From: a virus | DNA: 44,530 nucleotides | Virus record (IMG/VR): IMGVR_UViG_3300031234_000017 | Coordinates: 1 to 44,530 of that record | Strand: one strand, 5' to 3' | Part shown: one piece after another, positions 1-44,530 of the stretch | How the letters are laid out: each line of letters opens with the position of its first letter | How positions within the stretch are numbered: position 1 is the first letter of the stretch | Made by a program: the position numbers and the translations under genes | The notes under the pieces: model-generated | The model's database searches: none | What the model was told of the DNA's origin: nothing | What the model saw: the letters and a program-made list of their open reading frames with translations, nothing else

Positions 1-111
1 CTAGCCGATCGGGTGGCGAAGATCGCCGATGACCATGTCGCGATCTTCCGTGCGCAGGACCCGTACATATGGGTTGCGGTATCCACCCTGCGCCCCAGCC
101 AGGAGGGGTGA
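1..111 (+). pseudogene. C-terminal fragment of the Cys-rich 163-aa protein, cut by the window edge
   Basis: Frame 1 is open from the first base and ends in TGA at 109-111. Its 36 residues are identical to the C-terminus of the minus-strand gene at 44010-44501 (both end in LRPSQEG). Only the tail is visible, so it could be a full second copy continuing off the left edge, a different protein sharing only this end, or a fragment. The stop lies 2 bases before the ATG at 114, so the two are translationally coupled, as in the right-hand copy. No function is recognised. Confidence 0.7.
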
Positions 112-117
112 GGATGG
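1..117 (+). repeat. 117-bp perfect inverted repeat, left copy
   Basis: These bases are identical, base for base, to the reverse complement of 44004-44120. The repeat spans the last 36 codons plus stop of a reading frame, a strong AGGAGGGG ribosome binding site and the next start codon; similarity stops one base into codon 2 of the following gene. The left limit coincides with the window edge, so the true repeat may be longer. It may be a real inverted duplication or may mark an assembly break at a repeat. Confidence 0.95.
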
Positions 118-605
118 CCCTGGAGCGCCTGAACCCGTTCTGCTCTGCATGCGAAGCCATTCCCGCATACGGCTACTGCAACCTCAAGGGATGTCCCATG
201 ACCCCACCCGACCCCCGCGCCGGTGAGGCGCTTGATGAACAGGCACTCGCCGATGCAGCGCAGGCCATCTCCGATCGCTGGGGATGGGTTCGCACGATCA
301 AGGCCATTCCTGCCGCGCGGGCGGTGGTGGAGTCCTACCTATCCCTTCTTCCCATCCCACAGGCCGTAGACTCCGGGGCGGCAATCGAAGTCTGTTCCGA
401 CTGCGATATTGCCAACTGTCGACACATACGCGAGCGCGCCCTGGCCGCAACGCCCGCGCCTGGGGTGCGGAAGGCAGCTTCGGATCTGCTGGACTTCGTT
501 TCGCTGCATGGCTATCTCTGGCCAAACCCGCAGAGGAGGCAGGTCGGAATGATCGCTGATCGCCTTTCCGCAGCCCTCTCCCAGGACAGCGGAGACGACG
601 GCTAA
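114..605 (+). CDS. Hypothetical Cys-rich early protein
   Basis: A 163-residue protein of unknown function. I chose the ATG at 114 because AGGAGGGGTGAGG lies directly upstream; the open frame extends back to 69 but without such a site. The N-terminus has a CxxC pair followed by two further cysteines (CSAC, then C and C within 20 residues), and a second cluster CSDCxxxxC lies near residues 105-115, so zinc binding is plausible. An internal ATG at 198 begins MTPPDPRAG, nearly identical to the start of the gene at 43562-43792, so the first 28 residues may be a fused leader. It is first in the visible rightward operon with the nuclease and DnaA-like genes. Confidence 0.7.
   Translation: MALERLNPFCSACEAIPAYGYCNLKGCPMTPPDPRAGEALDEQALADAAQAISDRWGWVRTIKAIPAARAVVESYLSLLPIPQAVDSGAAIEVCSDCDIANCRHIRERALAATPAPGVRKAASDLLDFVSLHGYLWPNPQRRQVGMIADRLSAALSQDSGDDG
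195..222 (+). repeat. 28-bp start-region repeat, left copy
   Basis: Matches the reverse complement of 43768-43795 at 27 of 28 positions (single C/T difference at 214). It covers an ATG and the codons for MTPPDPRA. Together with the 117-bp repeat it gives two colinear inverted blocks shared by the window ends, separated by 77 bp here and 208 bp at the right end. Confidence 0.8.
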
Positions 606-642
606 ATGACGCCCAAGCAGATGCGAGCGTTTGGCGGGTGAC

Positions 643-1026
643 ATGAGCAGAGATATTCCACCGCCATCCGAAAGCGCCATCCATCAGCACGTAATCTCAT
701 ATCTACGTGTTGCCCTTCCGCCCGGATCTCTGTTCTGGAGCACACCAAACGAATCGCGCCGATCGCTCGCAAACGCATCGCGCCTGAAGGCGCAGGGCAT
801 GACGGCGGGAGTTGGGGATATTTCCCTGCTGATTGCACCGAATGGTGCATATTATGAACTTGAAGTGAAATCTGCCATTGGACGGCAAACGCCACGGCAG
901 ATGGAGCGACAAAATCTAGTGCGAGAAGCCGGCGGAAGATATGCGGTCGTGCGATCGATCGAGGAGACGCACAATCAGCTTGTCGCTTGGAATATTCCGG
1001 TAAAGGCTAGGATGCAGTTGAAGTGA
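643..1026 (+). CDS. VRR-NUC domain nuclease
   Basis: A 127-residue protein resembling stand-alone phage VRR-NUC nucleases of the PD-(D/E)xK fold, which cut DNA in replication, repair or recombination. Visible family features are the GMTAGVGDI segment (residues 52-60, putative metal ligand D59), the strand YELEVKS (residues 71-77, E74 and K76 as the ExK part), and the downstream Q-rich helix followed by GGRYAVVRS. Size is typical for the stand-alone form. I prefer the ATG at 643; a TTG at 631 would add four residues. Its last bases overlap a GTG at 1023. Its neighbour is a DnaA-like protein, so a role in replication or DNA processing is likely. Confidence 0.85.
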   Translation: MSRDIPPPSESAIHQHVISYLRVALPPGSLFWSTPNESRRSLANASRLKAQGMTAGVGDISLLIAPNGAYYELEVKSAIGRQTPRQMERQNLVREAGGRYAVVRSIEETHNQLVAWNIPVKARMQLK

Positions 1027-1268
1027 CCGATATTCGTCAAGAGCGATATCGACAACATCGAAGGAGATGGGCTCTTCAGTGTTATCGCGTACTAGGAATC
1101 GGCCATCCGTTTCCGGCTGATGGAGGCCCGCATAAGGGCAGGATCGTAAATATAAAACGCAAGGGGAAAATATATGCTATCGGAACATCCGATCTTCAGC
1201 GGGAAGGCCCAGAAGGATCTGAGGCGGAAATACCCAGCGTTCCATCCAGTTATGACCAAGTCGGCTGA
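1023..1268 (+). CDS. Small hypothetical basic protein (doubtful)
   Basis: An 81-residue frame starting at a GTG that overlaps the nuclease stop in a GTGA arrangement, the coupling style used throughout this genome. The N-terminal half is rich in Arg and Lys (RQERYRQHRRR). Against it, the last 95 bp overlap the start of the DnaA-like gene at 1174, which has its own good ribosome binding site. It may be a short gene that ends inside its neighbour, or the real product may be shorter. No family recognised. Confidence 0.35.
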   Translation: MTDIRQERYRQHRRRWALQCYRVLGIGHPFPADGGPHKGRIVNIKRKGKIYAIGTSDLQREGPEGSEAEIPSVPSSYDQVG

Positions 1269-1602
1269 GCCCAGGAAGATTCCCGCGCTTCGCCAGTCTA
1301 CCGGGATGGGGCCGACAGCGCGGGCGATCATCCTATCTGTGTGCGATAAACACGGCGTAGATATCAACTCTTTAATACAGAACTGTCGCCATAAGCGCAT
1401 TGCCAGCGCAAGACGGGAGGCGATGTACGAGCTTTGGTGCGTCGAGGAAAACGGCAAGCCGGTCTATTCCATGGCCCGTATCGGCCGGATGTTGGGTGGC
1501 CGCGACAAGGACACAGTTTCCGAAGGGATTAAGACATTCCTAGCTCTACGCCTGAAATCTCAGGAAGATGTAGACGACGACCGTCTGTACGATAGGCCAT
1601 AA
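1174..1602 (+). CDS. DnaA domain IV-like DNA-binding protein
   Basis: A 142-residue protein whose residues about 50-125 resemble the C-terminal DNA-binding domain of the initiator DnaA: a helix with VCDKHGVDINSL, then a basic segment with RIASARREAMY, then the signature-like GGRDKDTV (residues 108-115), which in DnaA contacts the DnaA box. The AAA+ ATPase region of DnaA is absent, so it cannot be a complete initiator. It may bind DnaA-box-like sites in the phage origin, recruit host DnaA or helicase, or act as a regulator. The ATG at 1174 is preceded by AAGGGG at good spacing. It is the last gene of the visible rightward early operon and is followed directly by a hairpin terminator. Confidence 0.8.
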   Translation: MLSEHPIFSGKAQKDLRRKYPAFHPVMTKSAEPRKIPALRQSTGMGPTARAIILSVCDKHGVDINSLIQNCRHKRIASARREAMYELWCVEENGKPVYSMARIGRMLGGRDKDTVSEGIKTFLALRLKSQEDVDDDRLYDRP

Positions 1603-1606
1603 GAAA

Positions 1607-1630
1607 GGCCCTTGGAGAAACCCAAGGGCC
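1607..1630. terminator. Bidirectional hairpin between convergent genes
   Basis: GGCCCTTGG (1607-1615) pairs perfectly with CCAAGGGCC (1622-1630), a 9-bp stem with a 6-nt loop. It sits between the stop of the plus-strand DnaA-like gene (1602) and the stop of the minus-strand gene at 1656. Reading leftward the stem is followed by TTTCTT; reading rightward there is no clear T tract, so it should terminate better leftward. Confidence 0.7.
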
Positions 1631-1655
1631 CTATTGGTATGAGTCAGAAGGGGGA

Positions 1656-1958
1656 TTACGAAGTTGGAGCGCTGGGAGCCGGCGAAGTTCCAGGCGCACC
1701 AACGGCAGTCTGAAGTTGCTGGGTAACGGTGTTGATTTGTTGGGCGGCGGCCTCAAAGGCGGCATCATCGCCGTTGGCGTTGGCGGCAGTGAGCTGTTGG
1801 GTCAGGGCTTGGATGTCAGTGACGGCGCTGGCCACGGTGGTTTGAAGGCCGGTGATGGCAGCGGTCAGGTCAGCTTGTCCGGTCATGAGTTTTTCTACCT
1901 TCTGGTGAAGCGAGTGGAGGGATTCGGAAATGTCCCCCAGTCCGTGGAAACTGTGCAT
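1656..1958 (-). CDS. Small coiled-coil hypothetical protein
   Basis: A 100-residue protein, almost all predicted helix, with heptad-like Leu/Val/Ile spacing (LHSLHQKVEKLM, then repeated TAAITGLQ, VTDIQALTQQL and TQQLQTAV), followed by a Pro/Ala/Ser-rich tail. The start at 1958 is supported by CCAGGAG seven bases upstream; the frame extends to 2009 without that support. It is the only minus-strand gene between the two plus-strand groups at the left end. Short coiled-coil proteins of this kind are common in phages as unnamed virion or accessory proteins; no specific function can be given. Confidence 0.7.
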   Translation of the reverse strand: MHSFHGLGDISESLHSLHQKVEKLMTGQADLTAAITGLQTTVASAVTDIQALTQQLTAANANGDDAAFEAAAQQINTVTQQLQTAVGAPGTSPAPSAPTS

Positions 1959-1997
1959 ATTGTGACTCCTGGGGCGACGGGACGAAACTAGCCGTAT

Positions 1998-2033
1998 TTG
2001 ACAAATCATGCTAGCTTGAGCGTACCAAGCTAG
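1998..2033 (+). promoter_or_regulatory. Candidate promoter element with operator-like palindrome
   Basis: A perfect TTGACA (1998-2003) is followed by an 8-bp inverted repeat, CTAGCTTG (2011-2018) and CAAGCTAG (2026-2033), separated by 7 bases. It lies in the 84-bp divergent gap between the minus-strand gene starting at 1958 and the spanin gene at 2043. No good -10 box is seen at 16-18 bp, so the palindrome may be an operator or a leader hairpin rather than part of a classical sigma-70 promoter. Confidence 0.4.
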
Positions 2034-2042
2034 GGAAACGAT

Positions 2043-2366
2043 ATGCTCGCCATTTTGGGGGCCATCCCCGTCATCGGTAAACTGCTAGCGTGGATCTGGA
2101 GCCTGTTCGTCAAGCCTAAGCCTGTTGATCCGACCGCAGAGGAACTGGCCGCCAGTAACGCTACGGCTCAAACAGAACTAGCAGAGGAGAGAGTCGCAGA
2201 TGCAACTCGCCAACAGACCCAATCTGCTGTTGCCTACGAAACGTCATCCGTTGATCAAAAGATCAGTGCTGCTGAGTCTGCCCCTGCTCCTAGCGGCGTG
2301 CGCTTCAACCCAAACGCCCCCGGTTCAGCCAGCATTTTCACTGGCGACGATGGCGACCGCGGCTGA
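2043..2366 (+). CDS. Probable inner-membrane spanin (Rz-like)
   Basis: A 107-residue protein with one N-terminal membrane segment (about residues 2-23, ending in WIWSLFVK) followed by a soluble helical region rich in Ala, Glu and Gln (about residues 32-80) that looks like a periplasmic coiled coil, then a Pro/Gly-rich tail. This is the layout of i-spanins, which join an outer-membrane lipoprotein across the periplasm and fuse the membranes in the last step of lysis. The key support is the lipoprotein gene that starts inside it in another frame at 2200. It lies on the strand opposite to the holin and endolysin genes. Assignment rests on architecture, not on recognised sequence identity. Confidence 0.65.
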   Translation: MLAILGAIPVIGKLLAWIWSLFVKPKPVDPTAEELAASNATAQTELAEERVADATRQQTQSAVAYETSSVDQKISAAESAPAPSGVRFNPNAPGSASIFTGDDGDRG

Positions 2367-2520
2367 CTGTCCCGCGCCGCCGCCACAGGCGATCTGCAAT
2401 CTTCCAGTCATGACATTTAGCAGTTCTGGCGACACTGCTGCTACGGCCGCGGAGGTCCAGGTATTTCGTAAGGCCCAATCCAGCGCCTGCCCATGGCTCT
2501 ATCCCGCGCCCCCGAAATGA
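2200..2520 (+). CDS. Probable outer-membrane lipoprotein spanin (Rz1-like)
   Basis: A 106-residue protein with a basic N-region (TKRHPLIKR), a hydrophobic core and a clear lipobox LLAAC with the acylation cysteine at residue 34; the mature part is short and Pro-rich (TQTPPVQP, CPAPPPQA). It starts 157 bases into the upstream gene in another frame and extends 154 bases past its end, the overlapping Rz/Rz1 arrangement of two-component spanins. The start at 2200 has a GAGAGAG site upstream. It would be exported by Sec, lipidated and sorted to the outer membrane, pairing with the product of 2043-2366. The mature domain has four further cysteines, which is unusual for a small Rz1. Confidence 0.7.
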   Translation: MQLANRPNLLLPTKRHPLIKRSVLLSLPLLLAACASTQTPPVQPAFSLATMATAADCPAPPPQAICNLPVMTFSSSGDTAATAAEVQVFRKAQSSACPWLYPAPPK

Positions 2521-3038
2521 AACGCTGGCGCTGGCTCTCATCCAAATGGTCAAGCGTTAAGGATCATCTCAGAGGCGTTCGCGCCTATTTCACTACCCCC
2601 ATGCTCATGCCGCCACCTGCGGCCACCCTAGCACCGCCGCCCGTGGCGACTGCCAAACCTGAGGAAGATATGACCGACATTCTGCAAGCCGTGGAGGGTG
2701 CGGCCGTCACCCTGTGGGACAAGATCAAGGCATGGATCGGCGGCGAAGTGCAGACCGTTTCGGTTGTGCTATCAGCCGACGAACAGGCGCTCCTCTCGCT
2801 GTTTCAGCCGTTGCTGGCCAGCGCCGAAGCGAGTGCGCTGCAAGACCTGCTGACCTTCATCCGTGGGGTCCTCACCACCACGCCGGCTCAATCCTCACTC
2901 GATGCCTGGGAGACCATCATCCTGCAGGGCCTGGAGAAGCTGGGTGGCGAACTAGCGACGCTCGCCAAGAGCCTGGGATCAAATGTCCTGCAGGGTCTGA
3001 TCGCCTTCACGCTGGCGGCGCTGCCCAAGTCGGCGTAG
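2517..3038 (+). CDS. Hypothetical helical protein after the spanins
   Basis: A 173-residue protein if the ATG at 2517 is used, which overlaps the spanin stop as ATGA. The N-terminal 30 residues are basic and aromatic, followed by a Pro/Ala-rich linker (about 28-50). An internal ATG at 2670 has a better site (GAGGAAGAT) and begins MTDILQAVEG, so the real protein may be 122 residues. The C-terminal part is predicted helix with amphipathic repeats (LLSLFQPLL, LQDLLTFIRGVL, LQGLIAFTLAALP). No enzyme motif is visible. Position after the spanins suggests either a lysis accessory or an unrelated late protein. Confidence 0.65.
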   Translation: MKRWRWLSSKWSSVKDHLRGVRAYFTTPMLMPPPAATLAPPPVATAKPEEDMTDILQAVEGAAVTLWDKIKAWIGGEVQTVSVVLSADEQALLSLFQPLLASAEASALQDLLTFIRGVLTTTPAQSSLDAWETIILQGLEKLGGELATLAKSLGSNVLQGLIAFTLAALPKSA

Positions 3039-3052
3039 GATTTCCTCACTCG

Positions 3053-3078
3053 GAGGCCGTTCACGCAAGGCCGGCCTC
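3053..3078. terminator. Possible hairpin terminator
   Basis: GAGGCCG (3053-3059) pairs with CGGCCTC (3072-3078), a 7-bp GC-rich stem with a 12-nt loop, placed 15 bases after the stop of the gene ending at 3038. There is no T tract in the plus direction, so it may be a weak or factor-dependent terminator, or only an mRNA 3' structure. Confidence 0.4.
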
Positions 3079-3142
3079 TGAGGGCAATAGCGGGCCGCGG
3101 AGCGTAGTCTATGACACTTCGCGGTCTTTCTATGTTGATATC

Positions 3143-3155
3143 GGAATATAATTCC
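3143..3155 (+). promoter_or_regulatory. Candidate -10 region inside a palindrome
   Basis: GGAATATAATTCC contains a perfect TATAAT (3147-3152) and is itself an inverted repeat with 5-bp arms. It lies about 50 bases upstream of the gene at 3202, which has its own AGGAG site. No convincing -35 box is present at 16-18 bp, so an activator or a phage-specific factor may be needed. Confidence 0.4.
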
Positions 3156-3201
3156 AGTATTCTCCGGCCATCCGATCAACGGATAAAGCAGGAGAACTAC
3201 T

Positions 3202-3519
3202 ATGATGATAGTTAAAATTATGGGCGGAGATTCCTATGACGATGGATCGACAACATCCACGTTTACGCTTCATGCAGGCGTAAAATCCGTCACTTTCAGC
3301 CGTGGCAGTTATGGTCTAGGAATGGTCGCAGAGAACAATCCGACGGCGCATATACTGTTCGAGGATGGATCGCAAGAAGATTTCTTTGTCCCTGGAAATG
3401 CCTATGTGATGAACTCTCAGGGTAAAACGATATCGTCGTGGGGTGGATTGGCTTATATAGGTCAGCCGACACCCGATGATCCGGAAGCATCCGATGGTCC
3501 GGAAGATCGTCGTATCTAG
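3202..3519 (+). CDS. Hypothetical small protein, possibly separately expressed
   Basis: A 105-residue protein of mixed beta-type composition with an acidic C-terminus (PTPDDPEASDGPEDRR). The start is well supported by GCAGGAG a few bases upstream and a candidate TATAAT further up. No signal peptide, membrane segment or catalytic motif is visible. It stands alone, with 163 bp of non-coding sequence before it and a tRNA just after it, and is more AT-rich than its neighbours, so it may be a recently acquired single-gene cargo (moron-like). Function unknown. Confidence 0.65.
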   Translation: MMIVKIMGGDSYDDGSTTSTFTLHAGVKSVTFSRGSYGLGMVAENNPTAHILFEDGSQEDFFVPGNAYVMNSQGKTISSWGGLAYIGQPTPDDPEASDGPEDRRI

Positions 3520-3530
3520 GTACAATTCGG

Positions 3531-3603
3531 ATCGGGGTAGCTCAATGGTTAGAGCCGACCGCTCATAACGGTCTGGTTGCAGGTTCAAGTCCCGCCCCCG
3601 ATA
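3531..3603 (+). tRNA. tRNA-Met (CAT anticodon)
   Basis: A complete cloverleaf: acceptor ATCGGGG (3531-3537) pairs with CCCCGAT (3596-3602), D-arm GCTC/GAGC with an 8-nt loop containing GG, anticodon stem GACCG/CGGTC with loop CTCATAA (CAT at 3564-3566), 5-nt variable loop, T-arm GCAGG/CCCGC with loop TTCAAGT, discriminator A at 3603. The T stem has one A:C mismatch. The next bases are CCG, so CCA is not encoded. The body resembles elongator tRNA-Met, but a CAT anticodon can also mark a tRNA-Ile2 modified by TilS. Confidence 0.9.
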
Positions 3604-3613
3604 CCGATTCTAT

Positions 3614-4081
3614 TTAAACCTGATAGACCCCAGTCGCCATCTGGGTCGACAGTCTAGCCGCCCGAGTGTGGATATCCTTGTACCACTGGGTCATAACGCC
3701 TGGCGCGTTCCACAACATGTCGTGTGCGCATAGTTCATAGTTCCCCGCCTGAGCGGAGGCGATCGTCTGCGTGAAGTTCAGGAACCGATTTACACCCAAA
3801 TTGAAGCACATCTCCGCGAACACATCGAAGCGCGGCGGACTGAGATGCGGCGTCCAGTCCAAATGCGCCACCAGGCCATTGATGGCCGTCTGGGCATCCT
3901 CCGCCAGCCACTGCTCAGCCTGAGCGAAAGTGCAGCGCTGTCCCGGCTCTACGCCAACCGCATGTCCGTACCCGATGGTATAAGGCTTGCCGTGGGTATT
4001 AGGATCAGCGTAGGCCGTTAGCTCTGGTCCTCCCTCACCTAGCCGCAGGGATGCCAGCAGCTTTAGGCTAGGGGTGATCAT
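3614..4081 (-). CDS. Endolysin, GH24 lysozyme (T4-type muramidase)
   Basis: A 155-residue protein that hydrolyses the glycan strands of peptidoglycan. The GH24 signature is at the N-terminus: catalytic E16 in LGEGGPELTAYAD, D26, and T35 in YTIGYGHAVG, matching the E-D-T triad of T4 lysozyme. A second family region, FDVFAEMCFNLGVNRFLNF, lies near residues 84-103. It has no signal peptide or N-terminal membrane anchor, so release to the periplasm depends on a holin. Its ATG overlaps the stop of the upstream holin gene as ATGA, the classical holin-endolysin pair. It ends about 10 bases from the convergent tRNA. Confidence 0.93.
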   Translation of the reverse strand: MITPSLKLLASLRLGEGGPELTAYADPNTHGKPYTIGYGHAVGVEPGQRCTFAQAEQWLAEDAQTAINGLVAHLDWTPHLSPPRFDVFAEMCFNLGVNRFLNFTQTIASAQAGNYELCAHDMLWNAPGVMTQWYKDIHTRAARLSTQMATGVYQV

Positions 4082-4368
4082 GCCGACCCCTTAACTGAAG
4101 GCGCAGGTACGGTTTCCGGGGGCGGCGCGTTGATAGCTGCTACGATAGTCTTTTGGTTACTGTGCTCATGAATCCATGTCCATCCAAAGGACACGAACCA
4201 CAGGACAGCAGAGATCCCTAGCGACACGAACATAGCTTGCTGGTTGCTCTGGATCACGCCATAGCCGGTCAGGGCCGTAGCAGCGGCCGTAAGCCCCTTC
4301 TGCGCCACAGCTCGAATGAGCGCATCGACGAAACTCGGGACCGGAATCGAAGAGGTGTTATCGTTCAT
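4078..4368 (-). CDS. Putative holin
   Basis: A 96-residue membrane protein with a strong transmembrane segment at about residues 45-68 (MFVSLGISAVLWFVSFGW) and a weaker hydrophobic stretch before it (about 26-40), then a charged/Pro-rich cytoplasmic-type tail. Size, membrane layout and direct overlap with the endolysin start support a holin that makes the hole through which the endolysin escapes. No specific holin family is recognised. The start at 4368 shares its A with the upstream stop (TGATG). Confidence 0.7.
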   Translation of the reverse strand: MNDNTSSIPVPSFVDALIRAVAQKGLTAAATALTGYGVIQSNQQAMFVSLGISAVLWFVSFGWTWIHEHSNQKTIVAAINAPPPETVPAPSVKGSA

Positions 4369-4958
4369 CAGTCTTCTCCGACGTTGAGCGGAATGTGCAG
4401 CAGCTTGAGCACGACGCCAAGCGCCTTATTGCCCTGCGTCAGAACGAGGATAGAGGCCCCCAAGAAAGCCAACAGGCCAGCCCCCTTGCCGACCTTGCCA
4501 TCCATCTTGGCCCCCTCCGCCGCCCCCCTGGCTGCGCCCTCAGTAGCCGCCTTGACGTCTTCTGACTTGGAGCTGTCTACCCGTCGCATCACTTCATCCA
4601 CCAAGCCCTTGGCTTCCTTGATCCGCGTGTCGAGCTCGCGATAGGTGTTGGTCTGCGTAGCGAGAATCTCAGAGGTAGTGTTCTCAACTCGGCGTGCGTG
4701 GCGCTCATGGTCCGAACGAAGCGTCTCCAGCGCTTCCGCAGTCTCAGCGTTTCGCTTGACGTTCTCGCTTGCACGAGCGTCTTGCCTCCGCATATGGTCC
4801 AGAACTTCTGACAGGGTGCTAGCCATCTCATCGACCTTGATGATAAGCGGCCTGAGGTCTGGCGCGTCTCGGGGGCGTGGTGGATTCGTCACTGACCTAC
4901 GCGCTCCCCTTATCTGGCGTGGACTGCCTGCCGGGGCCGTATGGACCGCAACCTGCAC
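4368..4958 (-). CDS. Coiled-coil protein with C-terminal membrane anchor
   Basis: A 196-residue protein with a basic, Pro-rich N-terminus (to about 40), a long charged helical region typical of a coiled coil (about 42-125), an Ala/Gly-rich segment, and one hydrophobic C-terminal segment (about 160-176). Translation from the GTG at 4958 fits the short gap after the upstream stop; an internal ATG at 4826 (MASTLSEV) would remove the basic extension. It sits directly upstream of the holin. The layout resembles lysis-regulating or membrane-tethered phage proteins, but no homolog is recognised. Confidence 0.7.
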   Translation of the reverse strand: MQVAVHTAPAGSPRQIRGARRSVTNPPRPRDAPDLRPLIIKVDEMASTLSEVLDHMRRQDARASENVKRNAETAEALETLRSDHERHARRVENTTSEILATQTNTYRELDTRIKEAKGLVDEVMRRVDSSKSEDVKAATEGAARGAAEGAKMDGKVGKGAGLLAFLGASILVLTQGNKALGVVLKLLHIPLNVGED

Positions 4959-4961
4959 AGT

Positions 4962-5177
4962 TTAATTCTCCGTGTTTCCGTCAGCACTAACCAACGTTAC
5001 ACCTAGCTTTTGCGCGATAGCCTTTTGGTTGGCTGACAAAACCACCTCAACCTTATGCCGCGCCGCTAGAGATTGGGCGCGCTCCATATCCAGGTGGATC
5101 GCTAGAAACACCACACAAACGAAGATCCAGCCCATGATGACCAGAGAGCGCAGATCATGATCGTCTAACTCCGGCAT
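4962..5177 (-). CDS. Small single-pass membrane protein in the lysis block
   Basis: A 71-residue protein starting at the ATG at 5177, chosen for its strong AAGGAAGGAG site; the open frame extends further upstream but inside the preceding gene. One transmembrane helix is seen at about residues 13-32 (SLVIMGWIFVCVVFLAIHL), preceded by an acidic N-terminus and followed by an amphipathic helical tail. Topology would suit a small holin, antiholin or i-spanin-like partner. It overlaps the upstream membrane protein gene by 13 bases. Confidence 0.7.
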   Translation of the reverse strand: MPELDDHDLRSLVIMGWIFVCVVFLAIHLDMERAQSLAARHKVEVVLSANQKAIAQKLGVTLVSADGNTEN

Positions 5178-5653
5178 TTCGGCTCCTTCCTTTCCGCGCC
5201 ACCACGATGCCAATAATGACTGACAGGAGCAGGAAACATCCTCCGGAGTATACCAATGGCGACATGGACACGTGGACCTCCCGCTACAAGGGCGATTTGC
5301 ATCCATGCTACCACATTTAGACCGACCTGTAGGATGTAGCGTCTATGATCCGTATGAGGACCGCGGTCATAGGCCGTATGGCCGGTTGTCTGCGCTACGA
5401 AGCTAACCGCTAAGAGCAGTAGCCAGTTCGATGGCCATTGCGACCACATCAGAATGCAGGTCACTCCTACCAGCAGGTCGAGAGCCGGACCTACTGCGAT
5501 AGCCGCATCTGGACCGATGAAGAGATAAGCGGCCATGCAGATCATCCACATGGCCGCCATCATCGACCCGCAGAAACGTTCTGTGAGATGGCCCTGGAAA
5601 CTGGCAACAGCCAGCAAGAGCACACACAGACCGAAAGCTGCAGATACTATCAT
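5165..5653 (-). CDS. Multi-pass membrane protein
   Basis: A 162-residue protein with four or five predicted transmembrane helices (about residues 1-19, 28-47, 52-70, 75-90 and 112-128) and a basic, His-containing C-terminus. I chose the ATG at 5653 because it overlaps the upstream stop as TGATG; the longer open frame to 5857 is an Arg-rich shadow of the preceding gene. Phage lysis regions often carry such small membrane proteins next to the holin. Function unknown; a holin-like or superinfection-related membrane role is possible but not shown. Confidence 0.7.
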   Translation of the reverse strand: MIVSAAFGLCVLLLAVASFQGHLTERFCGSMMAAMWMICMAAYLFIGPDAAIAVGPALDLLVGVTCILMWSQWPSNWLLLLAVSFVAQTTGHTAYDRGPHTDHRRYILQVGLNVVAWMQIALVAGGPRVHVAIGILRRMFPAPVSHYWHRGGAERKEPKCRS

Positions 5654-5880
5654 CAGGCCGGATTCTTCGGCGTGCCGCCGTCTTCCGGCTGCGGCGTCCC
5701 GGCAACCGCGCCTACCGAGGCGGCGTCCTCGGCGGACAGCGCCTGGTTGGCGACGGTGTTGAGCTGTCGGTGGAGCAGCGCAGCGTGCTGCGTCAGCAGG
5801 GGGTCGCAGAGGCGCTGGGCGTCGGCGTCGAGCGCGAGGACGGTGCGGCGGACGCACTGGGCGAGGGTAAGGTTGTTCAT
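5653..5880 (-). CDS. Small hypothetical helical protein
   Basis: A 75-residue protein with a helical N-terminal region (CVRRTVLALDADAQRL and LLHRQLNTVANQ) and an acidic, Pro/Gly-rich tail. The ATG at 5880 is preceded by AAAAGGAAT. It is the first gene after the large fibre-like gene, following a 109-bp gap, and is coupled to the multi-pass membrane protein by a TGATG overlap. No domain is recognised. Confidence 0.6.
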   Translation of the reverse strand: MNNLTLAQCVRRTVLALDADAQRLCDPLLTQHAALLHRQLNTVANQALSAEDAASVGAVAGTPQPEDGGTPKNPA

Positions 5881-5989
5881 GTAGATTATATTCCTTTTCT
5901 CTTTTAAGAGCTGACGCGGGCGGTGAGTTCGCCGAGGGAGAACTGGAGGGAAGGGACTTAAGTGGTGTTCAGTGTGGGTTCCTGTTGGA

Positions 5990-7783
5990 TTAGGTTGCGG
6001 AGATCGCCACGCCTGCTCCAGTAACCCAGACGCCTGCGTAAAGCATGGCCAAGGATGGGGCACCGTGGGCGCAATTGGAGCACGACGCTATGGTGCCGTT
6101 AGGGAGACTGGTCTCAGTGTTTAGTTGGGCTACAGTGAAAGTCATGCCGACTTCGAAGAAGCCCGCGCCAGCCTTGACCAAGTTGGACGCAGTGTACGTG
6201 CCGGACTGGTCCAAGGTAGCCAGGGGGGCGGCCGATCCTGTGTTGAGCCAGGAGAGCACGCCCGACGATCCGTTGACCGACTCCACAACCTCATTGGTGG
6301 GGGAACCAATATGTACGCCTCCGGCGGCGTCCACCGCGTACAGGCGGTTGGCGACGCTGCGGGTGTTGGCGTAGAACAAGAAGTATGTCCAATTAGGCGG
6401 AGACGTTCCACCACTCTCATCAAACAGACGTGATTGATATGCAGCGAAACAATTACCCCATCTGCATTCAGTGTTTATTCCTACTGGAGTAGTGCCAGCT
6501 TCATCAAAGGCCACTATTGTATCTATCTCATTTGTTACTGCCCCAGTCGTACCTGTAAGGGTGGAAGATTGGGCTTCTATTGGCGTAGCTCCTCCGCCGG
6601 TAGTTCCAACTTTTGCCGTGTCAATGTCAATTCCGCCAATGTCTCCATTAGATCCCTGCCTACCGACAATATATAGACCGTCAACTTCACCGACAGTCGA
6701 GCTAGTCAGATAATTTTGCTTGGCGTAGATGAGGCCCAATACGGCGTCCGTATTGGCTGGCCCATTGGTGCCGGAACCAGTGGGGAAGCGAGTAAGTACT
6801 GCGTTGAACTGCGCGTTGGCCGGATGGGGCGCGGTGGCGCTGGAGACGAGCAGTTGGCTGGTGAGCCATTGGCCACCGTAGCCTACCGCCGCGAACTGCG
6901 AAGAGGCGTCCAACGAGGTCGCCGTGCTGTTTAAGTTCAGCGCTCCCGTCGCCAGTGTTCCAACTCCCGTTATCCCCGCATAGGCTCCAGTGAGATGTCC
7001 ACTTGCCAGCGTCCCCGACGAAATGTTGCTCGCGTTCGTCGTGTCTATCGTCGCAGACGACGCAAATGCAACTCCGCCCGTCTTCGTGCATGTCAGAGAG
7101 ATGCTCGTGGCCCCCGACCCGGAGCAGTCCGAGGACACCGTCACCGTCTGGTTCCCAGATAGCGGCGTGTAGCCCAGCGCCGTCGTCACGTTGGAACTCG
7201 TCAGCGCTGATTGCGTCGCGAACGGCCCGAACGCTACGCCGCCCGTCTTTGTGCAGGTGATGGTCGGGACAGAAAGCGAGCAGTCTCCGCTCAAAGTGAA
7301 GCCCCCGAACGAAGACGAATTGTTAAACTGAATCTGGCCGCTCGTACCACCTGGAATGCCGCTGGCGGTGCTGCATCCAAATCCCGTCCCGCTCGTATAG
7401 CTGAGCGCTTGGTTGAGTCCTACGCATGACGGAAGGCTGGATGTCGATGGGACGCCAGAACTTCCGGTCGTGTTAGCCAGCAATGAATTTGCAGATATCG
7501 GCGCGATGGAAATCGTTGGGCTGGAAGAAACCAAGCCGCCGCCAGATAGGCCCGTCCCCGCGTTGATTGTCGCCGTGTTGATGACGCCCCCCCCGGCCAC
7601 AACGATCTGCGTCGGACTGCACCCGGCAGAGCCAAAGGTCGTCCCAACGGGGGCGCATGGGGTCTGCGCACCCGAGGCTGTGGAGGCGGCTGGAAGCAGC
7701 CCAACGGGCTGCGCCTTTGCGGCCATGGAAGTTACAAAAAGGGCGCCGGCGGCGACCCCTACGAGGAGAGCAGCCCGACCCAT
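5990..7783 (-). CDS. Tail fibre-like protein with signal peptide
   Basis: A 597-residue Ser/Thr/Gly-rich protein with the composition and repeats of phage receptor-binding fibres: beta-strand repeats such as CTKTGGVAF occur twice, with segments of the type seen in trimeric fibres (GTSGQIQFNN, SLLANTTGSSG). Unusually, it begins with a Sec-type signal sequence: MGRAA, a hydrophobic core, then AAKA before QPVG (about residue 24). It contains many paired cysteines (ECRWGNC, CSNC), as in exported proteins. The start at 7783 lies 25 bases inside the upstream gene. It could be a surface-binding or secreted adhesin-like protein. No catalytic motif seen. Confidence 0.8.
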   Translation of the reverse strand: MGRAALLVGVAAGALFVTSMAAKAQPVGLLPAASTASGAQTPCAPVGTTFGSAGCSPTQIVVAGGGVINTATINAGTGLSGGGLVSSSPTISIAPISANSLLANTTGSSGVPSTSSLPSCVGLNQALSYTSGTGFGCSTASGIPGGTSGQIQFNNSSSFGGFTLSGDCSLSVPTITCTKTGGVAFGPFATQSALTSSNVTTALGYTPLSGNQTVTVSSDCSGSGATSISLTCTKTGGVAFASSATIDTTNASNISSGTLASGHLTGAYAGITGVGTLATGALNLNSTATSLDASSQFAAVGYGGQWLTSQLLVSSATAPHPANAQFNAVLTRFPTGSGTNGPANTDAVLGLIYAKQNYLTSSTVGEVDGLYIVGRQGSNGDIGGIDIDTAKVGTTGGGATPIEAQSSTLTGTTGAVTNEIDTIVAFDEAGTTPVGINTECRWGNCFAAYQSRLFDESGGTSPPNWTYFLFYANTRSVANRLYAVDAAGGVHIGSPTNEVVESVNGSSGVLSWLNTGSAAPLATLDQSGTYTASNLVKAGAGFFEVGMTFTVAQLNTETSLPNGTIASCSNCAHGAPSLAMLYAGVWVTGAGVAISAT

Positions 7784-8058
7784 TGTCCATCCGTTCTATA
7801 GATTCTGACAGCAAAAAGGCTTTCGTCGTAATAGGTCATGCCAAAGCTTGGCGTTGAGTAGCCGAGGGCGCTAATGGCCGCCATAAATGCCGAAAGATTG
7901 GCATAGGGGGGGATCACAAGGGAAATGACCTGCGATCCATCCGCTAGGATGCATAGGGAAAAGTTTTTATCGAGCGCTGGCGTTCCTGCGGTTGGACCGG
8001 CAGGTGGCCTATAGCTCGGATTCCCCGATCCGGCGAACTTTGTAAGGTTTGCGGCCAT
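7759..8058 (-). CDS. Small hypothetical protein in the fibre cluster
   Basis: A 99-residue protein lacking a signal peptide, unlike its neighbours on both sides. It has a Pro/Gly-rich N-terminus (to about 30) and a compact alpha/beta C-terminal part (about 33-97) with no known motif. Its ATG shares bases with the upstream stop (TAATG) and its end overlaps the fibre gene start. It may be a small fibre-associated or chaperone-like protein, but this rests on location only. Confidence 0.65.
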   Translation of the reverse strand: MAANLTKFAGSGNPSYRPPAGPTAGTPALDKNFSLCILADGSQVISLVIPPYANLSAFMAAISALGYSTPSFGMTYYDESLFAVRIYRTDGQWVGLLSS

Positions 8059-8729
8059 TATTGCGTGGCCTCCCGAGCCAGCACCATTACTGGTGTTCCG
8101 GAGGTGCAGGTTGTGCCGAACGGACTTAGACTAAGTCCCGCCGTAATGATGGACAGGTTCAGCGTGGTGGTCTGCGCGGGGAAGCAAAGTCCGCTTGCCC
8201 CCGTCGACGATCGAGACAGCGCCTGACATGGGATCGGAAGCGTAGACCCGCTAGGCAGCAATAGTTGCGCCTCCACGATTGGCGTGTTCGTCGTCATGAC
8301 CCGAGAAAAGGTGACAGACCAACTGCAGTTGGATGCTACGGTCGTGTTGATGGCTTGGACAGCCGTTGGGCGCGTGGAATCCGGCCGCTCCATGCAGATT
8401 GGAGATGTACCTGCTGATCCATTCAGGGTGTCAGCCAGGGGCGTCGGGCATGGTGAAGGCGTGGCCGCTGTAATTGCTGCGGAGACTCCCGTGGGAGTCA
8501 TATAACTGGACGCGGCGTTAGCTTCCGACGTAGAGATCGCGCTAGCCTGAGCAGCCGCAATAGCTGCGGCGTTGGCGGCCTGGGCCTGCGCATCAGTATA
8601 TGACGCAGGCGGATTTGTGGCGACGGCCTGAGCTGATGCGTTAGGGAAAACGACCGATTCCGAAAGAACGGGAAAAGCAGTTCCCATCTGAATCAGGATA
8701 AGGATAGCTGCTATGCGATTTTGATTCAT
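8058..8729 (-). CDS. Fibre-region protein with signal peptide and helical stalk
   Basis: A 223-residue protein from the ATG at 8729, which overlaps the preceding stop as TGATG. Residues 1-23 look like a Sec signal peptide (MNQNR, hydrophobic core ILILIQMGTAFPVL). Residues about 38-75 are an Ala-rich helix (AQAQAANAAAIAAAQ) resembling a coiled-coil stalk, followed by a beta-rich domain with six cysteines (CPTP, ICME, NCSW, PCQA, LCFP, TCTS). An even number of cysteines after a signal peptide suggests disulfides. It lies between the esterase-like gene and a small protein in the fibre operon. Function unknown. Confidence 0.7.
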   Translation of the reverse strand: MNQNRIAAILILIQMGTAFPVLSESVVFPNASAQAVATNPPASYTDAQAQAANAAAIAAAQASAISTSEANAASSYMTPTGVSAAITAATPSPCPTPLADTLNGSAGTSPICMERPDSTRPTAVQAINTTVASNCSWSVTFSRVMTTNTPIVEAQLLLPSGSTLPIPCQALSRSSTGASGLCFPAQTTTLNLSIITAGLSLSPFGTTCTSGTPVMVLAREATQ

Positions 8730-10675
8730 CAACCGCCTCCTAGCAATGCGCCGCTGACGATAGCGCAAGAACGCGATCCGGAACAGGTGACGGAAGATGC
8801 AGGAGAAAGAGCGGTGTTTATGAGGGTAGTCATTTTCGGAGCGATTATGGCGTTTCCCGGCTCCATAGGATGGAAGCTATCGAAGTGATATTGGGCATTA
8901 TTGTAGATCATGGACGCCCATGTCGATCCAAAGTCGGCGTATGTGAAGCTCGGATCTCCAGTGTAGGACGCCGCGCCGGTTGCCATCAGCCCCAGGTAGG
9001 TTGTTCCGCCAGTGACGGTGTTGGCGTCGAGCGGCAACCCGGGCAGCAGGACCATTTTCGCTGACGGCGCAGCCGCTCGCTCGGTGGTGAGCATCTGCTT
9101 GATAGCCGGTCCGAACAGGGTCTGCGACACCGACTCGTTGGCGTCGTTCGTCCCGATGTTCGTGAAGATCAGGGACGGCGCCGTCCCTGTCGCGCCGTGT
9201 GCGCTGAGTTGGCCGTTTGAGTCAAGCGCGGAGACGCCTAGGTCCACGAGGTTCCACCGCGACGCGGCCGTGCAAGCGCCGGTGGTGGTCGTGACGATGC
9301 AGAGGCCAGGCACGAAGTTGTCATAGGCCGCGCCTGCGTAAAGGACACCGGAGCCAGACGTCGCGATCGACCCGACGTCGTAGCCCTGGGCGAACAGCGC
9401 CTGGGCGACCATCCAGACGTTGGAGTGGATGTAGTCGTCCGCGCCGTTGTCGACGAGGTAGCCGACGTTGATGCTGTCGCCCTGGACGAGGGCCCACCCC
9501 TTGTAGGCGATCCCCGTCGCGCCGGACGGCTGGCAAGGGGCGAGGGCCGTCCCGGCCGTCGAGCCCGCGTCGAGCTGGATGCCGTCCGACTCCAGGCCGT
9601 AGAAGTTCGCGCCCGTCTGACCCCAGATGCTCGCGCCCGGGTTGCCAATCTGGCGCGCGACGACCATGACCTCATTCGTCGCGCTCGGCACGGCCGCGAC
9701 GGGCACCGTTCCCACTGCGGTCGCCTGGGCGTCGTAGAGGACGCCGTTGACGAACACCGAGACCGGCATGCCGTCGACGTTCGGGCCGAACATGAGGTTC
9801 ATGGTCGGCGTCGCCGAGGCCGTGAAGGCCGCGCAGTAGTACGCGCCGGGCTGGATCGTGCGCGGGTTGGTGACGCCACTGGCGCACGTCGTCGAGCCGA
9901 AGCATTGCCAGTTGCGCGGCGAGTAGTGAAGCGCGGTAGAGGAGGGCGCGACGGAACTAATCGTCGTGTCGCCGTATAGCGTGACCTCTTCCATCGGGAT
10001 CAGCGTCCCGCCGGACTGGAGGATCTGGTACAGGCCCATCAGCCCGCGGACGTAGCTTGAGTCCGTCGTCGTGGGGGCCGCGACGCACGTCCCCGGGACG
10101 GCCACTGTGGCAAGGCAACCCGTGAGCGTGTTGACGCCAGCGCTCACCGTGTCCGTCAGGGTCAGATAGTAGTCGGTCGCTGCCACACTGGTGAATGTCG
10201 CCGACGTCAGGGACGTGAACGCGAGGGTGCCGGTCTCCTTGATGATGTTGACTGACGTCGCATTGACGTAGAGGCAGTACCCTGTGATCGCACTCGTCGA
10301 GTAGCCGATGTGCGTGCACACGGCAGGGGCATTATTCGCCATGCCAGAGTTGGCGGTGTAGCGGACCCGGATCTGCTGGTCGCCTGTCGCGCCGCCACGG
10401 GACAGCAGCATGTGGATGACGTTGAAGCCATTGCCGGATGTCCCGAGCGGTTCCCCGCTGGGGGTCAGACCGTTGCCCGACGTGATCCCCCAGATCGACC
10501 CGAAGCCATCAACGAAGTTGGGAACAGCACCAGGAGACGCGGTGGGGGAAACAGGGCCGCCGGTAGGCGTGTAATCAAGATACGACGTGTATGTGGCTGC
10601 AATGGCTGAATGTAGCAGTCCGAAGGCAAGAATGATGGCGACGAGAGTCCCTGCGAACATCGACAGTTTTTTCAT
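8729..10675 (-). CDS. SGNH/GDSL-type esterase with signal peptide, fibre-region protein
   Basis: A 648-residue protein in the tail-fibre block. Residues 1-26 form a Sec signal peptide (MKKLS, hydrophobic core, AIAA). A beta-rich N-terminal part (about 27-390) is followed by an SGNH hydrolase domain (about 390-620): GDS with nucleophile S401, GTND with N510, and DSFHP with D599 and H602, matching blocks I, III and V. This family removes acyl groups from carbohydrates or lipids, so deacetylation of capsule, EPS or LPS is likely. Twelve cysteines, mostly in close pairs, point to an oxidising environment. It may be a virion surface enzyme or a secreted one. Confidence 0.85.
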   Translation of the reverse strand: MKKLSMFAGTLVAIILAFGLLHSAIAATYTSYLDYTPTGGPVSPTASPGAVPNFVDGFGSIWGITSGNGLTPSGEPLGTSGNGFNVIHMLLSRGGATGDQQIRVRYTANSGMANNAPAVCTHIGYSTSAITGYCLYVNATSVNIIKETGTLAFTSLTSATFTSVAATDYYLTLTDTVSAGVNTLTGCLATVAVPGTCVAAPTTTDSSYVRGLMGLYQILQSGGTLIPMEEVTLYGDTTISSVAPSSTALHYSPRNWQCFGSTTCASGVTNPRTIQPGAYYCAAFTASATPTMNLMFGPNVDGMPVSVFVNGVLYDAQATAVGTVPVAAVPSATNEVMVVARQIGNPGASIWGQTGANFYGLESDGIQLDAGSTAGTALAPCQPSGATGIAYKGWALVQGDSINVGYLVDNGADDYIHSNVWMVAQALFAQGYDVGSIATSGSGVLYAGAAYDNFVPGLCIVTTTTGACTAASRWNLVDLGVSALDSNGQLSAHGATGTAPSLIFTNIGTNDANESVSQTLFGPAIKQMLTTERAAAPSAKMVLLPGLPLDANTVTGGTTYLGLMATGAASYTGDPSFTYADFGSTWASMIYNNAQYHFDSFHPMEPGNAIIAPKMTTLINTALSPASSVTCSGSRSCAIVSGALLGGG

Positions 10676-10679
10676 CGGA

Positions 10680-11288
10680 TCAGCTCAGCGAGCACCAGAC
10701 GGAAGGCGTTCCGGTCGCCCCCGTCACGGTGACCTTGACGTTTGCCGCGGTAAGGCCCTGAGTTGATCCTGTCACTACTCCAATATTCCCAGGAAGGGAC
10801 GTAAAACTGGCGCCCATGATGTTATTGAACGTCGCGCCATCAGGGCCAAGGACCTGAAGTTGAAGCGTCGCCCCAGCGATCGTGCCGCTACATCCGAAAA
10901 TATATGAATTTCCTATTACGGGCCCAACTGCTGCGCCAGTGGCGGATGCGCCGGAACCGCCATAGGTCCCGAGCAGCTGGTATCTAGAATTTTGAACATA
11001 AGTGGCCAGCCCCAGATTGGCTATTCCTATGGCCGGATCGGCAAATCCTGTTGCGACGTCCTTGAATGCATCGGGCGTCACCGTCGAGGGATAGGCGCTT
11101 CCGACGGAGGCGCTTGGGGACGCCCCCCCTCCACCAGAGCATGTAGAGCACACGACATGAAGGCCATTGACGTCGACCTGGGCGCCAAACGCATTAGTCG
11201 GGTCGGTAATCGTAACGGGGGGGGCGGATACGGCCGATGAGGCTAACCCTAGGGCCGAAAGGAACGCAATATATGGCGCCATCTTCAT
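10680..11288 (-). CDS. Fibre-region protein with signal peptide
   Basis: A 202-residue protein from the ATG at 11288, preceded by AGGGG; an upstream ATG at 11342 would put 18 polar residues ahead of a clear signal peptide (MKMAPYIAFLSALGLASSAVSA). The mature protein is Gly/Ser/Thr-rich with a Gly run (CSGGGG) near residue 55 and beta-type segments toward the end; it has four cysteines. It sits immediately before the SGNH esterase gene, with a 4-bp gap. It is probably part of the same surface-acting module; no family is recognised. Confidence 0.7.
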   Translation of the reverse strand: MKMAPYIAFLSALGLASSAVSAPPVTITDPTNAFGAQVDVNGLHVVCSTCSGGGGASPSASVGSAYPSTVTPDAFKDVATGFADPAIGIANLGLATYVQNSRYQLLGTYGGSGASATGAAVGPVIGNSYIFGCSGTIAGATLQLQVLGPDGATFNNIMGASFTSLPGNIGVVTGSTQGLTAANVKVTVTGATGTPSVWCSLS

Positions 11289-11347
11289 GTTCGAACCCCT
11301 ATGGTTTGGACATATAGCATGGTTCGGTACGCCCTTGAACATCGGTG

Positions 11348-11803
11348 TCAGCCCCCACCCAAGAAGATGATTTGCACATTCATGGGCACATTAGCGGTTG
11401 CGCCCGTAGCCGTGTCGGTGACAAGACAGTTAAAATCAGCGTCTAGTTCCGTGTTCGACATATTAACGCTGCCAGTGAAGGATGTGGTGGAACTGGACGG
11501 GCTGTTAATGGAAATTCCAGTATCCCCGTCCACATAAGACCATGCATAGGTGAATGGTCCAATTCCATTGGCGGGGGAAACGGTGGTGGGTGCGGTGGTG
11601 GTCGGACCTGGAGTGCGCGTATCGCTTATTAGATTGGACGGGGAGGCGCTGGCGGTAAGGCCGGAAAAGAATATCTGCTGACCAGAACCAGATGTTCCTA
11701 CATATCCAGCCAGAACGCGCTGCTGACCAGAACCAGATGTCCCTACATAAATTGAAATTATGGTCTGCTGTCCAGAACCGACAGTTCCAACATATGCCGT
11801 CAT
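11348..11803 (-). CDS. Repeat-bearing protein with Ig-like domain
   Basis: A 151-residue protein. Residues 4-48 are three tandem 15-residue repeats, each beginning YVGTxGSGQQ. Residues about 65-145 resemble an Ig/PKD-like fold as found on phage virion surfaces: GPFTYAWSYVDGD, then TSFTGSVN, then FNCLVTDTATGA, which carries the typical late cysteine and tyrosine/aspartate pattern. Ig-like domains on phages often bind weakly to surface carbohydrate. The ATG at 11803 overlaps the upstream stop (TGATG). No signal peptide, unlike the next four-gene group. Confidence 0.7.
   Translation of the reverse strand: MTAYVGTVGSGQQTIISIYVGTSGSGQQRVLAGYVGTSGSGQQIFFSGLTASASPSNLISDTRTPGPTTTAPTTVSPANGIGPFTYAWSYVDGDTGISINSPSSSTTSFTGSVNMSNTELDADFNCLVTDTATGATANVPMNVQIIFLGGG
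11660..11794 (-). repeat. Three 45-bp coding repeats
   Basis: Three tandem 45-bp units encode the 15-residue repeats at residues 4-18, 19-33 and 34-48 of the Ig-like protein. Units 2 and 3 share almost all of the YVGTSGSGQQ-coding bases; unit 1 has diverged more, including V for S at position 5. The last five residues of each unit vary (TIISI, RVLAG, IFFSG). Confidence 0.85.
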
Positions 11804-12714
11804 CAGGCTGACGCCACAAGGAAGTAAATTTCACCAACGTCTAGTCCTTCTGGAACTCCGGTTCCCCATGCGATGAGTCCAGAATTTCCGGTTTCTCCGG
11901 AAAGTACGCGAGCGGCGGTCATTCCGGATATTGAAAATCCAGCAACTCCGGAGATGGCGATCGATGCGGTAGAAGCAGATGTCGCGCTTGTAGCGTTTCC
12001 GTTTAAATTTCCGGTAAATAATGATGAAGAGACTGGAATTGAAAACGCTGCAGATGATGAACTTATTGCTAGATAATTCGATTCACCGGCCTGGGCCTGA
12101 ACGGAAAAGGTTCCCCCAGTTGGAAATCTGATTGCTAGGTTTGTACCGTCTCCTATAAGCCCGGTTGAAACTCCGGGACCTATGTTTATTCCAGTTGTTC
12201 CTACGGTTATGACTCCATTAACCGTTAAAACAGATGTCGAGTTATTCCAGGTCAGATTGGTCGACCCAGCAAAAACGCCTGAATTGTTATATTGAATTTG
12301 GGTATTTGCGCCGCCAGGAATGGAATTTGCGCTAGCTTGGCGCACATTCGTTCCGTCGCAGGCCAGCACGAGAGACGACCCCTGGACGACAGATACGCTC
12401 GTTCCGGCCCCTCCCGAAGCGATCGTAATCGTGAACGCGCCAGATGTGGCGTTGAACACCGCCCCGAACCATCCCACCCCAGCGGGAAACTGATAGGTCA
12501 CATTGGCGGTAAGCGCGCCCGATATAACGATGGCGGGCGGCGTATATTGGGCGGACGTCAGAACGACAGTTCCGGACGCGGACACCGCATTGATGATCGA
12601 TGTTCCGCCAAGCGCAGAGTCTATAGAGTTCCAATTGGCGTTGACGGGAACGTCCCAGTCACCAACGAAACTTCCATTTGATGGCGTAGCCAAGCTCTTA
12701 TTTTGGGTAGCCAT
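11803..12714 (-). CDS. Tail fibre protein
   Basis: A 303-residue protein with the usual look of a phage tail fibre. The N-terminus (GDWDVPVNANWNSID) resembles the virion-attachment region of fibre proteins, followed by beta-rich segments, a motif common in fibres (GANTQIQYNNSGVFAGS, about residues 135-151) and Ser/Thr/Ala-rich repeats. No signal peptide is present. It lies between the large ejection proteins and the signal-peptide fibre block and overlaps both neighbours by one to four bases. It is probably the component that anchors the distal fibre parts to the tail. Somewhat lower GC than its neighbours suggests separate origin. Confidence 0.8.
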   Translation of the reverse strand: MATQNKSLATPSNGSFVGDWDVPVNANWNSIDSALGGTSIINAVSASGTVVLTSAQYTPPAIVISGALTANVTYQFPAGVGWFGAVFNATSGAFTITIASGGAGTSVSVVQGSSLVLACDGTNVRQASANSIPGGANTQIQYNNSGVFAGSTNLTWNNSTSVLTVNGVITVGTTGINIGPGVSTGLIGDGTNLAIRFPTGGTFSVQAQAGESNYLAISSSSAAFSIPVSSSLFTGNLNGNATSATSASTASIAISGVAGFSISGMTAARVLSGETGNSGLIAWGTGVPEGLDVGEIYFLVASA

Positions 12715-15308
12715 TATGCCATTGCCTTCTGAGCGGCGTTGAGCGCCTTTATGACCGTCTTGTCTGGGATGGATAGAAGGGGCTCCGTGCGGGCCTTCTC
12801 GGCCCTACGCGCATGCTTGACCAGCTTATCGAGTTGATCCACGAGCGGAGTCACGTCCTCTGTCACCCCGCCTCCAGAGGCATATCCCTGCGGAGGCGCA
12901 TCATCTGTCTGGGGTGGCGCTTCAGTCCCGACCGAGGCCCATGGGTCTTTCTGTTTAGACGGCGCGATGATGGGGGCGGCAGGCACTGGCGGCGTGACTG
13001 GACTTGACCCTGGATCAGAGCGGGAGTCGTTTTCGGGAGATTCGTCCGGTTTCCAGTTGGATGAGATGTCCGTGACCGCCGCGCCGTCGTCAGGCTTGGC
13101 TATGGTCGGAGGCGGAGACCCGCCCACAAGCGCCCACGGATCAGTCTTTCCCGCCTGTTGTGCGGCTTGATTTTCCGCATCGGCCTTATCCTGGGTCGCC
13201 TGTTGGGCGATATTCGATCCCAACTCGACAGGAGCGGACTTTTTGCCAATGTTGGCGGCAATGTTCCCGGCCTTTTGCGGAATATCCATATATCCGGCCA
13301 CAGATGGCGCCCCGGCTCGCTCCTTGGCGCGAGTAACGCCGCTCAGGATATTCTCTCCAGCGTGCTCAGCGCCCCCTCCCAGGACCGCCCCAACTGCCTC
13401 CCCGATCGCGCCATGTCCCAAGGCGGCGGCCCCCATTGCGCCGGCCGCCGATCCAGCGACAGCGCGAGCCCCTTGCGCCACTGCGGAGCCAACCGGATTT
13501 CCATTCGATACGGGCGGCGCATTGACCACATCCTGGCCCGCAGCCTTCAACCGGATCTGGGCTTGATCTTGTGGGGAAAGCGTCTGGCCCAACGGCGTAT
13601 CCAGAAAATTCCGAACGGCCTGCGGCTTGGCGGGCGACGTCAGAACCGTGTTGCGGATATGGTCATTCAGCGCGTCGCTTCCAGTCGGGCCAAGAACGGT
13701 TCCAAGGTCGTGATACAGCCGCTCTCCGCCGGCATTCAAGTTCAGAGTCTTCGGATTGAAAAGGCCTTGCGCCAGAATGTTCTGGGCTTGCGAGACGTCT
13801 CCCGGGTTGCCGTCGTCTCCCATAACCTTCAGGGCACGCTTGATAGTCGGGTTCGCGTCCGGACTTTCGAACATGTTCGCATGCTGAGCATAGGCGCTCC
13901 GTGCGTTGGCGAAGTCCTGAGCGACGTAATCGGGGTTTCCGGTACTGACCAGGCCATGGCTAAGCGTATCGTTCACGCTCTGGGTAAAGGCATCCTTGAT
14001 CGTCGAGATGGATTTGGCGTCTGCACCGTCAGAATTGTTCCATAGGCGATTCAGCTCCTGGCGCACGTCCTCCAGATTCGAAAACGACAGGTCATTATTG
14101 CTCGCCAGCGCCCCCACCCGATCATTCAAGAAGTCCAGCGCATCCTTGGAGCCTTGCCGGGTCGGATAGGGATTAAGATCGGCGCGCGTGGCTGGCAGGC
14201 TTTTCGCCTTGAGGGCGTTCTGGACATTTTCGTCCAAGATATCCTTGAATACGGGATGAAGTGATCCCTCATTGGAGGAGGCTACCTTATACGCCGCGTC
14301 GACATTGGCCTTTGATGCCGTCTTGGCGTCGCTTAAGGCCTGTCCCAGCGCATTCGGGTCGTTATTGCCCGCCAAGGCGTCCCCGCGGCTGGAGATATCG
14401 GCTTGAGCGGCAGATTTGGCCTCCGCCGCCGTCCTGGATGCCGCCTCGGGCGCTCGAGCCTGAGTAGCTAGCGATCGTGATGGCGATGCGCCGTTATGGA
14501 TCAGGACAGCCTCACGCACGGCGTCCGGCGTCGTTCCTTTCTTCTGCATGGTCCGCGCCAGCGTCCCGCGGAAAGCGGGGTCGCTCAACTCGTCTGGACC
14601 GATCTCGCCCCCCGGAAACGCCTTCTGGACTGCCGCCAGCGCCTTTGGCGTGAAGTTGCCCGATCGATCCAGCGCCACGCCCCGCGCCATTTGCTGACCG
14701 ATCTGAGCCGAATTGGCCACAACCCGGCCCGCAGCTCCTATGGGCGTGCTCAATTCGCTCGCGAGCCTGGCGCCACGCGCAGCGCTTCCTAGCGCTTCTC
14801 CAACCGCTCCAGGCACGCGAGCGGCCAGCCCCTCTCCGCCGGCTGGAATGCTTGCCAGCGCGCCGACATCCCCGGCGGCCCGCCACGGATCAGTGGCCAA
14901 CGTCTGCTTTATAGCTCCCAGAGATCCATATGAGTTGCGAGCGTAATTTTTCGCAGCGGATAATCCAGCCGGGACGCTACGCGCAAATTCATCCACGGCG
15001 GGAGCAATGTAATAGGCTGGAGAGCCCCTCGGCGGCGGAGCCTGATGCGGTCCGGACCCGTTTTGCGAGAAGTGACGAGAGTTCCAGTAGGCGTCGCTTT
15101 GTGCCGGAAGCGTAGACAGGAAGTTGGATGCCGCGCCCCATGCGGTCTTCGGCAGGCTAACAAGATCTTGAACCTGCTGGTCAACGGCAGAGCCGAATCC
15201 AGTCGCCGCCTTCCTCGCCGCTACGGGGAGGACCTGTGACCACGGAGCCTGGCGATAGTCCTTAGCCTTTGGGGCCGCGCCTCCGACCTTGTCCCACTGG
15301 TCGGCCAT
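12714..15308 (-). CDS. Large internal virion (ejection-type) protein
   Basis: An 864-residue protein, Ala-rich and largely helical, with no signal peptide. The middle has long coiled-coil-like stretches (RTAAEAKSAAQADI, about residues 290-345); a Gly/Ala-rich hydrophobic stretch follows at about 620-665 (GSAAGAMGAAALGHGAIGEA), and a Pro-rich tail with DPWA repeats ends in a helical segment. Two large helical proteins placed between tail hub and fibre genes are typical of podovirus ejection proteins that leave the capsid and build a conduit across the envelope. The Gly/Ala stretch could insert into a membrane. No enzyme motif is seen. The assignment rests on position, size and composition. Confidence 0.7.
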   Translation of the reverse strand: MADQWDKVGGAAPKAKDYRQAPWSQVLPVAARKAATGFGSAVDQQVQDLVSLPKTAWGAASNFLSTLPAQSDAYWNSRHFSQNGSGPHQAPPPRGSPAYYIAPAVDEFARSVPAGLSAAKNYARNSYGSLGAIKQTLATDPWRAAGDVGALASIPAGGEGLAARVPGAVGEALGSAARGARLASELSTPIGAAGRVVANSAQIGQQMARGVALDRSGNFTPKALAAVQKAFPGGEIGPDELSDPAFRGTLARTMQKKGTTPDAVREAVLIHNGASPSRSLATQARAPEAASRTAAEAKSAAQADISSRGDALAGNNDPNALGQALSDAKTASKANVDAAYKVASSNEGSLHPVFKDILDENVQNALKAKSLPATRADLNPYPTRQGSKDALDFLNDRVGALASNNDLSFSNLEDVRQELNRLWNNSDGADAKSISTIKDAFTQSVNDTLSHGLVSTGNPDYVAQDFANARSAYAQHANMFESPDANPTIKRALKVMGDDGNPGDVSQAQNILAQGLFNPKTLNLNAGGERLYHDLGTVLGPTGSDALNDHIRNTVLTSPAKPQAVRNFLDTPLGQTLSPQDQAQIRLKAAGQDVVNAPPVSNGNPVGSAVAQGARAVAGSAAGAMGAAALGHGAIGEAVGAVLGGGAEHAGENILSGVTRAKERAGAPSVAGYMDIPQKAGNIAANIGKKSAPVELGSNIAQQATQDKADAENQAAQQAGKTDPWALVGGSPPPTIAKPDDGAAVTDISSNWKPDESPENDSRSDPGSSPVTPPVPAAPIIAPSKQKDPWASVGTEAPPQTDDAPPQGYASGGGVTEDVTPLVDQLDKLVKHARRAEKARTEPLLSIPDKTVIKALNAAQKAMA

Positions 15309-18300
15309 TTATCGTGTCCACAGAATGCGCCCATCGGGCGCTTGGAACGGAACTCCGGAGCGCACACCCTTCAAGTCAGCCGGCGATTTCGGCTTGAGCG
15401 GATGCGCCTGCATTTCTGCCGGAGTCATCCCGGCAAAGGCTGGCGTGCGGTCATAAACATGCTGCTCATATTGATCGATCGGGTGCTCATTGGCCCAATC
15501 GGTGGCGAACGAACTAACGTCCTGAATCTTGTTCTTTTGACCGTTCCAGTCCTTGAAGAAATCTCGACTCCGATCGAGCATGGCCTGGGTCTGCACCACT
15601 AGATTATATCGAGCGGCAGGAGCCATATTGGGCCCCGGAACCGTCAGGTTATTCTGGTGCAGCGCAGCGGCCGGCGCATGGTTGGCCATATGGGAGGCCA
15701 CCGCTTGAACGATAGCTTGGCGTGCGGCATCCTTGTGTGCCTCATCCGTAGCGGCCTGATACTGCTTCAGTTCAGGCGAAATGACATCCTTCAGTCCCGG
15801 CACCGAGGATGCGGTTCCGATCAGGTTGGAAAATTCCTCCGACAGGCGGTTGGTGTCGGTCGTGGAATACAGCCGCTTCAGGCTGTTCAATAGCTGTTGG
15901 CTTGGAGCGTAATTGCTCGCGAAGTCCTGCGCATCGCCATTCTGCTTCTGGATCTGGTCTCCATAGGAGGACTGGACATGCGCATTTAGCGCCTGCGCCT
16001 GCGCTCGCTGCTGATAGCCATAGAACGGCTGTCCGTCCGTAGTGTAGGCCGGAACGGCTCCCGTCTCGATCTGATTAGCCTGATCGATGAACGATTGCCC
16101 GCTCGGATCGCCATAGCGCTTCAGGGCCATGCCCTTGGTGCGCAAGGATTCCGGGTTTGAATCGTCTCTGAGCTGGGACGTATCGACGGGCGGCAAGGGC
16201 TGCGGCTGGAACATATACCGTCCAGCAGCGGCCTTTTGCGTAGCGGTAGCGTTAGGGCCTAGCTGTACCGGGCTATCATGTACCACAGGAGCCACGGGCT
16301 TGACCCCAGAAGGAGCAGGAGCATTCCCGTTGACGGGGACAGTAGGAACAGCCCCGCTCCCAGCACCATTAGTGGAACCCCCGGAAATATCCCCAGAAGG
16401 AACAGGAGAAGCATTTTTAGCGACATTGTTTTGGCCTCCCAGGCCGCTGCTGAACACGCCCCCGAGGGCTTGCATATAACGCTGATTGTATTCAGAATTG
16501 TTTATCGTTTCGTTTGTGCTGCGATCGACGTATAGCCGTTGCCCGTTCTTATCCACGTCAGATAGCGGCTGGAACCGCTGTCCCAATGCGGCCATGTATG
16601 CAGGAAGCATGCCACTGGCTAGATGGAGCGCTTGATAGGGCATTAGGCCGCTCTGAACGTTGGCGAGCTGCTGTTCGATGCCGATCTGCTGGCCCTTCTG
16701 CGTGACGCCCTGCTGCGCGATGCTGTAGTCGCGATTTTGCTGGAGCTGCTGCTGGACGAACTGGCGCTGGCCTTGATATGACTGACCCGCCGCGCCAAGG
16801 CCCTGAGCCAGCGCTACCAACGGATGTTGCGTCGGCGCGCCGGCCCATGCGGCAAGGCCGGTCAGGAGCGGAATGAACACTTCCGGCTTTTTCAGGTTCT
16901 GCAGCGTATCGTGAGCGAACCCGCCTAGGCCGCCTTGTTGCGGCGCTGATCCGGACGATGTGTCGGCCGGCTGCGGCGAGGCAAGTCCAGTTGGGGTCGC
17001 TGGAACGGCCGTTGACGGATTTGGGGCGGGAGCCAGGGGAGCGGGAAGCGCGGCGCCCGAAGTCGTCGAGTCCCGATTTGGGTCAAAGTCCACATCGTCG
17101 CTGTCGACGTCGGTACCGTCAGGTGCGCCGCCATCGGCGAACCCCTGACGCGATTGCGCCTTCTGAAGTGCGTTGGCGGACCAATCGAGCACGTCTCCTG
17201 CCGTTTTCCCCTTGAGGAAACGATTGGCGGAAATGTCCATGCTCGGGATCAGCTTCTCAACCGGCGTCGTCGGATCGGAGTTGATCACCCGCATCGCCGC
17301 CTGCGGCCCGAGGAAGTGGGCCAGATAGACGTTCGGCGCGTTCGGCTGGATCCCATTGCTCTGGAGCGTCTGAATGTTCCTTCGCGCCAGTTCAGGGCCA
17401 AGCTGCGCCGAAATCTGATCACCCTGCGGCGTGTTCCGGATCGCCAGGATTTGCTTGTCAGACATGCCCTGAGCGCGATCGGGGAAGGTCTGCTTGAACA
17501 TGCCAAGCCAGGTCGGATCAATTAGCTGATAAGGCCCACGCGCCGAAGAGTTCGGATTCTTCCCCGTCCCCTCAACCGCTTTGATCGCCGAAGAGATGGA
17601 ATCCAGGCCTTGACCAAGGCCCTGCTTCAGTGGAGCGCTTACAGGAGAAGGGGGCTTACCAGCCGCCGGTGGCGCAAGGCCAGTAGGACCGACCGGCGCT
17701 GTCTGGTCCGGCTGAGATGAGTCGCCATCATCAGCCTCCTTATCGCCATTATCCAGATCGCCGAACATGCGGCTCAACATGGACTGAATGGACGATTCCG
17801 GATCGTCTGCGTCGGGAACTGAACCGCCAGTGTTCATGGCGGCAACGATGCCTGCCGCGTCCTTACCAATTCCGAACAGTTGGCCAAGTCCGCCAAGAAG
17901 GCCGCCAGAGGCAGGCTTTGGAGCCGGCGCAGGATTCAGCTGCGCATGTGGCTGGTCGTCAGGGATATCCAGATCATCCGGCGATTGATAGGGATCATCG
18001 TCCGTCGCGCCACCGATCGCCCGTCCAAGACGGCCGCCGCGCCAGACCGCATCCACATCGTCATCGCCAAAGTCTATAGATCCAGAGCCAAGGCCGTTAT
18101 CGTTCGCCTGCGAGGCCTTACCGAGGCCTTGAGCCCACTTTGCGGCCGTCGTTACGCCAGGGGTCACCGCATTGCCGAAATTGGCCAGTTGCGTCGCCTG
18201 AGTCAGTCCGGACTGAGTCGGCTGTGGGGCCGGCGCAGCATGAAGCGATTGCACTGGCAGGTTGGCTTGCGGAACGTAGGAGGACCCACCGCGCACACCG

Positions 18301-19646
18301 CCTCCACCCATGCCGGCCGCGCCAAGACCGGCGTTGGAGAACATCTGCTGTTCCGCCTGCGTGATGGCGCCCAGATTGCTATCGCCATAGCCGGCGAGAC
18401 CGCCAACGGCATAGCGCTTCCGCTCCGCTGAATCCTCCGTAGCCTTGTCGTAATCGACGGTCTTGTAGCCGGCGGACAGGCCCACAGCCTCGGGATGCTT
18501 TTTTTCCACCTCATCGGCCATGAGGCCAATGTGGGTGACGTTGTCGCCCTTGTAGTTGTACGAGTAGATGGTCTGACCATCCTTCAGCTTGCCGACCTTG
18601 CGGATGTTCTCTTTCAGGCGACGGTCAGAGAACAGACCGCCGGGCGTGGTGCTGGTGGTGGTTGACCCGGATAGCGCACCAGTCCCCTCCGCGATGTTGG
18701 CCAGGAATTGCGCCGTCTGGAACGGATAGGCCTGCTGCTGGAGGAACTGATTGTATTCCGCCGTGTCTTGGGCCTGCTGAGTTTGCTGAGACACCTGTCC
18801 AGCGGCAAGCTGAGCCTGGGCGCCTGACAGGGCTGCTGACTGCGCCCCGGCTCCAAGGTTGGCCTCCGCGGCGCTGGTAGCGGCTCCCGTGTTGTAGATA
18901 TCCTGCCCCAGGGTTGCGAGCTGATTGGACGCTCCCATGCCCTGGGTATATTGCTGCTGACCGAGGCTCGCCAATTGCGATGCCGCCGTCTGAGCCGCAG
19001 AGATGCCGACGCCCTGCTGCTGTTGCGCCGTCGAAAGCGCGGTGTTGTATCCGGTATTCAGGATGCCCGACAGGATATTGGCGTTAGAAAGCTGGTTCTG
19101 CTGGTTGAGGTTCGCCGCCGCGATCCCGGCCCGATCGCCACCGAAAGCGCCCGAGGTGATCGCATTGCCGAGCTGACCCGCCTGAGCCTGCTGGTTCTCC
19201 TGGCTGAGAAGCTGGGATTCCGTGCCGGCCACATCGGTCAGATAGGGGCTGAGGTACTGATTGATCTGCTGGGTGGTGATCGGGCTAGCTTGCTGCACCG
19301 ATGATCCAAGTTCGCCAAGGGATGCGTTCGCTAACCCGTTACCCGCGGCCTGAGCAACGCCAACGTCTCCAGTCGCGCCGGCATAATATGGTTGCGTTGC
19401 GGACTGGGCCTGCTGAAGCTGTCCGGTCGCGGCCTGATAGTACGGCTGCGCCTCGTTAGCGTCAGCGGTAATGTTGTTTATCGCAGACGATTCAGTTGAG
19501 TTAACTGGCGCGACGAACTGCCCGCCATATTGCTGAAATGGGGTTTGAGCTACTTGCTCAGCATTGGCGTTAACCTGATTGTATTGCTGTAGTACGTTCG
19601 CCGGGATTGTGGTCTGTGATGATGATGTGCTGGATTTCCCCCCCAC
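15309..19646 (-). CDS. Multidomain virion protein: Gln-rich region, S74 module, lytic transglycosylase
   Basis: A 1445-residue protein. I chose the GTG at 19646, with GGTGGAG upstream and one base after the preceding stop; the longer frame to 19745 adds 33 residues unlike the rest. Residues 1-330 are Gln/Ala-rich. Residues about 338-400 resemble a peptidase S74 chaperone module: SDRRLKENI gives S340 and K345, matching the spacing of the endosialidase Ser-Lys cleavage dyad, then HIGLMADEVEKKHPEAV. After Gly/Asp/Pro-rich linkers, residues about 680-840 look like an SLT-type transglycosylase (E692 in AVEGTG, then ARGPYQLIDPTW). The C-terminal half is Gln/Pro-rich and helical. It is probably ejected to open the peptidoglycan. 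Confidence 0.82.
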   Translation of the reverse strand: MGGKSSTSSSQTTIPANVLQQYNQVNANAEQVAQTPFQQYGGQFVAPVNSTESSAINNITADANEAQPYYQAATGQLQQAQSATQPYYAGATGDVGVAQAAGNGLANASLGELGSSVQQASPITTQQINQYLSPYLTDVAGTESQLLSQENQQAQAGQLGNAITSGAFGGDRAGIAAANLNQQNQLSNANILSGILNTGYNTALSTAQQQQGVGISAAQTAASQLASLGQQQYTQGMGASNQLATLGQDIYNTGAATSAAEANLGAGAQSAALSGAQAQLAAGQVSQQTQQAQDTAEYNQFLQQQAYPFQTAQFLANIAEGTGALSGSTTTSTTPGGLFSDRRLKENIRKVGKLKDGQTIYSYNYKGDNVTHIGLMADEVEKKHPEAVGLSAGYKTVDYDKATEDSAERKRYAVGGLAGYGDSNLGAITQAEQQMFSNAGLGAAGMGGGGVRGGSSYVPQANLPVQSLHAAPAPQPTQSGLTQATQLANFGNAVTPGVTTAAKWAQGLGKASQANDNGLGSGSIDFGDDDVDAVWRGGRLGRAIGGATDDDPYQSPDDLDIPDDQPHAQLNPAPAPKPASGGLLGGLGQLFGIGKDAAGIVAAMNTGGSVPDADDPESSIQSMLSRMFGDLDNGDKEADDGDSSQPDQTAPVGPTGLAPPAAGKPPSPVSAPLKQGLGQGLDSISSAIKAVEGTGKNPNSSARGPYQLIDPTWLGMFKQTFPDRAQGMSDKQILAIRNTPQGDQISAQLGPELARRNIQTLQSNGIQPNAPNVYLAHFLGPQAAMRVINSDPTTPVEKLIPSMDISANRFLKGKTAGDVLDWSANALQKAQSRQGFADGGAPDGTDVDSDDVDFDPNRDSTTSGAALPAPLAPAPNPSTAVPATPTGLASPQPADTSSGSAPQQGGLGGFAHDTLQNLKKPEVFIPLLTGLAAWAGAPTQHPLVALAQGLGAAGQSYQGQRQFVQQQLQQNRDYSIAQQGVTQKGQQIGIEQQLANVQSGLMPYQALHLASGMLPAYMAALGQRFQPLSDVDKNGQRLYVDRSTNETINNSEYNQRYMQALGGVFSSGLGGQNNVAKNASPVPSGDISGGSTNGAGSGAVPTVPVNGNAPAPSGVKPVAPVVHDSPVQLGPNATATQKAAAGRYMFQPQPLPPVDTSQLRDDSNPESLRTKGMALKRYGDPSGQSFIDQANQIETGAVPAYTTDGQPFYGYQQRAQAQALNAHVQSSYGDQIQKQNGDAQDFASNYAPSQQLLNSLKRLYSTTDTNRLSEEFSNLIGTASSVPGLKDVISPELKQYQAATDEAHKDAARQAIVQAVASHMANHAPAAALHQNNLTVPGPNMAPAARYNLVVQTQAMLDRSRDFFKDWNGQKNKIQDVSSFATDWANEHPIDQYEQHVYDRTPAFAGMTPAEMQAHPLKPKSPADLKGVRSGVPFQAPDGRILWTR

Positions 19647-19647
19647 G

Positions 19648-20163
19648 TCAGTTCTCCACCATCTCAGTGGATAGCGTGGGCGAAAGCGCACCAGCAGATC
19701 CGGTCTTGCCGTTGTAGATCCAATACGCCCCAGACGGTTCGCCAAGAATGCGACGATACATGCGGACCTTGGCCTCTGTGCGCTGTGAGGACAGGATGCC
19801 GATCGTCAGGGGAATGCCGAGCTGATCCGCCACGCTCTTGGAGAACTCGCATAGGCGAGCGGCTCGTCCGCCTTTGGCTTGCCGATAGTCCGGATGAACG
19901 AAAATGGCGCGCTCCTCAAGAACGTCGCCATCGCTGTACCACATCGGACCAATTCGCAGCAGAACGGTGGCCTCAAGCTGTTCCCCTGGCGCGCCAATTA
20001 TCCCCACGATACCGCGATCACGGTTCAGCGCCGGCCAGATGTCCTGAAGCAACTTTTCAGGATTAGGCGCTAGCACGCCATTCTCTCGTGCTGCCATAAG
20101 CGCGATTTCCACCATCGGGTGGACGTCGTCAGGCGTTCCGATGCGGACGTGGATATCGCTCAT
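19648..20163 (-). CDS. GNAT-family acetyltransferase-like protein
   Basis: A 171-residue protein with the GNAT layout: N-terminal strand and helix (HVRIGTPDDVHPMVEIALMA), central strands (GIVGIIGA, LEATVLLRIG), then AIFVHPDYRQAKGGRAARL (about 89-107), where Q/R-x-x-G-G/A is the acetyl-CoA pyrophosphate-binding loop, and a final segment with MYRRILGE. It would transfer an acetyl group from acetyl-CoA to an amine; the substrate is unknown. Its place inside the virion block, 2 bases after an unknown structural gene and 1 base before the ejection protein, suggests that it modifies a virion or host protein late in infection. Confidence 0.8.
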   Translation of the reverse strand: MSDIHVRIGTPDDVHPMVEIALMAARENGVLAPNPEKLLQDIWPALNRDRGIVGIIGAPGEQLEATVLLRIGPMWYSDGDVLEERAIFVHPDYRQAKGGRAARLCEFSKSVADQLGIPLTIGILSSQRTEAKVRMYRRILGEPSGAYWIYNGKTGSAGALSPTLSTEMVEN

Positions 20164-20164
20164 G

Positions 20165-20704
20165 CTAGTTCTTTGCCGGGCCTGGAAGCGCCTGCAGGGT
20201 CTTGATCTGATCCTTCCGCATTCGCTTTATCCAGGCGTCCAGCACGCGATGTCCACGGTCCAAATCACCGCTACCGACCTTTCTAACATCACTTGGCGAA
20301 ATGACGAACTCCCCGCCGGCCGCGACAATGGGCACGGATCCCGTCTTGCCGCCCTTGGCCCGCCCGGTCGAGCCGTAGGGGCCGCCTGAGACGTTGTAGG
20401 GCTGGCCCCCAGCGGCGCCGTAAGGATCGCCCGTGAATACCCGTCGCAGCACCTTGAAGCCCGCCTGGGTATTGCCCTCGCCAAGGTGCGACACCTCCTC
20501 GGCCGGGACTACGTAGCTACCCTCGGGCACATGCATGGGGAGGTGATCGGTGCGACCGGCGACGGCGCTTTGGATTTCTCCAGTCATGAGCGGCGTTTGC
20601 GCGATATCGGGAACGCGGATCTGGCCGCCGTCGGCGCGGTGCATTCGTGCAATCGCCAGAGCGTCCCTTAACGCCCCGTCGCGCTGATGATTTCCCCCGG
20701 CCAT
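20165..20704 (-). CDS. Hypothetical protein of the tail/ejection block
   Basis: A 179-residue protein from the ATG at 20704, preceded by TAGGA; the open frame extends to 20767 inside the neighbouring gene. It has a polar N-terminus, a Gly/Pro/Tyr-rich linker (about 95-120, GDPYGAAGGQPY and GGPYGSTGR), then a C-terminal region with AAGGEFVISPSDVRKVGSG and a basic helix. The VVPAEEVSHLGEG and GEFVISPSDV segments look like repeats of one fold. Probably a minor virion protein by position; no family named with confidence. Confidence 0.65.
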   Translation of the reverse strand: MAGGNHQRDGALRDALAIARMHRADGGQIRVPDIAQTPLMTGEIQSAVAGRTDHLPMHVPEGSYVVPAEEVSHLGEGNTQAGFKVLRRVFTGDPYGAAGGQPYNVSGGPYGSTGRAKGGKTGSVPIVAAGGEFVISPSDVRKVGSGDLDRGHRVLDAWIKRMRKDQIKTLQALPGPAKN

Positions 20705-20711
20705 GGCGTTC

Positions 20712-21059
20712 CTAGCTATAGGACACGGTGACGACTTGACCCGTCCCCGGCGCAACCAAAATGCCATAGTTCACTGGCAAGTTCACCACATACGGCTCAT
20801 CAGAGACCATGTTGGGTATCTCATAGATCGGTCTCACAAGGCTGGTGGCTAAGCCGCTATCATAGATTAGTCCCGTCGCACTTCCGGCTGTGGTGACACT
20901 GACGGAGCAGACTCGGCCAGCGCCGGCTTGGACAAGCGTGGTTGCGGAGATGGCGGGAAGGCCGGCCAATCCCTGAACCTGCTTATAGGTCTGAGACAGG
21001 CCGTTTACAGCCTGAACAAGTAATTGGGCTGTAGTTTGTAGGTCCGTAAGCGTCGCCAT
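20712..21059 (-). CDS. Small virion-type protein
   Basis: A 115-residue protein with an N-terminal helix (MATLTDLQTTAQLLVQAVNG) and a beta-rich C-terminal half that ends VVTVSYS. The pattern of a short helix followed by a jelly-roll-like domain is common in head-fibre or tail-accessory proteins. It is coupled to the gp10-like gene by a TGATG overlap. No named family is recognised, so function is inferred from position only. Confidence 0.65.
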   Translation of the reverse strand: MATLTDLQTTAQLLVQAVNGLSQTYKQVQGLAGLPAISATTLVQAGAGRVCSVSVTTAGSATGLIYDSGLATSLVRPIYEIPNMVSDEPYVVNLPVNYGILVAPGTGQVVTVSYS

Positions 21060-23158
21060 CAGAATCTACCATCTGAAGAAAACCGATACCTCATGGATCC
21101 AATTCTCCAGAATGACCCAACATCATTTGATCCAATCTGAAGAGATATCAGCCTATTTCGAACGCGTGGGGTAAGATATGTGTTGGACTGCGTAAATGAG
21201 AATGGGCCATTCACCGTAACTGGACCATTCGGATAATTCGCTCCGTAGAACGTCAGGTTTAGGGTGGCGTTCGGCATTCCGGCATAGGCGGAAAACTTCA
21301 TGTCCGGCCATACCTGATCGACAAAGCTGATGCTATCGCCCTCACCGAGCGCAGCGAATCCGGATCGGAAGAAGCTGTTCATCGGCTGGCCATCGGCGTC
21401 CGGAGACGTCTCATGCTGATACAGGTACAGGCTATTCGGGTCGGCGCCGATCGGAGGCCCCAGGACGGACTGATCGATCCAGGCGGTACGAGCGATATTC
21501 CCATAGTCCCAGGCATTAAGCTGGGTGTTGTATTTGACATACCCGCCAATTTCTCCGCCGGATGAAAGTGTGGGGTAGAACCATGCCACCTCGTTGAACC
21601 TTGAATTGACCGCAACCCGGATCTTTTGCAGGTTGGATTGATCAAGGTTCTGGAAAATGACATCCCATACCGGGCACGGAAGCGTTTCAACGCCGCCGGC
21701 CGTGGTCTCGGTCGGCGCGGCGATGATGTAGAACTGCGATGGGCCCATCCAGTAGACCACTCCGTTATACGACACCCCCGCCTTTCGGGCGATCATGCCG
21801 CACCCGGTGCCGATCTCATTGAATCCATAGATGTTCGGCGTTCCGATGTACTGCATCGCCCAAACGTCGATGTCGGTCCAAATGATGATCTGGGTTGGGC
21901 CCTGGATTGCTCCTACGATTCGGGACCCCCTCGGCAGACGATAAGATCCTGCCTGATTGGTGACGGTAGCGATCCACGAATTGAAGTTGTTGACATCGCA
22001 CCAATTGATCAGCAGCGGGTCTTGAATGCCCGTTGCCGTTGAGCCCCACGCCACGATTTGGCGCTGCGGCATCGCCACGAGGAACCCATCATTGACCGGC
22101 GGAGCTTGCGGGATGGCGGTAGCGACCTCATCCCCGGACAAGGGGTCCCAGGCGAAAATGGACTGGAACAGGCTTCCGTTTATAGGGCAGGCGAGCAGGA
22201 TTTCGCCCCAATAGTCCAGCGTCCAGTCCGTGGCGGAAATCGGCGTCCCGACCGCGCCGCCGGACTCGCTTGCGCCACCGTATGGTCCGTCGCCATAGCC
22301 GCCCATGCCATAGCCGGTGGCCGCAGCTCCGGGCCCTGGGTCAAGGCTGTACAGGTAAGCGGCGTTTCCGCCATTCATGAAACCGCCAGCAGTCGAACTG
22401 GCCGTGATCGAACCCAAGATGGTGAACACGCTCGTGCTTTGCACCGACTGAACGATGTAATTTCCGAAGAAGGTTATCCCGCCGACAGTTGTCGATATCA
22501 GCACGGGAAAGGTCGATCCTACAGAATATCCATGCCCAGGCAGAGTGACGAGAACGGAGGTGGAACCCATAGTTGTTGAAAATTCTGCGGTGACCGGACT
22601 GGAACTAGTCGTGACCGCTGGCTCTGCCGCCCCCAGGATATCCGTTGCCGTAATCTGGTAGACGGTGGATGTGTCCTGCATGATCGGATAGACGCCATAG
22701 AGCACTATGCCGCCGATCGCGATTTGGGTTTGGATATAGACGCTGTCGAACGATGTCAGGTTCGTCACCACCGGATCGGTAATGGTCACCGTTGAACTTC
22801 CGGCCGTAACGGATATTTGCGCCGTCTCACTGGTAAACGTCGTCTGCGGCGTAATGATCTGCAATGATCCGTTGGTGATCACCCCGAGCTGAGCTTGACT
22901 CGTATTTCCGATGTTTTTCGTACCAAAGGCGAGGTGTTGAACCTCATTCAGATCCTGCCAAGCCACCAAAGCGCGCACGATCGTGCTTATGGTATTTGGA
23001 TAAAATCTTGACCAACCGCCCAACTTTTGCACGAGGCCGCCAACCACCGAATCAAAGGTGTAGCGGATCAGGTTGCACGACGAGATGCCGGCTTGGTTCA
23101 GAGCCGGGGTGTCGTTGACATTGACGCCGGGGGCGAACTTTACCGTTGCGTGCCCCAT
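21059..23158 (-). CDS. gp10-like tail hub (packaged DNA stabilisation / nozzle) protein
   Basis: A 699-residue beta-rich protein. Features typical of P22 gp10-like proteins include an N-terminus for assembly (NVNDTPALNQAGISSCNLIRYTFDSVVGGLVQKLGGW) given here in two parts: DTPALNQ and GGLVQKLGGW; blade-like repeats; WGEILLACPINGSLF; IVAWGSTATG; and YWMGPSQFYI. Such proteins form a hexameric hub below the gp4 adaptors, close the head after packaging and hold the tail spike or needle. The central region (about 95-275) is an insertion of Ser/Thr-rich domains with a GYGMGGYGDGPYGG glycine loop. Gene order, adaptor then hub, fits. Naming rests on fold-like features rather than an alignment. Confidence 0.78.
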   Translation of the reverse strand: MGHATVKFAPGVNVNDTPALNQAGISSCNLIRYTFDSVVGGLVQKLGGWSRFYPNTISTIVRALVAWQDLNEVQHLAFGTKNIGNTSQAQLGVITNGSLQIITPQTTFTSETAQISVTAGSSTVTITDPVVTNLTSFDSVYIQTQIAIGGIVLYGVYPIMQDTSTVYQITATDILGAAEPAVTTSSSPVTAEFSTTMGSTSVLVTLPGHGYSVGSTFPVLISTTVGGITFFGNYIVQSVQSTSVFTILGSITASSTAGGFMNGGNAAYLYSLDPGPGAAATGYGMGGYGDGPYGGASESGGAVGTPISATDWTLDYWGEILLACPINGSLFQSIFAWDPLSGDEVATAIPQAPPVNDGFLVAMPQRQIVAWGSTATGIQDPLLINWCDVNNFNSWIATVTNQAGSYRLPRGSRIVGAIQGPTQIIIWTDIDVWAMQYIGTPNIYGFNEIGTGCGMIARKAGVSYNGVVYWMGPSQFYIIAAPTETTAGGVETLPCPVWDVIFQNLDQSNLQKIRVAVNSRFNEVAWFYPTLSSGGEIGGYVKYNTQLNAWDYGNIARTAWIDQSVLGPPIGADPNSLYLYQHETSPDADGQPMNSFFRSGFAALGEGDSISFVDQVWPDMKFSAYAGMPNATLNLTFYGANYPNGPVTVNGPFSFTQSNTYLTPRVRNRLISLQIGSNDVGSFWRIGSMRYRFSSDGRF

Positions 23159-23161
23159 GGC

Positions 23162-23941
23162 CTACCTCGTAGGCGTCGCGGCTGCTGGGGGCGACATGGA
23201 CGACCAAGCCGACGCCATGAACTTCTTGCGAGCCTCCTCGACACCCGCGCCTTTCAGGAACGCTTGATACTGGGTTTCATATGTGAACGGCATCTGCGGA
23301 TCATTGGCGCCCGCGTTCCCCGCGTTTCGCTGATAGAACGCGACTATGTAGATCATGCTGGCAAGCACCAGAAGATCGGGAAGAAGCGCGCTGATGAAGG
23401 TGGTTCCGCTTGCTGCCAGTTCGGGCGTCGCCTGCGTATAGAGCGATGGAAGACGCTGAGTTCCTGATGCCAGGATTGGGTAGGACTGATCCGAATACGG
23501 CCCGATCAGGACATTGTTGAACGTCGCGCCGCCGGTTGCCTGATCGCCGCCGAACATGGCGAAATAGGCCGGCGGACCCGTGACGGTGCTATCAGAATAG
23601 ACGTTCCCGAGAAACTCCTGAGATACGGGCATGAGCGGAACGAGCGCCGTTCCAACCCGAGCGTTCAGGGTCCGGATAATCACAAAGTCATTCACCGGGA
23701 TCTGGATCAAGTTGGCATCAGCGGCCAACGTATAGGACTGACTGGTCTGAGCCGGCAAAAGGTCCAAGTCGCGCTGGATGCGCAGCTCGGCATAGTTCAG
23801 CATCTGCGGCGTGATGTTGGTCAGGTCCGGGTCGACGAAAAAGTTCACCCCGTTATTGACCCCGACCTGGGTCACGGCCAGCGTCCCGACGGCATTCATA
23901 TAGCCGTTGAACGTCAGGGCGGTTGGGGCGAAATCGGCCAT
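23162..23941 (-). CDS. Phage head-tail adaptor-like protein
   Basis: A 259-residue protein, helix-rich, with LNYAELRIQRDLDLLPAQ near residue 48 and IYIVAFYQRNAG in a C-terminal helix (about 197-208). This pattern is that of adaptor proteins found between portal and hub in podoviruses (the phiSU10-type adaptor group). They form a ring below the portal and seal packaged DNA. Its ATG overlaps the stop of the upstream gene (TGATG) and its stop is 3 bases from the hub start. Two adaptor-like genes occur here (this and 24936-25625), so one is probably the ring and the other a lower-neck protein. Confidence 0.72.
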   Translation of the reverse strand: MADFAPTALTFNGYMNAVGTLAVTQVGVNNGVNFFVDPDLTNITPQMLNYAELRIQRDLDLLPAQTSQSYTLAADANLIQIPVNDFVIIRTLNARVGTALVPLMPVSQEFLGNVYSDSTVTGPPAYFAMFGGDQATGGATFNNVLIGPYSDQSYPILASGTQRLPSLYTQATPELAASGTTFISALLPDLLVLASMIYIVAFYQRNAGNAGANDPQMPFTYETQYQAFLKGAGVEEARKKFMASAWSSMSPPAAATPTR

Positions 23942-24936
23942 CAGGAGACCACGAAATAGATGGGATTGGTCGCCGCCACATTGCCAGCGGAGTCGGTAAC
24001 CGTAAAGATCAGCGGATAGGTGCCCGGCGTCGTCGGAACGCCAGATACGATGCCTGTGGCCGGATCAATCGACAGGCCGGGCGGGAATGACGACACGCCA
24101 TCCCAGATCACCAGATTTCCGCTTTCATCGGCCCAAAATACCACATGCCCATCCGCCGATTCCCAAAACACCTCTGCGGGTGGAACCGCAAAGGTATATG
24201 GCGGAACGCCCTTGTAGGCGATGAGCTGGAAAGTCGTGAAGATTCCCACCGAAAGGATAGTCTGGGGCGCAGCGTAGATCTGAAGCGAGCACAGCGCCGG
24301 CCCAATCTGGGGAATCTGGGCAAGTCCGCGCGGCAGGCCAACCAGCGCCGTCTTGATGACCGTGGCTGGAGTCAGGAGACCGCCGGGTACGATCGGTAGG
24401 AAAGTCTGATAGGTGAGCGCCATGGCGGACGTGACGGTCACGCTGAAGAAGCCACAGGCATTCGGATCGGTCAGCCCCAGAACGGACACTTGGGCATTGG
24501 TCTGCAGGCCATGCGGCGCGGAGCAGGTGACGGAGATGATGTTCGAACCGATCGACGTTACCGATATCAGCGATAGCGGGACACCATATTTGACCCGGCC
24601 AAACTGCGGCATGACCGCATTGGCATCCAGCGCGGAAGGATTTCCGATCGGCCAGCATCCACCGGATTGCTCATCGGCGAAGAATGGTTCGGTGCGCGGT
24701 TGCTCGATTGGAACTGGATCTGGCGACAGGACAATCGCCCGGAGCTGCTCGTTCGGAGTGTCATAGCAATCGGAGCAGACGAAAATGTAAGTTGGCATGA
24801 GCGCTGATCCGCGCCAGGCGAACTGATTGCGCAGCTTGTATCGTTGCGTCCAAATCCCGCACCGATCGCATACGCCCTGCGCTTGGGGATTGCTCGGATT
24901 GGTGAATGCGCGGCCGGCCTTGGAGGCGTATGCCAT
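23941..24936 (-). CDS. Zinc-ribbon and Ig-like domain virion protein
   Basis: A 331-residue protein from the ATG at 24936 (TGATG overlap with the upstream stop). The N-terminus carries a zinc-ribbon-like pair, CDRCG (C23, C26) and CSDCY (C54, C57). The middle is beta-rich. The C-terminus (about 275-331) closely resembles putative Ig domains of the He_PIG type: FPPGLSIDPATGIVSGVP, then TPGTYPLIFTVTDSAGN. Such domains decorate phage structural proteins and may bind surface glycans. Finding the ribbon at one end and an Ig domain at the other, between two adaptor genes, suggests a neck-attached accessory protein. Confidence 0.75.
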   Translation of the reverse strand: MAYASKAGRAFTNPSNPQAQGVCDRCGIWTQRYKLRNQFAWRGSALMPTYIFVCSDCYDTPNEQLRAIVLSPDPVPIEQPRTEPFFADEQSGGCWPIGNPSALDANAVMPQFGRVKYGVPLSLISVTSIGSNIISVTCSAPHGLQTNAQVSVLGLTDPNACGFFSVTVTSAMALTYQTFLPIVPGGLLTPATVIKTALVGLPRGLAQIPQIGPALCSLQIYAAPQTILSVGIFTTFQLIAYKGVPPYTFAVPPAEVFWESADGHVVFWADESGNLVIWDGVSSFPPGLSIDPATGIVSGVPTTPGTYPLIFTVTDSAGNVAATNPIYFVVS

Positions 24937-25625
24937 CACGTCCGCCAGTACGAACTAATCACAGGCGATACGAAAAACTGAGCCGTCTCCACGTTTTGGT
25001 CTGCGAAGATGTTGTACGCCTCATCGGCCATGCCCTTCAGGGCGGTGGCCAGGGTCGGATTCCAGATGATCGCGAGGCGAGCTGCCAGCGCAAAGGCGTA
25101 TGCCTCCAGGGCGTAGTACGGGATTTGGACCTGCGTGGCGCCCTGAAGCACCGAGTCCTGGATCTGCAGCATTCGGTAATAGTTGAACGACGCCTGATTT
25201 CCGTCCGGGACCTGCCACAGGGTGACAGTCGGCGACAGCAGGCGGTCGAACCAATAGACCGTTGGAAATCCCTGCTGCTGCGGATTGGGATAGGTAGCAT
25301 ACTCGGACCGGCTGATCGGCAGCAGGATGCGATTGTTGGTCGGGAAATCCGTGTTGGTGACCACATAGCCATCCAGCATCGCCACCGTATTGGCCAGAAC
25401 GCTGTAGGTGGATTGTCCCTGGATCAGCGGAACGGTCTGCAGGTCCACGGCCCACAGGTTGACGCCCTGAGCGCACCAGCGTGAATTGATCATGTTCGCC
25501 GCCATCCGGGCAGAGAACAGATGTTCTTGGGTTATGGCTGTCGGTCGCACGCCCGCGATGTGGAACGCGTAGAGCGTGATTTCCCCGAGATTCGGGTTGA
25601 AGGCGAAAGTTCCAGAGGTCGACAT
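24936..25625 (-). CDS. P22 gp4-like head-tail adaptor
   Basis: A 229-residue protein with the pattern of gp4-like tail accessory factors: N-terminal helices with RMAANMINSRWCAQGVNLWA (about 40-59), then LQTVPLIQGQSTYSV, then a beta segment with TVTLWQVPDGN, and C-terminal helices containing YYALEAYAFALAARLAIIW. In P22, gp4 forms a dodecameric ring under the portal and is needed before the hub attaches. It is the first adaptor after the decoration-type genes in transcription order. The start at 25625 has GGAGGTC upstream. Confidence 0.78.
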   Translation of the reverse strand: MSTSGTFAFNPNLGEITLYAFHIAGVRPTAITQEHLFSARMAANMINSRWCAQGVNLWAVDLQTVPLIQGQSTYSVLANTVAMLDGYVVTNTDFPTNNRILLPISRSEYATYPNPQQQGFPTVYWFDRLLSPTVTLWQVPDGNQASFNYYRMLQIQDSVLQGATQVQIPYYALEAYAFALAARLAIIWNPTLATALKGMADEAYNIFADQNVETAQFFVSPVISSYWRT

Positions 25626-25638
25626 TCCTGACCTCCGA

Positions 25639-25974
25639 TCAGTAGGGAACCGCGCTGTTTTGTGAAACGGTCATGCGCACCGATCCAGTTCCTGCCGTCA
25701 CGTTTACGCTGATGAAGGTAGGAACGAAATTATACCAGGTCTGAGCCGTTGCGGTCGCATTCACCAGCCCAACGTCGGGGCAGTTGACCCAGGTCATGGA
25801 ACCCTGCGCGATCGGGCTGACAGGGTCATTAGGATCATCGAAGCTCTGCTGAACCGTATAGGTCGCCGTTCCGGTCACGACGCACTGAACGCCCACCTGA
25901 GATCCGGCCCATGAGTCGAGCCGGATCAGGGTTGAGCGACCAACGCCCGTTTGCGTCGTGGTCCTGGGTTGCAT
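25639..25974 (-). CDS. Small beta-rich virion protein
   Basis: A 111-residue protein, mainly beta by composition, with Thr/Val/Ser-rich strands (GVQCVVTGTATYTVQQ, FISVNVTAGTGSVRM) and no membrane or catalytic motif. It is placed between the basic His-rich protein and the gp4-like adaptor. Similar small jelly-roll proteins serve as head or neck accessory proteins in podoviruses. Function is inferred from position only. Confidence 0.65.
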   Translation of the reverse strand: MQPRTTTQTGVGRSTLIRLDSWAGSQVGVQCVVTGTATYTVQQSFDDPNDPVSPIAQGSMTWVNCPDVGLVNATATAQTWYNFVPTFISVNVTAGTGSVRMTVSQNSAVPY

Positions 25975-25997
25975 GAATGGTTCTCAGGCGATGGAGA

Positions 25998-26471
25998 TCA
26001 ATCCATCGTCTCCTCTTCAAGCTTGCGGCCTGGAGCAGGCGACCCATGACGGGCCGAGGAGAACGGATGGGAGTCGGCGCCGGTACGGCCGCCGGACTTC
26101 CGCGGCATCCGGCCCGCGTGATGCTTGGCCAACTCGCCATGCATGTGGACTTCCTTGACGTGAGACTTCAGCTTGCCGCCGCTCTTGCGTTCGGCGCGCT
26201 TGGGCTCCTTCAGCTTGCCTTCGTGGTCCACATGGTGAACCCGAACGCCGCCGCCCTTCTTGCGCTCACGGCGGGTCTTTCCGCCATGCTTGCGCTCCTC
26301 GGCTTCCGCGTCGATCTTGCGGTTGTTGGTGCGGGATTCCGGCTTGTCGCGCAGATCCTCTTCGGCCTCGTTCACTCCGCCGGTGTTGCGCATCTTGCGG
26401 TGACCGGGATGAACGCCATGCTCGGCATGATGCATCTCATGCTCGCCGTGGTGCTTGGAGTGCTCTTTCAT
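25998..26471 (-). CDS. Highly basic His/Lys-rich low-complexity protein
   Basis: A 157-residue protein that appears disordered: the first 30 residues are His-rich (HHGEHEMHHAEHG), and the rest is full of Lys, Arg and Gly (RRERKKGGG, KRAERKSGGK). It contains AKHHAGRMPRKSGGR (residues 115-129), found with one change in the protein at 31966-32985. Strong positive charge suggests binding to DNA or to the acidic scaffold inside the head; histidine clusters could bind metal. Positioned between the head block and the adaptors, it is likely a packaged virion protein. Confidence 0.7.
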   Translation of the reverse strand: MKEHSKHHGEHEMHHAEHGVHPGHRKMRNTGGVNEAEEDLRDKPESRTNNRKIDAEAEERKHGGKTRRERKKGGGVRVHHVDHEGKLKEPKRAERKSGGKLKSHVKEVHMHGELAKHHAGRMPRKSGGRTGADSHPFSSARHGSPAPGRKLEEETMD

Positions 26472-26486
26472 GGGTCAGTACCTCAA

Positions 26487-27716
26487 TCAGGTCTGCGCTA
26501 CGCCGAAGAGGCCGGCGACAGAGCCGATATTGTAGAGCGGCGGGGACTGGGTGACGACGAAGCGGTTCGCCCCAATGGAGGGCGTGTTGGTGTAGGTTCC
26601 GCGCACATCGCCCGTGGTCGTGGTCGACGGCGTGGTGACAGCGGACACATATCCCGTCGCCGAAACGATCGGAACCGGATTCAGGGACGCAGCATAATAG
26701 ATCAGCACATCGCCAAACGTGTCTGACCGAAGCGGGAGGCCGAAAATGTTGGTGGTTCCGACGCTGAAGGTCACGGCCTGGGTGCCCGAGGGAGTGACCG
26801 AAGCGATGTACTTGAACGCCTTCTTTCCGTTCACCGCCGTTCCGCCGGTCGACCCCGTGGTGAGCGGGATGACTTCGGTCATCGGCACGCCGTAGATGTC
26901 ATATCCAGACACCGTGAAGGTGATCGAGGCGGACGGCGCGGCGGAAACCGGGGTGATCGACACGGCGCGAGCAGATAGCGCCTGCGGGTTCCACATCTGG
27001 ATCGTACCAGACGATCCGAACGGTAGGCGGCAGGCGGCCACGGCATCAGTACCGGCCACAGTCGAGCCCTGAGAGCCCGTGATGGTGATCGGCGCACCAG
27101 AGGTTCCAGCGGCGAACGGTGCGCCGCTGACGGTGTAGACGCCAGTGAACCCAGTTCCAGAGGCGGTCGTTCCGATCGCCGGGCCATAGCCAGTGACGGT
27201 CGTTCCAGCCGGAATGCCCGTTCCGGCAAGAGTCATGCCGACCACGATCGGAAGCACCGTCGTCGAGGTGGTGATGATCAGAAGATTGCCAGCGACGCCA
27301 CTCGTGCCGTTGGAGACGTAGCCACTCACCGAAGTGTAAGCGTCTAGGGCCAACAGGCCAGTGACGTTGACGCCCGTATTGGAGTTGGTGGCGCTGATCC
27401 CTACGGCCACGCCAGTCGTGGCAGAGCTAGCCGAGACCAAGGTAACCGGCGTTCCGCCCGTTGTGGCCGCAGCGGCAGAAATGGCCACGCCAGAAGCGGC
27501 AGGCGGCGTGATATTCAGGGTAGTGATCGCGGTCGTTCCCAGCCAACCACAGGTGGCCGCGCCAAAGTCCTGGCCCGGATCGTAGTTGAACGGCATCCGG
27601 GGGTCCATGATCCCCTGCCCAGAGAAGAACAGGGACGGACCCGCTTCCGGATTGTAATCTGCGTATTGCGCCTGCCCGAAACTTACGTAGGGGCCAGCAT
27701 TTGCCGTGATGGTCAT
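26487..27716 (-). CDS. Head-associated beta-rich protein (decoration-like)
   Basis: A 409-residue protein immediately downstream of the major capsid gene, with a 20-bp gap. After an N-terminal segment (PFNYDPGQDFGAATCGW) it is Ser/Thr/Gly/Val-rich and beta-type, with a central part that looks like Ig-like or fibre repeats (GMTLAGTGIPAGTTVTGYG) and a C-terminal region with TVSGYDIYGVPMTEVI. Abundance-type codon use and position suggest a capsid surface or head fibre protein. No named family is recognised. Confidence 0.72.
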   Translation of the reverse strand: MTITANAGPYVSFGQAQYADYNPEAGPSLFFSGQGIMDPRMPFNYDPGQDFGAATCGWLGTTAITTLNITPPAASGVAISAAAATTGGTPVTLVSASSATTGVAVGISATNSNTGVNVTGLLALDAYTSVSGYVSNGTSGVAGNLLIITTSTTVLPIVVGMTLAGTGIPAGTTVTGYGPAIGTTASGTGFTGVYTVSGAPFAAGTSGAPITITGSQGSTVAGTDAVAACRLPFGSSGTIQMWNPQALSARAVSITPVSAAPSASITFTVSGYDIYGVPMTEVIPLTTGSTGGTAVNGKKAFKYIASVTPSGTQAVTFSVGTTNIFGLPLRSDTFGDVLIYYAASLNPVPIVSATGYVSAVTTPSTTTTGDVRGTYTNTPSIGANRFVVTQSPPLYNIGSVAGLFGVAQT

Positions 27717-27736
27717 GTGCTAGTTATCCCTGAGCA

Positions 27737-28651
27737 TTACGAAGTCGGGAACGAGCCCCAGGTAGCGCGGGGATTGTAGTAGCTAAAGCTATACCGCTCG
27801 TAACCCTTCACCAACAGATTGTCGGTCACGAAGTCAACCTGCATATCCGTTTCGAACTTGATGCGGCTCATATACGACAGGCCGTCGATATTGGTGAGCA
27901 TGAACCAGGCGAACGGCGAGGTCAGGAAGTCGTTGACCATATAGCCTTCGGGGAGGCCGCCACCCGTCGAGTGAATCGCGTTCACGTCGTTGTCGGCGGT
28001 TCCGGGGCGGAGCTCGGTCTTGGTCAGGCGGATCGCGACCGGCTCAAGCTGCGGCGGAACGATCAGCTTGCGGCCACGGGCGAAGATCTTCAGGCCAGCC
28101 TGATCCCGGAAGTTGGTCCGGATGGAGATCATGCCATTCAGCATGGTCGCCTCGTTGAGGTCGACCTGCGTGGTTGGGGTGTTGGCGTAAGTGTTTCCAT
28201 CAATCGGGTGTGCAGTCGAATATAGCGCAACGCCGTCTCCACCGACGTTCGGGTTGTAGACCGTTCCCGTATTGAAGACGTTGGCGGCAAAGATCTCTTT
28301 GGTCTGATGGAATGATTCGATCAGGCCTAGGTTCGAAGGGTGGAACTGGGTCTTATAAAGGTTGTCGTCGATGGCCTTGCGGGTGATCGCATAGCCAAGG
28401 GCCAGTTCCATATGCTCTTGGTTCCACAGCCAACGCTCACCAGCGTTGTTGTCGAACTGGGTCTGTCCGCCCTCAGTCTTTAGCTGAGCCAGCCCCAAGT
28501 AGCGCATCTCAGCTGTGCGCTCCAGAGCCATCTTGGAGTCGTGCTTGGTGAAGATCTTATCCCATTGCGATGGGATCATCTCATATTTTCCCTCGACCCC
28601 ACGAAGTCCGGGGAGGAGGAGATCTCGAATTGCCGAAAGGTTAACAGCCAT
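27737..28651 (-). CDS. Major capsid protein (Mu gpT/HK97-fold type)
   Basis: A 304-residue protein in the position of the major head subunit, after portal and scaffold. Family-like features include an N-terminal segment (MAVNLSAIRDLLLPGL), a helical spine region (HMELALGYAITRKAIDDN), the ALYSTAHP segment frequent in Mu gpT-like heads (about 144-151), and a strand ending in LIVPPQLE (about 196-203) typical of the HK97-fold P domain. It would assemble the icosahedral shell on the scaffold. Start at 28651 has GGGGG upstream. The TTGACA-TATAGC promoter at 29365-29392 serves this gene and the one before it. Confidence 0.85.
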   Translation of the reverse strand: MAVNLSAIRDLLLPGLRGVEGKYEMIPSQWDKIFTKHDSKMALERTAEMRYLGLAQLKTEGGQTQFDNNAGERWLWNQEHMELALGYAITRKAIDDNLYKTQFHPSNLGLIESFHQTKEIFAANVFNTGTVYNPNVGGDGVALYSTAHPIDGNTYANTPTTQVDLNEATMLNGMISIRTNFRDQAGLKIFARGRKLIVPPQLEPVAIRLTKTELRPGTADNDVNAIHSTGGGLPEGYMVNDFLTSPFAWFMLTNIDGLSYMSRIKFETDMQVDFVTDNLLVKGYERYSFSYYNPRATWGSFPTS

Positions 28652-28667
28652 TGTTCAATCCCCCGGC

Positions 28668-29264
28668 TTAATTCTGAGCCGTGAGGCTCTTGGTCTCGAC
28701 GTTGTTGAACGCCACGACAGCTTGCGCGAAAGCGCCGGTTGCCGTGCCGTTCGCACCCGGAGGGGCGGTCAGCAGCGAGACGATGCGGAATGGAAGGGTC
28801 GCGGTGGTCGCCGTCGATCCCCCGGTGATGTAGGCGCCCGAGATGCCGTTGGCGGTGTTGCCGGTTCCGTAGGCGAACTGGACATTCAAGCCGACAGAGG
28901 CGGCGGTCAGGCCGGTCGCATCCGACTGCACCAGGAATTGGGCGTTCGGATCGTTGATGTAGTAGAGGGTGACGGAATTGGTCGAGGCGACGTCCGTACC
29001 GGGCCAGTAATGGTTCCAGACGGTGCGGCCCTGAGATTGCGACAGATAGTGGCAACCGACGAAGATGCCTGCGATCACGCCAGTACCAGGGCCGGGACCA
29101 GTAGTAGCGCCAGCCAAGGTTCCATCGCTCAGGCGGAACAGCGGGTCGCCAAAGAAGATGGCGGCGGTGTTGTAGTCGCCAGTCCCTTCAATCTGTTCGT
29201 AGGTCGGCGATGAGCCGGTTCCGCTACGTTGTTGGAAGCCAAACGGCGCGAACGTATTCGCCAC
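28668..29264 (-). CDS. Capsid-associated protein upstream of the major capsid gene
   Basis: A 198-residue beta-rich protein starting at a GTG (29264) with GGAGAG upstream. It starts MANTFAPFGFQQRSG and contains Gly/Thr/Ala-rich strands; a FAPFGF start is frequent in phage head-decoration or stabilisation proteins encoded beside the capsid gene. It is the first gene after a strong promoter and 5' hairpin, and the capsid gene follows 16 bases later, so the two should be made in high and similar amounts. Confidence 0.75.
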   Translation of the reverse strand: MANTFAPFGFQQRSGTGSSPTYEQIEGTGDYNTAAIFFGDPLFRLSDGTLAGATTGPGPGTGVIAGIFVGCHYLSQSQGRTVWNHYWPGTDVASTNSVTLYYINDPNAQFLVQSDATGLTAASVGLNVQFAYGTGNTANGISGAYITGGSTATTATLPFRIVSLLTAPPGANGTATGAFAQAVVAFNNVETKSLTAQN

Positions 29265-29332
29265 GACGGGTCTCTCCGTAGAAGGAAAGCCATCGTCGAG
29301 CGCCGGGCCGACTGAGACTTGGATTAGGCGAA

Positions 29333-29352
29333 GCGCTCACGCCGGGGAGCGC
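29333..29352 (-). promoter_or_regulatory. 5'-leader hairpin of the capsid mRNA
   Basis: GCGCTC (29333-29338) and GAGCGC (29347-29352) form a 6-bp GC-rich stem with an 8-nt loop just inside the predicted 5' end of the capsid transcript. It lacks a T tract, so it is more likely an mRNA-stabilising leader hairpin than a terminator, although it could slow read-through from upstream. Confidence 0.4.
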
Positions 29353-29364
29353 CTATTGATTGAG

Positions 29365-29392
29365 GCTATATGTAGTATGTGGATATTGTCAA
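29365..29392 (-). promoter_or_regulatory. Sigma-70-type promoter for the capsid genes
   Basis: On the minus strand a perfect TTGACA (29392-29387) is followed after 16 bases by TATAGC (29370-29365). The -35 box overlaps the stop codon of the upstream gene (29389-29391). Expected start is near 29358, giving a leader of about 94 nt before the GTG at 29264. It would boost the decoration-like and major capsid genes within the long leftward late transcript. Confidence 0.6.
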
Positions 29393-30003
29393 GTCACACT
29401 ATCTGAGGGGATCTCCATCGGAGTCCACTCCTTCTTGACCTTCACGTTCGGACGCCGATTGCCGTCAACCCGATCAAAGGTATTGGCCGGCGCATTGCCG
29501 AGCTGTTCTTCCTTTATGCGGACCTGATCGCGAGCCTTCTTTCGCTCCAAGGCGATGATACGATCGGTCACAGCCTGGGGCCGCTCCATCAGCACCATGC
29601 CATCCCGCTCGATGACCTCTCCCTTCCAGTCCTTCGGCATGAACGAGGCATGTCGGGACGCTGGAACCGGCTCCCAGCCCATCCGAGCTAGTCCAACCTG
29701 ATAGGACGGGTCTTCCTTGCCGTAGACGGTGTTGCGCTTCCACTCGTAGGACCATCCCTCCGGAATGGAGTCAGGATCGATGAAGTATTTGTCAGTTCCG
29801 GCCTCATAGTCGTCGAGCGATCCATGCTCCATCAACTGCGCGGTACGAGCGGCGGCGCGGGCCAGCGGATCATCAGCGTTGCGGATCGGATCGCGAACGC
29901 TCTCAGCGCGGATTTCAGGGCGAAGGTCGGATCTGGATTCCACGATGGGTTCCTCAGTGTGAATGCGGCGGGTATAGGCGCGCTTGGGCTTCTGGTCGGT
30001 CAA
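29389..30003 (-). CDS. Conserved-type phage head protein, function unknown
   Basis: A 204-residue charged protein that begins at a TTG overlapping the scaffold stop (TTGA), with a strong AGGGAGG site, so the unusual start is credible. The N-terminus is basic (KPKRAYTRRI); the middle has PEGWSYEWKRNTVYGKEDPSY and a MGWEPVPASRH segment, a pattern seen in unnamed podovirus proteins next to scaffold genes; the C-terminus is a helix with basic residues. Position suggests a head-assembly role. No enzyme motif seen. Confidence 0.72.
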   Translation of the reverse strand: MTDQKPKRAYTRRIHTEEPIVESRSDLRPEIRAESVRDPIRNADDPLARAAARTAQLMEHGSLDDYEAGTDKYFIDPDSIPEGWSYEWKRNTVYGKEDPSYQVGLARMGWEPVPASRHASFMPKDWKGEVIERDGMVLMERPQAVTDRIIALERKKARDQVRIKEEQLGNAPANTFDRVDGNRRPNVKVKKEWTPMEIPSDSVT

Positions 30004-30884
30004 TTCAGCCTCCCTTCCGCTTTGAGGGCAATCTTGTTCTTGGCGTAGTCCACATAGGACATACCCATCATGTCCGCCATCTCCCGCTCATCACGAGTCA
30101 GGGTGACAGTGCGTGGCTTTTCCCCGCTATTGCTGGGTCCTGACCGGCTAGGCGGGGCGGCCGAAGGTTGGATCTGTCGGCGAGGAGCTTCCTCGTTCAC
30201 CACCACATCATCGCCATTGGTTCGGATGCCAAGGATATCTTCAACCCGCTTGAAATAATCATCGGAGTCCACCGGATGACCATCCGTCAGGGCAAGTTCA
30301 TGCGCCGCGATCATGCGCCGGTTCTTGGTCGGATCGCGCACGAACTCGGGATGCTGGCGAATCCACGATCCAGACCGAGGCGACAGCGAGTTGGCGAATC
30401 GCTCCACCACATCAGTCTCAGCGGGCGCCTGCTGCTTCGGCATCGACTTGGCGCGCTCGATGCCCATCTCTACACTGTGGAGACGAGCCGAGTTTTGGGA
30501 AATTTCTGCAAAGATATCGGCCTCAGCACCGACATCGCCATCGGCGCGAGCCTGAGCCAGTCGAGCCTTAAGCGCCTGCTGGGACGTGGCGATGGCAATC
30601 TTGGTGCTCTCAAGTTGCTGGATCGCGCTGTCTTGTGCTTGATTCCTGGCGTCAGCGACTTGGTGCTCAGCGTCCCGGGCTCGGCTTTCGGCCTGCAGGC
30701 GCGCAGCCCGCTCGGCTTCCGCCTCCTGCCTTCCCTTGGCGAGTTGAGCCTTTAGTTCTTCGATCCCCTCCTCGGGAGTGATTTCTTTGGCGGTGGCCTT
30801 AGCCGGAACTCCTTGGCCCTTGGCTTCGGGATCCGGGGCGATGGGGTCTTCTTCAATGATGATTTCTTCGTCGCGCTCGCTCAT
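30000..30884 (-). CDS. Scaffold-like head assembly protein
   Basis: A 294-residue protein with an acidic N-terminus (SERDEEIIIEEDP), a long coiled coil (about 38-145) rich in Ala, Gln, Glu and Arg, and a C-terminal region with RDEREMADMMGMSYVDYAKNK. This, with its place between portal and capsid genes, is typical of scaffolding proteins that template procapsid assembly and are then expelled. The C-terminal basic/helical part would bind the capsid protein. The ATG overlaps the upstream stop as ATGA. No protease gene is visible nearby, so scaffold exit may not need cleavage. Confidence 0.75.
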   Translation of the reverse strand: MSERDEEIIIEEDPIAPDPEAKGQGVPAKATAKEITPEEGIEELKAQLAKGRQEAEAERAARLQAESRARDAEHQVADARNQAQDSAIQQLESTKIAIATSQQALKARLAQARADGDVGAEADIFAEISQNSARLHSVEMGIERAKSMPKQQAPAETDVVERFANSLSPRSGSWIRQHPEFVRDPTKNRRMIAAHELALTDGHPVDSDDYFKRVEDILGIRTNGDDVVVNEEAPRRQIQPSAAPPSRSGPSNSGEKPRTVTLTRDEREMADMMGMSYVDYAKNKIALKAEGRLN

Positions 30885-31351
30885 GCACTTTTCAACGCCC
30901 GTTGGAGCGTTTCCTTCTGCAATTCCAAGGCTCGCTCTTGAAAGCCGGTAAGATTATGAGGATTTGGTTGCCCAGCGGCCTTCTTCGCGGCAATGGCCCG
31001 GTTGGCAGCCTCGTTCATCGCCATGCCGAAATCATATCGCCTAGCTAGGCGCTCATTGAGGATTTGCGCCTCAGTTGTCTGGTAGTCCAGATGAGCAGAA
31101 AGGGAATCCCAGATCGCATCCACCTCTCGCTTGGCGACACGACGAGTTTCTACAACATCGAATCCATGCGACTTGGCCATGTGAGAGATGCTAGCCACAG
31201 TGGCTACGTCAGCCAATTTCTTCACGAGCCGCCAGAATGTCACGGACACGACATCTGACAGCTTGCATTTTGGCGACAATCCATCTTCGAACGCCGCGCG
31301 TCGCGCGTTGCATCGCTCACACCGAGAACGATATTGGAATAGGTGTTCCAT
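30881..31351 (-). CDS. Hypothetical helical protein with N-terminal CxxC
   Basis: A 156-residue protein from the ATG at 31351 (TGATG overlap with the co-chaperonin stop). It has CERC near residues 11-14 and one more Cys near 30, then a helical, basic C-terminus (ERALELQKETLQRALKSA). The segment SHMAKSHGFDVVETRRVAKREVDAIW could be a small DNA- or protein-binding helix group. It lies between GroES-like and scaffold genes; no family is recognised. Confidence 0.6.
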   Translation of the reverse strand: MEHLFQYRSRCERCNARRAAFEDGLSPKCKLSDVVSVTFWRLVKKLADVATVASISHMAKSHGFDVVETRRVAKREVDAIWDSLSAHLDYQTTEAQILNERLARRYDFGMAMNEAANRAIAAKKAAGQPNPHNLTGFQERALELQKETLQRALKSA

Positions 31352-31764
31352 CACCACACCTGATCCGGATGTTCGATGCGCATGCGGATATCCGCGTCCC
31401 GCACCATGCGACAGAGCTTCTTGTTGACGGTCACGGCCCAGCCCTCAGAGGCCCGGAACACAACCCAATCTCCAACCGAGAAATGGTGAGGCCGATCCCA
31501 GGCGCGCCAGCCATTGACTTCCTCGTCCCAGTCTTCCTTGCAGGCCAGTTCGCCCATCTTGACGACCATGCCGACCTTGCCCTGGGACTTGTCCTCATCT
31601 CGGACCTGATCGGTCAGGAAGATGCCGCCCTTGGTCTGAGCCGGGCGCTCATAGATTGCCACGAGGATGTCGTTGTTGAGCACCTCGACATCGGAGATAT
31701 CTCCAATCGCTTCCCAAAGAACCTCGGCAGGGTCCTTTTCGTGCAGCATTACCATTGCCGGCAT
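31351..31764 (-). CDS. GroES-like co-chaperonin
   Basis: A 137-residue protein with a GroES/Cpn10-like core: DILVAIYERPAQTKGGIFLTD (given as two parts: ILVAIYERP and TKGGIFLTD, about residues 33-52), whose KGGI is the tip of the mobile loop that docks on GroEL, then GKVGMVVKMGE, then FSVGDWVVFRASEGW. It would cap host GroEL, as T4 gp31 does, and help fold the capsid protein, whose gene is four genes downstream. The frame is longer than host GroES (about 97), with an N-terminal addition of about 25 residues. RBS GGAG precedes the ATG at 31764. Confidence 0.82.
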   Translation of the reverse strand: MPAMVMLHEKDPAEVLWEAIGDISDVEVLNNDILVAIYERPAQTKGGIFLTDQVRDEDKSQGKVGMVVKMGELACKEDWDEEVNGWRAWDRPHHFSVGDWVVFRASEGWAVTVNKKLCRMVRDADIRMRIEHPDQVW

Positions 31765-31765
31765 A

Positions 31766-31963
31766 TCAGCGCTTCTCCATGTCCGAACGGACCTCGTTGC
31801 AAAGTGTGTCGATCATTTCCAGACCTCGAATGAAACCGGACAGCTCCTTGTAGGCGACGAAATCGCTCAGATTTCCAGTTATCATGTCCTGAGCCACGCC
31901 ATGGATGCGCTCGGTGACTTTCTTCCGGATTTCACTCTCGAACAGGTCGTTATAGGTAGCCAT
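31766..31963 (-). CDS. Small helical protein
   Basis: A 65-residue protein from the ATG at 31963. It is entirely helical and charged (LFESEIRKKVTERIH, YKELSGFIRGLEMIDTL, VRSDMEKR). It is located between the basic low-complexity protein and the co-chaperonin. Small acidic helical proteins near the portal are common in podoviruses and may assist portal or head assembly, but no function is recognised. Confidence 0.65.
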   Translation of the reverse strand: MATYNDLFESEIRKKVTERIHGVAQDMITGNLSDFVAYKELSGFIRGLEMIDTLCNEVRSDMEKR

Positions 31964-31965
31964 GG

Positions 31966-32985
31966 TCAATCGCCGTACTCTTCGATCTTCTCCAGTCGCC
32001 CCTCACCAGAACCGGCGCCGGCATCGTAATGCCCACGGGTCCGGCCGCCGCGCTTACGCGGCATCATCCCCGGAGGCGGGCCGCCAGCACCCGGCGGCAT
32101 TCCCGGCGGAGGACCGCCCATCCCCGGAGGCGGGCCGCCAGGAGACATCTGCGGAGCGCCAGGAGGCGGCATCCCAGCACCGGGCGGCGGCATGGGGCGC
32201 GGCGGCATCGGCTGGCCCATTGGGGCCGCGTCTTTTCCTGGCTGAGCTATCACAATGTTAATATTGGTCTTGCCGACCTTACCGCCCTTTGCGTGGGCTT
32301 CGCGGCCGCCAGTCGGTCGTGTTCCCTGTAGCGTCCCATTGGACACCGATCCGCCGTGACACTTGGCGCACTGACAGGATGAATGGTGTCGCTCCACCGC
32401 TTCCGTCTTGCCGCCATGGGCGCGCGCCATGCCGCCATGACACTTGGGGCATTCGCACGAGAAGTCATGAAGTTCCGAACCGCCACGCAGCGCCTTGGGC
32501 TTAACCATGGACTTGACCAGAGCCTTGTCCTCGGCAGCGTCCTTGTGCTCAGCCTTCCCGCCCTTAGCGCGGGTCGGGTAGTTGAAGCCCATGCGACCCT
32601 GGCCGCCCATTCCGGCCGCTAGCGGCGTGGCCAGCGGGCCACCCGCCAGCTTATGGGCGCGACCGCCAGTCTTCATGCCGCCTTCATGCTTCGGTCCCGA
32701 GCGCTCCTCGTTGGCCTCCTTGACGTTGCGGTTTATCAGCTCATTGGCAAGGCGACCGCCTGACTTGCGAGGCTTGCGCCCCGCATGATGTTTCGCGTGC
32801 TCGCCCTCGACGTGGCCGCCGCGCTTGAACTGCTTGGAGACGGGGCGGGGCCCAGTCTGGACATTGGCCTCAAGCGGCTCGGGCGGGGTCCAGTCCGATG
32901 CATCGACCTTCTGGTGCGGGTCAGTCGTCAGGCGCTTGGCCTTGTCGCGCATCTTGGCGCGGGCCTCTTTGGCAAGCTCTGACAT
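31966..32985 (-). CDS. Basic low-complexity protein with two CxCxxCH motifs
   Basis: A 339-residue protein, mostly disordered, rich in Gly, Lys, His, Pro and Met. AKHHAGRKPRKSGGR (residues 64-78) is shared with the protein at 25998-26471. Two matching metal-type motifs lie at C177-x-C179-xx-CH (179-183) and C204-x-C206-xx-CH (206-210), each followed by GG. A proline-rich part (about 255-320) repeats PPPGM and GGPPPG units. It has no signal peptide, so c-type heme is unlikely and zinc is more plausible. It could condense DNA in the capsid or bind the scaffold. ATG at 32985 overlaps the upstream stop. Confidence 0.75.
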   Translation of the reverse strand: MSELAKEARAKMRDKAKRLTTDPHQKVDASDWTPPEPLEANVQTGPRPVSKQFKRGGHVEGEHAKHHAGRKPRKSGGRLANELINRNVKEANEERSGPKHEGGMKTGGRAHKLAGGPLATPLAAGMGGQGRMGFNYPTRAKGGKAEHKDAAEDKALVKSMVKPKALRGGSELHDFSCECPKCHGGMARAHGGKTEAVERHHSSCQCAKCHGGSVSNGTLQGTRPTGGREAHAKGGKVGKTNINIVIAQPGKDAAPMGQPMPPRPMPPPGAGMPPPGAPQMSPGGPPPGMGGPPPGMPPGAGGPPPGMMPRKRGGRTRGHYDAGAGSGEGRLEKIEEYGD

Positions 32986-33290
32986 CAGGAGATCTTTCCA
33001 GTTGAGTTCAGGCCGGGACGCAGAACGGCGTCGGCATAGGAATCGTACGTGGCTGACTCGACTTGATTCCGATGATTAAGGCTGTCATCCAAAACTATCG
33101 TATCGGCCCAGCTCACGCTCTCGCCCAACTTAAGCGACGTGATGCTCTCGCATACTCGTTGCATCGTTTCAGGGGTGAATTGAACGAATACGTCCGAACC
33201 GGAGGAGCTCCGCAAACGAAGCTCAACGAACGGGGAGACTTTTCCCCCGTGCTCGCGGTCGAACTTCCTGGCTGTGAGCATCGCTGACAT
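32985..33290 (-). CDS. Small hypothetical protein after the portal gene
   Basis: A 101-residue protein with a polar, mixed alpha/beta composition (VELRLRSSSGSDVFVQFTPE, then MQRVCESITSLKLGE). Its ATG overlaps the portal stop as TAATG and its own stop overlaps the next start as TGATG, so it is translationally linked to both. No motif is recognised. The position next to the portal suggests a minor head-assembly role. Confidence 0.6.
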   Translation of the reverse strand: MSAMLTARKFDREHGGKVSPFVELRLRSSSGSDVFVQFTPETMQRVCESITSLKLGESVSWADTIVLDDSLNHRNQVESATYDSYADAVLRPGLNSTGKIS

Positions 33291-35605
33291 TATTGGTCGT
33301 CCGCCCCAATCTCGCGCTCAATCGGCTTCACTTCATGAGCCCCGGCCTCAGCCTGTTGCGGGTTTCGCATAATTTCTGAGGCGAAATCGAGGACAGTTTC
33401 CTTCTCTTTGGCCTGACGGTCAAGGTCGCGGTTCTCGTCGTCCACATTGGATCGATGCGCCTGCAGCTTGAGCGCGTCTGCCTTGGTCTCTGCGTCCATG
33501 CGGCTGGTCTGCGCCTCATAGACGTCAACCGGAGTCGGTCCTTGCTGCGCGCCGACCAAACCCTTGTTCTTGACGTCCTGGGCCTTGGTCTGAGCGTCGA
33601 TCATGCGCGCCTTGGAATCCGTCTCCTTGGCATTGGCTATCTTGGCGTCATTTCCGGCCTTGGCCATCGCCTCCTGAACCTGCGGCGGCGGCTGCGGATT
33701 GGCTACGAGGAACTCATCGGGATTGCTGTACCCGATGGTCTTGATCGCCACCTCATTGATTTTGCGCGGGTCATAAAGCGCCGGGCTGTCCTTGGCCAAC
33801 TGCAGCAGCGCTAGCACCTTCATGATGCGCTGGGTATGACTGGCGGTGTTCGGATCGGCCTGTGGCGTAAGGTTGTAGTCGCTAAGCGCCTGGATGAACA
33901 CCTTCTCGGTCCACTTCTGGCCAGACGGATGCTTCTTGTACCGGAGGAAGCTCTCGGGGTGATCTCGGAACACGGCGACCAGAAGCCGGAACTCTTCTGC
34001 CTGGCTGGTATGCATCCGCTTGTGGACCGAACCGACCATCTTCGTGGCCTGTTCGATCATGGCCAGCATGGTTCCGACTGGAATGTCCTGCTTACCCTCG
34101 CCAACCAGCGTCTGCGCCGATCCAGCCACGCGCTGGCCCGTCTCAACGATGTTCTCGACGAGTTGCATCAGCGGACCCATCTGCGCCGTGTTGTAGGGCA
34201 GCTGCATGATGGCCTTGCGGATGTCGTCCATGCCGCTAATGTCGACTTGGGCGCCAGCGCCAGGAGCGACTCGGATCAGATTGGTATTCTGGCGGGTAGC
34301 GCTCTTTCCGATCAGGAATCCCGGGAAATTGGCATACATCCCGTTGTCGAGCATCTCACGCCAAGCGGCCGTCACGGCATTGGTGGAATTTCCAAGTATG
34401 TGCAGCAGGCCGATGTCGCAGAAGTCAAAACCCGGAACGAAAGTGTACTTCACGAACACCGTCTTGGCCTCGGGAAGCTCCTTGGTTTCCTCCTCGTAAT
34501 TCCGGACGATGGAGAGGATTTCATGAGACGTGACGTCGATCGTCACGCGATATGGAATCTCAAGGCCAGTCACCTTGCCTTTGCGCTTGTGCTCAAATCC
34601 CTTGACGTCAAGTTCGCAATAGCACTCGTAAATCTCCCGGTCCCGATCCAGCGGATTGCCGGCGCTCTGAGAGACTCCGGACTGGTCTCGCTCCGCACGC
34701 TGGACCGAATCCAAATCGGCTTGGCTGGGGTCCGACAGTGGAATGTCGCGGTAGACGCCAAGGATCTGCAGCCGCTTGACGATCGACGGCCGCAGGGAAA
34801 TCCGGTGCGTGATACGTCTGGCGTTCTTCAGGTCCGTGGCGCTAGAGTTGACGATCAGGTCGTCGCTGTCCACCGTCTCGCTGACTGGACGCTCCCGTAG
34901 CGGGCAGAAGTACACCTTCTTAAACGACATGCCGCCCAGGCCGAGCTTCATGAGCATACGGTCGGTGTCTGGGTAATATTCGCTGGCCGTCGTGGTTAGG
35001 TAGTGGTTCAGATCCTTTTCGAGCGCGTCCGCCAGCTCGTCGCTCTCAAGCGTATCGCCGACGGTTGATCCTTCTAGGGGCGGGCCGCCGTTGTGGCCCA
35101 TCTGAGGCGGGTTGCCGTTGGCGTCATCCCTGATCTTTACCGGCCCGTCAGTGGGAAGCAGCTCCGACCTCGCATTGGCCTGGAACTGCAACACCGCCTC
35201 AGCTAGCAGGGGGTGGCGAACCTTGGACATGCCTTCGATCGGGGCGCCGTCGCTAGCGCCCTGAAGGCCGGGAACCTCAAGCTTGAACCCGAGCAGCTTG
35301 ATGCCGGTCTCGATGTAGGATTCCCACTCCTTGCGGCTCTCCTTGTCATCGGAGATTGACCGCAGCAGGTCCTCTGCGATCCGCGTCAGCTCTGGATTGT
35401 CGATGCGGTCAACGAGGTTGTCGAACCATCCGGTCGGACTGTCATCGACCGGTGCACCAATGACGGGGCGACCATCCAGTGAGATGGTGATCGCCCCGTC
35501 TGGGTGTTCGATCTTCAGGATAGCGCCACTATCGTCAATATCAGGACGATCCTCGCCCTCATCGACTTCGATAATCAGCTCAGGTTCGGGAGCGAGGCCA
35601 GCCAT
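33290..35605 (-). CDS. Portal protein (P22 gp1-like)
   Basis: A 771-residue protein, the usual length of P22-type portals. The N-terminal part has an acidic lead, then KEWESYIETGIKLLGF and HPLLAEAVLQFQANA; the middle has YYPDTDRMLMKLGLGGMSFKK split as YYPDTDRMLM and LGLGGMSFKK (about 210-230), a typical clip/wing region; then EIYECYCELD and FCDIGLLHILGNSTNAV; the C-terminal third is a long helical barrel with Gln/Ala/Asp repeats. Twelve copies would form the DNA entry ring. RBS AAGGGGG precedes the ATG at 35605. A long antisense open frame here is a shadow. Confidence 0.88.
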   Translation of the reverse strand: MAGLAPEPELIIEVDEGEDRPDIDDSGAILKIEHPDGAITISLDGRPVIGAPVDDSPTGWFDNLVDRIDNPELTRIAEDLLRSISDDKESRKEWESYIETGIKLLGFKLEVPGLQGASDGAPIEGMSKVRHPLLAEAVLQFQANARSELLPTDGPVKIRDDANGNPPQMGHNGGPPLEGSTVGDTLESDELADALEKDLNHYLTTTASEYYPDTDRMLMKLGLGGMSFKKVYFCPLRERPVSETVDSDDLIVNSSATDLKNARRITHRISLRPSIVKRLQILGVYRDIPLSDPSQADLDSVQRAERDQSGVSQSAGNPLDRDREIYECYCELDVKGFEHKRKGKVTGLEIPYRVTIDVTSHEILSIVRNYEEETKELPEAKTVFVKYTFVPGFDFCDIGLLHILGNSTNAVTAAWREMLDNGMYANFPGFLIGKSATRQNTNLIRVAPGAGAQVDISGMDDIRKAIMQLPYNTAQMGPLMQLVENIVETGQRVAGSAQTLVGEGKQDIPVGTMLAMIEQATKMVGSVHKRMHTSQAEEFRLLVAVFRDHPESFLRYKKHPSGQKWTEKVFIQALSDYNLTPQADPNTASHTQRIMKVLALLQLAKDSPALYDPRKINEVAIKTIGYSNPDEFLVANPQPPPQVQEAMAKAGNDAKIANAKETDSKARMIDAQTKAQDVKNKGLVGAQQGPTPVDVYEAQTSRMDAETKADALKLQAHRSNVDDENRDLDRQAKEKETVLDFASEIMRNPQQAEAGAHEVKPIEREIGADDQ

Positions 35606-35684
35606 GCCCCCTTATCGCCTGATTGCGTCTTTGTGGTCAAATGTCACCGCGCTGTCCCAGTCGGTACCTGCGAGGTATGGATGC

Positions 35685-36005
35685 TCACGAGCGCACCAGT
35701 TTGACAGAGCGCCACTCGCCGGGCGCGAAGATGTCGATGGCGTCCACGTCCGAGTGCTGGACGATTAGCTCGCCATTGGCGCCCATGTCGACGCTCTTGA
35801 CGTCGTACTCAGCAGGCATGCCGCTGCCTTGGAGCTGGATCTGGTAGCGTAGGGACGCATTGGCCACCCGAAGATCATTCTGATCGTGCTCCTTCAGGGA
35901 ACTGTCCACGATGGTATCCCGAACGCTACCCGGAGCGACTAGCGCATTGGGGGCTAGATCGGCGACGGTCGCGACTGGGTTACCGTTGGCGTCAGTGATC
36001 GGCAT
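35685..36005 (-). CDS. Small beta-type hypothetical protein
   Basis: A 106-residue protein with a strong GGAGAACGACC site before the ATG at 36005. It begins PITDANGNPVATVADLAPNAL and has mixed strands and polar loops, with a C-terminus IDIFAPGEWRSVKLV. It lies 79 bp upstream of the portal gene. No family is recognised. The small overlapping ORF at 35992-36117 ends inside its start. Confidence 0.6.
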   Translation of the reverse strand: MPITDANGNPVATVADLAPNALVAPGSVRDTIVDSSLKEHDQNDLRVANASLRYQIQLQGSGMPAEYDVKSVDMGANGELIVQHSDVDAIDIFAPGEWRSVKLVRS

Positions 36006-36117
36006 GGTCGTTCTCCGGGTTTACGATTGAAACGTTGTGCGGTTGCAAGGGTTCCGACCCGAAGGCCTTTTCCCACTCCTCATCGGATATTGGGCCTGAA
36101 ACGGAACTTTGTGCCAT
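35992..36117 (-). CDS. Possible 41-residue small protein
   Basis: ATG at 36117 opens a 41-codon frame ending TGA at 35992-35994, overlapping the next start by 14 bases. The predicted peptide begins MAQSSVSGPISDEEWEKAF and ends NVSIVNPENDHADH. It fills the gap of about 150 bp between the HTH gene and the 35685 gene, and the GGAG inside it serves as the site for the next gene. The ribosome binding site is weak, so coding is uncertain. Confidence 0.4.
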   Translation of the reverse strand: MAQSSVSGPISDEEWEKAFGSEPLQPHNVSIVNPENDHADH

Positions 36118-36162
36118 AGCTCTGATAAATTCAACGCACCACGCTCGGAATCCCTCCGACTA

Positions 36163-36345
36163 TCACAGCCGATCTCCCTTGATCCCAAGCGCCACGGCCG
36201 ATGCCGCCAGCGCGGTCCTTAGATCCACCTCAGCGCGGCGCTCAAGGCGAGCGTACGTATCCTCAGACACCCCCAACTTCTCGGACGCCTGACGCGCGGT
36301 AAGGCGCATTCGCTTGCGCCAGTCGCGGAGTTCTTGGCCGGTCAT
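36163..36345 (-). CDS. Small XRE-family HTH DNA-binding protein
   Basis: A 60-residue protein consisting almost only of a Cro/C1-type helix-turn-helix: ELRDWRKRMRLTARQASEKLGVSEDTYARLERR, here split as RLTARQASEKLGVS (about 14-27) and EDTYARLERR (28-37). The Q-x-x-x-x-G-V-S turn is clear. It would repress or activate phage promoters. The ATG overlaps the upstream stop as ATGA. It is embedded in the accessory block between terL and portal, unusual for a regulator. Truncation after the HTH means no visible oligomerisation or effector domain. Confidence 0.85.
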   Translation of the reverse strand: MTGQELRDWRKRMRLTARQASEKLGVSEDTYARLERRAEVDLRTALAASAVALGIKGDRL

Positions 36346-36551
36346 TCAGCCAACGCCGCGTCCAGAAGCATCTTCCAGATGTCGTCCGGCGCACCGATGA
36401 GCTGGTGGACCATCAAGCCATCCTCGCGGTAGACGACCGTGTGATCACGCATGGCCTTGAGCGCCACTCGGGCATGTGAGCGAGCCATACTCAGCGGCAG
36501 ACCGTCGCTTTCATGAATGGCCTGGGCGACGCTCTCTATCAACCCGCTCAT
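36342..36551 (-). CDS. Small hypothetical protein with DAALAE tail
   Basis: A 69-residue protein from the ATG at 36551, an ATGA overlap with the upstream stop. It starts [15 protein letters not shown] and ends WKMLLDAALAE; the same final residues (IDAALAE) end the unrelated-looking protein at 40359-41081, and both run ATGA into the next start. Short helical N-terminus and the conserved tail are seen in many small unnamed phage proteins. Function unknown. Confidence 0.65.
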   Translation of the reverse strand: MSGLIESVAQAIHESDGLPLSMARSHARVALKAMRDHTVVYREDGLMVHQLIGAPDDIWKMLLDAALAE

Positions 36552-37300
36552 TTCGTCCCCACCTCCGATAGACACGCCACCATGCCGTCTGCTAGCCGCT
36601 TAATGGCGTCGGCGTCGGCGTCGGCGTAGGCGTTGGCGTAGGCGTAGGCGTTGGCGTTGGCGTAGGCGTAGGCGTCGGCGTAGGCGTAGGCGTCGGCGTA
36701 GGCGTTGGCGTAGGCGTTGGCGTCGGCGTCGGCGTAGGCGTAGGCGTCGGCGTCGGCGTAGGCGTCGGCGTAGGCGTTGGCGTAGGTGACATATCTGACC
36801 AAATAAATCCTCCTGAACGCATCTTTCAGGATCGGCCGCCATTCGTCCGCGGAGAACTTCTTCCCGGTTAGCGCGGCAAATTGCATTTCGGCCAACAGCC
36901 GATGCGGAGTGGCATCCCTGCCGTATTTTTCAGCGACCTCAATGGCCAGCGGGCCGACGACCTTAGCATGCCACGCATGCACGACCGAAAACGGCACCTT
37001 GCCATTCAGGCGCTTCAGTTCAGCATAGAACCTCTCGCCCCAATCGAAGGCATCATCTGGTTTCTGATGATCGAAAAACCATGGAACCATCTGCGCCAGC
37101 CAGCGAGGCATAATCTCGGCAGGACAGTCGCTCGGACTATTGACATCGGGACCGATGATGCCAAGGCCACAAGCCAACATGCGGCCGTCACCTTCTCCTC
37201 CATATCCTCCCCTATGCCAAGATCCTTGGATCAGAGCGTTTTCAGCCTTGGCCTTGGCGTAGAGTTCGAACGCCTCTTCGGCAGTTTTCGCAGTTTGCAT
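36548..37300 (-). CDS. Protein with about 30 Ala-(Tyr/Asp/Asn) dipeptide repeats
   Basis: A 250-residue protein in two parts. Residues about 1-168 are a globular domain ([55 protein letters not shown]). Then follows a tandem array of alternating Ala and Tyr, Asp or Asn, coded by 30 hexanucleotide units, and a short C-terminal helix ([13 protein letters not shown]). The array would be a low-complexity, possibly helical or amyloid-like strand. I start at the fourth-codon ATG (37300) because GGGAAGG is best spaced for it; two ATGs lie just upstream (37309, 37306). Its function is unknown; copy number is likely variable. Confidence 0.75.
36605..36784 (-). repeat. Hexanucleotide coding microsatellite, 30 units
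   Basis: Thirty perfect tandem units of GGCGTN on the plus strand. N is A in 14 units, C in 10 and T in 6, and is never G. On the sense strand each unit reads NAC GCC, so Tyr (14), Asp (10) or Asn (6), with His never used. Nothing else varies across 180 bp. All six frames are open because the period is a multiple of three. Confidence 0.97.
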
Positions 37301-37377
37301 CTTCATCATCCTTCCCAGATTTTCCCATCATAACCCGCATTATGCGGCAAAAGCAACGGCTGAGACCCGCAAAACGC

Positions 37378-39033
37378 CTACACCGGGTAGAGCGGCTCGG
37401 GCGGCTTCGTGTAGCGCTTAGCGTCCTCGATCTCTGCGGCTCGCTCCGGACTGCGGATCAGCATGCCTATGTCGCGCAGATGGCGGAGGGCCTGGGACAC
37501 GGTGTCGGTCAGGTCGCGATACCGACCCTTAGGAAACTGCGAAACCTCGGTGATAGTCATCTCGGCCCACTTTCGATCCGGCGCGAAGATCACTCCCTCA
37601 GAAAATAGGTGCTGCACCGAATAAAGTCTGGACTGCTTGTCCAGATTTCCGGGATTGTACAGCTGTATACCAACCGTCTCATTACGCATTAGTCGGCGGA
37701 TTTCCTGGGCCGTACTAATTCCGGCGGCCTTGTTCTCGATAACCAACTTATCGATTTTGAACTTAGAACATGTTTCCATAACGAGCTTAACAAGGTCGTG
37801 AAACTCCAGGCGCTCACGCCAGGCATGCATGAGCATGACTTTGGGCGCCTCCTCGGTAAACGCCCTATCGCCGTACTGGGGACGGCCGTCGCTATCCAGC
37901 CAACGATGCTGCGTTGCTACAGGATCGGTCGTGAACACGCCCCACACGGTCATAGCAGACGGATCGTTCTCCTCCTTCTCGGTATAGGCGGTATCTAGGC
38001 TGGCGATGATGTAATCCATCGGCGGGAACGCCTTGTCCTCCCACAACCGCCACCACTCGCGCTTGATGATACCGCCGCCCTTGGGAGAGGGGCGCTGCTG
38101 AAGCTGACCCGCAGCGCCCCACGGCCCCAGCGTGCGCTCAAGGCTGGAGACCTCCTCCTCGCCAAAGCGCTCTGGCCACATCAATTCGCCCTCGACCTGA
38201 CGAGGATCTTTCCAACCTATTGACGTGACGAACGACCTGTCCGCCTCATAGCGCATGGGCAGGCAGACATGATCCCACTCGTCGGCTGCGGCCTCCAGCA
38301 CATGGCCCGTCCAATCATTCTCAGCCAAGCGCTGCTGAACGCCAACAAACGCTCCGGTTTTCGGGTCGTTCAAACGCGTCCTGGCGCTCTGGTCCCACCA
38401 GTCATTAGTCGACGTGATCGTGGCCTCTGATTCTGCCTCATTGGCGGCATTTGCGTCGTCGATCACAAAGCACATAGCGCCTTCCCCGGTAGCGGTACCG
38501 CTAATCGAGGTTATGAGGCGCTCGCCTCCCTTATCGTTGCTGAATCGGTGCTTGGTGTCCTGATCGTTCATAAGGGCGAATCGATCGCCCCAGAGCTTTT
38601 GATACCAAGGACTCTTGATCAGGCGACGGCACTTGACACTGTCTCGCATGGACAGTTTTTCGGCATAGCTCGCGTGCAGAAACTGGACGCCAGGTCCAGA
38701 GATGGGACCCCTAAACCGCTGGGCCCAAACCCACGCCGGAAAGGCAACTGAAATCAGGGATGATTTTCCGCACCGCGGCGGAATATTAATCAGAAGACGT
38801 CGTATTTCGCCGTCCGCAACCGCCTCCAGATGCTCACATATCGCCTCAAGACACCACCCGTCCGTCCATGGGCTCGGGTCGATATATTTCCATGCGGCGC
38901 GGAGAAACTCATACAGCGAGCCCTCGTAAAGCTCCCGCTGCTCCTCAATCTCCTTCCTCGCTATCGCCGCCAAGATCTCCTCGCGCGGCGTCTGCAGCAG
39001 TTGCAAGGCTAAGGAGTTGATCGAGCTGCTCAC
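37378..39033 (-). CDS. terL: Terminase large subunit
   Basis: A 551-residue packaging motor. The ATPase domain has Walker A PPRCGKS (residues 85-91), a Walker B-like MCFVIDDAN (about 191-199) and TSTNDWWDQ downstream; the nuclease domain has the acidic motifs IASLDTAY (about 331-338), LVIENKAAG (about 413-421) and DLTDTVSQAL near the C-terminus. It translocates DNA into the portal using ATP and cuts it. The GTG start at 39033 overlaps terS by 89 bases; a TTG after GAGGAG, 20 codons in, is an alternative. The type fits headful packaging as in Sf6/P22. Confidence 0.93.
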   Translation of the reverse strand: MSSSINSLALQLLQTPREEILAAIARKEIEEQRELYEGSLYEFLRAAWKYIDPSPWTDGWCLEAICEHLEAVADGEIRRLLINIPPRCGKSSLISVAFPAWVWAQRFRGPISGPGVQFLHASYAEKLSMRDSVKCRRLIKSPWYQKLWGDRFALMNDQDTKHRFSNDKGGERLITSISGTATGEGAMCFVIDDANAANEAESEATITSTNDWWDQSARTRLNDPKTGAFVGVQQRLAENDWTGHVLEAAADEWDHVCLPMRYEADRSFVTSIGWKDPRQVEGELMWPERFGEEEVSSLERTLGPWGAAGQLQQRPSPKGGGIIKREWWRLWEDKAFPPMDYIIASLDTAYTEKEENDPSAMTVWGVFTTDPVATQHRWLDSDGRPQYGDRAFTEEAPKVMLMHAWRERLEFHDLVKLVMETCSKFKIDKLVIENKAAGISTAQEIRRLMRNETVGIQLYNPGNLDKQSRLYSVQHLFSEGVIFAPDRKWAEMTITEVSQFPKGRYRDLTDTVSQALRHLRDIGMLIRSPERAAEIEDAKRYTKPPEPLYPV

Positions 39034-39496
39034 GAGTCAGGTTGTCCAGCTTCGCCGCGGTTTCCACTTTGATCGGCGCATCATCCTTTGAACCGCCCGT
39101 AAGCGCAACCTTGTCGCCATAACGCTTGGGGTCCCACTTAGCGAGCAGCTTCAAATCCGTGTCGATGATGAGCTTATCGCGCTGGATATCGCCTGTGCTG
39201 TCGCCGCCTTCATAGGTCAGCTTTCCCCGCGCGGTCTTTCTAACCTTCCAGGCGATGTGGTCCCAACCGCTTTCCCGAGCCTTCGCGATGCTTTCGGAAA
39301 GGGAAGGTCGATCCTTGGCCCATTGCCACACGGTAACGACAGAAGATGGCATGTGACTATCGCGGCAGATAACAGCCAGAGGTTCGCCTTCAGCTAGACG
39401 CTCGCATATCTCAGCAGCTAGCTGATCGGTATAAAACGTGGGACGGCCAGTCTCTTTTGGTTCTGGAGGCGAGAAGTCCTTCTTAATCCTGGCCAT
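38945..39496 (-). CDS. terS: Terminase small subunit (Sf6-like)
   Basis: A 183-residue protein resembling Sf6-type small terminases: GRPTFYTDQLAAEICERL and GEPLAVICRDSHMPS (about 17-52) are the N-terminal DNA-binding helix-turn-helix; helical oligomerisation follows (ESIAKARESGWDHIA), and an Asp/Gly-rich acidic C-terminus (GDLGGDSEEGD) would contact the large subunit. It recognises the pac site and regulates the TerL ATPase. It overlaps terL by 89 bases, an unusually long overlap. Confidence 0.92.
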   Translation of the reverse strand: MARIKKDFSPPEPKETGRPTFYTDQLAAEICERLAEGEPLAVICRDSHMPSSVVTVWQWAKDRPSLSESIAKARESGWDHIAWKVRKTARGKLTYEGGDSTGDIQRDKLIIDTDLKLLAKWDPKRYGDKVALTGGSKDDAPIKVETAAKLDNLTREQLDQLLSLATAADAARGDLGGDSEEGD

Positions 39497-39698
39497 CTTT
39501 GTCGTCCATAAAACCTTCCCGCACTACCGACATGGCAATCGAGTTAACCGCACGGCTGGCGAAATTCCACCGTTCGGTCATATCAGCTAGGACATTAGGA
39601 TCGGTCACAGGCGATCCGTCTTCATGCTGGAGCTGCCAGCGCTCATCAAACGGGATGTCGGACATCCTGACCAATTTCATTCCGCTTCGGTCAGGCAT
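39483..39698 (-). CDS. Small hypothetical protein before terS
   Basis: A 71-residue protein with a GAAGGAG site before its ATG and a 14-base overlap with terS. It contains DIPFDERWQLQHEDGSP and an Ala/Ser-rich helix (WNFASRAVNSIAMSVV). Composition is polar with no motif. It may be an early protein or packaging accessory by position. Function unknown. Confidence 0.6.
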   Translation of the reverse strand: MPDRSGMKLVRMSDIPFDERWQLQHEDGSPVTDPNVLADMTERWNFASRAVNSIAMSVVREGFMDDKDGQD

Positions 39699-39882
39699 CC
39701 TCCGACTCCTTCGTCAGCTCGCGCGCATCCACGATATGGGGTCCAGGCGCGTCGCTATCCCATTCTACCCTACACCACCCGATATCGTTAATCGTGCGCA
39801 CAACGCCGAGACCCTTTCGGCCTAGAAGGCGAACGCGATCACCGACGGCGATAGGGCAGCTGGAGCGCTTAGGCTTGGCCAT
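39691..39882 (-). CDS. Small SH3/KOW-like protein
   Basis: A 63-residue protein from the ATG at 39882, preceded by AGAGG; the longer frame to 40047 is a shadow. GDRVRLLGRKGLGVVRTI followed by WCRVEWDSDAPGPHIVDARELT has the pattern of small KOW/SH3-like folds found in phage and ribosomal proteins that bind nucleic acid or protein. It overlaps its upstream neighbour by 14 bases and the next start by 8 bases. Confidence 0.6.
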   Translation of the reverse strand: MAKPKRSSCPIAVGDRVRLLGRKGLGVVRTINDIGWCRVEWDSDAPGPHIVDARELTKESEDA

Positions 39883-40057
39883 CAGCGGCCTCTTTCGCCC
39901 GGAACTCACCGCACCAATGAAAGGGCCAAACGATTTCAGACGCCGGGAATCGTCGGCATAGGTGCTGCGTGAGATGGTTCTTCTGGGACGGGCTTTCCAT
40001 GAACCCACAAGCCGAGCACGTCGCCCGTGCAGGCGAAGCAGTTTCATCCTCTTTCAC
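39869..40057 (-). CDS. Small zinc-finger-like protein
   Basis: A 62-residue protein starting at a GTG overlapping the upstream stop (GTGA at 40054-40057). It contains CSACG (about 14-18), then HLTQHLC and HWC, a set of Cys and His that could bind one or two zinc ions. The short length and basic/aromatic composition suit a small nucleic acid- or protein-binding early protein. No family is recognised. Confidence 0.55.
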   Translation of the reverse strand: MKEDETASPARATCSACGFMESPSQKNHLTQHLCRRFPASEIVWPFHWCGEFRAKEAADGQA

Positions 40058-40362
40058 GACGCCTTCTCCATCTTCCGCTCTCCTAGCCGATCCCACTTCA
40101 TCAGATCGAGCGCCGCCTCTTGGCTCTTCCCGAACATTCTAGATGCGGCCTCACGCATACCGTAGCGCCATACCATCATTCGGATAAGGCGCGCCTTACG
40201 ATCTTTAGCCTCTTGGCGCTCCTGGCGCCTTTGGGCCAGTGCGGCGTTTCGTCGTTCCTGAGCGGTTATGCGAGCCAGGCGTATGCGTCGCTTTGAGCGG
40301 GCAAGCTTGATCACTTCTCTGCGTCTTGGCTTGACGACGGCATCCCACCAATCACCGCTCAT
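40054..40362 (-). CDS. Small basic coiled-coil protein
   Basis: A 102-residue protein from the ATG at 40362, an ATGA overlap with the upstream stop; the frame extends to 40509 only as a shadow. It is strikingly basic (KLARSKRRIRLARI, AQRRQERQEAKDRKARL) and helical, followed by a C-terminal segment with MREAASRMFGKSQEAALDLM. It could bind DNA or RNA. It belongs to the early block to the right of terS. No family is recognised. Confidence 0.6.
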   Translation of the reverse strand: MSGDWWDAVVKPRRREVIKLARSKRRIRLARITAQERRNAALAQRRQERQEAKDRKARLIRMMVWRYGMREAASRMFGKSQEAALDLMKWDRLGERKMEKAS

Positions 40363-41081
40363 TCGGCTAGCGCGGCGTCGATCATGATGCGCCAATCTTC
40401 GGCATAGCCAGGATCTTGGTCCCCATCGGCAAAAGCCGCTATCATTTCTGCAGTAGGCTCTCTCATAACTAGGATAGCGGTGCGAGCTTTGCCTTCGAAT
40501 TGGTTCCACTGTAGACCGACTTGTATCCGTTCTTCTCCACCATATGACTGCTGATTTTCTACTGAGTACAGTGGTTTGTCGGGATCAACTCCGCTTCTGC
40601 TGCACAGCGCGCGGGCCACGCGTTCTACACCTGAGCACCCCTGCTCGCGTGGGGAATGGGAGAGGGCAGCGGCGTATTTGTCGAGAGCGCGAGCGACCAC
40701 CTTCCACAGCGGCATGTCCGCGCCGAAGTTGGCCACGCTGGCGTGATCGTCTGGATCGTACCCGCAGATATCGACGATCTCTTTCGCGATCACCTCCCGC
40801 GTCTCATCCGCTGGCTCTGCGGCCGGGGCGCGCTCGATCTTCCTAACGGCTTGGGGAAGGTAGCTTTCGGCGTTGGGCAACTCGTCCTGCGCTTGGCGAG
40901 CCGACAGCGGGATACGACGAGTCGCAAGAACAGCATCGGCATGGTCGCATGTGGCGATCAGGCCGCCATCCGTGATCCCATATCGGTCGATCCGGGCGCG
41001 GACCTGCATGATGAGCTGACGCAGGGCGATCTCGACGGAGCCCTGGGCATGGCGAGCCGGCGGATTATGCTCCAACATCAT
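40359..41081 (-). CDS. Hypothetical early protein with DAALAE tail
   Basis: A 240-residue protein. The start is the ATG at 41081 (a second ATG follows at 41078), preceded by GGGAGG. It has helical segments (ALRQLIMQVRARID, ETREVIAKEIVDICGYDPDDH) and a C-terminus MREPTAEMIAAFADG then WRIMIDAALAE, a pattern found at the ends of many unnamed phage proteins. The same DAALAE tail occurs at 36342-36551. Its function is unknown; it may be a replication-time accessory. Confidence 0.65.
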   Translation of the reverse strand: MMLEHNPPARHAQGSVEIALRQLIMQVRARIDRYGITDGGLIATCDHADAVLATRRIPLSARQAQDELPNAESYLPQAVRKIERAPAAEPADETREVIAKEIVDICGYDPDDHASVANFGADMPLWKVVARALDKYAAALSHSPREQGCSGVERVARALCSRSGVDPDKPLYSVENQQSYGGEERIQVGLQWNQFEGKARTAILVMREPTAEMIAAFADGDQDPGYAEDWRIMIDAALAE

Positions 41082-41355
41082 GAGCCTCCCGAACAGGCAT
41101 TGCGCTGAAGAACCGATCTCCGCGCCCATTGGGCTGAACGGTCATAGGGTCGAACCCGAGTTTTGTTCCGAGTTCAGCCCAGCAGTCGTTGGCAACTTGT
41201 TGGACCGAGGTGGGTGCACCACATTGCAACATAATGAGCGGGGCGCTTTTAGCCGACTTGATGCGGGCTATGATGATAGAAAGGTCCTGTTCGACCACCT
41301 CGCAGACGAAGCGACCACACTCGGACGGGCGGTAGACGGGGACGACGCGCTCCAT
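41065..41355 (-). CDS. Hypothetical small protein
   Basis: A 96-residue protein with a GGTGGAG site before its ATG at 41355, one base after the stop of the repeat protein gene. It contains VYRPSECGRFVCEVVEQDLS, a helical segment (IIIARIKSAK) and LQCGAPTSVQQVANDCW. Four cysteines could bind a metal. No family is recognised; position suggests an early-block accessory. Confidence 0.6.
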   Translation of the reverse strand: MERVVPVYRPSECGRFVCEVVEQDLSIIIARIKSAKSAPLIMLQCGAPTSVQQVANDCWAELGTKLGFDPMTVQPNGRGDRFFSAMPVREAHDVGA

Positions 41356-41356
41356 C

Positions 41357-42688
41357 TCAGGTCTCCACCGCTTGAGCGAGGACCACGTCGCCGAACGTCC
41401 AGTTGCGAGCCTCCTCGGCGTCGCGAATGGTGGGCGGAACCCGAAGGAAGACCTCCTTGGCGGTGCTCGTGCACACCACCCACAGCAGGTTCAGCGGCTC
41501 ATCGTCGCCAAGATCGGCGCGATAGAGCTTGCAAAGGACCGGATCGTCCTTGTGCGACAGCCGCCAGATCGACAGCCCCGAGGGCTGCATCTTGTGGGTG
41601 ATGTCGACCTGGCTGACGGGGTCGGCGCCGATGTCCGACAGCCACTTTCCGCCTGCTGCTGAGCCGCGCAGTCCGCCGTAGCGATCCAGCATGTGACGCC
41701 GAACTTCAGCGTTCCGCTCGTCCCTGACCTCAACCGCTTCCAGCGTCTCCGGCGCTTCCACGATGCGCTGCGCGACATTGATGCCGCGCAAGGCCCAAAA
41801 GCCGTAGCCATCGCGATAGCGGAGGGCCGGGCCGTCGTCACAGTGGAGGCGGTTGTCCGTGTCCCGATTAAGGACTTCAGGACGATCCGTGAGGATGCAG
41901 AAGTCGTTGAAGGGATACCACCAGCCGATGCTGCGAGAGATGGCGCAGTGGTCATCGAGGGCATCGTTCAGGGCCTCGGGGTAGACGGCTCCCACACGGC
42001 GGCCGGCGTCCGCCCAACCCCACAGATAGCTGTCCCACTGGCCCCAGAACCAAGTGCCCATATAGGAAAGGCGCTGGTCCCTGAGCTGGTCCCTGAGCTG
42101 GTCCCAGAGCTGGCCCCCGAGCTGGTCCCTGAGCTGGCCCCTGAGCTGGTCCCTGAGCTGGTCCCAGAGCTGGCCCCCGAGCTGGTCCCTGAGCTGGCCC
42201 CAGAGCTGGCCCCTGAGCTGGTCCCAGAGCTGGCCCCCGAGCTGGTCCCTGAGCTGGCCCCAGAGCTGGCCCCAGAGCTGGTCCCTGAGCTGGTCCCTGA
42301 GCTGGTCCCTGAGCTGGCCCCAGAGCTGGTCCCAGAGCTGGCCCCCGAGCTGGTCCCAGAGCTGGCCCCCGAGCTGGTCCCTGAGCTGGCCCCCGAGCTG
42401 GTCCCTGAGCTGGTCCCCGAGCTGGTCCCTGAGCTGGCCCCAGAGCTGTTTCTGGTCGACATTGGGCCAGGTCTTGCACAGCAGGTTGATGTAAAGCTCG
42501 GCGCCGAGCGGCGAGGAGAGGCGAACGAAATACGGGCGCTTCTTGCCGATCCGCTCGTACAGGCGGGTGACAGCAGCTTCCGCCGTCTCGAAGTCCGCCG
42601 GGGCCGTGGACAGGCCCGTGGTGAGCCACTCATCGCGAGCGGCGTCGATGATCTTTGACCGTTCAACGGTGAGTGGCAGCTTGACCAT
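41357..42688 (-). CDS. DUF6745-like protein with 31 tetrapeptide repeats
   Basis: A 443-residue protein from the ATG at 42688 with AGGGGAA upstream. After a short N-terminal region (to about 80) comes an array of 31 four-residue repeats of the form (Arg/Trp/Gly)-(Asp/Gly)-Gln-Leu, residues about 82-205. The C-terminal domain has WGWADAGRRVGAVYPEAL, then LHCDDGPALRYRDGYGFWALRGINV, split here as LHCDDGPALRYRDG and FWALRGINV, and RNAEVRRHMLDRYGG; these recall the unnamed DUF6745 family. Enzyme function is not known. The repeat could be a flexible helix or tether. Overlaps HNH by 26 bases. Confidence 0.72.
   Translation of the reverse strand: MVKLPLTVERSKIIDAARDEWLTTGLSTAPADFETAEAAVTRLYERIGKKRPYFVRLSSPLGAELYINLLCKTWPNVDQKQLWGQLRDQLGDQLRDQLGGQLRDQLGGQLWDQLGGQLWDQLWGQLRDQLRDQLRDQLWGQLWGQLRDQLGGQLWDQLRGQLWGQLRDQLGGQLWDQLRDQLRGQLRDQLGGQLWDQLRDQLRDQRLSYMGTWFWGQWDSYLWGWADAGRRVGAVYPEALNDALDDHCAISRSIGWWYPFNDFCILTDRPEVLNRDTDNRLHCDDGPALRYRDGYGFWALRGINVAQRIVEAPETLEAVEVRDERNAEVRRHMLDRYGGLRGSAAGGKWLSDIGADPVSQVDITHKMQPSGLSIWRLSHKDDPVLCKLYRADLGDDEPLNLLWVVCTSTAKEVFLRVPPTIRDAEEARNWTFGDVVLAQAVET
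42074..42445 (-). repeat. 12-bp coding tandem array, 31 units
   Basis: Thirty-one units of CTG-G(T/C)C-CC(T/A/C)-GAG on the plus strand. The sense repeat is NGG-GRC-CAG-CTC. N gives AGG in 14 units, TGG in 10, GGG in 7 and CGG in none; R gives GAC in 18 and GGC in 13. A 60-bp (5-unit) higher-order period is visible in units 1-14 and then decays. All frames are open because 12 is a multiple of three. Confidence 0.97.
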
Positions 42689-43148
42689 GGTCAATTCCCC
42701 TGAGTTTGGAGCGCTTGGCGCGTGATTCGTCTCGGGCGCATGTCCTGCACCGGCGTCCGCCACTGGGACGCATGCGCGTATTGTCGGACGTGAACTCATG
42801 CCCGTTGGCACAGTGAGTTTTGTTACCGTTCAATCGCGCGAGAACGTTCGGTCCATTACCGCGGTTGATGTTTTCGGCTCGGGCAACGGGTTCTAAATGC
42901 TGGGGATTGCAGCAAGCACGGTTGCGACATAGGTGATCGATATCCAGCCCGCGCGGAATGGGGCCAATCCAAGTCTCAAAGGCTAGACGGTGGACGTAGC
43001 GGCGAGAACGCCCCACGCTCATCATGGCATAACCATTCGGCTGGATGGGGCCGCTCCAGGTCCAGCATCCAGTGTTCGCATCAATAGTGATGCGATCTTG
43101 AATACGGGTAGAAATAGGCGTTCCGCGCGGGTGGACATTCGCGCCCAT
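42663..43148 (-). CDS. HNH homing-type endonuclease
   Basis: A 161-residue protein with the free-standing HNH type found in phages: TGCWTWSGPIQPNGYAM near 27-43, then YVHRLAFETWIGPIP, then LDIDHLCRNRACCNPQHLEPV (split here as LDIDHLCRNRACC and NPQHLEPV, about 69-89), where HL-N-H are the core metal residues; a C-terminal Cys pair (CRTCARD) may bind zinc. It would cut DNA at a specific site and promote its own transfer. It overlaps the repeat gene start by 26 bases. Confidence 0.88.
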   Translation of the reverse strand: MGANVHPRGTPISTRIQDRITIDANTGCWTWSGPIQPNGYAMMSVGRSRRYVHRLAFETWIGPIPRGLDIDHLCRNRACCNPQHLEPVARAENINRGNGPNVLARLNGNKTHCANGHEFTSDNTRMRPSGGRRCRTCARDESRAKRSKLRGIDHGQAATHR

Positions 43149-43149
43149 G

Positions 43150-43533
43150 TTAGTCGATCGCGCGTTCGATCTTGGCGGGCGTATAGGTGCGCTGGCCGAC
43201 GATCTTGTAGACGCCGGGCGGCAACGACAGCGGCTCGTGCTCAGCCATCTGGCCGGTCACATACTCGTGGTTCAGGACCGCGCCCGAGCCACCGACCAGG
43301 ATATAGTCCACCTCCGCCGAGAGGGCGGCGTCGCGCTCGGCGGTCTCGAAGCGGAAGGAGGTGGCCTCCGCTTCGCGGATCGCGTGGCGGTGGCCCGAAC
43401 GCTCGCCGAAGGCCAGGACGATATGCCCGTGCGCGTCGCGCGGAGCTTCCTTCAGACCGTTGGGCAGATTGTCGACGCGCTGCACAAGCACATCTCCCTG
43501 CCGTCCGGGAATACCTTGGGTAACCGTGTTCAC
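43150..43533 (-). CDS. Conserved-type small phage protein
   Basis: A 127-residue protein starting at a GTG (43533) with AAAGGAG upstream; the longer frame to 43644 is a shadow. The pattern GRQGDVLVQRVDNLPNGL, then HIVLAFGERSGHRHAI, then LPPGVYKIVGQRTYTP, is recognisable from many small phage proteins of unknown function, with conserved GHxH. The histidines may bind a metal. No biochemical role is known to me. It lies between the HNH gene and a coiled-coil gene. Confidence 0.75.
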   Translation of the reverse strand: MNTVTQGIPGRQGDVLVQRVDNLPNGLKEAPRDAHGHIVLAFGERSGHRHAIREAEATSFRFETAERDAALSAEVDYILVGGSGAVLNHEYVTGQMAEHEPLSLPPGVYKIVGQRTYTPAKIERAID

Positions 43534-43561
43534 CGAGTTTCTCCTTTGCTTGGTGAGGGGA

Positions 43562-43792
43562 TCAGGCCGCGCGCTGCGCCGGAGCGCTGGCGGTGATGCT
43601 GTCGGCCTTGGTGGCGCGAGGTAAGGCGTCCTCGAATAGGTCATGACGGAGAGAGTCTATGACCTCATCTCGAATGCGAAGGACCGTCTCAAATCGTTCC
43701 ACCTCGGCGCGGAGAGCAAGAATTTCAGTCTCCGCCGCCAATAGGCACTTCTCTTTCCTTCCCAGCTCGGCGCGGAGGTCGGGTGGGGTCAT
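43562..43792 (-). CDS. Small coiled-coil protein
   Basis: A 76-residue protein with heptad-like repeats (LGRKEKCLLAAETEILALRAEVERFETVL, given as two parts: LAAETEILALRAEVE and RFETVLRIRDEVIDSLRH) and an Ala-rich tail. It starts MTPPDLRAE; its first 28 bases of start region match 195-222 at the left end at 27 of 28 positions. The ATG overlaps the upstream stop (ATGA). Probably an accessory early protein. Confidence 0.65.
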   Translation of the reverse strand: MTPPDLRAELGRKEKCLLAAETEILALRAEVERFETVLRIRDEVIDSLRHDLFEDALPRATKADSITASAPAQRAA

Positions 43793-43795
43793 GGG
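43768..43795 (-). repeat. 28-bp start-region repeat, right copy
   Basis: Reverse-complement match of 195-222 at 27 of 28 positions. It covers the start codon and first codons of the coiled-coil gene (MTPPDLRAE). The order relative to the 117-bp repeat is the same as at the left end, but the spacing is 208 bp here compared with 77 bp there. Confidence 0.8.
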
Positions 43796-44007
43796 CGCAA
43801 GATCCTTCGTGAAACTACTCGCTCTTCAGGGTCCAGGCCAAAGCGCCGGCAGAGCTGGGCCGAGAATGTCGATCCGAGCGCAAAATGATCGGAGACGACA
43901 GACCATCTCGGCCGCCCCGCGCCGGGTCGTTTCGTGGCGTGGGCACAGTTGCGGACTGCACGCCCCAACAGTTCGTCATCAGGAATATCGTTGACTGATG
44001 GCTCCAT
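43789..44007 (-). CDS. Small hypothetical protein
   Basis: A 72-residue protein from the ATG at 44007. The AGGAGGGGTGAGG site upstream of it is identical to that of 114-605 because both lie in the inverted repeat; the coding sequences then diverge at the second codon. It contains DDELLGRAVRNCAHATKRPG and a segment with GSTFSAQLCRRFGLDPEE that could be a small HTH-like unit. No family is recognised. Confidence 0.6.
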   Translation of the reverse strand: MEPSVNDIPDDELLGRAVRNCAHATKRPGAGRPRWSVVSDHFALGSTFSAQLCRRFGLDPEERVVSRRILRP

Positions 44008-44120
44008 CCTCACCCCTCCTGGCTGGGGCGCAGGGTGGATACCGCAACCCATATGTACGGGTCCTGCGCACGGAAGATCGCGACATGGTCATCGGCGATC
44101 TTCGCCACCCGATCGGCTAG
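44004..44120 (-). repeat. 117-bp perfect inverted repeat, right copy
   Basis: Exact reverse complement of 1-117. Here it lies inside the end of the 163-residue gene (its last 36 codons and stop), plus the ribosome binding site and start codon of the next gene. Upstream of 44120 the gene continues to 44501, whereas the left copy stops at the window edge. Confidence 0.95.
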
Positions 44121-44501
44121 TTCTCCTTCGCGTGGATAGATCGCCTCGCACATGGCATAGATCTCGTAGGCCACCACACTGGAGAGGGGTCGGTCGGGCG
44201 CGGTCTGCCATTCCTCGAAGTGATCAAGTTCTTCACGCAGGCCGTATTCCGACAAGGTGTATGCCAGCAACTCGCCGCAGATCGCGCAGAAGGCAGGGCT
44301 GTCGCCGTAGTGGGCTTCCCAGCCTCCGTCGATCCACATATCGGTTCCCGGCTTGTCCGCGCGCTGGTCGGCCAGGGCTTGGGGTGCACACTTGGGGCAG
44401 AAGCTCTCCGAGCAGTCTCCGTGGCCCCCGATCCAATGGTGAGGGCGCGCAGTTGGCAGGAAGTAGGACAGAGCCTCTGCGACATCATCCAGCCGGCTCA
44501 C
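44010..44501 (-). CDS. Hypothetical Cys-rich protein, parental copy of the repeated end
   Basis: A 163-residue protein starting at a GTG (44501) with CAGGAGGGCAGGAA upstream, similar to the site in front of the next gene. It has CSESFCPKC (about 30-38) and CAICGE (about 72-77), four or more cysteines that could form a zinc ribbon or treble-clef, followed by a helical C-terminus (ELDHFEEW, VVAYEIYAMCEAIYP). The last 36 codons are duplicated in inverted form at 1-111. It is the first gene visible in the leftward transcript. Its function is unknown. Confidence 0.7.
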   Translation of the reverse strand: MSRLDDVAEALSYFLPTARPHHWIGGHGDCSESFCPKCAPQALADQRADKPGTDMWIDGGWEAHYGDSPAFCAICGELLAYTLSEYGLREELDHFEEWQTAPDRPLSSVVAYEIYAMCEAIYPREGELADRVAKIADDHVAIFRAQDPYIWVAVSTLRPSQEG

Positions 44502-44530
44502 TTCCTGCCCTCCTGGCTGGAGAGGGCGGC

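Follow-up and report, generated by a model that had tools for sequence, protein, structure and literature searches.

Tail fibres, which decide the host range of phages, are generally taken to fold within the cytoplasm, a reducing compartment. The locus considered here raises the question of why four genes of a phage fibre region encode proteins that begin with Sec-type signal peptides and are rich in cysteine, and where such proteins would act. The window, i.e., the whole stretch of DNA analyzed, is the IMG/VR virus record IMGVR_UViG_3300031234_000017, with a length of 44,530 bases; it is probably a fragment, because related records reach 52–61 kb. A sequence-only reading of the window had pointed to these four genes (at 5990, 8058, 8729 and 10680) and had proposed that they encode exported proteins made during infection, either secreted surface-modifying factors or virion proteins assembled after export, and possibly a novel secretion-like module.

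Gene Order in the Window

The phage of the window is podovirus-like; judged by the portal protein, its named relatives are the uncultured phage MW202675 and, at a greater distance, phages of Caulobacter, Roseobacter and Pelagibacter. The tail fibre gene is followed by the gene of the 151-aa protein, then by the four signal-peptide genes, which are consecutive except for one short ORF, and then by the lysis genes (Table 1). The tail fibre has 208 relatives, and its conserved N-terminal domain was seen in an alignment; a counterpart of the 151-aa protein occurs at the equivalent position of the related contig L110, the likeness being judged by eye, with no tblastn match. For the 202-aa and 223-aa genes, an internal ATG was taken as the start, and both such codons are preceded by Shine-Dalgarno sequences (AGGGG before the ATG at 11288 and AGGAGG, respectively). 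Contamination with host DNA was considered and dropped, since the GC content of the cluster resembles that of the rest of the window and its genes overlap or abut in a single run with the fibre genes.

Table 1. Features of the window; residues are numbered from the start of each protein, and signal peptides are predicted.
Position	Strand	Feature	Remarks
37378–39033		Terminase	
33290–35605		Portal	
27737–28651		Major head protein	
21059–23158		Virion protein	578 relatives in viral contigs
12714–19745	minus	Two internal virion or ejection-type proteins	Upstream of fibre genes
11803–12714	minus	Tail fibre, conserved N-terminal domain, without signal peptide	phrog_12796, E = 7 × 10−8
11348–11803	minus	151-aa tail-region protein, without signal peptide	YVGTxGSGQQ repeats
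10680–11288	minus	202-aa protein with signal peptide	4 Cys in mature part
11226–11288	minus	Signal peptide of 202-aa protein	MKMAPYIAFLSALGLASSAVSA, cleavage near residue 21
8729–10675	minus	648-aa protein with signal peptide	GDSL/SGNH esterase domain, 12 Cys
10598–10675	minus	Signal peptide of 648-aa protein	MKKLSMFAGTLVAIILAFGLLHSAIA
8840–9481	minus	SGNH hydrolase region of 648-aa protein	Residues 399–612
8058–8729	minus	223-aa protein with signal peptide	6 Cys
8676–8729	minus	Signal peptide of 223-aa protein	Starts MNQNRIAAILILIQMGTA
7759–8058	minus	99-aa ORF within cluster, without signal peptide	Between the 8058 and 5990 genes
5990–7783	minus	597-aa fibre-repeat protein with signal peptide	12 Cys
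7712–7783	minus	Signal peptide of 597-aa protein	MGRAALLVGVAAGALFVTSMAAKA↓QPV
7373–7426	minus	Cys pair of 597-aa protein	LPSC(120)...GFGC(137), kept in L247
7253–7282	minus	Cys pair of 597-aa protein	GDC(168)...TC(177)TKTGG, predicted beta-hairpin
7088–7126	minus	Cys pair of 597-aa protein, copy 2	SDC(220)...TC(232)TKTGG
2200–5306		Lysis genes	Downstream of cluster
3614–4081		Endolysin	phrog_7, E = 3 × 10−21
2200–2520		Rz1-like (spanin-like) lipoprotein, overlapping frame	Lipobox read in sequence

Signal Peptides and Cysteine Content

The N-termini were scored with a simple n/h/c-region rule of our own, not with SignalP, and ten Sec substrates of E. coli used for calibration gave values of 11.4–15.1. 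The scores were 9.9, 14.9, 13.3 and 12.7 for the 202-aa, 648-aa, 223-aa and 597-aa proteins, respectively, so that all four pass and the Sec-type N-termini first noticed by eye were borne out, with the 10680 protein marginal and the weakest of the four. Each protein begins with a positively charged n-region, a hydrophobic h-region and an AxA-like c-region, and in each the most hydrophobic 12-mer is this N-terminal segment. Random sequences of the same composition reached the score in 1.2% of cases for the 202-aa protein and in 0.07% for the 597-aa protein, and in none for the 648-aa and 223-aa proteins. Apart from these four, none of the gene models in the window's non-redundant set, which leaves out the Rz1-like lipoprotein in the overlapping frame, passed the score. 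Were signal peptides distributed at random over four of about 38 genes, the probability of having all four within this 5-gene block would be about 7 × 10−5.

The cysteine counts are all even, and the tally of the sequence-only reading (12 in the esterase, and 6 and 4 in two others) was correct but left out the 12 cysteines of the 5990 protein. In total, the four proteins contain 34 Cys in 1670 aa (2.0%), compared with 47 in 8296 aa (0.6%) in 22 other virion or packaging proteins of the window (p = 7 × 10−8; odds 3.6-fold higher).

The esterase label given to the 648-aa protein held as well: a GDSL/SGNH domain was found above the Pfam cut-off at residues 473–609 (PF13472, E = 7 × 10−9; PF00657, E = 5 × 10−6), and the GDS, GTND and DSFHP (DxxH) motifs of SGNH hydrolases were read in the translation. 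By sequence, the protein thus belongs with the SGNH/GDSL esterases, from which it differs by the signal peptide and by a long Cys-containing N-terminal half with no database match; its structure predicted from the single sequence had a pLDDT of 31. The 223-aa protein has, as judged by eye, an Ala-rich coiled-coil-like stretch and a fibre-tip-like C-terminus. None of the four proteins matched a PHROG profile, and the 202-aa and 223-aa proteins had no family match in Pfam either. Homologues of the 648-aa protein were found neither in cultured phages nor in viral or genome contigs, those of the 202-aa protein neither in phages nor in viral contigs, and those of the 223-aa protein not in phages.

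Fibre Kinship of the 597-aa Protein

The nearest homologue of the 597-aa protein, encoded in L247 (31% identity over 477 aa, and 52.6% along a stretch of 116 aa), has a signal peptide and a glycine-rich tip and retains two Cys pairs (four Cys). The repeat of the 597-aa protein, GDC-x(8)-CTKTGGVAF, whose second copy is followed by TTNASNISSGTL, also occurs in ordinary phage fibres without signal peptides, where A/G and V replace the two cysteines. A signal-peptide protein of L253 is similar to the pectin-lyase protein gp27 of Burkholderia phage BcepMigl (44% over 108 aa); the BcepMigl protein lacks a signal peptide and carries V and A at the Cys positions of the L253 protein. In L230, a signal peptide is fused to the LPxxxxLxGxExxPIVQxG domain, which elsewhere forms the extreme N-terminus of ordinary fibres. 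Some class members themselves match tail fibre or tailspike PHROG profiles, and their neighbours match tail, tail-fibre, portal and terminase profiles; signal-peptide genes are often adjacent in other contigs, too. By sequence kinship, the 597-aa protein and its class are of fibre ancestry. Kinship of this kind was found for the 597-aa protein only; the other three share with it the position in the tail operon beside fibre genes. A fibre function for the 8058 and 10680 proteins is suggested by position and appearance, on which the fibre nature of the 8729 protein likewise rests.

The class thus shares repeats, a tailspike domain, tip domains and genome position with the ordinary Caudoviricetes fibres and tailspikes (phrog_12796, phrog_32881 and BcepMigl gp27), whereas the latter lack a signal peptide, have V, A or G at the Cys-pair positions and are both produced and assembled in the cytoplasm.

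Cys-Pair Repeat in Viral Contigs

All viral contigs were scanned with the DNA patterns GDC...TCTKT and GD(A/G)...TVTKT, which are blind to signal peptides, and near-duplicates were removed before counting. Signal peptides were called with our own rule in a liberal multi-start search, the background rate of which was 7.6%. A signal-peptide protein was found in all 29 assessable cases of the Cys version, compared with 10 of the 22 Cys-free cases, a number that includes a few non-fibres (Fisher p = 4 × 10−6, overstated because the contigs share ancestry). The partner residue was Cys in all 32 contexts of the Cys version (30 direct and two where the pattern caught an earlier D although GDC stands in the sequence); no Cys-free context has Cys there. 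The implication is one-way: a Cys pair goes with a signal peptide, and the reverse does not hold. In all, about 30 further viral contigs encode this architecture of a signal peptide and a Cys-pair fibre. For the TAFV and PIVQ fibre domains, cases were too few for a comparison of the Cys positions.

The number of mature cysteines was even in 22 of the 24 complete Cys-version proteins (p = 4 × 10−5, a value that kinship overstates), compared with 162 even and 153 odd among the other proteins of those contigs with at least two Cys. All signal-peptide-scoring ORFs of the loci gave 34 even and 32 odd counts, and the more strictly scored signal-peptide neighbours gave 18 and 7, a weak parity bias. 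A fragment of the window protein was modelled with AlphaFold on a 48-sequence alignment. The model, with a mean pLDDT of 68 and values of about 83 in the hairpins, shows strands at residues 41–45 and 48–52; it suggests that Cys42 would lie opposite Cys51 (Cys168 and Cys177 of the protein) if these form an antiparallel hairpin, the register being taken from the strand limits.

These data bear on the explanation that the hydrophobic N-termini are membrane anchors or assembly tags without export and that the cysteines are incidental. The signal peptides are computational predictions, and the marginal score of the 10680 protein fits such a view; however, the covariation of Cys pairs with signal peptides, the even parity and the hairpin geometry would be unexpected in a reducing cytoplasm, and the class consensus carries a typical AxA↓Q cleavage motif. 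This explanation was judged very improbable.

The Same Site in Related Contigs

In most relatives of the window phage, the lysis genes follow directly on the gene of the small tail protein. Among about 48 relatives inspected by eye with at least 5 kb downstream, five contigs have signal-peptide genes at this site, of two types, which together with the window makes three types of signal-peptide cargo. The first is represented by L110, with genes for 239-aa (4 Cys) and 290-aa (6 Cys) proteins, the latter ending in an S74-type chaperone with an SDxxxK motif (Pfam E = 0.009, below the cut-off). The second is an unrelated pair in L122 and L133/L134/L140, which in L122, L133 and L140 comprises an N/T/S-rich protein of 294–375 aa and an acidic protein of 529–539 aa. 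Since most relatives lack signal-peptide genes here, the cluster is optional, dispensable cargo between fibre and lysis genes, and since the others hold quite different signal-peptide proteins, the site takes exported cargo of several kinds.

This variety at the site, e.g., in L122/L133/L140, the signal peptides on all four window proteins and the SGNH esterase among them are consistent with exported morons, i.e., late surface factors that are not part of the virion and would block or modify receptors, causing superinfection exclusion or keeping progeny from sticking to debris. T5 Llp, N15/phi80 Cor and lambda Lom are exported phage proteins encoded beside receptor-binding genes, and the window cluster shares with them the signal peptide and the place beside host-recognition genes. 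However, they are small single proteins, either lipoproteins or membrane proteins, and have no fibre repeats, whereas the proteins of the 597-aa class are large and fibre-like, and their kinship with virion fibres extends to repeats, the N-terminal domain of L230, the tailspike domain of L253 and the S74-type chaperone of L110; moreover, the Llp/Cor-type exclusion lipoproteins have a lipobox Cys directly after the signal peptide, and none was found at +1 in the four window proteins. The moron explanation is a serious candidate, although the odds are against it.

Cellular Relatives and Described Exported Proteins

The repeat family also extends to cellular genomes, with 25 loci in bacteria or archaea, a large share of them in Acidobacteria and Bdellovibrio-like MAGs, and the bacterial copies often have signal peptides (L335, L337, L340 and L353). 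The closest described exported system, likened by its description, appears to be the mosaic adhesive trimer (MAT) fibres of Bdellovibrio, in which a signal peptide and a conserved beta domain of about 130 aa precede a phage-tail-fibre-like body exported by the cell, and some of which have an S74 chaperone/protease carrying SDxxxK at the C-terminus (PMC10769870). The window class resembles them in the signal peptide and the fibre-like body. However, MAT fibres are encoded on the chromosome of a predatory bacterium, which uses them on its prey, whereas the window genes lie in a phage tail operon; the text of the MAT paper makes no mention of disulfides, whereas the window class has Cys pairs; and the S74 C-terminus of MAT fibres was found by Pfam in none of the four window proteins, the L110 protein reaching it only below threshold. 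Descent from host secreted adhesins acquired by the phage, akin to the fibre-like proteins of Bdellovibrio and Acidobacteria, would account for the bacterial copies and for the MAT combination of a signal peptide with phage-like S74 fibres, but 385 genomes sampled from a single bacterial class yielded neither version of the motif, compared with the 32 Cys-version contexts in the viral collection; such an origin is considered unlikely. Host Sec export of late phage proteins is also described for the fOg44 endolysin Lys44, which has a Sec signal peptide, and for SAR endolysins (PMC6116005); these are lysis enzymes, whereas the window proteins are fibre-type.

Proposed Route and Destination

It was concluded, with a probability of roughly 0.7, that the cluster encodes fibre or receptor-binding-type proteins that are exported by Sec, folded in the periplasm with disulfide bonds and active outside the cytoplasm. 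The sequences themselves display signal peptides and Cys pairs that covary, and export and disulfide bonding are accordingly well supported as predictions, while we infer cleavage, DsbA-type oxidation and trimerisation. According to this reading, the four proteins would be made along with the late tail genes and exported by the host Sec pathway, after which the signal peptides would be cleaved off, the proteins would fold in the oxidizing periplasm, where cross-strand disulfides may staple the beta-hairpins, and the products would act on the cell envelope or receptors. Of the earlier proposal, export stood, since the proteins look exported and also disulfide-bonded, and both of its alternatives, i.e., secreted surface-acting factors and virion proteins assembled after export, are still plausible. 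A new kind of secreted factor did not stand, as the 597-aa protein is built of fibre-type modules and the others resemble fibres. The notion of a secretion-like module was abandoned: no export machinery was seen in the window, and the host Sec system would suffice.

As to the destination, loading onto virions at or after lysis was ranked first, with a chance not far from even, followed closely by free or surface-bound factors that would bind or modify receptors and surface sugars on the infected cell or on its debris, and any other fate was thought improbable. Virion fibres that fold in the periplasm and join released particles after lysis would fit the tail operon position and the modular kinship with virion fibres and tailspikes, and purified P22 tailspikes attach to spikeless heads in vitro. 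A virion role would need an extra step, because tail assembly is cytoplasmic in known phages, and we know of no tailed phage with periplasm-folded fibres attached after lysis; in most class members, moreover, the signal peptide takes the place of the ordinary N-terminal attachment domain, and this loss argues against the virion route. Such late-joining fibres are quite conceivable, if somewhat short of even odds, and it is the fibre and tailspike kinship that makes us lean slightly toward them. It is proposed more tentatively still that a whole class of tailed-phage fibres is secreted by Sec, disulfide-stapled in the periplasm and docked on virions during or after lysis, i.e., undergoes split-compartment maturation.

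No description of a class of phage fibres with signal peptides and Cys pairs was found in the literature, and the Cys-pair peptide had no match in 50,697 cultured phage records. The class is apparently undescribed, though widespread in viral contigs, and its near absence from cultured phages seems to be the reason why it has gone unnoticed. Its existence implies one of two things: some virions are finished outside the cytoplasm, or phages release free fibre-like agents that bind or edit the host surface. Standard tail assembly models do not explain fibres built for leaving the host cytoplasm, and either reading changes how receptor-binding proteins are to be annotated, expressed (in the oxidizing periplasm) and tested.

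Gene Content of the Fibre and Lysis Regions

Features of the window and of related viral contigs (L110, L122, L133 and L143)
Genome	Position	Strand	Feature	Remark
Window	2200-2520	+	Rz1-like lipoprotein ORF	LLAAC lipobox
Window	3531-3605	+	tRNA-Met (CAT)	adjoins endolysin gene
Window	15309-19745	-	ejection-type protein	internal S74-like chaperone segment (Pfam PF13884), transglycosylase domain
L122	6759-9469		different exported gene pair	genomic site of window cluster
L133	from about 10795		same pair type	same site
L110	11472-11999		candidate HNH-type endonuclease gene	by eye
L143	11013-15458		four paralogous ~370-aa repeat proteins in a row	after fibre gene

Besides the four signal-peptide proteins, the Rz1-like ORF, which overlaps the frame at 2043-2366 and probably encodes the outer-membrane spanin, was the only other ORF seen in the window that looks exported. 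The S74-like segment comprised residues 373-421 (E = 8e-8) and had two match places in several relatives.

The L122/L133 pair, located at the shared site, differed from the window's signal-peptide genes; its members, N/T/S-rich (294-375 aa) and acidic (529-539 aa), both had signal peptides. The L143 paralogues contained SPDGITWTARTLPSS repeats, and all lacked signal peptides. The L110 gene, probably encoding an HNH-type endonuclease, was flanked by fibre genes on one side and signal-peptide genes on the other, and its product could aid mobilisation of fibre cargo.
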